In this document: positions 1 to 64,000 of the stretch, piece by piece
Position numbering within the stretch: position 1 is the first letter of the stretch
Layout: the number at the start of each line of letters is the position of its first letter
NCBI GenBank assembly: GCA_021107755.1
Contig: JAIOSF010000013.1
Coordinates: forward strand, 62,001-126,000
Direction: 5' to 3'
Source: Arcobacteraceae bacterium
Lineage (GTDB): Bacteria; Campylobacterota; Campylobacteria; Campylobacterales; Arcobacteraceae
DNA: 64,000 bases
Notes under the pieces: generated by a model
What the model saw: only the letters and a program-made list of their open reading frames with translations
What the model was told of the DNA's origin: nothing
Database searches by the model: none
Program-made: the position numbers and the translations under genes

Positions 1-249
1 GTGAAAAAGCCTCTTTGTTTAGGTGATAATAGATTTGAACTTATACCCCTAATTGGTAAAGAAGTTCCTAGTACAAAAGTATATATGAGACCAAAAATTG
101 GTATGAAAACTGATGATATAAATGAGAATGGGACACTATACACTTTTGAAAATTTAAATTTTGAGGGTGAAAATATCCAAAAAGGGAAACTAGAAAAAGT
201 GCGAAAATATATGACACTAATGATAGATTTTATAAAGAGAGAGAAATAA
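1..249 (+). CDS. Unrecognised protein, probably the 3' end of a gene cut by the window
   Basis: An open frame of 82 codons runs from the first base to a TAA that overlaps the cbiC start by one base (TAATG). The GTG at base 1 may only be an internal valine codon, so the true start may lie outside the window. The readable part has no signal peptide or membrane segment and ends in a lysine-rich, probably helical tail. I do not recognise the family. Tight coupling to cbiC suggests the same corrinoid operon, but that is inference. Sequence to the left of the window would settle both length and identity. Confidence 0.55.
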   Translation: MKKPLCLGDNRFELIPLIGKEVPSTKVYMRPKIGMKTDDINENGTLYTFENLNFEGENIQKGKLEKVRKYMTLMIDFIKREK

Positions 250-959
250 TGGAATTTAAACAAGAACAACCACCTATAAATATTGGTGCTGATATATCTG
301 TAAAGTCATTTGAGATGATTGAAAAAGAACTTCAGGAGTATCCAAAAGCAAAAGAATTTAATAAAAATCAATTAGAAGTGATAAGTAGACTTATCCATAC
401 AACTACTTGTTTTGAGGAAGTTTTAGAAAATATTTTTTTCACAGACAATGCAATTGTTAGAATTCAAGAGTTACTTAAAAATAAAGCCAAAATAATAGTG
501 GATGTCAATATGATAAAAGTTGGTTTGAGTGACTTCTATCTAAAAACTTATGATAATGAAGTGGTTTGTTATATAAACGAACCATTTACTTATGAAATGG
601 CAGAAAAAAATAAAACAACAAGAAGTTACGCTGCTGTTGTAGAAGCGATCAAAAAACACAAAAATGAGCCAATTATACTTGCTTGTGGGAATGCCCCTAC
701 TTTTATCTACGCAGCGATTAATACTCTACTTGATGAGGAAGTTGACCTTAAAAATGTAGCATTTCTACTATTTCCTGTAGGATTTGTAAATGTTGTAGAG
801 TCAAAAGATTATGGAAAAAGATTCTGTGAACATTTTGATATACCTGCTGTTATTATGGAGGGAAGATTTGGTAGTTCTACTATGACGGTTGCTACTCTTC
901 ATGCCACATATAAATTAATCAAAGATTTTGATGGTAAAGATAAGTATAATGGAAAATAA
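249..959 (+). CDS. cbiC: Cobalt-precorrin-8X methylmutase CbiC
   Basis: The 236-residue product matches the CbiC/CobH family, which moves a methyl group from C11 to C12 of (cobalt-)precorrin-8 to give (cobalt-)hydrogenobyrinate in the cytoplasm. The typical C-terminal half is visible: a TRSYAA stretch near residue 120, then ACGNAPTF, LLFPVGFVNVVESK and EGRFGSSTMTVA. The family histidine usually placed near residue 40-50 fits the RLIHTTTCFEE segment. It starts one base before the upstream stop and its last 11 bases overlap the next gene, so translation is coupled. Length is slightly above the usual 200-220 residues because of an N-terminal extension. Confidence 0.93.
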   Translation: MEFKQEQPPINIGADISVKSFEMIEKELQEYPKAKEFNKNQLEVISRLIHTTTCFEEVLENIFFTDNAIVRIQELLKNKAKIIVDVNMIKVGLSDFYLKTYDNEVVCYINEPFTYEMAEKNKTTRSYAAVVEAIKKHKNEPIILACGNAPTFIYAAINTLLDEEVDLKNVAFLLFPVGFVNVVESKDYGKRFCEHFDIPAVIMEGRFGSSTMTVATLHATYKLIKDFDGKDKYNGK

Positions 960-1398
960 AACTTATAATACAATGGGGAGTGAAGTACTTGAAGGCTTTA
1001 CCTGTAAACCAAAAAAGCTAGACCCAGATAAACCTATTATGTTTTTTAAAACACAGATTTTTATTTGCGATGGTGAACGATGTTCAAAAGCACAAAAAGA
1101 TGATGATTTAGCGGGAAGGTTAAGAGGTATTTTAAAAGAGTTACAACTTCATAAAGGGAAAAATCGTATAAAAATATCAAGAACTAATTGTTTTGGCGCT
1201 TGTAGATTTAGACAAGTTGCTGTAGCTTTTGAAAATACAAAAGCAAATGGAAACTTAGAAAATAATAATATTTGGCTAAAAAATATTCATAAATTTGATG
1301 ATATAAAATGGAAAGAGTTATTTTTGGATTTAAGCACAGATAAACCACTTGATGAGTTATCTTATGAACAAGTACCAATGAGTGGATTAGATGAGTAA
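949..1398 (+). CDS. Thioredoxin-fold [2Fe-2S] ferredoxin in the cobalamin operon
   Basis: The product has 149 residues from the ATG at 949. A longer frame from TTG 928 lies deeper inside cbiC and is less likely. Four cysteines stand in the pattern of a thioredoxin-like [2Fe-2S] ferredoxin: C40-x4-C45, and C81-x3-C85 within NCFGACRF. Such proteins pass single electrons to oxidoreductases. It lies between cbiC and cobA and overlaps both (11 and 8 bases), so it is very probably made together with the corrin enzymes. No precorrin-6A reductase (cbiJ) is seen in the window, so a role in a reductive step of ring synthesis or cobalt reduction is possible. That is inference only. Confidence 0.75.
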   Translation: MENKTYNTMGSEVLEGFTCKPKKLDPDKPIMFFKTQIFICDGERCSKAQKDDDLAGRLRGILKELQLHKGKNRIKISRTNCFGACRFRQVAVAFENTKANGNLENNNIWLKNIHKFDDIKWKELFLDLSTDKPLDELSYEQVPMSGLDE

Positions 1399-2125
1399 AA
1401 AAGTATATTTAGTAGGAGCAGGTCCTGGAGATGTTGAACTTCTTACACTAAAAGCTCTAAGAATACTAGAAGTTGCAGATGTTGTTTTGTATGATGCCCT
1501 TGTAAATGAGAAAATTTTAGATTTTTGTAAAAAAGATGTAATAAAAACCAATGTAGGGAAAAGAAAAGACCATCATCTAAAAAAACAAGAAGAGATAAAT
1601 AGTTTAATAGTAGAATATGCAAAAGAATACAAGATAGTTGTTCGACTTAAAGGTGGAACACCTTTTGTATTTGGTAGAGGATATGAAGAGGTACGAGCTA
1701 TAGTTGAAGCTGGGTTTGAACCAGTTATTATAAGTGGAGTGAGTTCTACTACAAGTGTTCCTGAAAGCTTTATGATACCATCTATTGATAGAGCTTATAG
1801 TGACTCGTATAGAACTATTACAGGTCATGATATAGAGATTTTTGATGAGATAGTAACAACTTTTCACCCAAGGGAAAATCTTGTAATTATGATGGGAATA
1901 CATAATTTAGAAAAAATAGTAAATAATTTACTTCAAAAAGATTTTCCAAGTTCTATGCCAATAGCTATATTAAGCAACGGTACAAAGAAAGAGGCTAAAA
2001 AAATAGTATCAACACTAGAAAAGATAAGTAACCAAAAAGAGGAGTTTTTCAGTGATATTAAAACTCTTACACCAGCTATTATTTTTGTGGGGGAAACTAT
2101 AAATGCTTCCAATTATTGTAACTAA
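1391..2125 (+). CDS. cobA: Uroporphyrinogen-III C-methyltransferase (SUMT)
   Basis: A tetrapyrrole methylase of 244 residues that uses two S-adenosylmethionine molecules to turn uroporphyrinogen III into precorrin-2, the branch point to siroheme and cobalamin. The N-terminus carries the class motif VYLVGAGPGDVELLTLKA followed by ADVVLYDALV. The glycine-rich VRLKGGTPFVFGRG loop near residue 85 is characteristic of SUMT and separates it from the later ring methylases. Length is normal for a single-domain CobA rather than a CysG fusion. It overlaps the ferredoxin gene (8 bases) and the precorrin-2 dehydrogenase gene (23 bases), within the operon. Confidence 0.93.
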   Translation: MSKKVYLVGAGPGDVELLTLKALRILEVADVVLYDALVNEKILDFCKKDVIKTNVGKRKDHHLKKQEEINSLIVEYAKEYKIVVRLKGGTPFVFGRGYEEVRAIVEAGFEPVIISGVSSTTSVPESFMIPSIDRAYSDSYRTITGHDIEIFDEIVTTFHPRENLVIMMGIHNLEKIVNNLLQKDFPSSMPIAILSNGTKKEAKKIVSTLEKISNQKEEFFSDIKTLTPAIIFVGETINASNYCN

Positions 2126-2543
2126 AAAACAAAAAGTTCTTATTATAGGAGCTGGTAAGGCTTGTGAGATAAAATTAAGAGTTTTATCAAATCATCCCTG
2201 TCACATAACAGTTGTAGCAGATCAGTTTTTGTGTAAACTAGATGAACATATAGAAAAAATACATGAAAGTTTTGAAGAGTTAAATGAAGCGTTTTTTGAA
2301 CCATTTGATTTAATATATATTGGTATTCCTCTAAAAAACAATGATATGGTGGAAAAACTTCTAAAAACTAAGATGGTAAATGTATTATCAAATCCAAGTT
2401 TAAGTAGTTTTATCCACCCTTGTACAAGAGATGATGGAGATATAATGGTTAGTGTCAATAATATCAATACCATAAATCCCAAAAAAGCTTGCAGTTGGGC
2501 AAATCAGTTTATAGAATATAAAAAATGTCAGAAAAACAACTAA
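2103..2543 (+). CDS. Precorrin-2 dehydrogenase (SirC/Met8 N-terminal type), short
   Basis: The 146-residue protein begins with a strand and the Rossmann motif VLIIGAGKACEIKLRVL, which is the NAD-binding start of Met8/SirC/CysG-B proteins that oxidise precorrin-2 to sirohydrochlorin. It continues through a typical LIYIGIPLKNN strand and a SFIHPCTRDDGDIMVSV segment similar to the family's ...PA...RG.l.iaist region. It stops there, so the C-terminal dimerisation and chelatase part of a normal protein of about 200 residues is absent. That argues for a dehydrogenase-only enzyme, with metal insertion by another protein. It overlaps cobA by 23 and cbiD by 19 bases. No gene symbol is given because naming varies. 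Confidence 0.8.
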   Translation: MLPIIVTKKQKVLIIGAGKACEIKLRVLSNHPCHITVVADQFLCKLDEHIEKIHESFEELNEAFFEPFDLIYIGIPLKNNDMVEKLLKTKMVNVLSNPSLSSFIHPCTRDDGDIMVSVNNINTINPKKACSWANQFIEYKKCQKNN

Positions 2544-3547
2544 GAAAAGGCTATACAACAGGTGCACATACCTATATAATATTTAGGTCTGCATTGTATT
2601 GTTTTTTAACTATAAAAGAATTGTCAATATCAAAAACAAATAAAATGGATAATGATGATTTAGATGTAACAAAAGGATGTGAAATAATTGTAACTATCAG
2701 TACTAATAGTAAAGATTTAACACTAAACAACATTAAGCATCAACCCTCTACATATATATCAGGTTCAAATAAACTATCACTGTATGCAGGAGAAGGTGTA
2801 GGTGTTGTTACTAAAAAAGGTTTAAAAATAGCACCAAATTTTCCAGCAATTAATCCAGCTCCAAGAGATGCTATATTTGAAGCTTTTAATGAGATAACTC
2901 AAGGGTATGAAAATTTAGATTTATGCTGTAGTGTTAGTGTAACAGATGGTGAAAATATCGCACGACAAACAGCAAATTCAAAAGTTGGAGTTATGGGTGG
3001 TATATCAATTTTGGGAACAAAAGGGATTGTAAAACCTATATCAAGTTCAGCTTATATAGATTCTGTAAAAACTGAGATAGAGTTTGCTGTTAAAAATGAA
3101 TATAATACTTTATATTTTACATTAGGTAATTCAGCTTTTGAAGTAGCAAAAAAGCATTCAAATGAAGAAGCTATTATTGAAATTGGTAATTTTATATATG
3201 ATTCTATTGAATTAGCTGTTGATTTGAATGTAAATGAAGTGGTTTTTTTATGTGGTATAGGTAAAATGACAAAAGTTTATCAAGGCTTTAAAAATACACA
3301 TAATCGTTTTGGAGTTATAGACTTTGAATTACTCCAAAAAGATATTAAAGAAGAACTAGATTATGAGGTTGATATAGAATCAACCTTGACAGTAAAAGGG
3401 ATATCACAAGAGCTTGAAAAAGTTGGACTTTTAGAGAAATTTTATACTATGATAACTCAAAAAGCAAATGAACAAATAAAGCTATGGCATAAAAAATCTA
3501 ATGTAAAAGCAATAATACTAGAACAAAAGGATGTATTAGGATGGTAA
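2525..3547 (+). CDS. cbiD: Cobalt-precorrin-5B (C1)-methyltransferase CbiD
   Basis: CbiD adds the C1 methyl group in the anaerobic, early-cobalt pathway, using S-adenosylmethionine. It is not related to the tetrapyrrole methylase fold. The N-terminal LRKGYTTGAHTY motif replaces the more usual GYTTGTCA form. The family's PAINPAPRDAI segment near residue 110, the ANSKVGVMGGISILGTKGI block near 155-175 and the later FLCGIGKMTK stretch are all present. At 340 residues it is of normal length. It overlaps the upstream gene (19 bases) and the cbiE-cbiT fusion (7 bases). Together with CbiG it marks the pathway as the anaerobic type. Confidence 0.92.
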   Translation: MSEKQLRKGYTTGAHTYIIFRSALYCFLTIKELSISKTNKMDNDDLDVTKGCEIIVTISTNSKDLTLNNIKHQPSTYISGSNKLSLYAGEGVGVVTKKGLKIAPNFPAINPAPRDAIFEAFNEITQGYENLDLCCSVSVTDGENIARQTANSKVGVMGGISILGTKGIVKPISSSAYIDSVKTEIEFAVKNEYNTLYFTLGNSAFEVAKKHSNEEAIIEIGNFIYDSIELAVDLNVNEVVFLCGIGKMTKVYQGFKNTHNRFGVIDFELLQKDIKEELDYEVDIESTLTVKGISQELEKVGLLEKFYTMITQKANEQIKLWHKKSNVKAIILEQKDVLGW

Positions 3548-4716
3548 CAATTGTAGGAAATGGAATGGGTGCATATAATTTTGATAACATTACTATTGAT
3601 TTAAAAAAGTATGACACAATTCTTTGTGATATAAACTTTCAACTAGAAGCAAAGAATATATTAAAACTAAAATTTAAAGAGATAAAAGAGTATATTTTTC
3701 AAAATTATGCAAAAGAAAATATTCTTTATGTAGTGACAGGAAGTCCCCTCTTTTTTAGTGCAGGGACACTTATCGCAAATTTAATACTAAAAGATAAAGT
3801 AACGCTTATTAATAATACTTCATCAAAAGATTATATGATGGAAAAATTGTTTATAGGTGAAGCTAGTTTAGAATCTATCTCACTCCATGGACGAAAAGAT
3901 ATTGATTTGTCAAAGTTTTTAACAAATATTTATACCTTTATTCTTTGTGATAAAGACTCTTGTGATAAGATTTCTAAAGCTGTGAACTATTTAAATAAAA
4001 ATGATATAGAAGTAACTATAGGGTATAAACTAGGCTATGAAGATGAAGTTATTGAGCAAATTGATATATTTGGCTTTGACTATAGAGCCTTTGATTTATC
4101 ACAGCCCTATGTACTACTTATCAAAAGACTTTTTAAACCATCAAATGGTCTGAGTGAAGATATTGATTTTGATACACAAAGAGGGATGATAACAAAAAAA
4201 TATAAAAGACAATTATCCCTTCAAAACTTAGATTTAGAACCAAATCAACTTTTATGGGATATAGGAGCTGGAAGTGGCTCTTGCGGTATAGAAGCATATA
4301 ATAGATACAAAACTAGGACAATATTTTTTGAAAAAAATGAAGAGAGAATAGTTAATATTAAAAATAATTTAACCAATCATCATATTGTAGATTGTGAACT
4401 CTTTGTAGGAGAAGCACAAGATAAATTTGAAAGTTTAGAAGAAAATCCATCACGAATTTTTGTAGGAGGTGGTGGTGAAGAAGTTATAAAAAAACTTCCA
4501 TATCTTTATAGAAGACTAGAAAATGATGGGATAATGTTAATAAATGCAATAACATTAAAACATCTTGCTTTAATGCATACAATTTTAAATGAATCAAATA
4601 TAGAGTATGAAGTACACTCAATAAGTCTAACTACATATAAAGGAGAACTTGATTTAGTAGAGCCTGAGAGACAATTATTTCAAATAAAAATATTTAAAAT
4701 AAAGGAAGAAAAATGA
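3541..4716 (+). CDS. CbiE-CbiT fusion: cobalt-precorrin-7 C5-methylase / C15-methylating decarboxylase
   Basis: Two catalytic domains are joined in 391 residues, as in CobL. The first (about residues 1-200) is a CbiE-type tetrapyrrole methylase beginning MVTIVGNGMGAYNF, with a VVTGSPLFFS loop near residue 65. The second (about 210-391) is a CbiT-type Rossmann methyltransferase, which methylates C15 and decarboxylates the C12 acetate side chain. It starts with RGMITKKYKRQLSL, has the SAM loop LWDIGAGSGSCGIEAY, and later IFVGGGGEEV. The CbiE half is rather divergent. It overlaps cbiD by 7 and cbiF by 4 bases (ATGA). Confidence 0.9.
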   Translation: MVTIVGNGMGAYNFDNITIDLKKYDTILCDINFQLEAKNILKLKFKEIKEYIFQNYAKENILYVVTGSPLFFSAGTLIANLILKDKVTLINNTSSKDYMMEKLFIGEASLESISLHGRKDIDLSKFLTNIYTFILCDKDSCDKISKAVNYLNKNDIEVTIGYKLGYEDEVIEQIDIFGFDYRAFDLSQPYVLLIKRLFKPSNGLSEDIDFDTQRGMITKKYKRQLSLQNLDLEPNQLLWDIGAGSGSCGIEAYNRYKTRTIFFEKNEERIVNIKNNLTNHHIVDCELFVGEAQDKFESLEENPSRIFVGGGGEEVIKKLPYLYRRLENDGIMLINAITLKHLALMHTILNESNIEYEVHSISLTTYKGELDLVEPERQLFQIKIFKIKEEK

Positions 4717-5456
4717 TATATTTTATCGGAGCAGGACCTGGTGATCCTGAACTTGTAACAGTAAAAGCTATGAATATACTCAAAATTGCCGATGTTGTTC
4801 TTTATACAGGTTCATTAGTTCCAAAAGAGGTGTTAAGTTGGTGTAAAAATGATGCTTTAGTAGTAGATAGCCAAGGGATGAAATACCCTGAAATATTTGA
4901 GTTTTTAACAACACATAAAGATAAAATAGTAGCACGAGTTCATACAGGAGATCCTTCTATTTACTCAACTATTGCTAAACAAATAGAATACCTAAAAGAG
5001 CAAAATATACAATATAGTGTAATACCAGGTATTACTGCTGCTTTTGGAGCTGCTGCTTCTTTGGGTATAGAGTATACTATCCCTGGTGTTTCTCAAACTA
5101 TTATTTTAACAAGAATTGAGGGTAAAACACCAAATCCTGAGAAACTGGAGAATATCTTAGCTTGTAAGAATTCATCACTTGCTTTTTATCTTTCAATTTT
5201 ATTAATTAAAAAATTAAAAAAGACAGCCTTAAAGCTAGGATATAGTGCAGATACTCCTTGTTGGGTAGTAGAAAAAGCTACTTGGAAAGAGGAACAAATT
5301 TACAAAGGAACAATCAGTAATATAGAAGATAAAGTATCTCATATAAAAGGTGTAGCACTTATACTTTTTGGAGACTATTTACATCAAAAAGAGACAGAAG
5401 AATCACATCTTTATGTAAAACCACTGATAAAAGAGTTAGAGGATAAAAAGTGTTAA
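4713..5456 (+). CDS. cbiF: Cobalt-precorrin-4 C11-methyltransferase CbiF
   Basis: A tetrapyrrole methylase of 247 residues that methylates C11 of cobalt-precorrin-4. It opens with the class motif IYFIGAGPGDPELVTVKA and then ADVVLYTGSLVPKEVL. The TGSLVP segment is typical of CbiF/CobM and distinguishes it from CobA (YDALV) and CbiH. The RVHTGDPSIYS loop near residue 85 and VIPGITAAFGAAASLG near 110-125 form the substrate pocket in the family. The start overlaps cbiE-cbiT by 4 bases, and the end overlaps the GTG start of cbiG by 7 bases. Confidence 0.93.
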   Translation: MIYFIGAGPGDPELVTVKAMNILKIADVVLYTGSLVPKEVLSWCKNDALVVDSQGMKYPEIFEFLTTHKDKIVARVHTGDPSIYSTIAKQIEYLKEQNIQYSVIPGITAAFGAAASLGIEYTIPGVSQTIILTRIEGKTPNPEKLENILACKNSSLAFYLSILLIKKLKKTALKLGYSADTPCWVVEKATWKEEQIYKGTISNIEDKVSHIKGVALILFGDYLHQKETEESHLYVKPLIKELEDKKC

Positions 5457-6472
5457 AAATAGCAATAATATCTATAAATCAACCTAGTTTAAATAGTGCA
5501 GTAAGACTTAGTGAATATCTTAATGAATATGAAGTTGATATTTATGGTAAAAAAGGTTTAGACCATAACTTTGACAATCTTCTTACTTATGAAAAAATCG
5601 ATACTGTTTTAGAAAATGGTTGGAAAAAATATGATGCAATCATATGTATCTTAGCTATGGGGATAGTTGTACGAAAAATAGCCCCACTTTTAGAGTCAAA
5701 AGCAACTGACCCTGCTATATTGGTGATGAGTATTGATTTATCAAAAGTGATACCGCTTCTTAGTGGTCATATAGGTGGTGCAAATGAATTAAGTGATCTT
5801 ATAGCCCAAAAAATAGATGGTTGTATAAACTTCATCTCAACAGCAACGGATCAAGTAAAAGTATTTGCATTTGATATGTTTGCAAAAAAGTACAATATGA
5901 AAATAGAAAATCTTCATAAATTAGCAAATATCTCAAATCGATTGATAAACAAACAAAAAGTCAAAGTATATAGTTATAAAAGTATCTTTGAAACTATTGA
6001 AGATAAAGCAAATTTAGAGTTGGTATCAAGTAGTGCTGATATAGATAAAAATACAGTTATCATCAACCCTTTTAACCATAGTAATGATAATTTGCATTTA
6101 AAACCTAAAATATATTTAGGAGTTGGGTGTAATAGAGATACAAGTTTTGAAAATATAGAGAAAGCTTTTATATGGTTTTTAGATAAATATAATTTAGAGA
6201 AAGAACAGATAGAAAATATAGCTTCATTTGAAGCAAAAAAAGATGAAAAGGGGCTTTTAAAGTTTGCAAATAAATATAACTTTGCAATAAAGTTTTTTGA
6301 TGAAAATCAAATAAATAGTTTAGAGGGTGAATTTAGTCCATCACAAGCAACCAAATTTTTTGGACTAAAAGGTGTTGCTGAACCATCAGGGCTATTAATT
6401 TCAAAGTATAGAGAGTTAATAATACCTAAAGAGGTTTATGAGAAAAAAATAACAATAGCAGGAGCGATGTAA
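5450..6472 (+). CDS. cbiG: Cobalt-precorrin-5A hydrolase CbiG
   Basis: CbiG opens the delta-lactone ring of cobalt-precorrin-5A and releases acetaldehyde, which is the ring-contraction step of the oxygen-independent pathway. The protein has 340 residues. The central domain shows MGIVVRKIAPLLESK followed by PLLSGHIGGANELSDLIA, the most conserved blocks of the family. The C-terminal domain has IYLGVGCNRDTSFENIEKA and later FGLKGVAEPSGLL, typical of the CbiG C-terminus. The start is GTG at 5450, overlapping cbiF by 7 bases. Its presence, with cbiD, is the best evidence in the window for anaerobic corrin-ring synthesis. Confidence 0.92.
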   Translation: MLKIAIISINQPSLNSAVRLSEYLNEYEVDIYGKKGLDHNFDNLLTYEKIDTVLENGWKKYDAIICILAMGIVVRKIAPLLESKATDPAILVMSIDLSKVIPLLSGHIGGANELSDLIAQKIDGCINFISTATDQVKVFAFDMFAKKYNMKIENLHKLANISNRLINKQKVKVYSYKSIFETIEDKANLELVSSSADIDKNTVIINPFNHSNDNLHLKPKIYLGVGCNRDTSFENIEKAFIWFLDKYNLEKEQIENIASFEAKKDEKGLLKFANKYNFAIKFFDENQINSLEGEFSPSQATKFFGLKGVAEPSGLLISKYRELIIPKEVYEKKITIAGAM

Positions 6473-6475
6473 AAT

Positions 6476-7255
6476 ATGAATAAATTATATATAGTAAGTA
6501 GTGGTGCTGGTGGAATACACTATATCACACCTGATGCAAAACAAGCTTTAGATGAGTGTGAAGTGGTTGTCTCTTATACAAAATATGCAAAAGAATTAAA
6601 TGAACTACTTGAGGGAAAAGAGATTTATACTTCTGGGATGACACATGAGATTGAAAGATGTAATCAAGCTATAGAATCAGCAAAGTCCGGTAAAACCACT
6701 TGTATCATCTCAAATGGCGATGCAAATGTCTTCGGTATGGCTACACTTATAGTGGAATTAATAGATGAAAAAAACTTATGGGATGAGATAGAACTTATTT
6801 CAATTCCTGGGGTTACTTCTTTTTTAGCAGCTGCATCAAAAGTAGGAGCACCTGTTTCGGGTGATTTTGCTATTATTTCACTCTCTGATAGGCTTACAGA
6901 TATAAATCTAATAGATAAAAGGGTAAAATACGCCCTAGAATGTGATTTTGTAATAGGTATTTATAATCCAAAATCAAAAAAAAGGATTCAACCATATCAA
7001 AATTTTTTAGCAAGATTAAGTGAGGTTGATGAAAAAATCGCCATAATTGCTCAAAATGTAGGAAGAGATGAGAAAGAAGGTATAACTATCACTACTACAA
7101 TAGAACTAATAGAGCAAGGTATAGCCCATGAAAAAGTGGGAATGAATACTATGATAATAATTTGTAATTCAAATACACGACTTACAAAAAATGGCTTAGT
7201 ACTCACTCCAAGAGGATACTTAAATAAATATGATACTCAAGGTGAATTAATATAG
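6476..7255 (+). CDS. cbiH: Cobalt-precorrin-3B C17-methyltransferase CbiH
   Basis: A tetrapyrrole methylase of 259 residues assigned to CbiH/CobJ, the ring-contracting C17 methylase. The N-terminus reads LYIVSSGAGGIHYITPDA, in the place of the usual GxGxG-D/P loop. It is followed by VVVSYTKYAKEL, the Y-x-x-Y pattern typical of CobJ/CbiH. ISNGDANVFGMATL near residue 85 corresponds to the family S.GD.GvygMa block, and IPGVTSFLAAASKVGAPVSGDF matches the CbiH pocket. Later FVIGIYNPKSKKR is also diagnostic. It sits three bases after cbiG and abuts cbiA. Confidence 0.92.
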   Translation: MNKLYIVSSGAGGIHYITPDAKQALDECEVVVSYTKYAKELNELLEGKEIYTSGMTHEIERCNQAIESAKSGKTTCIISNGDANVFGMATLIVELIDEKNLWDEIELISIPGVTSFLAAASKVGAPVSGDFAIISLSDRLTDINLIDKRVKYALECDFVIGIYNPKSKKRIQPYQNFLARLSEVDEKIAIIAQNVGRDEKEGITITTTIELIEQGIAHEKVGMNTMIIICNSNTRLTKNGLVLTPRGYLNKYDTQGELI

Positions 7256-8515
7256 ATGTTAAACTTTTGTATAAGTGCCATCGCTTCCAATCAAGGCAAA
7301 ACAATCCTTACTACAGCCCTACTTTATCATTATAAAGATTCGGTGCGTCCATTTAAGATAGGACCTGATTATATAGACCCGCAGTTTCATAAACAAGTAT
7401 CTGGAACACCTAGTATTAATCTTGATAGATTTATGATGAACGAAAAGCAAATAAAATGGCTTTATAACCACTATAGTGATAAAAAAGTCTCTATTTGTGA
7501 GGGTGTTATGGGGTTTTATGATGGAAGTGATAAAAAAAGTAGCGCCTATGACCTCTCAAAGCTTTTAAACATACCAACAGTTTTACTTCTTGATGGAAGT
7601 GGAAGCTATATCACAGTTAGTGCTGTTTTAAAGGGTCTAAAAAGCTATAAGCAAGATAACACTATAAAAGCTGTGATATTAAATAAAATATCCTCTACAA
7701 GGCATTATGAGCTTATTAAACAACAAATACTAAAAGATTTTGATGATATAGTCGTTGTAGGTTGGATTCAAAATGATATTAAAAGCTTAAGCGATACACA
7801 TCTTGGGCTTGATCTAAACGATCTATCCAAAATAGAACAAATAAGTAAAGAGGTTTTAGAACATATAGATTTAAAAGCTTTAGAAAGTATAGGGAAAAGA
7901 AATAAGAAAAAAAATCAAGATTATCCTTTTGAGATTTTAGAAAAACAAAACAAACATCTAGCTATAGTCAATGATGAAAACTTCTCTTTTCTATACCATG
8001 ATAATCTAGAGTTTTTTAAAACAGTATTTGAAAAAGTCACAATAATAAGTGCTACAAAAGATGAAGAGATACCAAAAGACACAGATATAGTGTATATTTG
8101 CGGTGGCTATGTAGAGAGCGATAAAGCCTACGAAAAGATAAAAAACTCTACTAAGTTTCAAAACTCACTTATCAATCATAGTCTTACAAAAAAGATATAT
8201 GCAGAGTGTGCAGGGCTTTTGTATCTTGGAAACAGAGTGAATGAAAAAGGTATGAGTGGTATTTTAGATGTGAATTTTACTTTAGAAAAAAGATTTACTA
8301 GACTTGGCTACTACTACAACGAAGCTTGTATAAAAGGGCACAGTTTTCATTATACCAAAGCAATTGATGATAGCAAAGGCTTTGATATATTATCTAAACA
8401 ACCAAAGGGTGAGGGAAAAACTGGAAGCTGGGCAAATGAAGATAAAAATGTTTTTGGTACCTACTTGCATACTATGTTTAGAAATAATATAACATTAATT
8501 AAACAAAAATTTTAA
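7256..8515 (+). CDS. cbiA: Cobyrinate a,c-diamide synthase CbiA
   Basis: CbiA uses glutamine and ATP to amidate the a and c side chains of cobyrinic acid. The N-terminal dethiobiotin-synthetase-like domain shows ASNQGKTILTTALL (P-loop), then FKIGPDYIDPQFH and CEGVMGFYDG. The C-terminal class I glutamine amidotransferase-like domain has YICGGYVES and YAECAGLLYLG, with the cysteine in the position of the nucleophile, and ends with HSFHYT and FGTYLHTMF, where the last histidine of the triad belongs. At 419 residues the length is a little under the usual 450. It starts directly after the cbiH stop. Confidence 0.93.
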   Translation: MLNFCISAIASNQGKTILTTALLYHYKDSVRPFKIGPDYIDPQFHKQVSGTPSINLDRFMMNEKQIKWLYNHYSDKKVSICEGVMGFYDGSDKKSSAYDLSKLLNIPTVLLLDGSGSYITVSAVLKGLKSYKQDNTIKAVILNKISSTRHYELIKQQILKDFDDIVVVGWIQNDIKSLSDTHLGLDLNDLSKIEQISKEVLEHIDLKALESIGKRNKKKNQDYPFEILEKQNKHLAIVNDENFSFLYHDNLEFFKTVFEKVTIISATKDEEIPKDTDIVYICGGYVESDKAYEKIKNSTKFQNSLINHSLTKKIYAECAGLLYLGNRVNEKGMSGILDVNFTLEKRFTRLGYYYNEACIKGHSFHYTKAIDDSKGFDILSKQPKGEGKTGSWANEDKNVFGTYLHTMFRNNITLIKQKF

Positions 8516-8562
8516 ATGATATTAGGTAAAACACTCAACGATAAACAACAACAGGAATCAAC

Positions 8563-8706
8563 ATGAAATTAAAAGATATATTATTTTGGATATTTTTAGC
8601 AGCAGTTGCATTTTTTTACCTCTTCAAGGGGAATGATATGTATACTGAAAAAAGGGAAAAAATTAATCAAGTTTTTTCTCAAGATAGTAATACAACAATC
8701 AAGTAA
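8563..8706 (+). CDS. 47-residue single-span membrane protein between cbiA and bluB
   Basis: A short frame begins at ATG 8563, 47 bases after cbiA and preceded by AGGA, and ends TAA at 8706, two bases before the bluB ATG. After a positively charged start (MKLK) it has one clear membrane span at about residues 6-21 (ILFWIFLAAVAFFYLF), then a polar tail of about 25 residues. I do not recognise a family. The ribosome site, the hydrophobic pattern and the tight placement inside the operon support a real gene. A role in cobalt or corrinoid transport, as for small subunits such as CbtB or CbiN, is possible, but no histidine motif of those proteins is present. Confidence 0.55.
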   Translation: MKLKDILFWIFLAAVAFFYLFKGNDMYTEKREKINQVFSQDSNTTIK

Positions 8707-8708
8707 TA

Positions 8709-9332
8709 ATGATATTTACTAAAAAACAAGCAAAAATATTAAGTGATATAATTCTACACCGCCGCGATGTAAGAGGGAATAACTTCTTATCTAAAAAGAT
8801 TAAAAAGCAAGATATAACTGCTATTTTAAATGCTGGTATCCATGCACCCTCAGTAGGTTTTTCTCAGCCTTGGAAGTTTATGGTTATAGAAGATGCAAAG
8901 ATTAAAAATAAAATCTACAATAACTTCAAAAAATCCTACGATAAAAGTAAAAAACACTTCAAAAAAAGAGAACTTTACAGCTCACTAAAATTAGAAGGTA
9001 TCAAAGAAACCCCTCTAAATATCGCAGTATTTTATAAAAAGCCTATAAAAAAAGTCTTAGGACAAACAAGCTCACAAAAAATGGGTGAGTATAGTGTTGT
9101 TTGTGCTATTCAAAATATGTGGCTTATGGCTCGTAGTCTTAATATAGGGATAGGTTGGGTAAGTATCATCAATCATAAAAAAGTACAAAAAACACTCCAA
9201 GTAAGTGATGAATACAAACTTATAGGATATCTTTGTGTTGGTTATACGAAACAATTTTTAGATATTCCAGAGTTAGAAACTTTACAATGGGAAAAGAAAA
9301 AAGAATTTGAAGAGGTTGTAAGTTGGGTGTAA
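8709..9332 (+). CDS. bluB: 5,6-dimethylbenzimidazole synthase BluB
   Basis: BluB is a flavin-destructase of the nitroreductase fold that breaks FMNH2 with oxygen to give 5,6-dimethylbenzimidazole, the lower ligand of cobalamin. The 207-residue protein has the early RRDVRGNNFLSKK segment, then AGIHAPSVGFSQPWKFMV (SVGxxQPW is characteristic of BluB), and a C-terminal AIQNMWLMARSLNIGIGWVSI block. It starts two bases after the small membrane protein gene and overlaps the kinase gene by 10 bases. Since the reaction needs oxygen while the ring pathway here is oxygen-independent, the host is likely to live at low oxygen. Confidence 0.92.
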   Translation: MIFTKKQAKILSDIILHRRDVRGNNFLSKKIKKQDITAILNAGIHAPSVGFSQPWKFMVIEDAKIKNKIYNNFKKSYDKSKKHFKKRELYSSLKLEGIKETPLNIAVFYKKPIKKVLGQTSSQKMGEYSVVCAIQNMWLMARSLNIGIGWVSIINHKKVQKTLQVSDEYKLIGYLCVGYTKQFLDIPELETLQWEKKKEFEEVVSWV

Positions 9333-10102
9333 AAATAAAAATTACTCAAAAAGATTTACCAAAATACTATAGAAACTTTCCTCTTATAGAAACAATTGAT
9401 GGTGCTCAAAGTAGTGTATACTTATTGGGGGATAAGTATGTACTAAAGATTTATGATGAACCTCACTATAATATAGAGGATGAAATAAATCTGTTAAATA
9501 CAATTAGGGAATTAAGTGTTATACAATATGTAGAGCATATTATACTCAAAGGGTATAATTGTATACTTTATGAACAAATAATTGGCAATAGTATATACAA
9601 ACCAGAGATAAAACATATAAAGCAGACTGCCCTCTTTCTTAAGGACTTACATATGAAAACAGCTAAATTAGTATCAAATAACACCAATTTATTTGATAAA
9701 AATAGCTTAAATTATGTATTGTCAAAAAGGGGAATAAGTATATTACAAAACTATCTTGAAGATATAGATATAGAATTAAAAAATGATGGCATTATTCATG
9801 GAGATATTTTTCCTGATAATGTGAAATGGCAAAATGATGAGTTAAGTGGAGTGTATGATTTTAGTGAAGCTTGCAATGGTGATTTTGTTTTTGATTTAGC
9901 TGTTATTGCTAGTTCTTGGTGTTTTGATAATGATACCCCCAACTATGAGAAGATTAATGCCCTGCTCTCTTCGTATAAGTTAGATATGCCATTAGTTGAG
10001 TTTAAAGAGTATATTAAATATGCTTTGGTATATTATGCTACAAAAAGATATTTAGATAATAGAAACTATAAAGAGTTGATAGAAAGATTGGAAAATATAT
10101 GA
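9323..10102 (+). CDS. APH/choline-kinase-fold phosphotransferase, candidate L-threonine kinase
   Basis: A kinase of the aminoglycoside phosphotransferase superfamily (259 residues, TTG start at 9323). YVLKIYDEP (K42) fits the ATP-binding lysine strand. IIHGDIFPDNVKW gives the catalytic HGD-x4-N set (D161, N166), and GVYDFSEA near residue 180 supplies the metal-binding aspartate. It overlaps bluB by 10 and cobD by 4 bases. CobD needs L-threonine O-3-phosphate, made in other bacteria by the GHMP-fold kinase PduX or by BluE, neither of which is seen here. Related APH-fold enzymes include ThrB-type homoserine kinases. I infer, without proof, that it phosphorylates L-threonine. An alpha-ribazole or other small-molecule kinase is the alternative. 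Confidence 0.75.
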   Translation: MGVKIKITQKDLPKYYRNFPLIETIDGAQSSVYLLGDKYVLKIYDEPHYNIEDEINLLNTIRELSVIQYVEHIILKGYNCILYEQIIGNSIYKPEIKHIKQTALFLKDLHMKTAKLVSNNTNLFDKNSLNYVLSKRGISILQNYLEDIDIELKNDGIIHGDIFPDNVKWQNDELSGVYDFSEACNGDFVFDLAVIASSWCFDNDTPNYEKINALLSSYKLDMPLVEFKEYIKYALVYYATKRYLDNRNYKELIERLENI

Positions 10103-11112
10103 ATTTTAAACATGGTGGGGATGTAGAAGCTTTTGCATCACAGGTTGGTTGTAGTGTTGATGAAGTAATTGATCTCTCTTCAAATATAAACTTCCTAAAA
10201 CCAGAGATAAGCTTTGATTTTAATAGTTTAGATATCTCTGCTTATCCTACTTATGATATCCTTTATAACACTATAGGAGAGCTTTATAATATTGAAAGTT
10301 CTGAAATGGAGCTGTTTAATGGTGGTAGTAGTGCTATATTTAGTTTGTTTCGCCTCTTTAGTACTACTACTGTAAATATTTATAGTCCAGCATATTTAGA
10401 ATACAAAAAAGCAGCTACAAGGCTCAACTACAATATTGAGCTAATAAATCGCTTCACAGAACTTCACAAAGAGGTATCAGAAGGCTCTTTAGTAGTATTT
10501 GTGAATCCTACTACTCCTGAGGGGAGTTTTTATGATATAGAGAAGCTTATGGACTCTTGGATGAAAAAAAACTGTACTATACTCATAGATGAATCATTTT
10601 TGGATTTTACAAATCATAAATCCTCTAGAGAGTATCTAAAACACTATGATAAGCTTTATATACTCAAATCTATGACAAAGTTTTATAGTAGTGCGGGGAT
10701 TAGACTAGGTGTTGTAGTTTCAAATAGTGAAAATATAAAACAACTCAAAGCCTGCGAACCACTTTGGAAAATATCACAGTTTGATAGTCATTATATACAA
10801 CACGCTTTAAAAGATGAAAACTTTTCTAAAATATCAAAGGCTGTGAATATAACAAACAAAGAATATCTCAAACAAATAATTAAAAATTTTAAATATACAC
10901 AACATATCATAGATTCGGATGCTAATTTTATATTGGTACAACTAAAAACTATCGATGCCCCTACTTTTCAAGAATTTTTAAAACCTTATAAAATTATGGT
11001 GCGAGATTGTTCAAACTTTGACTTTTTAGATGAAAGTTTTGTACGCATTGCGGTAAAAAGTCAAAAAGATTTAGAGATTTTAGAAAAGAGTTTACAAAAA
11101 ATTGTTCGTTGA
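10099..11112 (+). CDS. cobD: L-threonine-O-3-phosphate decarboxylase CobD (PLP, class I/II aminotransferase fold)
   Basis: The 337-residue protein is a pyridoxal-phosphate enzyme of the histidinol-phosphate aminotransferase type. It starts FKHGGDVEAFA, the HGG motif typical of Salmonella-type CobD/CobC, and continues with IDLSSNINFL. FVNPTTPEG is the usual NPxxPxG block, ILIDESFLDF holds the cofactor-contacting aspartate, and LKSMTKFYSSAGIRLG carries the Schiff-base lysine and phosphate-binding arginine. It would produce (R)-1-amino-2-propanol phosphate for CbiB. The name follows Salmonella usage; in Pseudomonas cobD denotes the CbiB protein. It overlaps the kinase gene (4 bases) and cbiB (11 bases). 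Confidence 0.9.
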   Translation: MNFKHGGDVEAFASQVGCSVDEVIDLSSNINFLKPEISFDFNSLDISAYPTYDILYNTIGELYNIESSEMELFNGGSSAIFSLFRLFSTTTVNIYSPAYLEYKKAATRLNYNIELINRFTELHKEVSEGSLVVFVNPTTPEGSFYDIEKLMDSWMKKNCTILIDESFLDFTNHKSSREYLKHYDKLYILKSMTKFYSSAGIRLGVVVSNSENIKQLKACEPLWKISQFDSHYIQHALKDENFSKISKAVNITNKEYLKQIIKNFKYTQHIIDSDANFILVQLKTIDAPTFQEFLKPYKIMVRDCSNFDFLDESFVRIAVKSQKDLEILEKSLQKIVR

Positions 11113-11980
11113 ACTGACACTTATTGCTTATATAATAGATAAAATCTTTGGAGAATTCAAATTTCTCAAACATCCTATTGTTTTTATGGGTGATTTTATT
11201 TTATTTTTTGAAAAACATTTTTATAAAGATAGTATTTTAAGAGGTGCTATGCTTACTATTTCACTTCTACTTATTGTGTTTATCATAACTTTTACTTTTG
11301 ATTATTTTATTGACAATGTTTTTATTCTAGCTTTTTTAGCCTCTTTTGGGATAGCTTCAAATATGTTGTATGAGAGTGTCAAAGATATTATTCAAAATCC
11401 TCAAAATATAAAATACCTCGTAAGCCGAGATACTCAAAACCTATCTCAAAGTGATATAAATAAAGCAGCCATAGAAACTTATAGTGAAAATCTAAGCGAT
11501 GGTGTTATAGCACCTTTGTTTTATCTCTTAATGTTTGGGATTGTTGGTTTATTTATCTACAAAGCTATTAATACCCTTGATTCTATGGTGGGATATAGAA
11601 ATCCAAGATATGAAAAGTTTGGCAAAATAAGTGCGATACTAGATGATATAGTCAATTATATCCCATCAAGAATTACAGCTATTATAATATCTACCCTATT
11701 TCTTAGTAAAAAAGCACTGTTACATTTTAGTAAATATGGAAAACTTCACGAAAGTCCAAATGCAGGATACCCTATATCTGCTATGGCACTAAGCCTAGGT
11801 TTAAAACTTGGTGGGGATACTTCTTATTTTGGAGTTATAAAACATAAGCCTTACTTTGGAGATGGTAAAAAAATTATAGAAACAAGTGACATAAAAAAAT
11901 CACTTGATTTTCAAATAAGACTAGATATCTTTCTTATGTTTATATTACTTGTTTGTATCTTTAATCCATTTTCCCAATAG
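11102..11980 (+). CDS. cbiB: Adenosylcobinamide-phosphate synthase CbiB
   Basis: An integral membrane enzyme of 292 residues that attaches aminopropanol (phosphate) to adenosylcobyric acid. Recognisable CbiB blocks are HPIVFMGDFI near the N-terminus, AIETYSENLSDGVIAPLFYLL, INTLDSMVGYRN, and LHESPNAGYPISAMALSLGLKLGG. Several hydrophobic spans are visible at about residues 45-65, 70-90, 145-160, 190-210 and 270-288. Translation starts at TTG 11102, overlapping cobD. The 3' end overlaps the convergent HMA-protein gene by 20 bases, so the operon ends here without an obvious intrinsic terminator. Confidence 0.92.
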   Translation: MFVELTLIAYIIDKIFGEFKFLKHPIVFMGDFILFFEKHFYKDSILRGAMLTISLLLIVFIITFTFDYFIDNVFILAFLASFGIASNMLYESVKDIIQNPQNIKYLVSRDTQNLSQSDINKAAIETYSENLSDGVIAPLFYLLMFGIVGLFIYKAINTLDSMVGYRNPRYEKFGKISAILDDIVNYIPSRITAIIISTLFLSKKALLHFSKYGKLHESPNAGYPISAMALSLGLKLGGDTSYFGVIKHKPYFGDGKKIIETSDIKKSLDFQIRLDIFLMFILLVCIFNPFSQ

Positions 11981-12236
11981 CACAAGATACAAAACTTTTT
12001 GCTTTTGCACCTACATTTTGTAATGGTGAAAGTTCATCATCAGCTAGTGGATAACCTAAACTTCTCAGCTTTAGTTTTAGATTCTCTTTTTTATCATCTT
12101 CAAGCTCTAAAGTTATCTCTCTTGGTTCTTTTTCTAGATTTACTTCCACTTCACCATACTCATCTTTGAGTGCTTTTTTTAGAGTGTTTGCACAACCTCC
12201 ACATTTTACATTTTGAACTATAAATGTCTGTTTCAT
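11961..12236 (-). CDS. Heavy-metal-associated (HMA) domain protein
   Basis: A 91-residue cytoplasmic protein with an HMA fold. VQNVKCGGCANTL puts two cysteines (C12, C15) in the CxxC metal site; the usual methionine two residues before the first cysteine is valine. The ferredoxin-like beta-alpha-beta pattern continues to about residue 65, followed by an extension with a third cysteine (FVSCAIGKMD) near the end. Such proteins bind Cu(I), Zn or similar ions and pass them on. It lies 11 bases after the TauE-type permease gene, so the two are probably co-transcribed. Its last 20 bases overlap convergent cbiB. Confidence 0.8.
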   Translation of the reverse strand: MKQTFIVQNVKCGGCANTLKKALKDEYGEVEVNLEKEPREITLELEDDKKENLKLKLRSLGYPLADDELSPLQNVGAKAKSFVSCAIGKMD

Positions 12237-12247
12237 AATAAACTCCT

Positions 12248-12973
12248 TTAAATTTTGTAAATCACTGATACTAAAATTATACTATATAAAAATAACATTA
12301 ATTGCTTATAATATTTTATATTAATGATGTTTTTTAACTTAATCCCCACATATACACCAATCAATGAGGCTAATCCAACTATAAGTCCCTCTTCATAATG
12401 CATATGTCCAGCAAGGCTAAGGCTAATAAAACCAGCAATTGAACTAAATATTACAAAAAATAGTCCCAAAGATGCTGCGTCTTTAAGGTTGTAAAGCATA
12501 TATCCTACAAGTATAGGTGCAAGTATAACTGAACCTCCAATACCTATACTCATAGCAATCATACCTATAATAAACCCTACAAATATTAAAACAAATTTAT
12601 TTCTTGTTTTTGTACCACAAGGGGTAGAAGTTGAAGTTATCGCAACTCTATAGATTGAAAATATAATGACAACAATAAATATATATTTTAGATAAATTCC
12701 TGGTACATTTGGAACTATAATTCCACTTAAACTTCCACCTAAAAAGCCACCAATACCAATAGTAACACCATCTTTTAATATATCTTTATTTTTTCTACTA
12801 TTTAAAAAGCTTCCATAAATAGAACTAAAAATCATCTGCATAATAGAGATAGCAACAGCACTTTTCATCTCAAAACCATATAGTAATAGTAATGGAACTA
12901 AAATAGTCCCTCCACCTACACCAAAAAAACCTGACATAAGACCTGTAAGGATTCCTAGTAGTATTAGTGTCAT
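12248..12973 (-). CDS. TauE/SafE-family membrane permease
   Basis: The 241-residue protein is almost wholly hydrophobic, with seven or eight membrane spans. It carries the two repeated family motifs: GLMSGFFGVGGGTILVPLLLLYGF at the N-terminus (the core is FFGVGGGTILVPL) and GMIAMSIGIGGSVILAPILV after the middle. TauE/SafE proteins are thought to export sulfite, sulfoacetate or other small anions; several members are linked to metal handling instead. It lies 9 bases after cysE, which would fit sulfur metabolism, and just before an HMA protein, which would fit a metal role. The substrate cannot be decided from sequence. Confidence 0.85.
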   Translation of the reverse strand: MTLILLGILTGLMSGFFGVGGGTILVPLLLLYGFEMKSAVAISIMQMIFSSIYGSFLNSRKNKDILKDGVTIGIGGFLGGSLSGIIVPNVPGIYLKYIFIVVIIFSIYRVAITSTSTPCGTKTRNKFVLIFVGFIIGMIAMSIGIGGSVILAPILVGYMLYNLKDAASLGLFFVIFSSIAGFISLSLAGHMHYEEGLIVGLASLIGVYVGIKLKNIINIKYYKQLMLFLYSIILVSVIYKI

Positions 12974-12982
12974 AAAAAAGTA

Positions 12983-13705
12983 CTAATCTTCTTTTTTCAT
13001 AGCAGTGATAAAGTTTTCGTAAATATCCTCTAACGCTTTATCTTCTCCTGAAACATCAATTCCATCATGCTCTTTAAGTGCATGTTCAATAACAGCAACC
13101 CTTTTAAGCATATAGGCGAACATCTCTTGAGATACATCTGGTAATTCATTGTGATTTAGTTGAGATTGTTCTGTACAATCCTCATCTTTTCTTCGCACTA
13201 TTCTAGCAGGAACACCAACTGCTGTTGAACTACAAGGTACATCTTTAACCACAACAGAGTTTGCTCCTATTTTACAGTTTTCTCCAATAGAGATATTTCC
13301 TAAAACTTTAGCACCACTTCCTATAACACTATTTTTACCAATTGTAGGGTGTCTTTTCCCAGGACTTAAGCTTACACCACCTAAAGTTACCCCTTGGTAT
13401 ATCAAAACATCATCTTCTATAATTGTTGTTTGTCCAATAACCACACCAAAACCATGATCGATAAATACTCTTCTACCTATAGTAGCAGCTGGGTGAATAT
13501 CTACATTTGTAAAGAGTTGAGAAACTCCACTTAAAACTCTCGATAATCTTTTAAAACCTTTTTTATAGAGTCTATTGGATATTCTATAATTTACTATTGC
13601 CCAAATACCAGGGTAGTTAAAAATAAGCTCAATTTTAGAGTGTAATGCCGGGTCATTTTTTCTAGGAACTGAAAAATCCTCTTTTATTAAACTCCATAAA
13701 TTCAT
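12983..13705 (-). CDS. cysE: Serine O-acetyltransferase CysE
   Basis: CysE transfers acetyl from acetyl-CoA to L-serine, giving O-acetylserine for cysteine synthesis. The 240-residue protein has an N-terminal helical part (ALHSKIELIFNYPGIWAI) and then a left-handed beta-helix with hexapeptide repeats. IHPAATIGRRVFIDHGFGVVIG and YQGVTLGGVSLSPGKRHPTIG contain the catalytic aspartate-histidine region (IDHGFG). A long acidic tail of about 60 residues follows the helix. It lies six bases after speA and nine before the permease gene, on the same strand. Confidence 0.93.
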   Translation of the reverse strand: MNLWSLIKEDFSVPRKNDPALHSKIELIFNYPGIWAIVNYRISNRLYKKGFKRLSRVLSGVSQLFTNVDIHPAATIGRRVFIDHGFGVVIGQTTIIEDDVLIYQGVTLGGVSLSPGKRHPTIGKNSVIGSGAKVLGNISIGENCKIGANSVVVKDVPCSSTAVGVPARIVRRKDEDCTEQSQLNHNELPDVSQEMFAYMLKRVAVIEHALKEHDGIDVSGEDKALEDIYENFITAMKKED

Positions 13706-13711
13706 ATAGTC

Positions 13712-15517
13712 TTATCCTTTTATTGCTATTGTTTTTAAATAGCTATTGTCATTAATATAATCCATTAGAATATCTTTTAGATGTTCCTCTTGGGTTGTAG
13801 ATAGTAATCTTTCTAAAATATCTGCTGAATTATAGTCTAAATCATCAAATATCTCAATAATACTTTGAGATTTTAGAAACTTATCTAACTTCATCTTTCC
13901 ATCTTCAAAGATAATATTAACCTCTGATGGAGAACTAAATAGATTGTGCTTCATCCCTAAAATATCTTGATATGCACCAACTAAGAAAAATCCTAAAAAA
14001 TAATCCTCTTGAGTTAAATCTATATCATGAAGATATAATGGTTTTCTTGAGTCAAATGGGATCTCCCCATCACTATCACAAGTTATATCCCATATATTTG
14101 CACTTCTTGTTCCTTTTTTATCTAAATGTGATAAAGGCATCACTGGAAATTCTTGGTTTATTCCCCAAAAATCAGGTAGTGATTGGAATATTGAGAAGTT
14201 CAAAAGATATTTTTCTTGAATTTTATTATCAAGATTTCGTAACTCTTTATCGTTTCTATGATCTTTTAGACTAATCGCTTTTTTGATAATAAGATGTGTT
14301 AAAACTTCCGCATTACTTCTATCTTTAAGATCAACATAACCTAAATCAAAAAGTGTTAAAACTGATTCAAGATGCTCTAAACTATCATGCATATACTCTT
14401 TTGCATTTTCATTGTTTATATCTCTATATAAAAGATTTAACTCCTCTATTATTGGAGGATTTTTCTCTTTTAATCGTAAGTTAGTTTCATTGTATTCACT
14501 TGTAAAAAGTTCAAGTGTAGGTGCAATCAACACTGAACTAGGTGCAGAGATAAATCTTCCAGACTCTGTAAAAATATTTGGAACTTTCACCCCATTTTTT
14601 GAGGCAATATCATTTAATGTAAATAAAACATCACTCGCAAATTCTTTTAAACTATATTGAGTTACTCTTTCATAAGCGGAATACTCTACAGCTAGACCAC
14701 CACCAATATTAATGGCATCTAAAGATGTTGCTCCCATTTTTATAAGCTCTGCATAGATATGTCCTGACTCTTTAAGTGCTTTTTTTAGTGGTGCAATAGC
14801 TTCCATAGCAGAACCTATATGAAAATGGATCATTTTAAGTGAATCGACTAAATTATTTCTTTTTAACATATCAAAGGCTTCAAGAATCTCTGTAGAACTC
14901 AATCCAAACTTTGCATCAATCCCACCACTTTTTGCCCATGTGCCACTTCCTGAACTATGGAGTCGAACTCTTAACCCAATACTTGGACAAGGGATTTGTA
15001 GTTCATTGTGAACATCTATAATCGTTTCTAGTTCATTAAGTCCCTCTATAGTTAAAGTTATATTATGTCCTTGATTTTTTGCTATAAAACCAAGAGTTAT
15101 CATCTCTTTATCTTTAAAACCATTTACAGTAATTGGTGCATTTTTATTATTATATGCCATAGCCAGTAATAATTCTGCTTTACTACCAGCTTCTAATCCG
15201 TAGTTTAAGTGGGAACTATTTTCTAACATTGGTAATATATAGTTTGGTAACTGATTAACTTTTAATGGGAATACCGCATAAAATTTTGAAGCATACTTGT
15301 ATTCTTCTATTGTATCATTGAAAATACCATATAGTTTCTCTATTTGTTTTTTTGTGATGTGTGGAAATCTTAGTATCAAAGGACCTGTATTACCCTCATC
15401 TCTTATTGTTTTGACTATATCTATTAACGCAGGTTTTGACTCATAGTTTAATCTTACCACATCCTTATCAATTATGAAGTTATCATCACCCCAAATATCT
15501 ATACCGTATCTGTTCAA
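13712..15517 (-). CDS. speA: Biosynthetic arginine decarboxylase SpeA
   Basis: A PLP-dependent, fold III (alanine-racemase-like) arginine decarboxylase that makes agmatine for polyamine synthesis. In 601 residues it shows FYAVFPLKVNQ near residue 80, where the cofactor lysine sits, then YGLEAGSKAELLLA, GLRVRLHSSGSGTWAKSGG, MIHFHIGSAM, INIGGGLAVEY and a glycine-rich TESGRFISA segment. Late blocks are LFDLGYVDL and FFLVGAYQDILG. Length is near the usual 630. It appears to lead a minus-strand set with cysE, the permease and the HMA protein. Confidence 0.93.
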   Translation of the reverse strand: MNRYGIDIWGDDNFIIDKDVVRLNYESKPALIDIVKTIRDEGNTGPLILRFPHITKKQIEKLYGIFNDTIEEYKYASKFYAVFPLKVNQLPNYILPMLENSSHLNYGLEAGSKAELLLAMAYNNKNAPITVNGFKDKEMITLGFIAKNQGHNITLTIEGLNELETIIDVHNELQIPCPSIGLRVRLHSSGSGTWAKSGGIDAKFGLSSTEILEAFDMLKRNNLVDSLKMIHFHIGSAMEAIAPLKKALKESGHIYAELIKMGATSLDAINIGGGLAVEYSAYERVTQYSLKEFASDVLFTLNDIASKNGVKVPNIFTESGRFISAPSSVLIAPTLELFTSEYNETNLRLKEKNPPIIEELNLLYRDINNENAKEYMHDSLEHLESVLTLFDLGYVDLKDRSNAEVLTHLIIKKAISLKDHRNDKELRNLDNKIQEKYLLNFSIFQSLPDFWGINQEFPVMPLSHLDKKGTRSANIWDITCDSDGEIPFDSRKPLYLHDIDLTQEDYFLGFFLVGAYQDILGMKHNLFSSPSEVNIIFEDGKMKLDKFLKSQSIIEIFDDLDYNSADILERLLSTTQEEHLKDILMDYINDNSYLKTIAIKG

Positions 15518-15561
15518 TATGCTATCCTTAAAATAAAGTTTGTATTATATCAAATAAGGAT

Positions 15562-18261
15562 TTAAAATCGATTGATTTTAAATTCTATTATTTTTTTTAT
15601 CTCAACAACTAAAACAACACAAAATGATATAGCTATAATAGTTAGCCAAGTTGTTAACTCTAAAGGTTCACTTTTAAAAACATTATTCATAAATGTAGTA
15701 TGGGTAAATAACAGTTGTAATAATACCATAAAACCTACTCCTAGTAGTAAAAATTTATTATCCAATAAATTTGTTTTAAAAACAGACAACTCTAATTGTT
15801 TACAACTAAATAGATAAAAAATCTCAATAAACACAAAAATATTAACAGCAACAGTTCTTGCATACTCTATACTATGTCCAATTGTGAGCATATAACTAAA
15901 CATAGCATAAGAGGTTACAAGCATATAAAATCCAACCACTAACATTTGTGTAACCATAACTTTTGTCATAATAGGTTCTTTGGGATCTCTTGGAACTCTA
16001 TCCATAATATTTATTTCACTTGCTTCAAAAACTAGCATCAACCCTAGGAAAATTGCTGTTGACATATTGATCCATAAAATTTGTAATGGCAAAATTGGTA
16101 AAGTAACACCTAGCATAATTGAGAACAGTATCACAAGTCCCTCACCAAGGTTAGTAGGGAGCGTCCAAGTAATAAACTTCACAAGATTGTCAAATACATT
16201 TCTCCCCTCTTTTACAGCTCTTTCAATGGAGCTAAAATTATCATCACTCAGTATCATATCGGAAGCCTCTTTTGCTACTTCAGTTCCACCTTGCCCCATA
16301 GCAATTCCTATATTTGCTTGTTTTAATGCTGGAGCATCATTAACTCCATCACCTGTCATGGCTACCACTTCACCTCTGGCTTGTAGAGCATCTACTATTC
16401 GTAACTTTTGTTCAGGTTCTACTCTTGCAAAAACTTTAACTGTAGATACTCTTTCTATAAGCTCCTCATCACTTAAATTAAAAAGTTCACTCCCTTTTAG
16501 TACACTTTGTTCAAAATTTGCATCTTTAGGGACTATGGTTATCATTTGCGCTATAGAAAAAGCGGTCAAGGCATGATCACCTGTAATCATTATAATATTT
16601 ATTCCTGCATTATGACATTTTTGAACAGCGTGGATAGCCTCTTGTCTTGGAGGATCCATCATAGCTTGTAGTCCTAGAAATACAAAACCATCTTGTAGCT
16701 CTTTTTCATCTATTTGCACTTGTTGTGTAACTTTTTGAGCCAATGCTAAAACTCTAAGACCTTGACTTGCATATTTTGTAACTTGATTATGAATTAACTC
16801 TTTATCTAAAGAGATACTCTTATCATCTATTATTTCAAAGTCACAAATCTCTAAAATTTTTTCTACTGAACCTTTTATAAATATTGTATTTTGGTTTGTT
16901 TGTTTATCTTTATTTATAGTTGCCATATATTGTTTATCAGATTCAAAAGGTAAGATATCAATCCTTGGGAAACTATTTTCTAGGTTATGTTCATTGAATC
17001 CAGCTTTAAGACAACTTACAATTAAAGCACCCTCTGTTGGATCACCTTTAATACTATAAGTTCCATCTTTTGAAACTAAGTAAGATTCATTACATAGATA
17101 CCCTGCTTTTAACACCTCCTGTATATTTGTATCAAAATCTTTTACTTTTTCATTATTGATAAGAATATCACCTTTTGGTTCATAACCATTTCCTTTAACT
17201 TCATAAGATGTTTTTCCACAATATATATTTGTAACTGTCATTTTATTTTGGGTTAATGTTCCCGTTTTATCGGAACAGATAGTTGTAACACTTCCCAATG
17301 TTTCAACAGCTGGAAGTTTTCTAATAATAGAATTTATCTTTGCCATTCTACTTACCCCAATAGCTAGAGTAATAGTAACAGCAGCAGGTAATCCCTCAGG
17401 AATTGCACCTACTGCTAAAGCTACAGATGCCATAAAAGTATCTATAATACTGTTTTCTCTTAAAATACCTATTAAGAATGTTAATGCAGCTAGTGTAAGA
17501 ATAATAACTAATAATACTTTTGAAAAATAGGATATTTTTTTAGTAAGTGGAGTTTCAAGTGATACTGTATTATCAATTAAATCAGCTATTTTTCCTATTT
17601 GAGTATGACTTGAAGTTGCTACAACTACACCTTTTGCTCTACCATAGGTTACAAAAGTACCAGAATATAACATATTTTTTCTATCATTAAGAGTTGTATC
17701 TTGCTTATAAAGTTCACTGTTTTTAGAGACACTTACAGATTCGCCTGTAAGCATTGATTCATCAACTTTAATATCTTTTTGATTTATAACTCTTATATCT
17801 GCAGGTATTTTAGACCCAGACTCGAGAAGAACAATATCTCCGGGGACTAAATCAACTGATGAAATAGATATTTTTTTGCCATCTCTTATAACTATAGCTT
17901 CTGTTGTCATCATATTTTTTAAGGAGTCTATAGCCTCTTGTGCTTTTACTTCTTGCACAAAACCTATAATTACATTGATAATAACAACACCAAAAATAAC
18001 ACCACTATCTATCCACTCACCCAAATAAGCAGTGATAAGTGATGCTGCAAGTAAAATATAGATAAGAGCATTGTGAAATTGTGTAAAAAACTTTTCTAGT
18101 AGAGAAGCTCTTTTTTTATTTTCAAGGATGTTTTTACCAAACTGTTCCTCTTTATGTTTTATACTTAATGGTCCTAATCCATCATTAATGTCACTTTGAA
18201 AAATCTCTATAATCTCATCAGATGAGATACTGTGCCAGTTTTGCTCTACAAGATGTTGCAT
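15562..18261 (-). CDS. P-type cation-transporting ATPase, P2 (SERCA/PMR1-like) group
   Basis: An 899-residue P-type ATPase. The N-terminus looks like the cation_ATPase_N domain (GLGPLSIKHKEEQFGKN). It has the actuator motif DESMLTGESV, the phosphorylation site CSDKTGTLTQN, the nucleotide domain KGDPTEGAL, the hinge MTGDGVNDAPALKQ, and about ten membrane spans. AVGAIPEGLPAAVTI in span 4 carries the PEGLP sequence typical of P2-type calcium and related pumps, and no N-terminal CxxC metal domain is present, which argues against a copper or zinc pump. Calcium, manganese or monovalent-cation transport all remain possible. It is separated from acnB upstream by a clear terminator. Confidence 0.88.
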   Translation of the reverse strand: MQHLVEQNWHSISSDEIIEIFQSDINDGLGPLSIKHKEEQFGKNILENKKRASLLEKFFTQFHNALIYILLAASLITAYLGEWIDSGVIFGVVIINVIIGFVQEVKAQEAIDSLKNMMTTEAIVIRDGKKISISSVDLVPGDIVLLESGSKIPADIRVINQKDIKVDESMLTGESVSVSKNSELYKQDTTLNDRKNMLYSGTFVTYGRAKGVVVATSSHTQIGKIADLIDNTVSLETPLTKKISYFSKVLLVIILTLAALTFLIGILRENSIIDTFMASVALAVGAIPEGLPAAVTITLAIGVSRMAKINSIIRKLPAVETLGSVTTICSDKTGTLTQNKMTVTNIYCGKTSYEVKGNGYEPKGDILINNEKVKDFDTNIQEVLKAGYLCNESYLVSKDGTYSIKGDPTEGALIVSCLKAGFNEHNLENSFPRIDILPFESDKQYMATINKDKQTNQNTIFIKGSVEKILEICDFEIIDDKSISLDKELIHNQVTKYASQGLRVLALAQKVTQQVQIDEKELQDGFVFLGLQAMMDPPRQEAIHAVQKCHNAGINIIMITGDHALTAFSIAQMITIVPKDANFEQSVLKGSELFNLSDEELIERVSTVKVFARVEPEQKLRIVDALQARGEVVAMTGDGVNDAPALKQANIGIAMGQGGTEVAKEASDMILSDDNFSSIERAVKEGRNVFDNLVKFITWTLPTNLGEGLVILFSIMLGVTLPILPLQILWINMSTAIFLGLMLVFEASEINIMDRVPRDPKEPIMTKVMVTQMLVVGFYMLVTSYAMFSYMLTIGHSIEYARTVAVNIFVFIEIFYLFSCKQLELSVFKTNLLDNKFLLLGVGFMVLLQLLFTHTTFMNNVFKSEPLELTTWLTIIAISFCVVLVVEIKKIIEFKINRF

Positions 18262-18326
18262 GATATACCTTTTTCTATACAGTTATTAAGATTATCCTGC
18301 TATTGTAACGAATTTTGTGGAATAAA

Positions 18327-18356
18327 AAAAGCCCTACTAGAGATAGTAGGGCTTTT
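18327..18356 (-). terminator. Intrinsic terminator of acnB
   Basis: A perfect 12-base stem (AAAAGCCCTACT at 18327-18338 against AGTAGGGCTTTT at 18345-18356) encloses a six-base loop. Read on the minus strand it comes 27 bases after the acnB stop, and a run of seven T follows, which is the classic Rho-independent form. It should separate acnB from the ATPase gene. Confidence 0.88.
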
Positions 18357-18382
18357 AATTTTATTAACTAATTTTAGTTTTA

Positions 18383-20947
18383 TTATTGAACCATTGCAGA
18401 GAGTTCATCTTTACTAACTTTATTAAAGTTTAGATATTTATAAATCTCATCACTCATTTCTGGCTTGATTTTGTTTGCAACAATTTCAAGATATTCTGCA
18501 GCTGTAGGTAATGCACCTTTAAGTGCAACAACAGCAGCAAGTTCAGCAGATCCAAGATAAACTTGACTCCCTTTCCCTAATCTATTATCAAAGTTTCTTG
18601 TAGATGTTGAGAATACAAATGCATTTTGTGCAACTGAAGCTTGGTTCCCCATACATAATGAACATCCAGGAATTTCAGTTCTAGCCCCTGCCATACCAAA
18701 TACAGAGTAGTAACCCTCTTCTTGAAGAGTTTTCTCATCCATTTTTGTTGGAGGACAAATCCACATTTTAGATTTTGTTGCACCCTCTCCTCTTAATACT
18801 TCACCAGCGGCTCTAAATAATCCAATATTAGTCATACAAGAACCAACAAATACTTCATCGATTTCAGTTCTTAAACCAGCTTCTGCTATTTCAGTTAATG
18901 TTTTTACATCATCTGGATCATTAGGACAAGCTAAAATTGGTTCAGTAATCTTATCCATATCAATCTCTATTACAGCTGCATATTGTGCATCTGCATCAGC
19001 TTCCATTAATTCTGGATTAGCAAGCCAAGCTTTCATCTTATCTCTTCTTCTTTCAAGTGTAGCTTTATCTTCATAACCTTGTGCTATTAACTCATCAATA
19101 AGTACAATATTTGATTCTAGATATTCAATAATTGGTTCTTTGTTTAGTTTAACTGTACAAGCAGCTGCGCTTCTTTCAGCAGATGCATCAGATAACTCAA
19201 ACGCTTGTTCACATTTAAGATCTTCAAGACCTTCAATCTCTAAAACTCTACCTGCAAAAATATTTTTCTTACCTTTTTTCTCAACAGTTAATAATCCATC
19301 TTTGATAGCTTGGTGAGGGATAGCATTTACCATATCTCTTAAAGTGATTCCAGGTTGCATTGTCCCTTTAAATTTAACAAGAACAGATTCTGGCATAGTA
19401 AGTGGCATCATACCAGTTACCCCTGCAAAAGCCACAAGTCCAGATCCAGCTGGAAATGAGATACCAATAGGGAATCTTGTATGTGAATCTCCACCAGTTC
19501 CAACTGTGTCTGGTAAACAAAGTCTATTTAACCATGAGTGGATAACACCATCTCCTGGTCTTAAGATAAAACCTTTTCTACTTGTCCAGAATTCTGGTAA
19601 AGTATGTTGTAATTGAATATCAGCTGGTTTTGGATACGCAGCTGTATGACAAAATGATTGAAGAACAAAATCAGCACCAAAAGAAAGTGCAGCAAGTTCT
19701 TTTATCTCATCTCTTGTCATAGGACCTGTTGTATCTTGACTTCCCACAGTTGTAGCTATTGGCTCACAGTAAACACCTGGTTTAACACCAGTCATTCCAC
19801 AAGCTTTACCAACCATCTTTTGAGCTAGTGTAAATCCTTTCCCATCATCATCAGGTTGATCAGGAGTTAAGAACATATCTGAAGCAGGCAGACCTAAAGC
19901 TTCTCTAGCTTTTGCTGTTAATCCTTTTCCAATAATAAGTGGGATTCTTCCCCCTGCTCTCATCTCATCTGTAATTGTATTTGGGTTTAATTTAAACTCA
20001 CTTACAACTTTTCCATCTTTCTCAATTACACCATCATAAGGTTTTACTGTGATTACATCACCAGTTTCTAAAGCATCAACATTTGCTTCAAGTGGTAAAC
20101 AACCTGAATCTTCTGCTGTGTTAAAGAAAATAGGAGCGATAATATTTCCAATTACAACACCACCTGTTCTTTTATTTGGGATACCTGGAATATCTTGTCC
20201 CATATGCCATTGAACAGAGTTGATACCTGATTTTCTACTTGAACCAGTTCCTACAACATCACCAACATATACTAGTGGATTTCCTTTTTCTTTTAAAGAT
20301 GCCATAGTCTCAAGTGGGTTTTCCATTCTTGAACCTAACATAGAATTAGCATGAAGAGGGATATCTGCTCTTGTAAATGCTTCACTTGCTGGTGATAAAT
20401 CATCTGTATTTGTTTCACCTGGAATTTTATAAACAGTTAAAGTGATCTCTTTATCTAACTCTGGTTTATTTGTGAACCACTCAGCATTCGCCCAAGATTC
20501 AACTACCTCTTTTGCTTTTGCATTACCTGCATCCATTAAAGCTTTTACATCATTAAATGCATCATATACAAGTAATGTGTTCTTTAATTGCTCCGCTGCA
20601 ACATCTGCTACTGCATCTATTTTAAGTGCTTCAACAAGTGGAGTTACATTAAATCCACCTAGCATTCTTCCTAAAATCTCACAAGCTTTTACAGGTGTTA
20701 TTGCATCACAAGATACATTTCCTTGAACAATATCATTTAAAAATGCCGCTTTTACATATGCTGCATCATCAACACCAGCTGGAATTTTGTTTTCAAACAT
20801 ATCCATTACATATTCTGTCTCTACTATTGGAGATGCTTTTAATAATTCAACAAGTTCTACCACTTGTTCTGCGCTTAAAGCTAATGGTGGAACACCTAGC
20901 TTTGCTCTTTCTTCTGTGTGTGCTTTATAATTTGCAACTAAACTCAT
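18383..20947 (-). CDS. acnB: Aconitate hydratase B AcnB
   Basis: Bifunctional aconitase/2-methylisocitrate dehydratase of the AcnB type (854 residues), a TCA-cycle enzyme with a [4Fe-4S] cluster. The N-terminal HEAT-like domain (about 1-160) is followed by the swivel domain with [24 protein letters not shown] and [12 protein letters not shown]. The catalytic domains carry [35 protein letters not shown] and [12 protein letters not shown], and the cluster cysteines lie in [10 protein letters not shown] and [11 protein letters not shown]. This order of domains, with the swivel N-terminal, is specific to AcnB as opposed to AcnA. Confidence 0.96.
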
Positions 20948-20985
20948 AATATCAAGTCCTTTTGGTAAATTTTATTTCAGTTACA

Positions 20986-20991
20986 ATTCTA
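20986..20991 (-). promoter_or_regulatory. Likely sigma-70 -10 element of acnB
   Basis: On the minus strand a TAGAAT hexamer stands about 38 bases before the acnB ATG and is preceded by TTTTTTGC, giving an extended -10 (TGC-TAGAAT). Campylobacterota promoters commonly rely on the -10 region with AT-rich upstream sequence rather than a strict -35 box. An AAGGACTT ribosome site follows. Confidence 0.5.
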
Positions 20992-21078
20992 GCAAAAAAC
21001 ACTTATGTTATATTTGTATTGAAGTAATTTATTTGAGAAGTGTTATAATTGAGTAAAATAGTTACATATTAAGATATT

Positions 21079-21113
21079 AAAAGTGTTACTATATGTAATA
21101 AAGTAACACTTTT
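21079..21113 (-). terminator. Hairpin just after the class II aldolase-like gene
   Basis: An 11-base perfect inverted repeat (AAAAGTGTTAC at 21079-21089, GTAACACTTTT at 21103-21113) with a 13-base loop begins two bases after the aldolase-like stop on the minus strand. The stem ends in four T followed by AATAT, so the U-tract is short. It is probably a weak or moderate intrinsic terminator. Confidence 0.6.
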
Positions 21114-21115
21114 AA

Positions 21116-21715
21116 CTATAATCCTAGTGGCTCATCAAGTTTACAAAGTGATTTTAAAGCCAATATTCTACAACTACTCTCTAAAATAGCCACTTTTTTT
21201 ACAAGGTTATTCATATCTCTATCGTATACATAAACCCCAACACCTCTTATTACTATAACATTATTAGGTGTTTCTTTTAGTAGCTTTGGAACCTCTACAA
21301 AGTTTCTATCGTACCAAGTCTCAAAATCACCTGGGTCATATACTGTTATTTTATCAAAAGTCATTTTTCCAAAATAATCTTCACACACAATAGTATCATG
21401 TTCAAGTGCATAAGCTGTTGTGTATGGGGGCATTCCACATGAGATATATTTAGCTTCATGTATTTGGGTATATATTGAACTATGGATAACTGCATCCACA
21501 CTAGCTAAATCCCAACTATAGTCATGAATATTCATAGAAAGCTGGCAAAGTGTAGCTTCTTCTATCTCATCAAATATTGCATCTTTTTTATTGATTATAA
21601 ATCTATTATGGTCTATTTTTTTTGATATTGATCCATGATATATACCAAAAAAGTTTTTTCTAAATAATGCAAGTGAAATTTTTGCTAAGTGATGAACTAT
21701 TTTCTTATCAAGCAT
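21116..21715 (-). CDS. Class II aldolase/adducin-like protein, divergent
   Basis: The product has 199 residues starting at the ATG at 21715, which follows an AAAGGTG ribosome site. An in-frame ATG at 21805 would run into the start of rsmH and is unlikely. The N-terminal KISLALFRKNFFGIYHGSISKKI resembles the class II aldolase start, where phosphate-binding residues lie. The normal zinc motif HTHP is replaced by VIHSSIYTQIHEAKYISCGMPPY, and the second histidine pair is not obvious. It may be a degenerate or specialised member of the fold. Its substrate is unknown. It is divergent from rsmH. Confidence 0.7.
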   Translation of the reverse strand: MLDKKIVHHLAKISLALFRKNFFGIYHGSISKKIDHNRFIINKKDAIFDEIEEATLCQLSMNIHDYSWDLASVDAVIHSSIYTQIHEAKYISCGMPPYTTAYALEHDTIVCEDYFGKMTFDKITVYDPGDFETWYDRNFVEVPKLLKETPNNVIVIRGVGVYVYDRDMNNLVKKVAILESSCRILALKSLCKLDEPLGL

Positions 21716-21744
21716 ACTGTAAGCACCTTTAATTAATATTTTGA

Positions 21745-21750
21745 TATGAT
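21745..21750 (+). promoter_or_regulatory. Possible -10 element of rsmH
   Basis: TATGAT lies 31 bases before the TTG start of rsmH in an AT-rich intergenic region (TTTTGATATGATACC). No convincing -35 box is seen. The same 66-base gap must also hold the promoter of the divergent aldolase-like gene. Confidence 0.3.
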
Positions 21751-21781
21751 ACCAAATAAAAACATTAAATAGGATTAACCC

Positions 21782-22696
21782 TTGAATGAGAACCAAATAC
21801 CCCATATACCTGTACTTTTTAATGAAGTGATTGACACCTTTAAAGATTTAAAAGAAGGCTATATTATCGACTGTACTTTAGGATATGGTGGACATTCAGA
21901 AGGGATTTTAGAATCAAATTCAAATATCAAACTTATCTGTAACGACCAAGATGATGAAGCGTTAGCTTTCTCTAAAAAAAGATTAGAAAAATACAAAGAT
22001 AGAGTTATTTTCAATAAAGGAAATTTCAAAGATGTAATTGATTCTTTTAAAGATAAAAATATCGTTGGTATACTAGCTGATATTGGAGTTTCTTCGTTAC
22101 AACTTGATAAAAATGATAGAGGCTTTGGATTTGATGGTGATACTCTTGATATGAGAATGGATCAAAATCAACACTTAAGTGCCAATGAAGTGGTCAACAA
22201 CTACTCTCAAAATCAATTAGAAGATATCTTTAGAAACTATGGGGAAGTAAAAGAGTATAAAAAAGTAGCATCTCTTATAGTACAAAATAGACCTTTTACT
22301 AGTAGCAAAGAGTTAGCTCAATTTTTAAGTAAAAATATGTACAAAGGGAAACTTCACCCAGCTACACTTCCTTTTCAAGGTATCAGAATAGAAGTAAACA
22401 ATGAACTTGGAGTATTAGAAGAGTTATTTGATAAAATAGAATCTGCAAACTTTAGAGGTACAACAGTAGCTATCATCTCTTTTCACTCACTAGAGGATAG
22501 AATCGTAAAAAACTATTTTAAAAAATGGACTCAAAAATGTATCTGCCCTCCTCAAGTGATGCGATGTACTTGTGGGAACAATCATCAAAAAGGGAAAGTG
22601 ATTACAAAAAAACCAATCATTCCCACACCACAAGAGATAAAACAAAATCCAAGAAGCAGAAGCTCAAAAATGAGGATTTTTAAGTTTGACTCCTAG
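21782..22696 (+). CDS. rsmH: 16S rRNA m4C1402 methyltransferase RsmH (MraW)
   Basis: RsmH methylates the N4 of C1402 in 16S rRNA, at the ribosomal P site. The 304-residue protein begins HIPVLFNEVIDTF, has the SAM-binding IDCTLGYGGHSEGIL, DIGVSSLQLDKNDRGFGF and DMRMDQ, and ends with SFHSLEDRIVKNYFK and SRSSKMRIF, which are all diagnostic. Translation starts at TTG 21782, preceded by AGGATT; the ATG four bases later is in another frame. It overlaps an FtsL-like gene by 11 bases, the usual pairing at the start of division clusters, although the rest of such a cluster is absent here. Confidence 0.95.
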   Translation: MNENQIPHIPVLFNEVIDTFKDLKEGYIIDCTLGYGGHSEGILESNSNIKLICNDQDDEALAFSKKRLEKYKDRVIFNKGNFKDVIDSFKDKNIVGILADIGVSSLQLDKNDRGFGFDGDTLDMRMDQNQHLSANEVVNNYSQNQLEDIFRNYGEVKEYKKVASLIVQNRPFTSSKELAQFLSKNMYKGKLHPATLPFQGIRIEVNNELGVLEELFDKIESANFRGTTVAIISFHSLEDRIVKNYFKKWTQKCICPPQVMRCTCGNNHQKGKVITKKPIIPTPQEIKQNPRSRSSKMRIFKFDS

Positions 22697-22937
22697 CAAA
22701 GCACTTTTTATAGTATTTTCAGCTTTAATCATCACATTAGTGTTTTTTATGCCTAAAATTTATCTTCAAAACAATATCTACTATGTAAGCAAAGATATCA
22801 ATAAACTCGATGCTCAATATATCTCACTAAAAGAGGAAAATAAGTTTTTAAAACAGCAACATGAAGATGCGTTGTTTAAAAACCAAATTACCGATAGTTT
22901 GATTTTGGAGAATTTTTATAAGAATGGGGATGAGTAA
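22686..22937 (+). CDS. FtsL-like cell-division protein
   Basis: An 83-residue bitopic protein. A short N-terminus is followed by one membrane span at about residues 6-24 (ALFIVFSALIITLVFFMP), then a periplasmic part of about 55 residues with heptad-like leucines (INKLDAQYISLKEENKFLKQ), which looks like a coiled coil. FtsL and related septal proteins have exactly this plan and usually follow rsmH. The start is TTG 22686 inside the end of rsmH. Sequence similarity is too low in this family to be certain, so the call rests on architecture and position. Confidence 0.65.
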   Translation: MTPSKALFIVFSALIITLVFFMPKIYLQNNIYYVSKDINKLDAQYISLKEENKFLKQQHEDALFKNQITDSLILENFYKNGDE

Positions 22938-22940
22938 CTT

Positions 22941-24287
22941 TTACTTACGACACTTTGCTATATCTTTAACAACCATATATTTATCAAACTCCTCTTCACT
23001 TAATAAAGCTAATTGAAGTGCTGACTCTTTGAGTGTGAGATTATTTTTATAAGCAAACTGTACTATCTTTTCTGAGTTTTTATATCCTATGTGTGGATTT
23101 AAAGCTGTTACACACATGAAAGCATTGTTGAGATTTTCTTTTATTTTCTCTTTATTTACACCCAGACCATCGATACAATTTTTACTAAAAGAGTTTATAC
23201 CATCAGTCAAAAGTCTTATAGATTGTAAAAGATTGTAGATAATTACAGGTTTAAAAACATTCAGTTCAAAATTTCCTTGGCTAGAAGCCATACTTATGGT
23301 TGTATGATTTCCCATCACTTGCGTTGCAATCATTGTGATAGCCTCAGCTTGTGTTGGATTTACTTTTCCTGGCATTATAGAACTACCTTTTTCATTTGCA
23401 GGAATTGTTAACTCCCCTAGCCCACATTTTGGACCACTACTTAACCAGCGTATATCATTTGCTATTTTCATCATATTTGTTGCAAGTGCATTTAAAGCAC
23501 CGCTTAAAAAAGTTTCACTATCGTGAGAAGTTAAAGAGTGAAATTTATTTGGATGGGAGATAAACTGTGTTTGAAGTAAACTATTAAGCTCATCACACAC
23601 TTGTTGAGAGAAGTTTGATGGAGTATTTATCCCATTTCCAACAGCTGTTGCTCCTATTGGAAGTTCATTGATATATTTGAGTGTATCTTTGATTTGTGAT
23701 TTTGAGTGTTCTAACATAGAAATATAGCCACTTAACTCATCACTTAAAAAAAGTGGTACAGCATCTTGAAGATGTGTTCGCCCTACTTTTACAATACCTT
23801 CAAACTCTTTTTGTTTTATTTGAAAACTTTCTATGAGTGTATCTATCGCTTCTAAAAGTGCAGGTATTTGAAGTGTTGTAGCTATCTTCATAGCTGTTGG
23901 AAAAGTATCATTGCTACTTTGAGACATATTTACATCATCGTTTGGATGAATAGGTATACTATTATCCAATTGAGTAGCTCTATTTGCTATCACTTCGTTA
24001 AGATTCATATTGGTATGTGTACCACTTCCTGTTTGCCATACATGCAAAGGAAATTGTTCAGTGTGTTTGTTTCCAATAATCTCATTACAAACTTGTACTA
24101 TTAGTTGTGATTTTTGCTTTTCTAGTTTTCTACAACTGTTATTTACAATAGCACAACACTTTTTTAAATATGCATAAGCTTTTATAAACTCATCAGGCAT
24201 AGTTTCAATACCTATATTAAAATTGTTTAAACTTTTTTGCGTCTCATCTCCCCATAAAGGATTAATATTTGTGTTTTGAGTATTCAT
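22941..24287 (-). CDS. fumC: Class II fumarate hydratase FumC
   Basis: FumC interconverts fumarate and malate without an iron-sulfur cluster. The 448-residue protein belongs to the fumarase/aspartase superfamily. It shows WQTGSGTHTNMNLNEVIANR, the substrate loop MSQSSNDTFPTA, GRTHLQDAVP with the catalytic histidine, and the signature GSSIMPGKVNPTQAEA. The first block favours fumarase over aspartase. Length is slightly under the usual 460. It is convergent with the FtsL-like gene, separated by three bases. Confidence 0.9.
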   Translation of the reverse strand: MNTQNTNINPLWGDETQKSLNNFNIGIETMPDEFIKAYAYLKKCCAIVNNSCRKLEKQKSQLIVQVCNEIIGNKHTEQFPLHVWQTGSGTHTNMNLNEVIANRATQLDNSIPIHPNDDVNMSQSSNDTFPTAMKIATTLQIPALLEAIDTLIESFQIKQKEFEGIVKVGRTHLQDAVPLFLSDELSGYISMLEHSKSQIKDTLKYINELPIGATAVGNGINTPSNFSQQVCDELNSLLQTQFISHPNKFHSLTSHDSETFLSGALNALATNMMKIANDIRWLSSGPKCGLGELTIPANEKGSSIMPGKVNPTQAEAITMIATQVMGNHTTISMASSQGNFELNVFKPVIIYNLLQSIRLLTDGINSFSKNCIDGLGVNKEKIKENLNNAFMCVTALNPHIGYKNSEKIVQFAYKNNLTLKESALQLALLSEEEFDKYMVVKDIAKCRK

Positions 24288-24375
24288 AACAATAGTCTAT
24301 ACCCAATCAAATAAATTGTTACTTAATAGCAACTGTTAAAAAATCTTAGGATATTTAATAAAAATTGAAAGTACT

Positions 24376-25026
24376 TTATCTACGGTACAACTTAATAGCA
24401 AGAAATAACACTATACCAAGAACTAAAATAAACCATATAACAGAACTATTAAACATATTCATGAAGGTAATAAGCTCATCTAAAAGTAATCCCCACATAA
24501 TCATAGCTATTATTGTAGCAATAAATACAGTTATCATAATAGTAACATCTCTTAGTCCAATCAAATATCCAATAATTGCACCAACTATTGGTCCTGTCAT
24601 CCAAAAAGGTATAAATACAAAAACAAATAACCCTAAGATACCATATTTATCAAAGAGTATTGTATATTTAATTTTATACTTTTTTATTTTTTTAAAAAAA
24701 CTATCTAAATAGTTCATTTGTACAATATTTTGATAACGAAATACAAAAGTAGCATATAAAAGTGTAACCATTGTCATCTCAATATATACATTTGTAGCTA
24801 TTACCCAAAAGTGAGATAACTCAGAGGCATACCCTAAAGAGAGAGATGGGACTCTCCCTACTGCAATATTTGCTATTACCATTGCTGAAATTTTATTTGC
24901 AAAAGTTGAATCGATAAAATAAAATGTAAGGATAAAGCCACTTAAAAATATCACCAAAACAATACCCAAAAGGAGTATTTTTCCATGACTTGTAGCTAAA
25001 ATTGTTTTATAGTGTTTTAAATTCAT
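24376..25026 (-). CDS. Small multidrug-export-family membrane protein (Sm_multidrug_ex type)
   Basis: A 216-residue polytopic protein with about five membrane spans (near residues 18-38, 72-90, 118-140, 142-162, 176-215). The segment FVFIPFWMTGPIVGAIIGYLIGL resembles the conserved hydrophobic hairpin of the small multidrug export protein family, whose real function is poorly known. It has a proline-rich re-entrant look similar to DedA-like proteins. Its start overlaps the end of the 992-residue gene by one base (ATGA-type coupling), so the two are likely translated together. Confidence 0.65.
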   Translation of the reverse strand: MNLKHYKTILATSHGKILLLGIVLVIFLSGFILTFYFIDSTFANKISAMVIANIAVGRVPSLSLGYASELSHFWVIATNVYIEMTMVTLLYATFVFRYQNIVQMNYLDSFFKKIKKYKIKYTILFDKYGILGLFVFVFIPFWMTGPIVGAIIGYLIGLRDVTIMITVFIATIIAMIMWGLLLDELITFMNMFNSSVIWFILVLGIVLFLAIKLYRR

Positions 25027-28004
25027 TATCTTTTAGTTTTTCTTTTTATAGCTACTACAAAATGATATATCAAAACAGTCAATATCAATTTATGTATCAT
25101 CCACAATCCATACCAACTCTTATATTTTTCATTAGCATTTTTACTAAATGGATTTAAAAATTCCCAATAATTATTCCAAATTAACAACTTGTGAGTTAAA
25201 ACATAGTTTTCTTGCCTAAATTCACTAAAATTAACCATGATAAAAATAGCTATTGTAATACCTAAAATGTACAATAAAGGATTAATCCAACTTTGTCCAA
25301 AATCAGAAATCCACTTATTAAAAAATAAAACCCACCATTCAGAACCATATTTTTTTGTTGTATTATACTGTTCTTCCATCTCATCTTTATAATATTGATT
25401 TGCTTTTATATAATCACTAATTGAATCGTAGTAATTTTTAAAAAACCTATTAGTTTCACGACTACCTTTTTTAAACTTTACATAACCAATTTTGGCATCA
25501 CTTACATGAGCATCACTCATATTAAAATTATCAAGTTTTAATTTATCTAATACAGTACTTTTAATAGTAGTATTTCTAAGTCTAAATTCTCTTTGCTCTT
25601 CAAATTTATCATTTTTATTCTCAATAATTTGTAAATCTTCAAATGTTGTATCTGTAAAAAATATATTATTTATTTTTGAATAACGAATTCTAAAAACTTT
25701 TTCAACATTTGAATTTGCAATTCTAAATTTATTTATTTTCATTTCATTAAAATTCAAGTCATTTTGAATGGTTAGTTTGTTACATTTAAGTTCATTAATA
25801 TCTATTCTTTCAATATCTATATCATTATCACTATTAGTAGATGACAATTTTACAGTATCTAATAAGAACTCATTTATTGATAATAATTCTGCGCTATAAA
25901 ATAGATTAAATATATTGCTATTACAAATATTTAATTTTTCTATTTTTGTACTTTGTATATTAGATAAAGTGATATTCTCAATATTATTAAAACTAATTTT
26001 ATCATCAAAATCACTATTTAATACACTAATATCAGCTATTTTACAATTATCAAATTTAACTTGCGATTTAAACTCACAATGTAAATCGTGACCTATAATA
26101 TTTATCTTAGATATTTGAGAAGACAAAAAATCCAATTTTTTTTTAAATGTAGAACTTTTTATACTTATATGATTAAATACACCTTGCGAAAAATCAACTT
26201 CACCCTTAAATATACAATATTGTAATTCCAAAATTCCTGCAACTTTTGATATATTTACTTTTCCGTAAAATTCATTATTCGTAGATGATAAATTTTTTAT
26301 ATTAGGTATAATTAGATTATCTCTTATAATAGAATTTGTTAACATAACTATTCCATTGTTATAATGTTCTTTTTCTTCTAAATATTCATAAGCATTTATA
26401 TATAAACTTTTTAATTTTGATTCTAAAATATTAATATTTGCATATTCATTAGAAGTTATTTTTATTGTTGGATTTAAGTTAATCATATTAAAGATTAAAT
26501 CTTTTGAATTTTTAAGTTCAATATCAATAAAATCTTCAATATTAGAGTTTTTAAAATGCAGTAAACTATTTGTATCGGATTTTAATTTAACTTTTTTAAT
26601 ATAAGATGTATCAACAACCATTTCTTCAATATTTTTGGTAGTTAAATTTAGTAACTCTATTTTATAACTTGCTAATAATATTTTTTTTATATTATTGTTT
26701 GAATTAAAATTTAAATTACACTCTATGAACCCAAGTCCTATATCTATTTTATCATATTCTTTTGATTCAAATAAAATATTTTCAATTTTAAAATCATTAA
26801 TTTTAAAATTACCTGTTACTTGACCGATAGACTTCAATGAACTAGTTTCTAACTTCTTTAATGATATATCATTTACATTATTAACTTCAAAAGTATTCTT
26901 AATTTTTACATTTTTAAAGTCTATTTTTTCGTACTTATCACCAAATAATTCTAAATTTTCAAACTTTGATTCATTTATATTTATGGTATGTGTAGTATTA
27001 ATGCGTAATTTATTAAAAATACACTTGTTCATATTAATATCATTATGAATACCAATAAAATTAATATCTTCATTAAACTCAACTTGGTCAAAATTAATCT
27101 CTTTTATATCAGTAGATTTAATTTCTTTTTTTAATGTACTATTTTGAATAGTTAAATTTTGTAAAGTTTGTGTAAATTCTAACTTACATAAATGTTCACA
27201 ATTATTAACTTTGAAATTTTCCAATGTTGTAAATTTTAGATCATTTAGTTTAATATTTTCTAGTTGTAAATTACTTAATCTTTCAAAAGTTATATTTTTA
27301 GGAAAGTGAGTATTATATAAATTTACTTCAAATGATGATGTTAGAAAACTAATATCTGATTTTAATTCTAATGTATCGATATTTACTTCATGAATATTAT
27401 CTATTTGTAGTTCTTTATCAAATTGGGAATTCTTACAAGTTAATGTATTATTTCCAGTACCACCTAGATATGTTTTGGCTCTAAAAATAGAGTTTTCATC
27501 AATCGTTATATCATACTGTAATTTAATATGACATTCTTTTATAAATTTACTATCTTTAACTTCTAATTTTCTACAATCTATGTTATCAAATTTAAACTCA
27601 TTTTTAAATTCACAATTAATTAACTCTAGTAATGAAGAATATTGAAAATTGATTTTGCCATAAAATATACATTTTTCAAAAGTAATTCCATTATTAAATC
27701 TTTCATTATCTGCACTAAAATCATTAAAAAATATACAATTAAGAAATTGAACATTATAATGAAATGATCTATCGTAAAAATATGAATAAGAATAGTAATT
27801 ATGACTTTCAAACTTAGGAAAATTTACATTTTCTATTATTAATTCTTGTTTATTATTATAGGGGTACTCTTGACGAACTTGTTTCCAAAAAGAATTTATA
27901 TCACTCTCTTCAAAATCTTTTTTATCACAATGCAATATACAATATTTATCATCTTTATATTTTTCATGTTCACAACCTCTTTTAGAACAAGTATTTTTAG
28001 ACAC
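25026..28004 (-). CDS. Very long pentapeptide-like solenoid protein with Cys-rich N-terminus and C-terminal membrane spans
   Basis: Three parts are visible in 992 residues. Residues 6-26 hold a C-x4-C-x10-C-x2-H-C cluster that could bind zinc. From about 40 to 860 the chain is a long run of short, irregular strands with recurring F, C, I and N (for example ITFEKCIFYGKINF and LQNLTIQNSTLKK), suggesting a right-handed beta-solenoid related to pentapeptide repeats. The last 130 residues have a SDFGQSWINPLLYI span and a second span near the end, similar to the two-span tails of some pentapeptide proteins. Function unknown. The gene is very AT-rich. It is coupled to the small membrane protein downstream. 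Confidence 0.7.
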   Translation of the reverse strand: MSKNTCSKRGCEHEKYKDDKYCILHCDKKDFEESDINSFWKQVRQEYPYNNKQELIIENVNFPKFESHNYYSYSYFYDRSFHYNVQFLNCIFFNDFSADNERFNNGITFEKCIFYGKINFQYSSLLELINCEFKNEFKFDNIDCRKLEVKDSKFIKECHIKLQYDITIDENSIFRAKTYLGGTGNNTLTCKNSQFDKELQIDNIHEVNIDTLELKSDISFLTSSFEVNLYNTHFPKNITFERLSNLQLENIKLNDLKFTTLENFKVNNCEHLCKLEFTQTLQNLTIQNSTLKKEIKSTDIKEINFDQVEFNEDINFIGIHNDINMNKCIFNKLRINTTHTININESKFENLELFGDKYEKIDFKNVKIKNTFEVNNVNDISLKKLETSSLKSIGQVTGNFKINDFKIENILFESKEYDKIDIGLGFIECNLNFNSNNNIKKILLASYKIELLNLTTKNIEEMVVDTSYIKKVKLKSDTNSLLHFKNSNIEDFIDIELKNSKDLIFNMINLNPTIKITSNEYANINILESKLKSLYINAYEYLEEKEHYNNGIVMLTNSIIRDNLIIPNIKNLSSTNNEFYGKVNISKVAGILELQYCIFKGEVDFSQGVFNHISIKSSTFKKKLDFLSSQISKINIIGHDLHCEFKSQVKFDNCKIADISVLNSDFDDKISFNNIENITLSNIQSTKIEKLNICNSNIFNLFYSAELLSINEFLLDTVKLSSTNSDNDIDIERIDINELKCNKLTIQNDLNFNEMKINKFRIANSNVEKVFRIRYSKINNIFFTDTTFEDLQIIENKNDKFEEQREFRLRNTTIKSTVLDKLKLDNFNMSDAHVSDAKIGYVKFKKGSRETNRFFKNYYDSISDYIKANQYYKDEMEEQYNTTKKYGSEWWVLFFNKWISDFGQSWINPLLYILGITIAIFIMVNFSEFRQENYVLTHKLLIWNNYWEFLNPFSKNANEKYKSWYGLWMIHKLILTVLIYHFVVAIKRKTKR

Positions 28005-28059
28005 CTAGACTACCTTTTTATTTTCATTTAATATATGTAATTTATTATACAATAAATTA

Positions 28060-28932
28060 TTACTTAATAGAAGTAGCCGTTAAAAATATATAATCTTTTC
28101 CTGTGATTGTTACTCGAAACTTTTTTTGTTGAAGATATTTTTTGCAAAAATTTACATCCTTATAAAGATTTGAGAGTTCTGAATAATTGTAGTTTTTTAC
28201 CATTGCACCATATATCATCTCTCCATCAATCCAACGACAGTTTGGAAACCCCATAATCATAGCACCATCTTTGTTCAGATAGTTTTGTACAATATTCATA
28301 AAAGTTTTATTAAAATCTATATTGGTACTTTGCAGTGTCCCTATAGTGATAATTAAATCAAATTTACCAAGATTTAACTCTTCCAATCTATTAATATCAC
28401 CTTCTAAAAAAAGTGTATTGGTATCATCTTTAAATATCTCTTTGGCTTTTTGTATAGCAGTTTTACAATAATCAATTCCCACAAGCTCCAAGTTTGCAAA
28501 GTTTTTTGAATATTGTTTGATAGTTTCAAACTCTTCTCCACTATTGACTCCAAGATTTAATACTCTTATTCTTTTATCCACATCAACACTTTGTAATGCC
28601 TTGAGATAATGAACTAAAAATGTTGGTTGAGAGTTTTTATCAATTGTAGCAAAAGAAGAATCTATCCCATACTTTTCCTCAGCATCACCAGAACCATTAT
28701 GAAAAGAGTTCTCTTTGTAGAGTTTTTCTAAAGAAATAATATAACTGTTTTCTAATATTTTAGGAGGTAGTAGTTTACAATATAATATCTGTGCTAAATC
28801 AACAAGAGCTTTAAAGTCTAAATTTTTATCTGTAAGTTCAAATTCAAAGATAGCCCCACTTTGTAAGGATTCTATTGAGTTTAAAAGTAATTTAAAATCT
28901 GTTATAAGGTTTTTAAATGATATTTTTAACAT
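28060..28932 (-). CDS. Class I SAM-dependent methyltransferase, target unknown
   Basis: The 290-residue protein has a Rossmann methyltransferase core in its second half. VLNLGVNSGEEFETI stands in place of the glycine-rich SAM loop, VGIDYCKTAIQKAKEIF ends strand 2 with the usual acidic residue, LFLEGDINRLE and FDLIITIGTLQSTNIDF follow. The first 90 residues are a separate helical domain. Similar proteins are annotated only as class I methyltransferases. Its start overlaps the histidine kinase gene by 7 bases, so it is probably the last gene of the Spy-like/regulator/kinase operon. Whether it has any link to the signal pathway is unclear. Confidence 0.75.
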   Translation of the reverse strand: MLKISFKNLITDFKLLLNSIESLQSGAIFEFELTDKNLDFKALVDLAQILYCKLLPPKILENSYIISLEKLYKENSFHNGSGDAEEKYGIDSSFATIDKNSQPTFLVHYLKALQSVDVDKRIRVLNLGVNSGEEFETIKQYSKNFANLELVGIDYCKTAIQKAKEIFKDDTNTLFLEGDINRLEELNLGKFDLIITIGTLQSTNIDFNKTFMNIVQNYLNKDGAMIMGFPNCRWIDGEMIYGAMVKNYNYSELSNLYKDVNFCKKYLQQKKFRVTITGKDYIFLTATSIK

Positions 28933-30179
28933 TTATTTTTATTCATCTTTTTTACTATTATAAAATTGTTTACACCATCATCATATTGGTATTTTAGCTC
29001 AAAGTCATTGGCATCTAAAATATTATTGATTATATATAACCCTAGTCCAAAACTTTGATTTGATTTTACATCATCACCTTTAAAAAAAGGTTCAAAATAC
29101 TTTTCTAATGGATATTGTAATTGTTTCCCTTCATTTTTAAATATTATTTGATCATCTATAGTTTCTATTGTTACTTTTTTATTTGTTGAGTGTTTGATTC
29201 CATTGTCAATCAAGTTTTTAATAGCTATAGAAAAGAGTTTAAAGTCTACATTGATTTTTGTATTACTAAGGTTTACACTCACTTCCTCCTCTTCACACAT
29301 CAAAATATCAATAGCATCATCAACAATATCTTCTATAAAGTAAGATTTTTTTTCTAAAGCCTTTCGTGAGGAAATGAGTTGTTCTATTGTAGCAAACTCA
29401 TTTATCAAAGACTCTAATCTATAAAATACTTTTTCCATCTTATTTTGATTTTCAGAAGATTGTTCTAGTTGTGTTAGAAATTTCCCTTTGATAATAGGAG
29501 TTTTTAGTTCATGCATAATATTTCGTATAAAGATATCCCTTGATTCTTTTAAGAGTTTTAATTTATTTGCCGTTTTATGGAACTCATTTGAAAGTTGTGA
29601 TATCTCGTCTTGATGCTCTGTAGCACAATCTATATCAAAATTTTCATTTGCTAAATGCTTCACCTTATCTTTTAGAACATTCACTTTTAATAGTTTCTTT
29701 AATGTTAAAAGATACAAAAGTATAAATAACGATACAACTGATATAGCTACTATAATAAGTGTGATTTTATTGTCTGGTATATCAATATTATCTTTAACTA
29801 AAACATCTAGACTTGGTGTTTGAACATGGGCATAGTATTTACCATCAAGTTTTAATAAGGCTATCATTGAATATCTCTTTTGCTTTTCCATCAAAATAAT
29901 TATTCGTTTATTGTTCAGCAACTCTTCTTGTTCTTTTTTATCAATAAACATAGAAAAATCCATCCGTTGAAGGTGCCCAATTAAATCTTCTGTAACTACG
30001 CCACCTCTACACTCTCTTAAAATTGTTTTAGAAACATCTATTGATCGTTTAAACATAAACTCTTGAGTGCTCTTTTGTGAGTTTTCATAAAGAATAACAA
30101 AGCTTATCAACATAAAAAATATTGATATAATAAATGTAATAGTGATTGTGAAAAGTATAGAGTTTTTATTTATTTTCAT
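28926..30179 (-). CDS. Membrane sensor histidine kinase of an OmpR-type two-component system
   Basis: A 417-residue kinase. Two membrane spans (about 9-30 and 137-160) frame a periplasmic domain of about 105 residues. A HAMP-like linker follows (VKHLANENFDIDC). The phosphoacceptor histidine is in RNIMHELKTPIIKGKFL, and the ATPase domain shows the N-box KNLIDNGIKHS and the glycine-rich FGLGLYIINNIL. It overlaps the response regulator by 4 bases. The arrangement with a Spy/CpxP-like gene suggests an envelope or metal stress sensor comparable to CpxA or ArsS, but the periplasmic domain itself gives no ligand clue. Confidence 0.9.
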   Translation of the reverse strand: MKINKNSILFTITITFIISIFFMLISFVILYENSQKSTQEFMFKRSIDVSKTILRECRGGVVTEDLIGHLQRMDFSMFIDKKEQEELLNNKRIIILMEKQKRYSMIALLKLDGKYYAHVQTPSLDVLVKDNIDIPDNKITLIIVAISVVSLFILLYLLTLKKLLKVNVLKDKVKHLANENFDIDCATEHQDEISQLSNEFHKTANKLKLLKESRDIFIRNIMHELKTPIIKGKFLTQLEQSSENQNKMEKVFYRLESLINEFATIEQLISSRKALEKKSYFIEDIVDDAIDILMCEEEEVSVNLSNTKINVDFKLFSIAIKNLIDNGIKHSTNKKVTIETIDDQIIFKNEGKQLQYPLEKYFEPFFKGDDVKSNQSFGLGLYIINNILDANDFELKYQYDDGVNNFIIVKKMNKNKC

Positions 30180-30859
30180 TCTACTAACTTATATCCCATA
30201 CCTCTAATAGTTGTAAGGTATTGTGGATGTTTTGGATCATCTTCTATTTTATTTCGTATTCTATTGATGATAACTGCGATTGAGCCACTTTGCTCATCAC
30301 TAGAAAAAAGTTCACTATTTTCCAAGATATCATATCTTGATATGATAAAACCTTTTCTTTTACACATTAAAGACATGATTTGGTACTCTGCTTGAGTGAG
30401 TTTTATATAAATACCATTTTTGGTTATCTCTTGTTTCTCTTCATCAAGTTGAAATATCTCTTTTGTTTTGGTTGGTACTACATGAATCTCTTTATTATGG
30501 CGTCGTAAAATAGTTTTAATACGCACCTCTAATTCTCTAGGATCATATGGTTTTGGTAAGTAATCATCAGCACCTAACTCTAAAGCTGTAACTTTATCAG
30601 TTATATCACTTCTAGCACTAGAGATAATAATCGGTAAATCATATTTTGTAACTAACTCTTTACACACTTCCAGTCCATCAAGACCTGGAAGAGTAAGATC
30701 TAATATAACTAGATCATACTCTTTGTGATGTATTGCTAAACTACTTAATGCTAAAAATGGATCTTCAAAGTTATCAACTTCAATATTAAATTTTTTTAAA
30801 TATTGTGTTAAAACATCTGCTAGTTCGAAATCATCCTCTACCATTGCAATTTTTATCAC
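30176..30859 (-). CDS. OmpR/PhoB-family response regulator
   Basis: A 227-residue regulator. The receiver domain has the acidic pair in MVEDDFELAD, the phosphorylated aspartate D54 (VILDLTLPGLDG), and the lysine in GADDYLPKPYDPREL. The C-terminal winged helix (about 130-227) shows KLTQAEYQIMSLM and VIINRIRNKIEDDPKHPQYLTTIRGMGYKL, typical of the OmpR group. It overlaps the Spy-like gene by 29 bases at its start and the kinase gene by 4 bases at its end. The likely target is the operon itself, because direct repeats lie upstream of the first gene. Confidence 0.93.
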   Translation of the reverse strand: MIKIAMVEDDFELADVLTQYLKKFNIEVDNFEDPFLALSSLAIHHKEYDLVILDLTLPGLDGLEVCKELVTKYDLPIIISSARSDITDKVTALELGADDYLPKPYDPRELEVRIKTILRRHNKEIHVVPTKTKEIFQLDEEKQEITKNGIYIKLTQAEYQIMSLMCKRKGFIISRYDILENSELFSSDEQSGSIAVIINRIRNKIEDDPKHPQYLTTIRGMGYKLVE

Positions 30860-31328
30860 TACAACTACCCTTTCTCATCATTTTATTTTTCATATTTTTT
30901 TTCATGGTTTCTCTCATATCAACCATAGTTTTTAAATCTTTCTTTTGAGTATCATTCAGTAAAGCATAGATTTTTTCAATTGTATCTGCTTTATTTTTCA
31001 TTCTAAGTTCTCTTTTTTCTTTAGAGATCTCTATAAATTTTTGTTTATCAAAACTATTATCAGTAAAAGCATCACTTTGTTTTGGCATATTGGCATAAGA
31101 TGATTTGATAACATCTCTTACTTTATCTCTTTGCTCATCTGTTAAGTCAAGCATCATAACCATATGTGAAATACTACCATGTTTTTTAAAAGATGAACCT
31201 TTTTTCATCATACAACTAGAAGAGTTAGCTTTACATCCTTTACCCATATTACTATTTTGACATGATGCAAATGCTGCTGTTGATAATACTATAGCTGTTG
31301 CTAAACTTAAGATTACTTTTTTGTTCAT
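30831..31328 (-). CDS. Spy/CpxP-like periplasmic protein, rich in Met and Cys
   Basis: A 165-residue exported protein with a clear signal peptide (MNKKVILSLATAIVLSTAAFA). Two LTxxQ-type motifs of the Spy/CpxP family are visible: LDLTDEQRDKVRDVI near residue 60 and LNDTQKKDLKTMV near 128. The mature chain has many methionines and cysteines (GCKANSSSCMMKKG early and GSCSDKNCNGRG at the end), more than expected for a simple chaperone. That could reflect Cu(I) or other soft-metal binding. It leads the operon with the response regulator and kinase, so it may act as feedback inhibitor or chaperone for that system. Confidence 0.82.
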   Translation of the reverse strand: MNKKVILSLATAIVLSTAAFASCQNSNMGKGCKANSSSCMMKKGSSFKKHGSISHMVMMLDLTDEQRDKVRDVIKSSYANMPKQSDAFTDNSFDKQKFIEISKEKRELRMKNKADTIEKIYALLNDTQKKDLKTMVDMRETMKKNMKNKMMRKGSCSDKNCNGRG

Positions 31329-31356
31329 TTTGAACCCCTTATATTTTATTTACAAA

Positions 31357-31362
31357 ATTATA
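31357..31362 (-). promoter_or_regulatory. Likely -10 element of the Spy-like/regulator operon
   Basis: On the minus strand a TATAAT hexamer stands about 29 bases before the Spy-like ATG. A ribosome site (AAGGGG) lies between. No -35 consensus is evident, and the direct repeats just upstream occupy that region, which would fit an activator-dependent promoter. Confidence 0.5.
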
Positions 31363-31373
31363 AGAGATTTAGG

Positions 31374-31410
31374 TTAATGCTTATTAAATTAAATATTAAC
31401 CACTTATTAA
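31374..31410. promoter_or_regulatory. Direct repeats upstream of the Spy-like operon, possible response-regulator site
   Basis: CTTATTAA occurs at 31380-31387 and again at 31403-31410, each preceded by TTAA plus two or three bases (TTAATG and TTAACCA). The 23-base spacing, about two helical turns, and the position directly upstream of the -10 box match how OmpR-family regulators bind direct repeats. It is suggestive only, because the region is very AT-rich. Confidence 0.35.
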
Positions 31411-31420
31411 TACAATAGTT

Positions 31421-31915
31421 TTAGTTTAAAAGTCCAGAAAAACTTTTTGAGAGAATAGAACTTGACTCATCACTTCCATATTGTTTTGCATAATTAACAA
31501 TTATAGGGATAATAGTTTGAACTATTGCTGGATCAACTCCCATAGTTTTTAATGTACTTGTAACCATCTCACTTGACATTGCACTATTGGTTAAAGATGT
31601 GAGCATAGATGAAGTACCACTATTCCCAAAAGTGTTTAAAACAGGTACATCTTTTGTAACAGTTGAATATTCACTATTAGTCATATTTGATTTTGCATAT
31701 TGCATCAATGTCCCTACAGTTCCCGTAGCTTGTTTAGTCGATAAATCCGTTGCACCTGTAATACTATTAAGTAAGTTACTTGTTGTACTGTTACTAGCAT
31801 TTGTTGTTGTACTTTTTGTAGTTTCTTCTTTTGGTAAATACTCTTTTACTGAATCAAAAAAACCACCGTAGAGAAAACTTGTACTTAAAAGCACTATTAA
31901 ACTTATTTGTTTCAT
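31421..31915 (-). CDS. DUF2780/VcgC-like exported protein
   Basis: A 164-residue protein with a signal peptide (MKQISLIVLLSTSFLYGGFF), a low-complexity threonine/serine/asparagine linker at about 34-50, and a helical domain at about 60-160 with SMLTSLTNSAM, TLKTMGVDPAIVQTIIPIIVNY and a serine-rich end. It resembles the DUF2780 family of small periplasmic or outer-membrane-associated proteins, whose role is unknown. It has its own promoter and is divergent from the next histidine kinase gene. Confidence 0.6.
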   Translation of the reverse strand: MKQISLIVLLSTSFLYGGFFDSVKEYLPKEETTKSTTTNASNSTTSNLLNSITGATDLSTKQATGTVGTLMQYAKSNMTNSEYSTVTKDVPVLNTFGNSGTSSMLTSLTNSAMSSEMVTSTLKTMGVDPAIVQTIIPIIVNYAKQYGSDESSSILSKSFSGLLN

Positions 31916-31943
31916 TAATTAACCTTGATTTTGAATTGAAAGA

Positions 31944-31949
31944 ATTATA
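31944..31949 (-). promoter_or_regulatory. Likely -10 element of the DUF2780-like gene
   Basis: A minus-strand TATAAT (in TTTATAGTATAATTC) lies about 28 bases before the ATG at 31915. The gap of 91 bases must also serve the divergent kinase gene at 32007, for which TGATAAAAT near 31980 is a possible -10. Confidence 0.45.
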
Positions 31950-32006
31950 CTATAAAATATTTAATTTTTTATACTGAATATGATAAAATGAACTACAAGG
32001 AACAAA

Positions 32007-33770
32007 ATGACCCTATTGACCAAATTGAGAAGAACCTATATTAATACAAGGCAAGGTAAATATATTTTATTTGGTGTTTTGATATCTATTTTTTGTGCAT
32101 TTATTGTTTCTAAGACTATAAGTGGTAATGAAGTATCCAACTTACTTGATGCTCGCTATCAAAACTACACAGATAATATTACAAATGAGATAAAAATTCT
32201 TCTTGAAAACAAAAAAGAGGTTATGCTATTTATTGCTCTTTCTTTATCAAATGATCAAAATATTATAAATGCTTTAAAAATAGACGACAACAGTACCATA
32301 AAATTAAAAGAGTTTTCTGAAAAACTTCAAAATACCACTACTTATAAAAATATATGGTTTCAAATCATTGATAAAGAAGGTAAGAGCTTTTACAGAAGTT
32401 GGACAGATAAATATGGTGATAATATGCTTGAGGTAAGAGCTGATATTGCAAAAATGATAAAAAAACCTAAAACTATGTCAACTATAAGTACAGGGAAATA
32501 TGCAATGACTGTAAAGTCAATGGTGCCTATATATGATAAAGAGAAATTTATAGGTATATTTGAGATAATAACACATTTTAATACTTTACATCATAAACTA
32601 CAACAAAAAAATGTAGAAACAGTTTTTATCGTTGATAAGTCTTATAAAGGACAAATTACAAAACCATATTACCCTTTATTTATTGATAATTATTATATTT
32701 CAATGGATAAACCAAATGCAAATATCATCAAAATACTGCAGACGAATGGTATAGAAAGATATATTAATAATAGAAACTATATGATTGATAAAGAGAATGA
32801 ACATATTATTACAACATATACTCTTAAAGATATTGATGATAAAAAAATGGGTTATATTATAACATTCAAGAAAATATCTGATTTTAGTATAATAGAGTTA
32901 GATTATCTTGAACATAGTATCTTAACAACTTTTTTAATATTAGTATTGTTAATTATTCTTATTGGGTATTATTTTTTTAATAAACGATATGAGACAATTA
33001 TTTTTCAACAACACAGTGAACATGAAAAAGATATAGAAAGGAATACAAAGTTTTTAACAATCGGACAGATGGCTGCTGGTATTACTCATGAGATAAATAC
33101 CCCTTTGACATACATAAAAGGGACAAATGAGATGAATAAGTTTGATATAGATGATATGCCTGCAAGTGAATTAAAAACTAGACTTCTTTTAGATAATAAA
33201 AAAATTGCTGATGGGGTAAATAGAATTAGCAATATTGTAGAATCAATGAGAGAGATGTCTCAAGTAACTTCATCAGTTAAAGAGAAGTCAAATCTTTATT
33301 CAACGCTTATAACAATACTTCGATTGATAAATAACCGTTCAAAACATATATCTAGAATATATATAAATGATGAACTGTTTGATGTACAATTAGCAGATAA
33401 GGAGAAATATAAATTTTTCACTTATCTTAATAAGCAAAAAATTGAACAAGTTTGGACAATTATCATTAATAATGCTTTAGATGAACTTATAAAAATTGAT
33501 GATTATGAAAAAAGAAAATTATCTATTAACATTAGTTCAGATAACAATACAATTAAAATAACATTTCAAGATAATGCAGGTGGTATCAATGAAGGTATAA
33601 TTGACAATATCTTTGAACCTTTTATAAGTACTAAACTCTCACATGGTATAGGAATTGGTCTTAATGTAGCTAAAAAGATACTAGATGAGCATGAGGCAGA
33701 GATTGAAGTAAGAAATCAAAATAGTGGTGCTTTGTTTGAGATTAGATTTAAAATTATAAAAACTAATTAA
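32007..33770 (+). CDS. Membrane sensor histidine kinase with periplasmic dCache-like domain
   Basis: A 587-residue kinase. The first span lies at about 20-40 and the second at about 305-327, enclosing a 265-residue periplasmic domain. That domain has a long helix followed by FQIIDKEGKSFYRSW and SMVPIYDKEKFIGIFEI, which look like the strands of a double-Cache or PAS-like sensor. The cytoplasmic part has a phosphoacceptor in MAAGITHEINTPLTYIKG (HisKA subgroup with HEINTPL), then NNALDEL, FQDNAGGI and GIGIGLNVAKKIL of the ATPase domain. No response regulator gene adjoins it. The ATG follows AAGGAACAAA. Confidence 0.9.
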   Translation: MTLLTKLRRTYINTRQGKYILFGVLISIFCAFIVSKTISGNEVSNLLDARYQNYTDNITNEIKILLENKKEVMLFIALSLSNDQNIINALKIDDNSTIKLKEFSEKLQNTTTYKNIWFQIIDKEGKSFYRSWTDKYGDNMLEVRADIAKMIKKPKTMSTISTGKYAMTVKSMVPIYDKEKFIGIFEIITHFNTLHHKLQQKNVETVFIVDKSYKGQITKPYYPLFIDNYYISMDKPNANIIKILQTNGIERYINNRNYMIDKENEHIITTYTLKDIDDKKMGYIITFKKISDFSIIELDYLEHSILTTFLILVLLIILIGYYFFNKRYETIIFQQHSEHEKDIERNTKFLTIGQMAAGITHEINTPLTYIKGTNEMNKFDIDDMPASELKTRLLLDNKKIADGVNRISNIVESMREMSQVTSSVKEKSNLYSTLITILRLINNRSKHISRIYINDELFDVQLADKEKYKFFTYLNKQKIEQVWTIIINNALDELIKIDDYEKRKLSINISSDNNTIKITFQDNAGGINEGIIDNIFEPFISTKLSHGIGIGLNVAKKILDEHEAEIEVRNQNSGALFEIRFKIIKTN

Positions 33771-34531
33771 TACATTTTTTCTTGCCCTATTCTATATAAT
33801 GCAAAATCATATTTAATAGGGTCCTCTCTATCAAACTCTTGTAGTTTTCTTGTTATTAATATAGCCGATTGTAAATCATAAGTTTTACGAGTAAGAAGTC
33901 CTAGTTTTTGAGATACTTTAAAAGTATGTGTATCCAAAGGAAGTATTAAATCTTTTTTGTCTACACCTTTCCACAATCCCATATCAAGACAATCCTCTCT
34001 TACCATCCATCGTAAAAACATATTGTATCTTTTATAGGGAGAATTTCCTATATGCTTGATAACACTTTGTTTATCCCGTTTTGGTGATGTTCCAACTAAA
34101 AATTTGTATCCTTCACTATAATACTCATAAACTTCTAATACACTTTGTATAATTGAAGCTATCCCTTCTAAAATATTGCCCTCTTTATCATATCCTTTTT
34201 TAAAGATATTTTCTAGGCTATCACTTTGTTTTAATCTTTTTATTGCAATAAAAAAACTGCTAATATCTTGTGTATTTTGGAATCTATAATAGTGATTTTG
34301 CAATTCTTTTCTTATCGTTTCTTCACTACATTCTAAAAGTGAAAAGTTTAATGAATTTAAAAATTCTACTATTTTATTGGCATTTCCATAAGCAAATAAT
34401 GCACAGATTAAACTTATATATTCATCATTATATTTTCGTGCTACGATCAAAGGATCAGGTTTATCAAAACTAAGCTCAGTGTGGCAGTTTCTTAAACCCA
34501 CTTCTTTCTCTAACATATCTTTTATATCCAT
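33767..34531 (-). CDS. TIGR02757/DUF2400 family protein
   Basis: A 254-residue cytoplasmic protein typical of the TIGR02757 family, which is found in Bacteroidetes and Campylobacterota and has no assigned function. Recognisable blocks are DPLIVARKYNDEYI near the start, ALFAYGNANKIV, YNMFLRWMVREDCLDMGLW and LILPLDTHTFKVSQKLGLL. The last blocks recall helix-hairpin DNA-glycosylase-like folds, but I cannot support an enzymatic claim. Its 3' end overlaps the kinase gene by four bases (convergent). It is divergent from the dehydrogenase gene with 37 bases between starts. Confidence 0.8.
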   Translation of the reverse strand: MDIKDMLEKEVGLRNCHTELSFDKPDPLIVARKYNDEYISLICALFAYGNANKIVEFLNSLNFSLLECSEETIRKELQNHYYRFQNTQDISSFFIAIKRLKQSDSLENIFKKGYDKEGNILEGIASIIQSVLEVYEYYSEGYKFLVGTSPKRDKQSVIKHIGNSPYKRYNMFLRWMVREDCLDMGLWKGVDKKDLILPLDTHTFKVSQKLGLLTRKTYDLQSAILITRKLQEFDREDPIKYDFALYRIGQEKMY

Positions 34532-34568
34532 TAGGTATAATATCGAAAATCAACTTGAAGGATATAGT

Positions 34569-35387
34569 TTGGATCACAAAACTATACTTATTACTGGATG
34601 TTCTACTGGGATTGGACTACAAACAGCAATTTATCTTAAGCAACAAGGATATAAAGTGTTTCCAACTGCTAGAAAACAAAAAGATGTAACTATGTTACAA
34701 GAGTTGGGATTTGATGCTTTTTTATTGGATGTAACAAAAAAAGAGACTATTCAAAATACTTTAAAAGCTATACTAAACAAAACAAACGGAACTTTAGATA
34801 TAGTATTTAATAATGCTGGCTTTGGACAACCAGGAGCTTTAGAAGATGTGACAACGCAAATTTTAAAAGAGCAATTTGAAACAAATGTTTTTGGACTTCA
34901 TGAAGTTACATTACAAATATTACCAATCATGAAAAAACAAGGATATGGGAAAATCATACAACATAGTTCAGTATTAGGTATTATTAGTTTAAAACTAAGA
35001 GGTGCTTACAATGCAAGCAAATATGCCATCGAGGGCTTAACAGATACTTTACGGTTAGAATTACAAGATACAAAAATACAAATTACAGTTTTAAATACAG
35101 GTCCAGTTACAAGTGATTTCAGAAAAAATGCCATTATAAAAACTAAAGAGAATATTGATATTGATAATTCAAGATTTAAAGAGTTGTATTATAAGAATTT
35201 AGCGGCAAATAAAAGTGAAGTACCTTTTAATTTACCAGCTATAGCAGTTGCTAAAAAAGTTGAAAGAATTATACTCTCAGAAAATATAAAACCAAGATAC
35301 TATATAACAAAAGCCACTTATATTCTAGGGTTTGCAAAAAGAATACTTTCTACAAAGCTTTTAGATAGAGTATTAACTAAAATTTAA
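34569..35387 (+). CDS. Short-chain dehydrogenase/reductase (classical SDR)
   Basis: The 272-residue protein is best started at TTG 34569, preceded by AAGGATATAG. The longer frame back to 34479 would cover the start of the divergent gene. It has the cofactor motif TGCSTGIG, NNAGFG, and the catalytic serine-tyrosine-lysine set in HSSVLGIIS...YNASKYAIEGL. The C-terminal 60 residues are long and basic, as in SDRs resembling oxidoreductases of lipids or retinol-like compounds. The substrate cannot be deduced. The end overlaps the convergent diguanylate cyclase gene by four bases. Confidence 0.88.
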   Translation: MDHKTILITGCSTGIGLQTAIYLKQQGYKVFPTARKQKDVTMLQELGFDAFLLDVTKKETIQNTLKAILNKTNGTLDIVFNNAGFGQPGALEDVTTQILKEQFETNVFGLHEVTLQILPIMKKQGYGKIIQHSSVLGIISLKLRGAYNASKYAIEGLTDTLRLELQDTKIQITVLNTGPVTSDFRKNAIIKTKENIDIDNSRFKELYYKNLAANKSEVPFNLPAIAVAKKVERIILSENIKPRYYITKATYILGFAKRILSTKLLDRVLTKI

Positions 35388-37237
35388 TATTCTGGTTTAT
35401 CTCCATTTTTAAGTAGCGCTTTTTTAAATCTTACTACTTTATTTCTACCAGTATCTTTAGCTTCATAAAGACTTAAGTCGGCGTATTTTATTGCCTTCCA
35501 GATTTGATTCGTATCTTCTGGAACAAAAGAGTAACCCACACTTAAAGTTTTTGAGAAACTTTCATTGTTAAAGTTAAATACAATTTTAGAAAATTCTTCA
35601 TTTATATTCTTTGCTAATTCATAGGCACTCTCTTCTGTTGGATCTCTTAATATAATTACAAACTCTTCACCACCAAAACGGATAATAAAATCTTTTGTAC
35701 TAATCAATTCTTTCATTGTTTGAGATAATTTTTGTAAAATCGCATCTCCAGCATCATGACCATAAGTATCATTTACCATTTTAAAGTAGTCAATATCTAA
35801 GAACATAATTGCATAAGTTGTCCCCTTTTCTATCTCAGAAGGCATAGAGTTCTCAATAAAGTCATCTAAGTATTTTCTATTATAAAGTCCTGTAAGACCG
35901 TCTACTAAACTTCTTTGTTTTAAAATATCCATAAGTATTCGACTCTCTAAAATAGGTTTTGTCTCTTCTAAATATTTTTTAATAATACCTATTTGATAAT
36001 TTGAATGTTGCATACACTCTTTATCATCACAAACAATATGTACTGTTACACTTTTTTGATCATTTATCATAAATGGGATACATAAATAATCTTTCTCCCC
36101 TGTACATTGTGCAGCTCTACAAAGTTGAGGAAAGTTTTTTGATACAACTACTGTATCTGTTCGTTCTGCTCTACATACCTCTTTTACATTTTTCTCAACA
36201 AAACAGCAAGGAGTCATCTCTTCACTTTGAAATACAATAGTTCTATTCCCTTTTATCAAATCATTTTCAAAGATACAGAATTTTTGAATCTTTAATCTAT
36301 CTCTTAACACTTGGGTGAGTCTAAAATAAATATCCTCTTTGCTAAGATCAGTCTCTATAGTTTTTTTATAAGTATATATCTCTGAGATATCTTCAATAAT
36401 CTCTTGAGCACTAAGTAGCTTATCATTATTGATATTTGTTGATCTATTGTGGACAAAAGATGTTAGATTATGCTCAATACCTGTAAGAACAGTTTCAAGT
36501 TTTTCTATTGTTTCATTGAGCCATTTGAAAGCTTCTTTGTCCTGTTCTAGTTTCGCACCTTGTGCGCGAATTGAATAATTGCCCTCATGTACCTTTTTTA
36601 GTACTTTTATCATTGTATCAAATGAAGATGTATATGGTTGAAGTTTTTTACTTATAAAAATTAACATAATAATTAAAAAAATTATAGAAGAACCTATTAT
36701 CTTTAGAAGAATTACAATACTTGATATCCTATCATCTTGGATATCAAATTCTAAAGAGATAGCACCTAATACCTCACCCTCTTTTGCATCATGACAGCTT
36801 AAACAATTTGGTTGGTCATGGGAAGATGCAATATAAGGTATTGTGATTCTTAATCCTGCACTTTGTAGTGTTTCATTAATCTCTATTTTTTCAACTGCAT
36901 TTTTTAAAACATATTTATCTATCTCATCTCTTGGAGGCATTTTGGCTTTACTGTCACTAAACTGCTTGTTTACAGTGTTAGATCGTACTACCCAAAGACT
37001 CTGAATCCCTTCAACTTGACTCATGCCACTTAAAAAAACATCACTTTGATGCATATTTCCATTTATCATATGTGCAGTAAGTGATTGTTTTACAGTTTGT
37101 GCAGCAAGATAAGCACGCTTTTTTGCACCCTCGTAACTATTTTCCCTTGAACCTAAAGCAACAAGTGCAACTATTACAATGATAAGTGCTGAAACCATTG
37201 TAAAGATTATGAGCGTTATTTTTTTATTTGACTGCAT
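35384..37237 (-). CDS. Diguanylate cyclase with periplasmic CxxCH sensor and Cys-rich GAF-like domain
   Basis: A 617-residue protein. Span 1 (8-28) and span 2 (about 175-195) frame a periplasmic domain with the c-type heme motif CLSCH (C145, C148, H149), like Tll0287/DUF3365-type sensors. A HAMP-like linker follows. From about 290 to 440 lies a GAF-like domain unusually rich in cysteine (CCFVEKN, EVCRAERT, LCRAAQCTGEKDYLC, CDDKECM). The C-terminal GGDEF domain has the intact FGGEEF signature and should make c-di-GMP. The usual RxxD inhibitory site is not found before it. Both sensor parts suggest redox, oxygen or nitric-oxide input. Confidence 0.9.
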   Translation of the reverse strand: MQSNKKITLIIFTMVSALIIVIVALVALGSRENSYEGAKKRAYLAAQTVKQSLTAHMINGNMHQSDVFLSGMSQVEGIQSLWVVRSNTVNKQFSDSKAKMPPRDEIDKYVLKNAVEKIEINETLQSAGLRITIPYIASSHDQPNCLSCHDAKEGEVLGAISLEFDIQDDRISSIVILLKIIGSSIIFLIIMLIFISKKLQPYTSSFDTMIKVLKKVHEGNYSIRAQGAKLEQDKEAFKWLNETIEKLETVLTGIEHNLTSFVHNRSTNINNDKLLSAQEIIEDISEIYTYKKTIETDLSKEDIYFRLTQVLRDRLKIQKFCIFENDLIKGNRTIVFQSEEMTPCCFVEKNVKEVCRAERTDTVVVSKNFPQLCRAAQCTGEKDYLCIPFMINDQKSVTVHIVCDDKECMQHSNYQIGIIKKYLEETKPILESRILMDILKQRSLVDGLTGLYNRKYLDDFIENSMPSEIEKGTTYAIMFLDIDYFKMVNDTYGHDAGDAILQKLSQTMKELISTKDFIIRFGGEEFVIILRDPTEESAYELAKNINEEFSKIVFNFNNESFSKTLSVGYSFVPEDTNQIWKAIKYADLSLYEAKDTGRNKVVRFKKALLKNGDKPEY

Positions 37238-37304
37238 ATAAAAATCCTTCTATTGAGAAAATAATGATTGTTAGATTCTATCCAATAATTATTAAAACCC
37301 TTAT

Positions 37305-38102
37305 TTAATTTATAATATTTTTTGAGTTTGCTTTTTGCTGTAAATAATCAGCAATTTGCATTAAACAAAAAGTGATAATAAAAATAAATAAACCTGGAAA
37401 AAAACTTACCCACCATGCTATTTCTATAACTTCCTTTCCATCACTGAGTAAACTTCCCCAACTCATTTGAGGTGGATTTACACCAAGTCCTAAAAAGCTA
37501 AGTCCAGACTCTGCAAGTATTGCACCCCCTACCCCAAAAGTGAAAGATACTAAAAATATAGGTGCTAAAAGTGGTGCAAAGTATTTCAATATAATTTTTA
37601 TTTTTGATACATTTGTAAGATTGAGTATCTTAATAAATGGTTTATTTGCTATAGCAAAACTTTCACTTCTAATCATCCTAGCCATACCCATCCATCCAGT
37701 TATAAACAACACTATGATAAGTATAGTAATATTTGCCTCCATATAACTAACAAGTGCTAAAAGAAGAAAAAATGTGGGAAATGTTAAAAAAAGATCTATA
37801 ATAATAGTGATAGTTTTATCATAGTATCCTTTAAAATACCCAGCACTAATACCAACAATCAATCCGATCAATGAAGCAATTATTGCACTTGTAAAACCTA
37901 TTATAAGTGATGTTTGACCACCATTTAAAATCCGTGCAAAAATATCTCTTCCTAATCTATCCGTTCCCATAATATGTTCAAAATTAGGAGCTAAAAGAAT
38001 AGAACTTGGATCTAATTCATAAGGGGATAAAGTATAGATAAAAGGGAGAAAAAATACTCCCCCTATAACAAAAAGTAAAGTATAAAGAGCAAATCTATAC
38101 AT
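37305..38102 (-). CDS. ABC transporter permease of the DppC/OppC family
   Basis: A 265-residue inner-membrane permease with about six spans. It begins with a short cytoplasmic end and span, then the typical periplasmic LAPNFEHIMGTDRLGRDIFARILNGGQTSL. The latter part contains the coupling-helix region with ILAESGLSFLGLGVNPPQMSWGSLL, the most conserved block of DppC/OppC proteins. Such permeases import di- or oligopeptides or nickel with a DppB partner, ATPases and a binding protein. None of these partners is adjacent. It overlaps rsmD by 8 bases. Confidence 0.88.
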   Translation of the reverse strand: MYRFALYTLLFVIGGVFFLPFIYTLSPYELDPSSILLAPNFEHIMGTDRLGRDIFARILNGGQTSLIIGFTSAIIASLIGLIVGISAGYFKGYYDKTITIIIDLFLTFPTFFLLLALVSYMEANITILIIVLFITGWMGMARMIRSESFAIANKPFIKILNLTNVSKIKIILKYFAPLLAPIFLVSFTFGVGGAILAESGLSFLGLGVNPPQMSWGSLLSDGKEVIEIAWWVSFFPGLFIFIITFCLMQIADYLQQKANSKNIIN

Positions 38103-38682
38103 AATAATATGTTAAAGCACTTTTCCCAAATTTTTTTGTTTTATGTTTTGTGAACTTACCTAATATTTCAGGCATCTCTATAGTTGAGAGATGTTCAAAA
38201 GTTACTAGTATTACATTCTCATTTGTGATATTTTTTACCATATCAAATGTGCTGTCATAAATCTTTTCCATCCCATCTCTAAAATCAAAAGGTGGATCAA
38301 TATACAATATAATCTCATCACCACTATTTTTGAGTTGTTCTAAAATTAAAGGTGTTTTAATAAATGTATCACCAAATATTGTTGTAGTGTTTTCTTTATC
38401 AATATTCTCACAATTTCGACTTAATACTTTATAGGAGTTTCTATCAAACTCACAAAAATAACTTTGTTTTGCACCACGGCTAATTGCTTCTAGTCCAATT
38501 GCACCACTTCCGCCAAAAGCTTCTATAAAGATAGTATCAATTATATCAAATTGAAGAACATTAAAGAAAGATTCTTTTAAAATAGATTTAGAACTTCTTG
38601 TTACTTCGAGTGAAGGCAACTCTAGTGGTTTATTTTTATATTTTCCAGCTATTATTTTTGATTGTATTTTATTGTTTTTCAT
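38095..38682 (-). CDS. rsmD: 16S rRNA m2G966 methyltransferase RsmD
   Basis: A 195-residue methyltransferase that methylates N2 of G966 in 16S rRNA. It starts with IIAGKYKNKPLELP, which matches the family GG..rg..L..p pattern, then RSSKSILKESFFNVLQ, FGGSGAIGLEAISRGA (SAM loop) and the catalytic ILYIDPPFD, a DPPF tetrapeptide of N-directed enzymes. Length is normal. It overlaps the response regulator-GGDEF gene by 14 bases at its start and the permease gene by 8 bases at its end. Confidence 0.92.
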   Translation of the reverse strand: MKNNKIQSKIIAGKYKNKPLELPSLEVTRSSKSILKESFFNVLQFDIIDTIFIEAFGGSGAIGLEAISRGAKQSYFCEFDRNSYKVLSRNCENIDKENTTTIFGDTFIKTPLILEQLKNSGDEIILYIDPPFDFRDGMEKIYDSTFDMVKNITNENVILVTFEHLSTIEMPEILGKFTKHKTKKFGKSALTYYYV

Positions 38683-40009
38683 ATTTTACTACTTTGTTTT
38701 TTCCTGTTCTTTTTGCTTGATATAGTGCTATATCTACATTTTTTATAAAATCATCTTTTGTATTTTCATTAGGAATAAACTCTGCAATTCCAATACTAAT
38801 TGTAATCGGTAGGTTAATATTCTCAGGTTGATAAGTCTCTATCTTTTCTCGTAACTGATCAGCAATTCTTGTTGTTTCATCTATGGAGGTCTCTGGTAAC
38901 AATACCATAAACTCTTCACCACCCCATCTTGCAGCATAATCAGTTGCTCTTATACTGTTTTTTAAGATATTTGATAAGTCTATTAGTACCACATCCCCCA
39001 CATCATGACCATAGGTATCATTGATATTTTTAAAGTTATCAATATCAAACATTAAAATAGATAAGTTATGTTGATATCTGTTCTCCCTTAATATCTCTTT
39101 TGAAAGTTCCTCATTTAATTTTTGTCTATTGTACAGTTTTGTTAAACTATCATGAGTTGCTCTATATTGTAATTCGTATGTGTATTCTTTTAGTTCTGTG
39201 ATATCAGTAAAAGATACAACATAATGTTTTGTTTCATAAAAAAATGTTTTAATATCTACTCTAAAGATTTTATCTTCATTTGAAGCGTTTTTAATACGAA
39301 CTACCCTTTTCATATCATCAAGTTTCATTATTTCAGATATCCAGTCATTTTCTTTTGTATAAAAATACTCTTCTTCTTCTATAAAGTAACTGTTTATTGA
39401 TTTATTATTTGCAATAAAATCTTCAATAGTTTCTAGCTCAAAAAACTCTAAAAATGTTTTATTTGCAGAAGATACATTGTATTCATTGAAAACAAGTATC
39501 ATATTTTCTTGAGAGTCTAAAATAGATCGTAACTCTAGTGTTTTCTCCTCAACCTCTAAAGATAATTGCTTATTTAAAACCTCTAGTTGATCTTTTAAAT
39601 ATTTTGGTTCTGCTGCTATGCTAATAGTATCTATTAAATCATTTATTTTTAAAGGTTTTGTAACATATCCCCTAACTCTTAGTTGAATTGCCTCTTTTAA
39701 AAAATCTGCATCACTATGTGCAGTTGTAATAACAGCAGGAATTGAATAGTCAAAATTATGAATCTCTCTAATCATCTCCAATCCATTCATTTTTGGCATA
39801 TTGATATCTGTAATTATAAGATCTATTTTAAACTCACTATTAGGGGTGTTATTATATTTTTGAAATAACTCTAAACCCTCTTTACCATCTTGGGCCTGTA
39901 CTATATTATTTAAAAACTTGCTTAAAATATTTGATGTTAGTTCTCTTACATCACTTTCATCCTCCACATAAAGAACATTGATATATTTTAAAAAATCTTT
40001 ATCCATCAT
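38669..40009 (-). CDS. Response regulator with PAS and GGDEF output domains
   Basis: A soluble 446-residue c-di-GMP synthase. Residues 10-130 form a receiver domain with D68 (LIITDINMPKMNG) and the lysine in RGYVTKP. A coiled coil (about 140-160) leads to a PAS-like domain at about 165-280. The GGDEF domain has LYNRQKLNEEL, FKNINDTYGHDVGD and the active WGGEEF. It is preceded by an RATD inhibitory site at the right distance, so product feedback is expected. It lies 5 bases after kdsB and overlaps rsmD. Its cognate kinase is not adjacent. Confidence 0.92.
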   Translation of the reverse strand: MMDKDFLKYINVLYVEDESDVRELTSNILSKFLNNIVQAQDGKEGLELFQKYNNTPNSEFKIDLIITDINMPKMNGLEMIREIHNFDYSIPAVITTAHSDADFLKEAIQLRVRGYVTKPLKINDLIDTISIAAEPKYLKDQLEVLNKQLSLEVEEKTLELRSILDSQENMILVFNEYNVSSANKTFLEFFELETIEDFIANNKSINSYFIEEEEYFYTKENDWISEIMKLDDMKRVVRIKNASNEDKIFRVDIKTFFYETKHYVVSFTDITELKEYTYELQYRATHDSLTKLYNRQKLNEELSKEILRENRYQHNLSILMFDIDNFKNINDTYGHDVGDVVLIDLSNILKNSIRATDYAARWGGEEFMVLLPETSIDETTRIADQLREKIETYQPENINLPITISIGIAEFIPNENTKDDFIKNVDIALYQAKRTGKNKVVKYEKQ

Positions 40010-40014
40010 AATTC

Positions 40015-40737
40015 CTATTTTACTTTGAAAATTTCCAAAGCATTTTCTAAATCTTCTTTTGTATCAATTCCAAAACTTTGAGATTCAACCTTTACCATAT
40101 TTATTTTTTTACCACTAGATATAGCTCTTAATTGCTCCAGTTTTTCAGTTTGCTCTAAAACTGAATTTTCTAGTGAACAAAATTCATTCAAACTCTTTTT
40201 CGTAAAACCATAAATTCCTAGATGTCCTTTATATTTAGTATTATTATAATGATCTCTGTGATAAGGTATTTTAGCTCTTGAAAAATAAATAGCATCTCCA
40301 CAATCATCACAAACTACTTTAACATGGTTAGGATCATCTGCCATCTCCGAGCTTATATCTTTATAACAACTTACCATTGTAAAATCATTAGTATGTAATT
40401 TTTTCACTTCATCAATAATAGCCTGCACAACTTCTGGCTCTATAAATGGTTCATCTGCTTGTACATTTATAACAACTTCATTATCATCTAAGTTTAAAAG
40501 TTTAGCAGCTTCATTTATTCTATCTGTACCACTTTGATGTGTATTAGATGTCATGATTGCTTTTACACCAAACTTACTTGCTAACTCTACAACATCTTGT
40601 GAATCTGTAGCGATAACAACATCATCTAACTCTTCTACCCTTTTAGCCGTTCTTATAACCATGGGTAATCCTAAAATATCTACCAATATCTTATTTTCAA
40701 ATCTACTGCTATTTAATCTAGCTGGTATTATTATCAT
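40015..40737 (-). CDS. kdsB: 3-deoxy-manno-octulosonate cytidylyltransferase KdsB
   Basis: KdsB activates Kdo with CTP to CMP-Kdo for lipid A-core synthesis in the outer membrane. The 240-residue protein begins IIIPARLNSSRFENKILVDI, the CTP-binding loop of the family. VVIATDSQDV, SGTDRINEAA, VINVQADEPFIEP, HLGIYGFTKKSLNEF and SFGIDTKEDL are further KdsB blocks. It stands between folK and the response regulator-GGDEF gene on the same strand, within a minus-strand chain that runs from the FliK-like gene to the permease gene. Confidence 0.94.
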   Translation of the reverse strand: MIIIPARLNSSRFENKILVDILGLPMVIRTAKRVEELDDVVIATDSQDVVELASKFGVKAIMTSNTHQSGTDRINEAAKLLNLDDNEVVINVQADEPFIEPEVVQAIIDEVKKLHTNDFTMVSCYKDISSEMADDPNHVKVVCDDCGDAIYFSRAKIPYHRDHYNNTKYKGHLGIYGFTKKSLNEFCSLENSVLEQTEKLEQLRAISSGKKINMVKVESQSFGIDTKEDLENALEIFKVK

Positions 40738-40784
40738 CCACTTAATCCTTTTCTTTTATTATTATATCAAATTGAACTATATTT

Positions 40785-41282
40785 TTACTTTTTTTTCACA
40801 AATTCCAAAGGAATTAATACACTATCTCTTTGTTTGTAACCTTTATGGGGGATTATTAAATCTTTTTTATCAATAGAGATATTGTTAAAAAATATAATAT
40901 CAATATCTAATGTTCTAGGTGCATCTTTAAAGCTTCTTTCTCTTTTAAACCTATTTTCATATCTTTGAAAGGCCTTTAAACACTCATAGGGACTTAAATT
41001 AGTTTGTAAAACAATAATAGCATTGAAAAAATCTTTTTGCTCTAAATATCCAAAAGGTGGATTTTGCAATATAGGTGAAGTTTTTTTTATAAAAAATCTG
41101 CAATCAGTTTCTAACATTAAAAAAAGTTTTTTAAATATTTTAGTAGTATTACCGATATTTCCACCAATACCAATTGTAACCAAATTTCTTTTCTTGCTAT
41201 CTATTTTATTTTTATATGGGAAAAGAGCATTATAAAAAAGTGTTAAACTACTCGAAAGATTTTGTTTCAATATTTTCTCCAT
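40785..41282 (-). CDS. folK: 2-amino-4-hydroxy-6-hydroxymethyldihydropteridine pyrophosphokinase FolK
   Basis: FolK pyrophosphorylates the pterin alcohol in folate synthesis. The product has 165 residues if the ATG at 41282 is used; an in-frame ATG at 41324 is further inside the upstream gene and less likely. Family blocks are LVTIGIGGNIGNT near residue 33, PPFGYLEQKDFFNAI, and ERSFKDAPRTLDIDIIFF, which holds the metal-binding DIDI aspartates, then IPHKGYKQRDSVLIPL. The N-terminus is about 25 residues longer than in typical FolK proteins. It overlaps the FlhB-like gene by 35 bases. Confidence 0.88.
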   Translation of the reverse strand: MEKILKQNLSSSLTLFYNALFPYKNKIDSKKRNLVTIGIGGNIGNTTKIFKKLFLMLETDCRFFIKKTSPILQNPPFGYLEQKDFFNAIIVLQTNLSPYECLKAFQRYENRFKRERSFKDAPRTLDIDIIFFNNISIDKKDLIIPHKGYKQRDSVLIPLEFVKKK

Positions 41283-41547
41283 GCTCATTAGAGATACCAT
41301 AAATGAAACTAAAAATTTCAGCAACAGCTTTATATAGTTCTACGGGTATCTCTTGATTTAACTCTATTTGAGTTAACATATTAACTAAGTCTTCATCTTT
41401 TTTTATTGGTATCCCATTTTTCTCAGCTATTTTTATTATATTTTTTGCTGTTTCACCACTACCCTGTGCTGTAAGTAAAGGTGCATTATCTTTCTCTTTA
41501 TCGTATTGTAAAGCTGCTGCTTTTTTTAGCCCCTCTTTTTCTATCAT
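41248..41547 (-). CDS. Stand-alone FlhB C-terminal-domain homologue (FhlB-like)
   Basis: A 99-residue protein equivalent to the cytoplasmic C-terminal domain of the flagellar export switch protein FlhB. KKAAALQYDKEKDNAPLLTAQGSGETAKNI lines up with the FlhB region around the self-cleavage site, but the NPTH tetrapeptide is replaced (NAPLL), so no cleavage is expected. IPIKKDEDLVNMLTQIELNQEIPVELYKAVAEIF corresponds to the second half of the domain. Such solitary FhlB proteins are known in Campylobacterota. It lies two bases after the FliK-like gene, which fits a role in export substrate switching. Confidence 0.82.
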   Translation of the reverse strand: MIEKEGLKKAAALQYDKEKDNAPLLTAQGSGETAKNIIKIAEKNGIPIKKDEDLVNMLTQIELNQEIPVELYKAVAEIFSFIYGISNEHGENIETKSFE

Positions 41548-41549
41548 AT

Positions 41550-43379
41550 TTAAGCCTTTATATCCAAACCAAAACTTAAGTCAGTAGAACTTCCATAACT
41601 ATTTCTAATAGATTTCTGTTCACTACTATTAAGGCTAAATATATTTAAGCTTTGTAATAATAAATCAATACTATTAATCCCTACTCTTAGTTTTTGTAAA
41701 TTTTCTTGTACCAAGGATTTAAACTCCTCTTGTTCTAGTCCTATATTAATATTAATATTACTTTTATTATCAAGTATCATTAAAATTTTTAAATCCCCAT
41801 ATTTTTTCAAACTTAAATTGATTTGACACGAAAAACTCTCGTCATTATTTTTATTAAACCTTATATCTGAGTCCTCTATCTCGTCTTGTAAAAATGAAAG
41901 ATAAGTATGGGTTGAATTTGTTGAATAAGACAACAGTTGATAAAAGTCTATTTGGGTATTAATTTTATCAATTATAGTTTTTAACTCTTTTGAAATTGGT
42001 TCATTTGAGTTTTTTGTATACTCCTCTATAATTGAAGCAGTTATTTTCAAATCATTCATAAAATTCGTTGTTTTACTTAAATTATTCTCAAATAATGCTT
42101 GTGGAAGTGTATCTACTTTTGTCTGGATAGCTTGTGTGTTATTAAATATATTTTGTAATACAAGCTGTTGTTGCTGTGGTGTTTTAGCAACATTGAAACT
42201 TCTTAATTGTTCTAAAGTATTTGAGATATCACTTTTAATATTTTTTGCCCCTGCTATTTGGTCAGCTACATTTGTTATTTTTTCCTCAACTAACATAAAA
42301 CCATTTTTTATTTCAACAAAATTTTTACTAAGTATCTGCTCTTTTAGATTCAAAAAAAGATCTTTTATATTTGGTGTAATCTCATTTTTCATTATAGGAC
42401 TATTAATATTATGTTGTGTTGTTAAAATTTTAGTTTCAAGTGTTGCGAGATTTTGCATTTGTTTTACTGGATTTTGTTCTGCTTTAATATTTTTGATATC
42501 TCTTAAAAGAGATTCTACTGCATTTTTTATCTCTAGTTTTAAATCAGGTGTCATTGTTGTATTTGCTTGAATTTGTGTAAGTTGCTGCTGAATAACATTA
42601 GTATTAAGTGTTCCATTTAAAATAGCTAATTGATCTTTTAATTGAGAACTTAATGTATTCAAGTTCTCAATTTTAGGAGTTTCGATTTTTAGTGTATTTT
42701 GTCCATTTTGTAGTAGGTTTTGTTGAATAACTTTTATTTGAGAATCTATTTTTGTTAACAGTGTTGATTGGTTTTGTGGATTGCTTTCTACTTTTAGAGT
42801 TTTAATATCTTTGAGTATATTTTCAATAGCACTTTTTATCTCCACTTTTAAATCTTTTGGTATATCACTTTTTATTAATTGTGTAGATGAAATATCTAGT
42901 TGCCCTTTTATTAAAGCAAGAAGTTGTTCTATATTTTTTGATACGGGAATTACTTGTTGTGCTAATTTGGACTCTAAAAACACACCGCTGTTTGAAACAT
43001 TTGATTTGATCATCTTCTCGTCTATATTTTTAATGTCTATTAGTGATGATTTTAAACTTACTAGTTGAGTTTCTAATTTACTATTAGTTACTGAGTCTGT
43101 TTGAATAAACTTTATAAGAGTTTTTATATCCTCAGATAGATTTTTAAAACTAAAGTTTTGTTTATTGTTTTGTAAAAGTGATGCTATATTTTCTTTTGAC
43201 TGTACCCCTGTTGCAATATCTTTAAATAAACCACTAAGTAAAGTTTGTATACCTTTATCTTTAGAGATGTTTTCAAGATTAATTTTACCATTTACACTTA
43301 AACTTTCTATTTTCTCTTTTATTGCTGGATTAGTTTTTGGAGAGATGAGATTTAATATTGTAGCTGTATTAATATTCAC
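41550..43379 (-). CDS. FliK-like flagellar hook-length protein with internal repeats
   Basis: A 609-residue, asparagine- and glutamine-rich, mostly helical protein without signal peptide or membrane span. Residues from about 170 to 440 hold three related units with the pattern D-hydrophobic-K-x-E-I-K-x-A-hydrophobic-E-x-L then K..(N/T)P.(N/K/Q)Q, followed by a coiled stretch. The last 150 residues form a more globular end (INLSLKKYGDLKILMILD, then a leucine-rich helix) similar in outline to the substrate-switch domain of FliK. Its partner downstream is an FlhB-like protein, which supports a hook-length or needle-length control role. Sequence alone does not prove it. Confidence 0.6.
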   Translation of the reverse strand: MNINTATILNLISPKTNPAIKEKIESLSVNGKINLENISKDKGIQTLLSGLFKDIATGVQSKENIASLLQNNKQNFSFKNLSEDIKTLIKFIQTDSVTNSKLETQLVSLKSSLIDIKNIDEKMIKSNVSNSGVFLESKLAQQVIPVSKNIEQLLALIKGQLDISSTQLIKSDIPKDLKVEIKSAIENILKDIKTLKVESNPQNQSTLLTKIDSQIKVIQQNLLQNGQNTLKIETPKIENLNTLSSQLKDQLAILNGTLNTNVIQQQLTQIQANTTMTPDLKLEIKNAVESLLRDIKNIKAEQNPVKQMQNLATLETKILTTQHNINSPIMKNEITPNIKDLFLNLKEQILSKNFVEIKNGFMLVEEKITNVADQIAGAKNIKSDISNTLEQLRSFNVAKTPQQQQLVLQNIFNNTQAIQTKVDTLPQALFENNLSKTTNFMNDLKITASIIEEYTKNSNEPISKELKTIIDKINTQIDFYQLLSYSTNSTHTYLSFLQDEIEDSDIRFNKNNDESFSCQINLSLKKYGDLKILMILDNKSNININIGLEQEEFKSLVQENLQKLRVGINSIDLLLQSLNIFSLNSSEQKSIRNSYGSSTDLSFGLDIKA

Positions 43380-43462
43380 ATAGACTCCTTAACTTAATAT
43401 TTGATTCTCTTATTTTAGCATTAAAAAGATTAACATTAAGGGCAGCCCTATATTATATTTGT

Positions 43463-43468
43463 TATAAT
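43463..43468 (+). promoter_or_regulatory. Likely promoter -10 element of the YqeY/GGDEF pair
   Basis: A TATAAT hexamer (in TTTGTTATAATATC) lies 28 bases before the ATG at 43497, with a TG just upstream. An AAAAGGGA ribosome site follows. It serves a divergent pair together with the minus-strand FliK-like gene. Confidence 0.55.
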
Positions 43469-43496
43469 ATCTCATATTATTATTAAAAGGGAACTT

Positions 43497-43940
43497 ATGT
43501 CATTAAAAGAACAATTAAAGTCAGACTTAAAAGATGCTATGAGAACAAAAGATATCTTAAAAAGAGATACAATAAGAGCTATAAATACTATGATCAAACA
43601 AATTGAAGTTGATCAAAGAGTTGAGTTAAATGATGAAGATGTTATAAAACTTATCCAAAGAGGGATAAAACAAAGAGAAGAAGCTATTAGCCAATTTAAA
43701 GAAGCTTCAAGGGATGACCTTGTAAAAAACGAGCAAGATCAAATAGGTATATTTGAACTTTATTTACCTAAGCAACTAACTGATGATGAACTACAAACTA
43801 TCATACAAGCTATTATTACAGAAGTGGGTGCAACTACCATGAAAGATATGGGTAAAATCATGAATCCAGCAAAAGAAAAAATAGGTGGAAGTGCTGATGG
43901 AAAAAGAATCAATGAAATGGTAAAAAAACTTTTAGGATAA
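43497..43940 (+). CDS. GatB/YqeY domain protein
   Basis: A 147-residue, helical, cytoplasmic protein of the YqeY family, which shares the tail domain of GatB, the tRNA-dependent amidotransferase subunit. It begins LKEQLKSDLKDAMRTKDILKRDTIRAI, has IQRGIKQREEAISQFKEASRDDL, LYLPKQLTDDEL, and ends with GKIMNPAKEKIGGSADGKRINEMVKKLL, all typical. YqeY proteins probably bind tRNA or act in amidation quality control, but their role is not established. The downstream GGDEF gene follows after four bases. Confidence 0.92.
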   Translation: MSLKEQLKSDLKDAMRTKDILKRDTIRAINTMIKQIEVDQRVELNDEDVIKLIQRGIKQREEAISQFKEASRDDLVKNEQDQIGIFELYLPKQLTDDELQTIIQAIITEVGATTMKDMGKIMNPAKEKIGGSADGKRINEMVKKLLG

Positions 43941-43944
43941 AACA

Positions 43945-45204
43945 ATGTTAGACTCAATCTCACAAATTTCTAAGCAAACTCTTCTAAACCTTACTAAAAA
44001 AGGTAAGAATTTTACCCCATCAGAATATGAAAAAGAGTACTGTAAAGTTGCTAATGAGCTTAATTTGTCTCAAAGCGAATGTGAATACTTCAAAGAGCTC
44101 TTAAGTAAAATTTCAAAAGAAGAGATTATCCAAAGCAATGTCAAAGAGGTTGAATCTATACGGGATATTATAGAAATATTACTTTTACGATCTCCTAGAA
44201 AGAATATTGATAAAATGTCTGAACTTATGCAAAGTTCTTTACAGCCCTCAATATCATTGAGTATCAATGATGATTTAAAATCTTTTTGTATTAAAATAGG
44301 TGATTCTCCATCTTTAATATTTGAAGAATCAATACAACAAGAGATGGAAAAGTTTATTGAAAAGAGATTTGAAGTTGATAAAAAAATTGTAGCACAAAAA
44401 ACTGCAGATATCGCACGACTTATTAGTCTTATGAACAAATATCTTAGTGATGCAATTGATAGTAGTAAATCAGGTTCAAGTAATGTATCAGATATTAAAG
44501 ATGAAATTCAATCAATTAAAATATCTGGCTCAACAAAAGATGAACTTAACCAACTTCAAACAAAACTTGTTCAAGCAGCTATTACTATAGAAAATGAGAT
44601 GAGTAGTGTTAGTAAAAATTTAGAAACTGGAAAAAATGAAGTTATTGTTTTAGAAAATAAGGTTAAAACTCTAGAAAGAGAATTAGCAGAGGCAAAACTT
44701 ACAAGTACAAAAGATTTTTTAACTGGTACACTTAACAGAAAAACATATGAAGAAGAGATTAAAAAATTTGAAAATGAATTTATTAGAAAAAATCAAAACT
44801 ATGCAATTATCTTTTTTGATATTGACCATTTTAAAAGTGTTAATGACAACTATGGACACGAATGTGGAGATATTATTCTTAAAACATTCTCCTCTTTATT
44901 ATTAAAACTTACAAGAGATCTTGATATTGTAGGTAGATATGGTGGAGAAGAGTTTGTAGTTGCATTACACTACAATGATAAAGCAGAGCTAGACAAGTAT
45001 GTTTCTAGAATCAAAAGTGTTATCACTAAAAATAAATTTATCTACAAAAATGAGAAACTAAAAATTACTTTTAGTGCAGGTGTACAAATACGCTCAAATA
45101 ATAACTCTATAGAGGAAACTATTGCAAATGCAGATAAATTGCTTTATAAAGCTAAACAAACAGGTAGAAATAAAATTATTTTTTGGGATGGAAAAGAGAT
45201 TTAA
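43945..45204 (+). CDS. Soluble diguanylate cyclase with helical N-terminal domain
   Basis: A 419-residue cytoplasmic protein. The first 140 residues form an unrecognised helical domain (TKKGKNFTPSEYEKEYCKVANEL early), followed by a coiled coil at about 195-250. The GGDEF domain starts at DFLTGTLNRKTYEEEI and holds FFDIDHFKSVNDNYGHECGD and the intact YGGEEF. The RDLD tetrapeptide five residues before it fits the c-di-GMP inhibitory site. It should therefore be active and feedback-controlled. A similar N-terminal helical domain is common in Arcobacter GGDEF proteins; its signal is unknown. Confidence 0.9.
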   Translation: MLDSISQISKQTLLNLTKKGKNFTPSEYEKEYCKVANELNLSQSECEYFKELLSKISKEEIIQSNVKEVESIRDIIEILLLRSPRKNIDKMSELMQSSLQPSISLSINDDLKSFCIKIGDSPSLIFEESIQQEMEKFIEKRFEVDKKIVAQKTADIARLISLMNKYLSDAIDSSKSGSSNVSDIKDEIQSIKISGSTKDELNQLQTKLVQAAITIENEMSSVSKNLETGKNEVIVLENKVKTLERELAEAKLTSTKDFLTGTLNRKTYEEEIKKFENEFIRKNQNYAIIFFDIDHFKSVNDNYGHECGDIILKTFSSLLLKLTRDLDIVGRYGGEEFVVALHYNDKAELDKYVSRIKSVITKNKFIYKNEKLKITFSAGVQIRSNNNSIEETIANADKLLYKAKQTGRNKIIFWDGKEI

Positions 45205-45230
45205 GAGATAGTTTAATTAAAACTACTCTT
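45203..45230. terminator. Possible bidirectional terminator between convergent genes
   Basis: AAGAG-A-TAGTTT (45203-45214) pairs with AAACTA-CTCTT (45220-45230), with one bulged A and a five-base loop. It covers the stop codons of both the GGDEF gene and ttcA. T-rich tails are weak on both sides, so it may be a moderate terminator for either direction. Confidence 0.4.
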
Positions 45231-45984
45231 TATCTAAATCATCTTTAGAAAAAAATGTATTTGGATGAAAATTTTGGAAAGCAGCTTTCATAGATACAAA
45301 TATTTTCGGATTTTCCTCTTCTAACTTTTCTAATAATTTTTTAGTATTTTCTCTTGCATGTGGCATTTTTATATCCATTCTCATGGCAGGACAGCCCTCA
45401 TCACCTATAACATCCACACAATTTTCTTGAGCAAATGCTCTAAGTTGTCGCTCTCGACACATAATAAGTGGTCTTATAACCATTAATCCATTTTCAGCTT
45501 TATACACCGGTGGCATACTTCTCATACTACCATTGTAAAAGAAGTTCATAAAAAAACTCTCCATTGCATCATCAAGATGATGTCCAAGAGCTAATTTGTT
45601 AAAACCATTATCTAAGGCATGAGTATATAAGTACCCTCTTCTCATACGACTTACAAAAGAACAAAAAGAGCTGTTTTTTCTAATCTTTTCTTTTGAAATA
45701 TCGAAAATTTCTGTATCTACTATCTCATGTTCTATCTCATATTTTTTACAATGATTAGCTAAGAATTCTACCTGTTCACCCATACCATAAGTTATAGTAA
45801 CAGCTTTAAATTCAAATTTAAAAGGTGCAACACTTTGCATTCTTTTTAGAGTGTGGATAAGTGTAAGGGAATCTTTTCCTCCACTAAAACCAACTAAAAT
45901 TTTGTCCCCCTCTTTTATTAACTCATAGTTTGCATTAGTTTGACCTACGAGCTTAGTTATCTTTTTACTTAACTTTAATGACAT
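45223..45984 (-). CDS. ttcA: tRNA 2-thiocytidine synthetase TtcA
   Basis: TtcA thiolates C32 in certain tRNAs using ATP and an iron-sulfur cluster. The 253-residue protein carries the PP-loop SGGKDSLTLIH near residue 34 and the CSFCSRMRRGYLY pair of cysteines near 107-110, then LGHHLDDAMESFFMNFFYNG and a later cysteine in GDEGCPAMRMD; together these form the expected cluster ligands. Length is a little shorter than E. coli TtcA. It overlaps the PAS/GGDEF-like gene by 20 bases and lies in the ruvA-ddl chain. Confidence 0.92.
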   Translation of the reverse strand: MSLKLSKKITKLVGQTNANYELIKEGDKILVGFSGGKDSLTLIHTLKRMQSVAPFKFEFKAVTITYGMGEQVEFLANHCKKYEIEHEIVDTEIFDISKEKIRKNSSFCSFVSRMRRGYLYTHALDNGFNKLALGHHLDDAMESFFMNFFYNGSMRSMPPVYKAENGLMVIRPLIMCRERQLRAFAQENCVDVIGDEGCPAMRMDIKMPHARENTKKLLEKLEEENPKIFVSMKAAFQNFHPNTFFSKDDLDKE

Positions 45985-46990
45985 AGCTGTTCTCTTTAAT
46001 ATTTTCTTCTAAATTTTTTCTTGCTCTATAAAGGAGGTGTTCTCTTGTATCTTGCTCATAAAAGTGAGCAATACCACAGTTGAATTTTACAATGATTCTT
46101 GTATCTATTTTTTTAGCATGTAATAGTCTCTTTACCAAATCTGTGATGTTTACATCATTTGAATTAGGTAAAATCATATAAAATAATCCACTATTTTCAT
46201 AATAGATTACATCTGTAGTTCGTATAGTACTTCTAAAGTGTTTTTTAAAGGCTCGAAGAATTAACTCTTTTTTTGCTTCACTATTAACTTGTTCTGAAAA
46301 TGTTTTATAATCATCAATTCCAACAATAGCTAAAGAAAATTTTCTACCATATCTCTTCCCTAAAGCTATCTCTCTATCTAAAACTTGCTCAAAACTGAAA
46401 GAGTTCTCTTGAATTTTTTCTGCTTGTCCATTTAAAATATGGTTTTCTCTTTCAAATAAAGTCAACTTTCTTTCGAGTTTAAAAATTTCATGTTTTGCTT
46501 GATCAAGTTCATCTTGAAGAGTAATTAGCTCTGTAGTATTTTGCCCTTTTATCTCACTTGCTTTTTGAGCATGTGTAGTTGCTTGACTTATAATATGTGA
46601 TTTTAATTTTTTTAATTTTTTCTCTTCTTGTTTTTTCAGTTCTGTAATATCAACAATATTTAATATTCCATAAGTAATATCTTTTAGTTGTAACATTTGT
46701 CCACTAACAAATGCAGGAAATAGACTATGGTCATTGAATTTTTTTAAAAATATATCATAATAACTTTCATCACTATCTTTTACTGTTTTAAAAATATCCT
46801 CTTGATAATCAATTGGAATCAACTCTGCAATATTTGTATAAAGGATATTTTCCTCAATTGCTTCAAATTTTTTCAATGCTACTTTATTTACAAGAACAAT
46901 ATCATGCTTTTCATCAACAATAACTATCGCTTCACTCACATAGTCATATAGTTCTTTTAAGTCCGTTAACTCTAAATTAATTTTTTTCAT
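45965..46990 (-). CDS. PAS protein with degenerate GGDEF domain
   Basis: The product has 341 residues when started at the ATG at 46990, which directly follows the ddl stop and a GGGAAAGG ribosome site. A PAS domain (about 10-130, LYDYVSEAIVIVDEKHDIVLVN) is followed by a long coiled coil (about 130-205). The C-terminal domain has GGDEF-fold features (GRKFSLAIVGIDDYKTFSEQV), but the active-site stretch reads ENSGLFYMIL instead of GGEEF. Catalysis is therefore not expected. It may bind GTP or c-di-GMP, or act only as a signal-coupling module. Confidence 0.85.
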   Translation of the reverse strand: MKKINLELTDLKELYDYVSEAIVIVDEKHDIVLVNKVALKKFEAIEENILYTNIAELIPIDYQEDIFKTVKDSDESYYDIFLKKFNDHSLFPAFVSGQMLQLKDITYGILNIVDITELKKQEEKKLKKLKSHIISQATTHAQKASEIKGQNTTELITLQDELDQAKHEIFKLERKLTLFERENHILNGQAEKIQENSFSFEQVLDREIALGKRYGRKFSLAIVGIDDYKTFSEQVNSEAKKELILRAFKKHFRSTIRTTDVIYYENSGLFYMILPNSNDVNITDLVKRLLHAKKIDTRIIVKFNCGIAHFYEQDTREHLLYRARKNLEENIKENSYVIKVK

Positions 46991-46991
46991 A

Positions 46992-48041
46992 CTATGCCTT
47001 TCCCTTTGCACTTTGTATTTTATTTACATATTCATAATTTATATTAATTTGTTTATGTTTTGGTAAATTGAGTGATAAACTTTCTATCACTGTATTAAAT
47101 TCTTCAAAAAGATAATTTGACATACTTCCTGGTATTGGATTTATCTCATTTAAATATACTTCATTATCTAAAACAAAAAAATCACATCGAATCAGTGAAC
47201 CTTCAAAAAATGTATTATAAATTTTCTTAAAACTTTCTTTGATTTTTTCCTCTAATTGAGTCTCTATCTCTGCACTAAGAATACTTTGTGTTCTGTTAAA
47301 ATCTAAATATTTTTTATCAAAATCTAAAAACTGCTCTTTTTGTGGCTCTTCGATTATAGATAATTGATATTCATTTTCTATCTTAGTTCCTGCAAGATTA
47401 TACTCTTTTATCCCTGCACAAAAAGGTTCAATAATAATTTCGTTGTCAAATTCAAATGCAACATCAAGAGCATAATCCAACTCCTCTTTATTGTTCACAA
47501 CAGAAACACCTATACTACTCCCTAATCGAACTGGTTTAATGATAACTGGAAATTTTTCTACTGTAATTATCTCATTTTTAGTGAAGTATTGAAAACCTAT
47601 AGACTTTACTCCACAACTATGAGCGTAAGATTTTGTTAAATATTTATTACAACTAACTACGCTAGCTTCAATTCGTGGACCTATAAACGGTATATTGTAA
47701 AATTTAAATAACCCAGCTAGTACACCATCTTCACCATCTCCACCATGAACTAAATTTAATACCGTATCAAACTTTATTTTTTCTCTTCCAAAGAGTTTTT
47801 TCCTAGTAAACCCCTTGTGATTTAACTCTAATTTATCAAACTTTTTATATTCACCACTACTGAAAAGATTTGATTTTATTATATCTGTAGGGATAAGATA
47901 AAATTCTCTATACTTATCAATAAAAATATAAATAATTTCACACTTTAAAACCTTTTTCATTGTTATTGCACTAACGATACTTATCTCATGTTCAAAACTC
48001 TGACTACCAAATACTATTGCTATTTTTTTATTATTTTTCAT
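46992..48041 (-). CDS. ddl: D-alanine--D-alanine ligase Ddl
   Basis: Ddl joins two D-alanines with ATP for peptidoglycan. The 349-residue protein begins KIAIVFGSQSFEHEISIVSA, the N-terminal substrate motif (GGxSxEHexS-like). NLVHGGDGEDGVLAGLFKFYNIPFIGP, FPVIIKPVRLGSSIGVSVV (ATP grasp), SLIRCDFFVLDNEVYLNEINPIPG and the metal-binding ExN are all present. In this lineage the first loop has SQ in place of GG. It stands 10 bases after ruvA on the minus strand. Confidence 0.93.
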   Translation of the reverse strand: MKNNKKIAIVFGSQSFEHEISIVSAITMKKVLKCEIIYIFIDKYREFYLIPTDIIKSNLFSSGEYKKFDKLELNHKGFTRKKLFGREKIKFDTVLNLVHGGDGEDGVLAGLFKFYNIPFIGPRIEASVVSCNKYLTKSYAHSCGVKSIGFQYFTKNEIITVEKFPVIIKPVRLGSSIGVSVVNNKEELDYALDVAFEFDNEIIIEPFCAGIKEYNLAGTKIENEYQLSIIEEPQKEQFLDFDKKYLDFNRTQSILSAEIETQLEEKIKESFKKIYNTFFEGSLIRCDFFVLDNEVYLNEINPIPGSMSNYLFEEFNTVIESLSLNLPKHKQININYEYVNKIQSAKGKA

Positions 48042-48051
48042 ATTTTATTTT

Positions 48052-48612
48052 CTATTTTTGTAATTTTTTTAATGCTTCTTTAACTAAACCAGCAGTATCT
48101 GTCGATACTGCATTAACTAACGCCTTGTTTATCTGCTCTTTTTTAAAACCTAATGACTCCAATGCCATCACTGCTTCAGAGGCACTTTGACCAAAGTTAC
48201 CACCTTCACTTGTGCTTGAGACAACAAAACCACTAAGCTCAACCAATATTCTACTAGCCCCTTTAGGACCAATTCCTGGAACTCTTTTTAGCATACCTAT
48301 ATCATTAGTTTGTACTATCTGAGCAAAGCTTGTTGGTGTAAATGTACTACAGATTGCCATTGCAACTTTTGGACCAACACCATTTATCTTTATCACTGTG
48401 TCAAATAACCGTTTTTCATCAAAATCTAAAAAACCATAAAGATTATTGCTCTCTTCTTTAATTATTTGAGTAGTATAGAGTTTCACACTATCACCAACAA
48501 TTGTCGAACTACAATTTACCGACACGAATACCTCATATATCAAACCACCAACATTTATATGTACAAAAGTGGGGTCTTTTTTTTCTATTTTTCCTTCAAT
48601 TCCAACTATCAT
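48052..48612 (-). CDS. ruvA: Holliday junction branch-migration protein RuvA
   Basis: RuvA binds Holliday junctions and guides the RuvB motor. The 186-residue protein shows the OB-fold start [30 protein letters not shown], then [30 protein letters not shown] and [20 protein letters not shown], the two helix-hairpin-helix motifs. The C-terminal RuvB-binding domain contains [20 protein letters not shown]. All domains are present at the expected length. It appears to head the ruvA-ddl-PAS-ttcA set. Confidence 0.94.
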
Positions 48613-48745
48613 TTATATTCTTTAAATTCTATTTTCTTTTTATTTTATGATAGCATAGATTTACTTTATAGTTAATCAAATGGATAAATTATTATTTTAA
48701 TTCTAATTTTTATAACTCTAAATCTAAAATTTAACTAAATAACTG

Positions 48746-48751
48746 TAGAAT
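48746..48751 (+). promoter_or_regulatory. Possible -10 element before the receiver/chemoreceptor genes
   Basis: TAGAAT (in AACTGTAGAATAATATC) lies 20 bases before the ATG at 48772, with TG immediately upstream. The distance to the start is short but acceptable, and a GGAG ribosome site follows it. The surrounding 159-base gap shows no other structure. Confidence 0.4.
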
Positions 48752-48771
48752 AATATCAATGGAGTATTACT

Positions 48772-49137
48772 ATGAAAAAAATTATGATTATAGATGATGA
48801 ATTAAACATAACTGATGTTCTAGAAAGATTTTTATCTAGACAAGGCTTATATACAATTAATACCTTTTCTAATTCTCAATATGCTTTTGAAGAGATATCA
48901 AAAACAAACTATGATTTAGTTTTAACAGATATCATGATGCCTCTTCTAAATGGTATGGATATTTTAAGTCATATTAAAAAAATATCTCCAAATACAAAAG
49001 TTATTCTTATGACTGCATACAGTAGTGAAAAAAAAGTTGCACAAAGTGAACTTTTAGATGCCGATGGTTATCTCGAAAAACCATTTCAAAGTCTCAAAGA
49101 AGTAGAGTCTACAATAAATACAATATTAAATAAATAA
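48772..49137 (+). CDS. Single-domain CheY-like response regulator
   Basis: A 121-residue receiver domain with nothing attached. It has the acidic pocket (IIDDE), the phosphorylated D53 (LTDIMMPLLNG), the switch threonine in LMTAYSS, and the lysine in LEKPFQS. It stands 24 bases before a chemoreceptor gene and two genes before a CheZ-like protein. It could therefore be a dedicated relay or a phosphate sink for this chemoreceptor. The aromatic switch residue of true CheY (Tyr106) is replaced by a glycine/tyrosine pair one residue further on, so the output partner is unsure. Confidence 0.9.
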   Translation: MKKIMIIDDELNITDVLERFLSRQGLYTINTFSNSQYAFEEISKTNYDLVLTDIMMPLLNGMDILSHIKKISPNTKVILMTAYSSEKKVAQSELLDADGYLEKPFQSLKEVESTINTILNK

Positions 49138-49161
49138 TAGATATATAATAGGAGATATGAG

Positions 49162-51369
49162 TTGAAATACATAAATAAAAAAATCAGTACTAAAATAATC
49201 TTTTGGATGTTCATTCTTATGACACTGAGTAGTTTAGCTGTTTTATATTCTACTGTAACAAAAGTAAGCGAAGACAATATTACCAAAACAAAAGCCAATT
49301 TAGAGATGCTTAATAGTGCAATGTTTCAAAGCTTAAGAAATGCAATGAATACAGGAGATCCCGTACAGATAAAAAAAGCAGAAGATGAGGCACGCTCAAT
49401 TAAAGGTGTTCAAAACTTAACAATTGCAAAAAGCAAAGCTCTTATGGAGATGTATGGAGACACTAGTCCTTATACAAAAGATCAAAAAGTACTAGAAACA
49501 TTTGACACAAAGAAAGAGCACATTATCGAGATTGATGATGACAATGAACACAACTTGAGAATGATAAAACCAATGATTGCAACGCCTGAGTGTATTATGT
49601 GTCATGTGAACCAAAAAGAGGGAGATATTGTTGGTGTAATGGATTTAACATTCTCTTTAAAAGATGCAGATGATAGTTTAAAAAGTATTATCTTAAATAT
49701 TATCATGGCATCAACTATTTTGGGATGGATCACTATTGGTATTATTTTTTATGTTGTAAGAAAAGCTACAAAGCCTATAGATGGTTTAAAAGAGGGATTT
49801 CAAAGTTTAATTGATTCAACTGAATTAAAAGATGATTTTAAGTTAGATGTTAAAACTAAAGATGAGATTGGTGAAGTAGCTGAACTATTCAATAAATATA
49901 TGGATAAAGTAAAAAATGATTTAAAACAAGATGAGATAGTTATCAATGAAACAAATGATGTTTTACAAAAAACAGCAAGTGGTTTTTTTGTATATGAAGT
50001 AAAATCAACTGCATCAAACCCTCATGTAGAAGCGATGAAGTCAAATCTAAACTTTATGATAAAAAATGTTAAAGAAACACTTGACAAAATAAATTTAACA
50101 TTAAGAAACTACAGTCAATCAAAATATGATTTTAAAATAGATGATAAAGGTATTTATGGGGATTTAGGTGCAGTAACTGCTGGTATTAAGTTAGTTGGAA
50201 ATAATACTTCAGAGATTTTAGCTATGATTATGAATACGGGTGAGCAACTAAATAATAATACTCATACACTTTCTGATGCTTCATCTGGACTATCGACTTC
50301 TTCAAATACGCAGGCTGCTTCACTTGAAGAAACAGCTGCTGCATTAGAGGATATAACATCTAAAATTAAAATAACTACACAAAATACAACAAAAATGTCA
50401 CAATTGGCTTCTGATGTAACAATGTCAGCATCACAAGGTGAACAACTTGCTTTATCAACATCTGAAGCAATGGAACAAATTGTCAATGAAGTAAGTGCTA
50501 TTAATGAAGCAATTGAAGTGATTGACCAAATAGCATTTCAAACAAATATTCTTTCACTCAATGCAGCTGTTGAAGCTGCAACTGCTGGTGAAGCTGGAAA
50601 AGGTTTTGCTGTAGTTGCCCAAGAGGTAAGAAATCTAGCTTCAAGATCAGCAGAAGCAGCCAATGAGATTAAAACACTTGTAGAGAATGCAACAACTAAA
50701 GCAAATAGTGGTAAAGATGTATCCTCTAATATGATAAATGGTTATAAAAAACTTAATGATAATATTTCAGATACAACAAAACTTATTAAAGAGGTTGCCA
50801 CATCAACACAAGAACAGCAAAATTCTATCATACAAATCAATGATGCAATAAGTAATTTGGATCAAGCTACACAACAAAATTCAAATGTAGCAAATAACAT
50901 CTCCACATTATCAAATAATATTGAAGATATGTCAAATAATCTTGTAAGTGCTGCTTCAAAAGCGAATTTTCTTCAAGAGACAAGAGGACAAGTATGTGAT
51001 GTAGACCTAATTTATGATATTGCAGATTTAAAAGTCGCTCTTTTTAACCATAAAGATGCTGTCTATTCTAGACTTGCAGATTATTCTAATAACAAAATAA
51101 CACAATTTACCACTTTGGATATTTGGCTTGAAAAGTATTCTAAAAAAGAACCCCTAGCAGATCATAATATTATTAGTAGTTTAAAAACTATGAATAATAA
51201 CCTACATAGCTATTTAAAACAACTAATGGAAGCTAGTACTAACAAAGAACCTAACAATATTATTAATGATTTTGCTAAAAAAGTTGAAATAGAATCTATG
51301 AGAATTTTTGGAACACTCAATAAAATAAAAGAATCAAAATGTAAAGGGAAAACTGATGAAAATAGATAG
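49162..51369 (+). CDS. Methyl-accepting chemotaxis protein with a periplasmic CxxCH motif
   Basis: A 735-residue chemoreceptor. Span 1 (about 10-31) and span 2 (about 178-198) enclose a periplasmic domain with CIMCH (C144, C147, H148), a c-type heme motif. HAMP follows at about 200-255. The signalling hairpin is [20 protein letters not shown] and [20 protein letters not shown]. After the coiled coil a 100-residue C-terminal domain (from about [11 protein letters not shown]) resembles a zinc-binding CZB domain in helix layout but lacks its central cysteine. The start is TTG 49162 after AGGAG. It overlaps the CheZ-like gene. Confidence 0.92.
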
Positions 51370-51715
51370 TACAAGTGTAGTATTACAGTTATGTGAAGTG
51401 ATTGAAGAATCTGAAAAAATGGCAAATGAAGTTATGGACCACTTAGATATTGTATTAGAAAAGTTAAATATTCTAGAAGAGAGTAAAAACTTAGCAAGTG
51501 ATATAGACTCTATTAGAAATAATATCTTTATAACATTAGAATCTATGCAAGCACAAGATGCCCATAGACAAAAAATAGAGAGAGTTGTTAACACAATTGA
51601 TCCAGAGAATGGAAAATTTGCACAAAGTGCAAAACACATTACAGGTGATAGAAATGATAGCGAGCTTGTGGATGAGGATGAGTTAGCTGCCTTAATAGCT
51701 GCATCTAACACTTAA
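51356..51715 (+). CDS. Short CheZ-like protein, candidate phosphatase for CheY-type regulators
   Basis: A 119-residue helical protein starting inside the last codons of the chemoreceptor gene. Its second long helix reads [13 protein letters not shown], which aligns with the catalytic helix of CheZ: D68 and Q72 match the DxxxQ pair (D143/Q147 in E. coli). The C-terminal end ([14 protein letters not shown]) resembles the CheY-binding peptides at the CheZ C-terminus and FliM N-terminus. It is about half the length of E. coli CheZ. With the receiver and receptor upstream, a local dephosphorylation role is plausible. No experiment or database match supports it here. Confidence 0.6.
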
Positions 51716-51723
51716 AATAGTTT

Positions 51724-51751
51724 TTTATTAGTGAGTTAATTCACTAATAAA
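51724..51751. repeat. Perfect inverted repeat at the end of truD
   Basis: TTTATTAGTGA (51724-51734) and TCACTAATAAA (51741-51751) form an 11-base perfect stem with a six-base loop. It includes the truD stop codon and last codons and lies nine bases after the CheZ-like stop. Neither strand has a T-run after the stem, so it is not a classic terminator. It may still stall or protect the ends of the two convergent transcripts. Confidence 0.6.
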
Positions 51752-52789
51752 TTCTGTTGCATAGCTTCCTTTTGGTAATTCAAAATTTAATTCAAACCAA
51801 GCTTTCTCCTCTTTGTATTCACTACTAATTTCAGATGGGAAAATCCAAGCAAATCTTCTACTTCCATCCTCTTTTGTCTCTTTTATAAACTCTTCTTCAA
51901 ATTTTAAGGCATCATCAATTGCTAGTTTTGTTTTTTTACCACTTAAAAGTCCTGTTGGAACTCTATCTCTATCATAAAATTTTTGAGCCTCTTCCTCAAG
52001 CTCCTCTATATGAAATATCTTTCCATAAGGATAATGGCTAAAAACATCCCCTTTTAAAACTTTAAATGGATGTTGTTGTTTTTGAATCTCTTTGATTGTT
52101 TCCACATCAAGTTGAAGTTTTTCACTTATATCTTTTGCATCAAAATTATCCATAATTTTACTTATTTCAATTCTTTTACTAAGCCAAGAGTTAAATAAGT
52201 ATGATTGATAAGCATTAATATACATCTGTCTTAGCTTTCTATCTCGCACTTTTAATGTCCCATTTATAAGAGCTTCACCTTTTTTGTAGTTATTTCCATC
52301 TAATCCAAATCGTTGAAATCCAAAATAATTTGGCATTCCAAGTGTTGCAATCTCTTTTAGTGCTGATTCTAGCTTCATTTTATGTAAAGGTTGTACTCTT
52401 TTAAGTCGTATAAAAAAATGATTTCCTTTTAGGTGCCCTATTCTTATTTTATTATTATGATATGTTTTTTCTAAAATTTTAATTTGTGGATGTTCAAACT
52501 TATCTAAAGCCTCTTCATATTGTCTATGTACAGAGATATACTGAATAGTCATAGCATTTTTATCTTTTAATCCTGCATATCCTATATCTCTCGTTTTTAC
52601 CCCTGTATAATCAGAAAGTATTTGTAACATATCCCATGTAGCTAAATCTTTTTTTCTCACCTTTAAAACAAGATGTTCACCCTCCCCTGTAAACTCATAT
52701 AATGGTATCTCTGTAACTACAAAGTCATCTTTACTTTGCTTAAAATATACATCTATGTTACTATGGTTCAAGTAGTGTTGTTTTATCAT
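51728..52789 (-). CDS. truD: tRNA pseudouridine synthase TruD
   Basis: TruD makes pseudouridine 13 in tRNA-Glu. The 353-residue protein has GYAGLKDKNAMTIQYISV, which contains the catalytic aspartate of the TruD family, an earlier DFVVTEIPLYEFTGEGEHLVL and a later NYFGFQRFG. ATEFISELTH closes the protein. The usual insertion domain is present but short. Its start overlaps thiL by four bases (ATGA), so thiL and truD form a coupled pair. Confidence 0.93.
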   Translation of the reverse strand: MIKQHYLNHSNIDVYFKQSKDDFVVTEIPLYEFTGEGEHLVLKVRKKDLATWDMLQILSDYTGVKTRDIGYAGLKDKNAMTIQYISVHRQYEEALDKFEHPQIKILEKTYHNNKIRIGHLKGNHFFIRLKRVQPLHKMKLESALKEIATLGMPNYFGFQRFGLDGNNYKKGEALINGTLKVRDRKLRQMYINAYQSYLFNSWLSKRIEISKIMDNFDAKDISEKLQLDVETIKEIQKQQHPFKVLKGDVFSHYPYGKIFHIEELEEEAQKFYDRDRVPTGLLSGKKTKLAIDDALKFEEEFIKETKEDGSRRFAWIFPSEISSEYKEEKAWFELNFELPKGSYATEFISELTH

Positions 52790-53637
52790 TTTTCCTCTTT
52801 TTGTTTAAAATGGTGATTTTGGCACTTACACTCAAAATCACCCTTAATAGTTTTAGCAAATACATTTAACTCTATATTATGTTTTCTTGCTATTTTATTT
52901 ATTTTATTTATATTCTTTTTATCAAATGTAAATAACACTTCATACTCTTCTCCACTACAACCTACTTTAGCAGGAATATCTGTAAAAAATTCAAACCCCA
53001 CCTTATTGGCTTTACTTAATCTTTCAAGCTCAAAAAATAAACCATCAGATATATCCATAGCACTATTTATATAGGGTGCTATCTCATAAAAAAACTTTGG
53101 GTGTAACTTTGGTTTAATAAATTTTGATTTTTTAGAAACTTGTTTTCCCTCTAGCAATAAATTTAAATCTCTTTTAACACTTCCAAGCTCCCCCGTATAA
53201 CAAACTAAATCATCTCTTTTAGTTCCTGTTCGTAAAGTTGGTTTTTTTGTTGTTGAGATAATTGTTACAGATATATCTAGTTTTTCATTAGAGATTGTAT
53301 CGCCACCTATAATTTCACAGTTAAATTTTTTTGCAGTTTTATTAAAGCCACTTGCTAGTGCATCTAACTCTTTTTTCCCATAATGTGGTGGAATAGCAAC
53401 ACTTAAAAGCGCATATTTAGGCTTTGCATTCATAACAATAGCATCACTTATATTGATTAACATCGCTTTTTGTGCTATTTGTTCTAAACTCATCCAAGAG
53501 GTTTTAAAATGAACATTTTCAAAAAAAGCATCCATACTGTAGACATACTTTCCTACAACAGCACCATCATCACCTATAAATTTTGATTTGATAAATTGAT
53601 TGATAAAATATTGTTCTTTATTTTTTATTTGACTCAT
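52786..53637 (-). CDS. thiL: Thiamine-monophosphate kinase ThiL
   Basis: ThiL phosphorylates thiamine monophosphate to the active diphosphate. The 283-residue protein shows FIGDDGAVVGKYVYSMDAFFENVHF, where the GDDGA metal-binding motif is typical. MLINISDAIVMNAKPKYALLSVAIP, IGGDTIS and YINSAMDISDGLFFEL follow. The C-terminal domain is about 30 residues shorter than in E. coli, which is usual for Campylobacterota. It lies divergent to murA, with 62 bases between. Confidence 0.91.
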   Translation of the reverse strand: MSQIKNKEQYFINQFIKSKFIGDDGAVVGKYVYSMDAFFENVHFKTSWMSLEQIAQKAMLINISDAIVMNAKPKYALLSVAIPPHYGKKELDALASGFNKTAKKFNCEIIGGDTISNEKLDISVTIISTTKKPTLRTGTKRDDLVCYTGELGSVKRDLNLLLEGKQVSKKSKFIKPKLHPKFFYEIAPYINSAMDISDGLFFELERLSKANKVGFEFFTDIPAKVGCSGEEYEVLFTFDKKNINKINKIARKHNIELNVFAKTIKGDFECKCQNHHFKQKEEK

Positions 53638-53699
53638 AAAGGAGATTATAGCATTTTATAGATATAATATTGGCTATTTTTTCAAAAAGGAAGCAACAG

Positions 53700-54968
53700 T
53701 TGGATTATTTAAAAGTAATAGGTAAAAAGAAATTAAATGGAAGTGTTAAAATAAGTGGAGCAAAGAATGCAGCGTTACCTCTTTTGGCATCTACAATTTT
53801 ATCTTCAAATAGTATAAAAATCTCAAATTTACCAGATGTAGTAGATATCAATACACTACTAAAACTTTTAGAGATGTTGGGTTCAACTTATAATAAAAAC
53901 AATAATATATTAACAATAGACTCAACAACTGTAGATCAAACAAAAGCAACTTATGATATTGTAAAAACAATGAGAGCTTCAATATTAGTTTTAGGCCCTT
54001 TACTTACTAGGTTTGGTCACTGTGAAGTATCACTTCCTGGTGGTTGTGCCATAGGTCAAAGACCTGTTGATTTACACCTAAAAGCCTTAGAGCAAATGGG
54101 TGCAACTATTGAGATAAAAAATGGTTATATCGAAGCAAAAGCACCACAAGGTTTACAAGGTGCTACAATAGTATTTGATAAAATTACAGTAACAGGAACT
54201 GAAAATATTGTAATGGCAGCAGCACTAGCTAGCGGAGTTACGACTATAGTAAATGCGGCAAGAGAACCAGAGGTTGTACAACTTTGTGAAGTGTTACAAG
54301 ACGCAGGACTTCAAATAGATGGGATAGGAAGTAATACACTTAAAATTGTTGGTTCTAATAAAAAACTGTTACCTTTTAAAGATTTTAAAATTATACCAGA
54401 TAGAATAGAAGCTGGAACATATTTGTGTGCTGGGGCTATTACAAACTCTATCTTAAAAGTAGAAAATGTAGAGCCAGCACACCTTGAGGCTGTTTTATCA
54501 AAACTTGAAGAGATGGGTTTCTCAGTATTAATAGAGGAAAATAATATTACACTCTTACCTGCAAATAAGGTAAAAACTGTCAATATAGTAACTACAGAAT
54601 ATCCGGGTTTCCCAACAGATATGCAAGCGCAATTTATGGCATTATCAACTATGGCTGATGGTGTAAGTATTATTGATGAAAAATTATTTGAAAATAGATT
54701 TATGCATGTAAGTGAACTTATAAGAATGGGTGCGGATATTACTTTAAATGGTACTGTAGCAACTATAAAAGGGACTCCAAAAGAACTTTATGGTGCAGAT
54801 GTAATGGCTACAGACTTACGAGCAAGTAGTGCTTTAGTTTTAGCAGCACTTGTAGCAAATGGGGAAACAAATATTCATAGAATTTATCACCTTGATAGAG
54901 GATATGATAAACTTGAAGAGAAACTAACAAATCTAGGGGCTAATATCACTAGAGATAAGGAAAAGTAA
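53700..54968 (+). CDS. murA: UDP-N-acetylglucosamine 1-carboxyvinyltransferase MurA
   Basis: MurA performs the first committed step of peptidoglycan synthesis. The 422-residue form starts at TTG 53700, which follows AAGGAAG by six bases. The in-frame TTG at 53670 has no ribosome site. Family blocks are [37 protein letters not shown], and [15 protein letters not shown], whose cysteine is the catalytic residue that fosfomycin attacks. [32 protein letters not shown] and [16 protein letters not shown] complete the pattern. It is followed by argF after four bases. Confidence 0.95.
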
Positions 54969-54972
54969 CATT

Positions 54973-55902
54973 ATGAGACATTTTTTAACACTAAAAGATT
55001 ATTCAAAAGAGGAGATTGTTGAGATAATTACTCTAGCAATTCAAATCAAAAAAGAGACAAAAGAGAATATTTTTAAAAAATATATGCCAAACAAAACATT
55101 GGGTATGATTTTTGCGAAAAGCAGTACTCGAACTCGTGTTAGTTTTGAAACAGGTATTTATCAACTTGGTGGTATTGGATTGTTTTTAAGTTCAAATGAT
55201 ATTCAACTAGGACGCGGTGAACCTATAAGTGATACAAGTAGAGTTATCTCTCGTATGGTTGATATGATTATGATAAGAAATGATTCTCAAGAGGAGCTTG
55301 AAGAGTTTGCGTCATACTCAAAAGTACCTGTTATCAATGGATTAACTGATAAATACCACCCAGTACAGCTTATGGCTGATTATCTCACAATCATTGAACA
55401 TGACTTGCAAAATAATTTAAGAGTTGCTTATGTTGGTGATGGAAATAATATGACTCACTCTTGGCTTATGTTAGCTGCACAAATGGGATTTGAACTTAGA
55501 ATTGCAACACCAAAAGGGTATGAAGTAGATAAAGATATCTATTTTGAAGCGATGCAAATTGCTAAAAAAACTGGTGCAATTATCACAACAACAGATGATC
55601 CAAAAGAAGCTATAGAGGGTGCAACAGTTGTTACAACAGATACTTGGGTATCAATGGGGCAAGAGGATGAAAAAGAAAAAAGAATCAAAGACTTCAAAGG
55701 GTTTATGGTAGATGAAGCGATGATGAGTTTAGCTGATCCAAAAGCTATCTTTTTACATTGTTTACCTGCTTATAGAGAATATGAAGTAAGTACTGAAACT
55801 TTTGAAAAACATAGTGAAGTTGTATTTAGTGAAGCAGAAAATAGACTTCATGCACAAAAAGCTATTATGGTATGGCTTGATAAAAAGAGAGATGAAAAAT
55901 AG
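54973..55902 (+). CDS. argF: Ornithine carbamoyltransferase ArgF
   Basis: ArgF joins carbamoyl phosphate and ornithine to citrulline in arginine synthesis. The 309-residue protein has the carbamoyl-phosphate loop [10 protein letters not shown], then [47 protein letters not shown] and [12 protein letters not shown]. The [10 protein letters not shown] motif near the end contains the ornithine-binding cysteine and distinguishes it from aspartate carbamoyltransferase. It lies in a plus-strand run with murA and hemN, with no gap to hemN. Confidence 0.95.
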
Positions 55903-57270
55903 ATGATTGATTTTAGTAAGTTTGAAAAATATTCACGACCAGGACCTAGATATACTAGTTATCCAACAGCACCTGAGTTTCATACAAATTTTACACAAAA
56001 TGATTTAATAGAGAAATTCAAATCTCAAAGTGATGATAGACCATTGTCCCTTTACATACATATCCCTTTTTGTAGAAGTGCTTGTTATTTTTGTGGTTGT
56101 AATGTAATTTTTACAAGTAAAGAGGATAAGAAGGTTACCTATATTGAGTATCTAAAAAAAGAGCTAAAAATATTAGCACAACACTTAAATACAAATAGAA
56201 CAGTTACTCAAATGCACTTTGGAGGCGGAACCCCTACTTTTCTAAGCGCGCCTCAGCTTAAAGAGGTTCTTGATGCTATTAGAGGAACTTTCCCAAACTT
56301 TAGTGATGATGCTGAAATTTCCTGTGAAATAGATCCTCGGTACTTTACTAAAGAGCATATGGATGTATTAAAAGAGGCAGGGACAAATCGTGTGAGCTTT
56401 GGAGTACAAGATTTAGACCCAAAAGTGCAAGAAACAATCCATAGAATACAGCCATTTGAAACTACACAAAATGTAGTTAAAATAGCAAGAGATGCTGGAA
56501 TTAAGTCTATTAACATTGATTTAATCTATGGGCTACCATACCAAACAAAAGAGACTTTTGCTAAAACAATACGAGATATAGTTAAACTAAACCCAGATAG
56601 ATTAGCTGTATTTAACTATGCCCATGTACCTTGGATGATGAAAACACAAAGAAAGTTTGATGAAACAACATTTGCGCCACCATCTACAAAATTAGAGATA
56701 TTAAAAGATTGTATAGAGTTTTTTGAATCAACTGGATATAAAATGGTTGGGATGGATCACTTTGCAAAGCCAGAAGATGAGCTTTTTAAAGCTATTCAAA
56801 AAGGTGAACTTCATAGAAACTTCCAAGGATACACTACAAAAGGTGGTGCTGACTTAATAGGTATTGGTGTCACTTCAATTGGTGATGGTGTTGATTATTA
56901 TGTACAAAACTTCAAAGATTTAAAAACCTATGAGGAAGCTATAGATGCTGGAAATTTACCAGTATTTAAAGGTTATAAACTCAATGATGATGATATATTA
57001 AGACAATATGTTATCATGGAATTAATGTCAAACTTTAGCTTAGATATAAAACGATGTGAAGAAAAGTTTAATATTAATTTTAAAGAGTATTTTAGTGATG
57101 CACTAAAAGCTCTTGAAGAGTTTAAAGAAGCAGAACTTTTAACTATAAGTGATAATAAAATAGAAGCAAACTCTACAGGTGCTATGCTAATACGAAATAT
57201 ATCTATGCCTTTTGATGCATATTTAAACAATATACCTGAAGATAAAAGAAGATTCAGTAAAACAATATAA
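55903..57270 (+). CDS. hemN: Oxygen-independent coproporphyrinogen III oxidase HemN
   Basis: A radical-SAM enzyme of 455 residues that decarboxylates two propionates of coproporphyrinogen III without oxygen, in heme synthesis. The N-terminus has the true HemN signature PGPRYTSYPTAP, missing from HemW-like proteins. The cluster cysteines are in FCRSACYFCGCN. MHFGGGTPTFL, VSFGVQDLDPKVQETIHRIQ, IDLIYGLPYQT and the C-terminal GYKLNDDDILRQYVI are further blocks. The start directly follows the argF stop. Confidence 0.94.
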   Translation: MIDFSKFEKYSRPGPRYTSYPTAPEFHTNFTQNDLIEKFKSQSDDRPLSLYIHIPFCRSACYFCGCNVIFTSKEDKKVTYIEYLKKELKILAQHLNTNRTVTQMHFGGGTPTFLSAPQLKEVLDAIRGTFPNFSDDAEISCEIDPRYFTKEHMDVLKEAGTNRVSFGVQDLDPKVQETIHRIQPFETTQNVVKIARDAGIKSINIDLIYGLPYQTKETFAKTIRDIVKLNPDRLAVFNYAHVPWMMKTQRKFDETTFAPPSTKLEILKDCIEFFESTGYKMVGMDHFAKPEDELFKAIQKGELHRNFQGYTTKGGADLIGIGVTSIGDGVDYYVQNFKDLKTYEEAIDAGNLPVFKGYKLNDDDILRQYVIMELMSNFSLDIKRCEEKFNINFKEYFSDALKALEEFKEAELLTISDNKIEANSTGAMLIRNISMPFDAYLNNIPEDKRRFSKTI

Positions 57271-57280
57271 GGGAAAACTG

Positions 57281-58615
57281 ATGTTACCTACAGTTGAAGA
57301 GATTTGTACCAAAGATATAGTAACTATTGGTATAAATCGTACCCTAGAAGAAGCTGTTAAAGTAATGACAAAAAGAAATGTAAGAAGTATCCTTGTTGTT
57401 AGTAATAGTTCTCAAGAGTATTTTATACTTACAGTAAATGACACTATCTCTTACAGAATCAATAATATACCACTAAAAGCAAAACTTTGTGACTTACCCC
57501 TCAAAGAAGCTAAACAAATTGATGCAAAAATTAATATTTTAGAGATAATAAATCAAGAGAATGAAGTATATGAATATATGGTTGTAGTTTTTGAAAATAA
57601 ACTCATCGGAATTATCTCTCAAACAGATATAATCAATAATATTGACCCTCAAATTTTAATGCAAAAACAAAGTGTAGGAAATTTAATCTTACAATATACC
57701 GCGATGACTATATACCAAGATGAATCAGCTTTAAATGCTATTAAAATAATGGAAACAAAACATATTGACTCACTTTTAGTTGTAGATGATACACAAAACC
57801 CTATTGGTATTTTTACTACAAAAGATTTTCTTACTATTATTAGTAATAATTCTAATTTAAAACTCCCTATAAAAGAGTATATGAGTACCCCTTTAGAGAC
57901 AGTACCTACAAATATTACAATAGCAGATGCTATAAGGTTTATTCAAAAGAAACATTTTAAAAGAATAGTTATAACAGATACAAAAGGAAAAGTTTCTGGT
58001 GTTATAACACAAACTGAACTTTTACGATTGCTTAACAATAAATGGATAGAGATAATTAGACAAAGAGGTACTGAGCTTTCAATTATAAATAAAAAACTTA
58101 TAGAAAGAACCGCTTCTTTGGAAGAAAAAGCCTCAACAGATTTTTTAACAAAGTTATATAATAGAAGAAAGTTTGATTCATTAATAGAATATGAAATAAA
58201 ACAAATACAAAGATACAATGATAAGGATTTATCCCTAATACTATTAGATATAGATGGATTTAAATATATAAATGACTCCTACGGACATGATGTTGGTGAT
58301 ATAATTTTAAAAGATATTGCAAAGATAATAAAACTTTCAATAAGAGAAAGTGATGTCTCATGTAGATGGGGAGGAGAAGAGTTTGCTATTTGTTTATCAC
58401 ATACTGATATAAATGATTCTTTATTAGTTGCTCAGAAAATTAGACAAACTATAGAATCATTTACTTTTACACAAGAGCTAAAAATAACTTGTTCTTTTGG
58501 AGTATCACAACTACACTCAGCAGATACCTATATAGAACTATTTAAAAGAGCTGACGAGGCACTATATAAGGCGAAAAATAATGGTAAAAATAGAGTTGAG
58601 ATAGAACATATTTAG
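57281..58615 (+). CDS. Diguanylate cyclase with N-terminal CBS domains
   Basis: A soluble 444-residue protein. The first 125 residues hold a degenerate pair of CBS-type units. A clearer CBS pair lies at about 140-260 (ALNAIKIMETKHIDSLLVVDD and ADAIRFIQKKHFKRIVITDT are the core helices and strands). A short coiled coil joins it to a GGDEF domain with FLTKLYNRRKF, LDIDGFKYINDSYGHDVGD and the intact WGGEEF. An RESD inhibitory site precedes it. CBS pairs usually bind adenine nucleotides, so c-di-GMP output may follow the energy state; this is inference. It starts 10 bases after hemN. Confidence 0.9.
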   Translation: MLPTVEEICTKDIVTIGINRTLEEAVKVMTKRNVRSILVVSNSSQEYFILTVNDTISYRINNIPLKAKLCDLPLKEAKQIDAKINILEIINQENEVYEYMVVVFENKLIGIISQTDIINNIDPQILMQKQSVGNLILQYTAMTIYQDESALNAIKIMETKHIDSLLVVDDTQNPIGIFTTKDFLTIISNNSNLKLPIKEYMSTPLETVPTNITIADAIRFIQKKHFKRIVITDTKGKVSGVITQTELLRLLNNKWIEIIRQRGTELSIINKKLIERTASLEEKASTDFLTKLYNRRKFDSLIEYEIKQIQRYNDKDLSLILLDIDGFKYINDSYGHDVGDIILKDIAKIIKLSIRESDVSCRWGGEEFAICLSHTDINDSLLVAQKIRQTIESFTFTQELKITCSFGVSQLHSADTYIELFKRADEALYKAKNNGKNRVEIEHI

Positions 58616-58634
58616 TTTTTAACCAACTTTTCGA

Positions 58635-58640
58635 TATAAT
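58635..58640 (+). promoter_or_regulatory. Possible -10 element of aspS
   Basis: TATAAT (in TTCGATATAATCC) lies 52 bases before the TTG start of aspS, in a 77-base AT-rich gap. An AAAAGGGA ribosome site follows at the right distance. A second AT-rich copy (ATAATATAATAA) is closer to the gene, so the exact promoter is uncertain. Confidence 0.45.
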
Positions 58641-58692
58641 CCAAAAAATCATTAAATAATATAATAAAAAACTAACTTAAAAGGGAATATTT

Positions 58693-60444
58693 TTGAGAAC
58701 ACATTATTGTACAGATGTAACAGAAACAAACATAGGTGAAACGGTAACAGTAGCTGGTTGGGTAAACAGTAGAAGAGACCATGGTGGTCTTATCTTTATA
58801 GATTTAAGAGACAAAGGTGGATTAGTTCAACTAGTTTGTGACCCAGCTGACAATAAAGAAGCTTGGGAAGTTGCTGAAAAAGTAAGAGATGAGTTTGTTT
58901 TAATAGCAACTGGAAAAGTAAGAGCTAGAGGTGAAGGGTTAGAAAACCCAAATCTTGTAACTGGTAAAATAGAGATTGTTCTTGAAAACTTAGTTATAGA
59001 AAATAGATCAAAGCCTATGCCATTTGATTTAAATGATGAAAAAGTAAATGAAGAGATCAAATTAAGAAATAGATTTTTAGAGCTAAGATCAACAAAATCT
59101 TATGAGATATTTAAACTTAGATCAACTGCAAATATAGCAGTTAGAAACTGTTTAAATGAGATGGATTTTTTAGATGTTGAAACTCCAATTTTAACAAAAT
59201 CAACTCCAGAGGGAGCAAGAGATTATCTAGTACCTTCAAGAGTTCATCATGGTGAGTTCTATGCGCTACCACAATCTCCACAACTATTTAAACAACTTTT
59301 AATGGTATCTGGATTTGATAAATATTTCCAAATAGCAAAATGTTTTAGAGATGAAGATTTAAGAGCAGATAGACAACCTGAATTTACTCAAATAGATGTT
59401 GAGATGTCATTTTGTACACAAGAAGATGTTATCAAAGTAGCTGAAAAACTTATCCACGATACATTTAAAGCGTGTGGAAAAGATGTACCTACAACATTCC
59501 CAAGAATGACATACAAAGATGCTATGGAGAAATACGGGTCTGATAAACCAGATATGAGATTTGGTATGGCTATGGTTGATGTGGATGATATTTTTATCAA
59601 CTCTACAAATGAGATATTCTCAAATATCGCAGCAAACTCAACAAAAAATAGAATCAAAGCACTAAAATGTCCAAACGGAGATAATATCTTCTCAAAAAGA
59701 CAAATGAAAGGTTTTGAGGACTATGTAAGAAAATTTGGAGCAAGTGGTCTTGGGTACTTTCAAATGAAAGAGGATGGATTAAAAGGTCCATTAACTAAGT
59801 TCTTCTCTGAAGCTGATTTAGAAGAGATTGTTAAAAGAACTAAGCTTGAAGTTGGAGATGTAGTATTCTTCGGTGCTGGAGATAAAAAAACAGTACTTGA
59901 CTATATGGGAAGATTTAGACTTTTCTTAGCAGAACAAATGGATATTATCCCAGCTGATGCTTTTGAGTTCTTATGGGTTGTTGATTTCCCTATGTTTGAA
60001 ACTGTTGATGGGAGAACAAAAGCACTTCACCATCCATTTACAATGCCAAAATCATTAGATGATATTAGTGATTTAGAAGATATTGAATCTATCGCTTACG
60101 ATATCGTTCTAAATGGTACAGAGCTTGGTGGTGGAAGTATCAGAATTCACAAACAAGAGATTCAAGATAAAGTATTTAAACTTATGGGGATCAGTGATGA
60201 GGAAGCTAGAGAAAAATTTGGTTTCTTACTAGATGCACTAGAGTTTGGTGCACCTCCACATGGTGGTTTTGCTTTAGGTTTTGATAGAATGATTATGCTT
60301 CTTGCTGGTACTGATAGTATTAGAGATGTTATAGCATTCCCAAAAACACAAAAAGCACAATGTCTTCTAACACAAGCACCAAGTGCTGTTGATGAAGAGC
60401 AATTAAAAGAACTAGCTTTAAGAATTAGAAAGACTGAAGCGTAG
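58693..60444 (+). CDS. aspS: Aspartyl-tRNA synthetase AspS
   Basis: A bacterial-type class IIb synthetase of 583 residues. The N-terminal anticodon-binding OB domain (about 1-110) shows [19 protein letters not shown]. Class II motif 2 follows in [26 protein letters not shown] insertion domain lies at about 290-400. Motif 3 is [15 protein letters not shown] near the end. In Campylobacterota AspRS is commonly non-discriminating and also charges tRNA-Asn for GatCAB, which would apply here if no AsnRS exists elsewhere. The start is TTG. A clear terminator follows. Confidence 0.96.
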
Positions 60445-60465
60445 TATTTTTAATTAATTCAAACT

Positions 60466-60497
60466 AAAAAGGTGAGATAAAAGTCTTGCCTTTTTTT
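60466..60497 (+). terminator. Intrinsic terminator after aspS
   Basis: AAAAAGGTGAGA (60466-60477) pairs over its full length with TCTTGCCTTTTT (from 60484), including two G-U pairs, around a six-base loop. A seven-T run ends at 60497. It closes the aspS transcript 22 bases after the stop, just before the 3' end of the convergent integrase pseudogene. Confidence 0.8.
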
Positions 60498-60501
60498 ATG
60501 G

Positions 60502-61497
60502 TTAAAAATCTAAGGGAGATTTTATATCACTTTTGTTTAGTTCTTTTACGATGTGGGTATAAATCATCGTAGTTTCTATTGATTTATGCCCTAGTAACTC
60601 TTGTATGCCTCTTATATCTGTACCATTCTGTAAAAGATGAGTTGCGTAAGAGTGTCTAAAGATATGAGCTGTTACTCTTTTGTCTATATTTGATTTTGTT
60701 ACAGCATTTTTTATATTTCTACTTAAAGTTACATCTAAAATATGATGCCGTCTTTGTTCACCACTTCTTGGGTCTGTTGAGATTTATCCATAGGAAATAT
60801 ATATTGCCATTTAGTCTCATATTTAGCCTTGGGGAATTTTCGCTCTAATGCATAAGGTATATATACACTACCATAGCCATCGTTTAAATCTTTTTGGTGT
60901 AGCTCTTTTACTTTTTGTACTTGAATTTTGAGTTCTTCCTTTATTTTCAAAGGAAGTGGTAAAGTTCTGTCTTTTAAAGATTTACTATCCCAAATATAAA
61001 TTTTGTCAAATCCAAAATCGATGTCTTTTATGCGAATATTTTGCACCTCTTTCATTCTAAGACCACATCCGTATGCCCTGACTAAAAGGAGGAAATGCCC
61101 TTGGGGTGCATAGCTTTATCATAAGCTGATAGATACCTTTCATATTTATGATTATATTTTTAACTTCATCCATTGTAAGCACTATAGGAATATGCTTCCT
61201 TTCTTGTGCTCTTAAAGCTTGTATATTCTGATCTTTTAATGATATATTTAAAACTTGCTCATATAAAAATAATATTGCATTGAACGCTTGATTTTGAGTG
61301 GTTGGAGATACATTTAATTTTGAAGCAAGGTGGGTGAGAAATTGTTCGATCTCAATTTTTCCCATATCTTTAGGGTGTCTTTTATTATGATAAAGTATAT
61401 ATCTTTTTGCCCATCCGATATAACTTTGCTCTGTTTTTATGCTATAGTGTTTAAATCTAATTTTATCTTTCATAATATCTAATAATTTTTTACCCAT
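60502..61497 (-). pseudogene. intI: Integron integrase IntI, broken by an insertion and a frameshift
   Basis: Three reading frames together give a complete tyrosine recombinase of the IntI group (319 residues once repaired). The N-terminal SAM-like domain (MGKKLLDIMKDKIR to about residue 105) leads to the catalytic domain with R in GCGLRMKE, K in DSKSLKDRT, HIFRH, LLGHKS and TMIYTH. The integron-specific insertion is clear: LHQKDLNDGYGSVYIPYALE, and later [11 protein letters not shown]. Lesion 1 is a 37-base insertion at 61074-61110, which causes a stop soon after. Lesion 2 is a one-base deletion near 60779. All catalytic residues remain, so inactivation looks recent. The start ATG has a GAAGG ribosome site. 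Confidence 0.92.
61074..61110 (-). repeat. 37-base GC-rich insertion inside intI, flanked by TA
   Basis: Relative to the expected IntI reading (KL then YGCGLR), exactly 37 extra bases are present. The insert is about half G+C, against about 30 percent around it. On the intI strand it begins TGCACCCCAAGGGCA and ends GTCAGGGCA, with TA on each side, so its ends are imperfect inverted repeats (TATGCACCC and the complement of GGGCATA). This looks like a tiny mobile element, a deletion remnant or a solo footprint with a TA duplication. Removing it restores the frame exactly. Confidence 0.6.
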
Positions 61498-61534
61498 AAC
61501 TTTACCTTCAATATATTTATCATTTTGTTAAACT

Positions 61535-61553
61535 ATTAAGATTTTCTCTTAAT
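61535..61553. promoter_or_regulatory. Dyad 1 upstream of intI (ATTAAG-N7-CTTAAT)
   Basis: ATTAAG at 61535-61540 and CTTAAT at 61548-61553 form a six-base dyad with a seven-base centre, 38 bases before the intI ATG. Its centre is 40 bases from that of dyad 2, which has the same seven-base centre length. The place overlaps where the intI promoter would be, so an operator is plausible. Confidence 0.4.
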
Positions 61554-61566
61554 ATCCATACTTTTT

Positions 61567-61601
61567 GATAAGCTATTAAGGGTATATCTTAATAGCTTAT
61601 C
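61567..61601. promoter_or_regulatory. Dyad 2 in the attI-like region, 14-base perfect inverted repeat
   Basis: GATAAGCTATTAAG (61567-61580) and CTTAATAGCTTATC (61588-61601) are a perfect 14-base inverted repeat around GGTATAT. It contains the half-site of dyad 1. It could be an operator, or an RNA hairpin that ends readthrough on the minus strand (followed there by AAAAAGTATGG, so not a classic terminator). Confidence 0.55.
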
Positions 61602-61776
61602 ACTTTTTTAGGTAAAGAATTATATCTATACTTTAAAATTTACCTAAAAAAAGTTGCATATTGCAATCTTTTTAAATATTTCAAACTCTACTTCTTTTAT
61701 TTAAAGGCTTTAAAATAAATAAATATCTTAACATATAAAATGATTGCCTATTAAGAAATTTTAGGGGTAAATTGTA

Positions 61777-61782
61777 TATAAT
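61777..61782 (+). promoter_or_regulatory. Candidate cassette promoter (Pc-like) -10 element
   Basis: TATAAT in TTGTATATAATGTATT lies 22 bases left of the cassette boundary and about 100 bases before the CD-NTase start, reading into the cassette. No strong -35 box is seen, which is common in this phylum. Placed in attI, it would drive whichever cassette is first. Confidence 0.5.
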
Positions 61783-61878
61783 GTATTACCAATAAATAGT
61801 TATAGCCTAATTGAAATGGAAAAGATTGAAAATTACATATCAAGTTAAACTACAAAAAAATTAAAGGAAAAGTTGATT

Positions 61879-63168
61879 ATGACTATCTCTGAGATGTTTA
61901 CAGAATTTCTCAATAACCTAAAAGTTGATAACGCAGATCAAATCAGTCAACGTTACGGAGAAATAACTGCTAGTCTCAATAAGAAATTTAGAGACACGGA
62001 TTCTAAAACTGCTAATAGCTTACAAGTTGGCTCTTATGGTCGCTGGACAGCTATCCAAGGTATCTCTGATTTAGATATGTTATATATCATGCCTAAAGGA
62101 AAATGGGATAACTATAAAGACGGGAAACAGTCACAACTTTTATCGGATACTAAAGACGCTATCAAAGCTAGGTATCCGACTACGAATGTCCGTGTTGACA
62201 GATTGGTTGTAACAGCGACCTATACAAATTTTCACGTTGAAGTACAACCTGTTTTTGAGCAAGACGATGGTAGTTTCAAATACCCAGATACCTACAATGG
62301 GGGAAGTTGGAAAATAACTAAACCACGAGAAGAAATACATGCCATGAAGCAATTTGTTGAACAGAAGAACAAAAACCTTCGCAGATTATGCAAAATGGCA
62401 AGATCATGGAAGAATAAGCATGGTGTAGGAATGGGAGGACTGCTCATCGATACATTAGCTCACAATTTCCTGAATTCTACATCTGAGTATGACGATAAAA
62501 GCTTTTTATATTACGACTGGATGAGCAGAGATTTTTTTAAATATCTTATGGAACAACCTAATCAAGTTCATTATAAAGCACTTGGCAGTGGACAGAACGT
62601 CAAAGTTAAAAAGAAATTTCAGAAGAAGGCAAAAAAAGCCTATGAATTAATTTTGAAAGCTATTGAAGCAGGTGAGTCTGACGGAGCACATGATAAATGG
62701 AAAAAGATTTATGGTCGTCCATTTCCTGCTAAAGTTACGCAGGTCGACGAATCAGTCAGTAAATCTGCACGTACCTGGCATGATACAGAAGAATTTATTG
62801 AGGATAAGTTCCCAATAGATATCCGCTATGACTTAAAACTAGAATGTGAGGTATCTCAAAATGGTTTTAGAGAACACTTTTTGACTCAGATGATTGCAAA
62901 AAGAATACCTCTCTTGGCTAATAAAAAACTATTATTTACAATAGTAGAAATTGGGGTTCCTGAACCGTATTCGATCTACTGGAAAGTGCTAAATAGAGGC
63001 TTTGAAGCTGAAAGTAGAGACTGTATTCGTGGGCAAATTGTTTCAGATGACGGATATAAAAAGAGAAAGGAATCAACAAACTTTAGAGGTGAGCATATTG
63101 TTGAATGTTATGCCATTAAAGATGGTGTAGTTGTCGCTAAAGATAGAGTTGATGTCCCTATTCAATAA
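61879..63168 (+). CDS. CD-NTase (SMODS nucleotidyltransferase) with C-terminal AGS-C sensor domain
   Basis: A 429-residue cyclic-oligonucleotide synthase of the CBASS type, started at ATG 61879 after AAAGGA (TTG 61873 is an in-frame alternative). The polymerase-beta-like core has GSYGRWTAI with G51-S52, D64 and D66 in SDLDMLY, and a third acidic residue E121 in VEVQPVF. A helical segment follows (about 135-290). The last 130 residues match the AGS-C sensor domain: YWKVLNRGFEAESRDCIRGQI and GEHIVECYAIKDG. On phage infection such enzymes make a nucleotide second messenger. The product here cannot be predicted. It is 8 bases from the SLATT gene. Codon use points to recent transfer. Confidence 0.9.
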   Translation: MTISEMFTEFLNNLKVDNADQISQRYGEITASLNKKFRDTDSKTANSLQVGSYGRWTAIQGISDLDMLYIMPKGKWDNYKDGKQSQLLSDTKDAIKARYPTTNVRVDRLVVTATYTNFHVEVQPVFEQDDGSFKYPDTYNGGSWKITKPREEIHAMKQFVEQKNKNLRRLCKMARSWKNKHGVGMGGLLIDTLAHNFLNSTSEYDDKSFLYYDWMSRDFFKYLMEQPNQVHYKALGSGQNVKVKKKFQKKAKKAYELILKAIEAGESDGAHDKWKKIYGRPFPAKVTQVDESVSKSARTWHDTEEFIEDKFPIDIRYDLKLECEVSQNGFREHFLTQMIAKRIPLLANKKLLFTIVEIGVPEPYSIYWKVLNRGFEAESRDCIRGQIVSDDGYKKRKESTNFRGEHIVECYAIKDGVVVAKDRVDVPIQ

Positions 63169-63176
63169 GGAAAAAT

Positions 63177-63782
63177 ATGACTAAAGATGAATTGTTAAAA
63201 AGTATTGCAGAGACTGGATATAATGTAGGGTTTGGAGCTAAAAAGCATTTTGCTACTTATGATATAGTAGAGAAAACGCCGGGGTATATCAGTTTTTTTT
63301 CAATGGCATTTGGTATTTATTCACTTGCTTTTGATGGATTATCTACTAAGTTTCTCTCCGCTTCTTTCATAGTTTTAGGGATTATTGGGCTATATATCTC
63401 TCTTTATGATCATAAAAAATTAGAATATGAGAATTCTGGTATAAAATTAACACAACTTTTCAATGAGCTTGCCACGTTATATCGCAAAACAAAAAATGCC
63501 AATGAAAATGACATAGAGAAACTAGAAAGTAAGTTATCCGAATTACAAAATCAGTATTACGCATCTTGCAAAAGTAAACAAATTTTGTTTAGTGATTGGT
63601 ATGCGCATTATAAATTTTTTTGGCAGCACCAAATTGATTGGGTCAATGAAGAAAAAAAATTCAATTTTTTTAGAGATAAGGTTCCTCTAACATTTTCACT
63701 CACAACACTTATCTCATTCATAGTTTTAATTACTTGGTATTTTGAAATAGCTATAAAGCTTTGCGCACTTGTCACACAATGA
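63177..63782 (+). CDS. SLATT-domain membrane effector
   Basis: A 201-residue membrane protein. Two adjacent spans (about 36-53 and 58-77) are followed by a long charged helical stretch with coiled-coil character (ENDIEKLESKLSELQNQYYAS) and a third span near the C-terminus (about 171-192). This is the plan of SLATT proteins (SMODS- and SLOG-associating 2TM effectors), which are predicted to permeabilise the inner membrane when activated by the partner's nucleotide. It starts 8 bases after the CD-NTase stop behind AAGGAAAAAT, so the two genes are one operon. I recognise the family mainly by architecture and pairing. Confidence 0.82.
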   Translation: MTKDELLKSIAETGYNVGFGAKKHFATYDIVEKTPGYISFFSMAFGIYSLAFDGLSTKFLSASFIVLGIIGLYISLYDHKKLEYENSGIKLTQLFNELATLYRKTKNANENDIEKLESKLSELQNQYYASCKSKQILFSDWYAHYKFFWQHQIDWVNEEKKFNFFRDKVPLTFSLTTLISFIVLITWYFEIAIKLCALVTQ

Positions 63783-63786
63783 TGAG

Positions 63787-63855
63787 CTATAACAAATCAG
63801 AGGAGCCAATAAATTACCCTGCGGGCAATTCATCGGCTCATTTTAAACGTTGTAT
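63787..63855. other. attC-like recombination site ending the cassette
   Basis: This is a 69-base imperfect palindrome directly after the SLATT stop. R'' CTATAAC (63787-63793) and R' GTTGTAT (63849-63855) pair over six bases with one G-U pair. The L boxes GAGCC (63803-63807) and GGCTC (63835-63839) pair perfectly. The inner part AATTACCCTGCGGGCAATT forms a short hairpin. R' differs from the GTTRRRY consensus at one base. Length and box order fit integron attC sites, which recombine as a folded single strand. Confidence 0.65.
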
Positions 63856-63876
63856 ATCAATATAAAAAGCTGTAAA

Positions 63877-64000
63877 ATGAATAATAAATTAAAAGTATTA
63901 ATTACAAATAGTACCCCATTAACAATGGAATTAATCGTACAGATTCTTAATAATTATCGTGATAAAAATATTATAGTTATAAACTATTCTATAGAAGTAA
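63877..64000 (+). CDS. Start of a gene in the second cassette, cut by the window end
   Basis: An open frame starts at ATG 63877, 27 bases after the attC crossover, and runs off the window after 41 complete codons. The visible N-terminus reads MNNKLKVLITNSTPLTMELI and continues with alternating strand- and helix-like segments, suggesting a soluble Rossmann-like or glycosyltransferase-like start. I do not recognise it. Its position makes it the first gene of the next cassette. No strong ribosome site is visible (AAAAAGCTGTAAAATG). Confidence 0.55.
   Translation, partial: MNNKLKVLITNSTPLTMELIVQILNNYRDKNIIVINYSIEV

Follow-up and report, generated by a model that had tools for sequence, protein, structure and literature searches.

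A candidate L-threonine kinase of the APH fold in the cobalamin loci of Campylobacterales

Introduction

The decarboxylase CobD of cobalamin (B12) synthesis uses L-threonine O-3-phosphate, and the known bacterial kinases that make it are PduX and BluE (PMC6249242; PMC7242693). Most cobamide producers verified by experiment have no pduX, according to Shelton et al. (PMC6461909), and L-threonine kinase, EC 2.7.1.177, was recorded as an open gap for Haloferax (PMC8305020). Reconstructions of the B12 pathway repeatedly leave the threonine kinase step as a hole.

PduX of Salmonella has the GHMP fold, and its nearest NCBIfam model was the GHMP homoserine kinase TIGR00191 (6.6e-8). In the Rhodobacterales, BluE stands in functionally for PduX (PMC6249242). 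A putative BluE/PduX-like protein, encoded ahead of cbiB in Paracoccus, was marginally GHMP (17.8 bits) and not APH. In Methanosarcina mazei, MM2060 is a bifunctional kinase and decarboxylase CobD, going by a title in the references of PMC6461909; kinase and threonine-phosphate decarboxylase are there joined in one protein, whereas the locus described here has two coupled genes. Within the Campylobacterales, the Sulfurospirillum norcobamide route concerns the same linker step, and SMUL_1544 was proposed in a proteomics paper to make ethanolamine phosphate (PMC4585668).

Gene context of the kinase

The window, a stretch of 64,000 nt from an Arcobacteraceae bacterium, opened within a de novo corrin-ring cluster: cbiL spanned its left end and a cobalt chelatase gene lay just upstream. 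After this cluster came bluB, the kinase gene, cobD and cbiB (Table 1). The first-pass annotation had placed the kinase gene between bluB and cobD with an overlap on either side; these overlaps measured 10 nt with bluB and 4 nt (ATGA) with cobD, and a further 11-nt overlap joined cobD and cbiB. The kinase gene is translationally coupled to both bluB and cobD, in an operon of the order bluB-kinase-cobD-cbiB. Its TTG start is credible, since a Shine-Dalgarno-like motif precedes it and most relatives open with the same MGVKT-like N-terminus (MG[VI]K). The window CobD aligned with Salmonella CobD (1LC5) over the full length (4.3e-22). Neither the window nor the stretch upstream of it nor the cobT locus gave an Rfam match to a cobalamin riboswitch at gathering score.

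In most of the order's complete ring clusters, cobH is separated from cobA/cbiD by the gene for a ferredoxin-like Cys protein (156 aa; window 928-1398) with no Pfam or NCBIfam match. As the corrin-ring cluster of the window contained no recognised cbiJ/cobK reductase, this protein may assist in the cbiJ/cobK step or substitute for the enzyme.

Table 1. Positions of the kinase gene, its motifs and neighbours in the window, and of related genes in other genomes (locus label before the colon).
Feature	Position	Strand	Basis or remark
Corrin-ring genes cobH/cbiC, ferredoxin-like, cobA, sirC-like, cbiD, cbiET, cbiF, cbiG, cbiH, cbiA	249..8515	+	
bluB, dimethylbenzimidazole synthase	8709..9332	+	TIGR02476, 200 bits (cut-off 150)
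Shine-Dalgarno-like AGAGG	9311..9315	+	Sequence; 7 nt 5' of kinase TTG start
APH-fold kinase, candidate L-threonine kinase (P0001)	9323..10102	+	259 aa, TTG start; intact ORF
K42, kinase-type lysine	9446..9448	+	Invariant in family; T in nearly all ThrB2
Catalytic loop HGDIFPDN, residues 159-166	9797..9820	+	Family alignment
Metal-binding DF, residues 179-180	9857..9862	+	Family alignment
cobD, L-threonine-O-3-phosphate decarboxylase	10099..11112	+	Best match TIGR01140, 2.8e-63, 214 bits, below the 290 cut-off
cbiB, adenosylcobinamide-phosphate synthase	11102..11980	+	TIGR00380 above cut-off; PF03186, 4.8e-81
BluB-CobT fusion	L204:13042-14784	-	
BluB-CobT fusion	L205:4186-5895	+	
Divergent APH protein of G157	L237:2096-2854		Directly 3' of cbiH

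Fold and relation to homoserine kinases

The sole Pfam match of the kinase was PF01636 (APH), at E = 7e-18 and 65.7 bits against a gathering cut-off of 23.2. The HGD-x4-N and DF motifs, described earlier as intact, were so in the family alignment as well: H159, D161, F163, D165 and N166 were invariant in 27 family members and in ThrB2, and D179 was invariant too.

A relation to ThrB-type homoserine kinases had also been proposed, and sequence and structure searches agreed with it. The nearest NCBIfam model was NF003558, a homoserine kinase (3.3e-24), and the nearest PDB sequence was the homoserine kinase 2PPQ (8.4e-14). An AlphaFold2 model of the kinase (pLDDT 93.5, pTM 0.90) returned 2PPQ as the top Foldseek match (2e-15, TM 0.80 on the query). 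Like ThrB2/thrB_alt (NF003558, TIGR00938; 2PPQ) the kinase has the APH fold from end to end; its N-terminal MGVKT is similar to the MAVYT of ThrB2, and the HxDLFxDN and DF motifs, Y218 and R242 occur in both. R242 was dropped as a substrate-specific residue after it was found in other APH-fold kinases as well. A role in aminoglycoside resistance was dropped on account of the homoserine kinase match and the B12 neighbours.

The kinase differed from ThrB2 in several respects. It scored 85.4 bits with NF003558 and 73.3 bits with TIGR00938, below their cut-offs of 271 and 255.9; six diverse relatives reached 68-86 bits with the NF003558-type model, against 345-366 bits for two true ThrB2 proteins. 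It was about 25% identical to ThrB2, 50-60 residues shorter and B12-linked. Position 54 was acidic in the family (once Q; E54 in the kinase) and F or Y in ThrB2. The ThrB2-invariant N30, N197 and R222, and R237, mostly conserved in ThrB2, were replaced in the kinase and nearly all relatives. In a tree, a single branch parted the Campylobacterota family from ThrB2, with a support of 8 for all 31 rows and 83 for the core 29. Because it falls far below the cut-off, keeps K42 and an acidic position 54, and is missing ThrB2-invariant residues, the kinase is best classed, by sequence, as a relative of the APH-type homoserine kinases and not itself a ThrB2. These replacements also make any transfer of substrate from ThrB2 weak; no known substrate site is conserved in the kinase.

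In ThrB2 proteins (e.g., L107 and L122), T and F/Y replace the lysine and partner glutamate that kinases usually have; the B12-linked family keeps both.

Distribution of the family and linkage to B12 genes

Among 249 genomes of the order Campylobacterales, 30 contained a match to the kinase. One match (G202) was marginal and was missed by the family profile, leaving 29 carriers. In 25 of these 29 the gene lay inside a B12 locus, in arrangements that included cbiB-kinase-cobD (Nitratifractor), cobD-kinase-cbiB, bluB-kinase-cobT-cobU-cobD, kinase-cbiL-cbiK and cobD-kinase. As the partners varied, the link between kinase and B12 genes has survived rearrangement. In the other four carriers (G005, G011, G163 and G207) no B12 locus was recognisable around the gene. 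Kinase and CbiB occurred together in 27 genomes, the kinase only in two, CbiB only in 20 and neither in 200 (Fisher p = 3e-21, a value that ignores kinship). The link of the kinase to B12 loci is not due to chance.

CbiD was absent from 13 of the kinase carriers. A corrin-ring role was dropped for this reason, and the kinase belongs to a later portion of the pathway, one that is shared. Outside the Campylobacterota, no B12-linked member was present among the 80 best loci; the remainder were ThrB2-like and not in B12 loci. The proteins very likely form a B12 kinase family that is, within the data searched, confined to the Campylobacterota. No report linking this family to B12 synthesis turned up in a search of the open-access literature.

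Search for PduX-type kinases

GHMP kinases were counted in 49 B12 genomes, namely 47 with CbiB and two more with the kinase. Exactly two were present in 43 genomes, three in five and one in a single genome. The two in the window's genome were an IspE-like protein (by sequence) and ThrB (TIGR00191, 284.6 bits against 168). In two of the five genomes with a third copy the locus was read, and the copies resembled sugar-kinase or sugar-locus genes by eye. A true PduX scored 45.7 bits with PF00288, so the GHMP search would have seen a PduX. A direct search of the 49 genomes with Salmonella PduX and the Paracoccus PduX/BluE-like protein, run without a positive control, returned nothing. The earlier statement that no PduX-like GHMP kinase is visible in the window therefore extends to the whole genome and to 48 related B12 genomes.

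The window's genome encoded CobD, CbiB, CbiP, CobU, CobT (TIGR00303 above cut-off) and CobS, with the genes for CobT, CobU, CobS and CbiP on another contig. Since these enzymes were present, the threonine kinase is the remaining gap among the nucleotide-loop enzymes checked in this genome. Roles as an adenosylcobinamide kinase or as a housekeeping homoserine kinase were set aside as unneeded, given CobU and the GHMP ThrB, respectively.

Genomes with CobD and without the family

CobD proteins that scored 135 bits or more against the CobD of the window were counted as true. They occurred in 41 genomes, of which 28 contained the kinase family and 13 did not. Several of the 13 were fragmented; G016, G120, G217 and G244 were about 99-100% complete and in few contigs. 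G004 and G157 encoded a distant APH protein that scored about 80 bits with the family profile, directly after cbiH in G157 (Table 1) and away from B12 genes in G004; both proteins keep the ThrB2-like N30 and R222. Neither the family nor PduX was found in the remaining exceptions. A replacement kinase beside cobD in family-less genomes was considered and dropped, the neighbours and APH genes read being AmgK-like, fructosamine-kinase-like or unrelated.

Four Sulfurospirillum-type genomes (G020, G139, G172 and G194) encoded CbiB and CbiD, but their only CobD was divergent, at 47 bits, and the kinase family was absent. On plasmid pSulSP (Sulfurospirillum sp. 'SP'), which has the same gene order, a gene was annotated as 'norcobamide biosynthesis serine-O-phosphate decarboxylase'. 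The proposed starting compound of this route is serine phosphate, a product of serine synthesis, so no threonine kinase would be needed. The absence of the kinase from Sulfurospirillum agrees with a role as L-threonine kinase. No bluB was present in the stretch read of these four genomes, which makes the contrast, taken alone, compatible with a role in alpha-ribazole phosphorylation too.

Discussion

The kinase is probably an L-threonine kinase that replaces PduX or BluE, with substrate and place in the pathway deduced from its coupling to cobD, the order-wide linkage to B12 genes, the failure to find a PduX-type kinase and the presence of the other nucleotide-loop enzymes. Its homology to an amino-acid kinase points the same way, homoserine and threonine being isomers. 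The enzyme would convert ATP and L-threonine to L-threonine O-3-phosphate and supply this to CobD, which would decarboxylate it to (R)-1-amino-2-propanol O-2-phosphate; CbiB would then join this product to adenosylcobyric acid. A relative of APH-fold ThrB2 would thereby carry out the step of PduX in Salmonella and of BluE in the Rhodobacterales. The reaction proposed is the same in all three. PduX and the kinase have unrelated folds and sequences with no meaningful alignment, and each is nearest to the homoserine kinase of its own fold.

Alternatively, the enzyme might be an alpha-ribazole kinase that serves CobS by salvage; in Firmicutes this role falls to CblS, and the folds are unrelated. 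The commonest immediate neighbours were bluB or cobT, which are lower-ligand genes, and in many loci cobD was not adjacent; the gene was also missing from some cobD-bearing genomes, as expected of an accessory salvage gene. This role is nevertheless unlikely, as CobT already makes alpha-ribazole phosphate in the window's genome, several carriers had the gene beside cobD or cbiB with no bluB within the 20 kb read, and homology is closest to kinases of amino acids and not of nucleosides. Direct action on (R)-1-amino-2-propanol or ethanolamine, bypassing CobD or salvaging the alcohol, is very unlikely: the coupled cobD would be redundant, Sulfurospirillum requires ethanolamine phosphate yet is without the gene, and the homology is to homoserine kinase, even though the APH fold covers choline and ethanolamine kinases and the gene adjoined cobD and cbiB in several genomes.

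A second homoserine kinase (ThrB2), present in the B12 operon by accident, would account for the best NCBIfam and PDB matches. It is the most improbable reading in view of the score (85 bits against 271, with relatives at 68-86 and two true ThrB2 at 345-366), the GHMP ThrB above cut-off in the same genome, the position of the family on its own side of a weakly supported branch from ThrB2, the missing ThrB2-invariant residues and the conserved B12 linkage. The difference between the substrate site of the kinase and that of ThrB2 could instead reflect some other B12-related phosphorylation or a regulatory role outside the known pathway, but this is distinctly unlikely with an obvious unfilled kinase step within the same operon.

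The proposal of the first-pass annotation that an APH-fold enzyme fills the PduX step was upheld as regards a B12-linked, ThrB-related gene in genomes where no PduX-type kinase was found; the gene is not the only means of supplying the step. The family was associated with cobD and cbiB and no other threonine kinase was found, yet 13 cobD-bearing genomes were without a close family member or PduX. These exceptions tell most heavily against assigning one gene to one step: where neither the family nor PduX was found, threonine phosphate must come from elsewhere or the linker must differ.

On balance, the Campylobacterales probably have their own B12 L-threonine kinase from the APH homoserine-kinase lineage, parallel to PduX near the GHMP homoserine kinase. 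As PduX is nearest to a GHMP homoserine kinase, threonine kinase activity here would be a case of convergence: two unrelated homoserine-kinase folds would each have given a B12 threonine kinase. The reaction itself is known; as far as the literature found goes, the APH fold is new for this step. The candidate family would fill the hole in an ecologically important order, permit annotation and offer a testable example of homoserine kinases being recruited by convergence.

Other features of the B12 loci and the window

Many B12 loci of the order (L222:9237-9662; also L187, L209, L225, L226 and many others) encoded, beside cobD, cbiB, cobS or the kinase gene, a Cys-rich protein some 140 aa long with a weak PF04071 match. 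The genomes G152 and G141, which belong to one genus, have BluB and a TIGR00303-type CobT fused in a single frame of 569-580 aa (Table 1). Within the window, the 193-nt gap between cbiA and bluB was filled by an ORF of 47 aa (8563-8706) that probably encodes a single membrane helix, and GC content dropped to 22.5% over positions 24001-28000, against about 28-32% in the flanking sequence.
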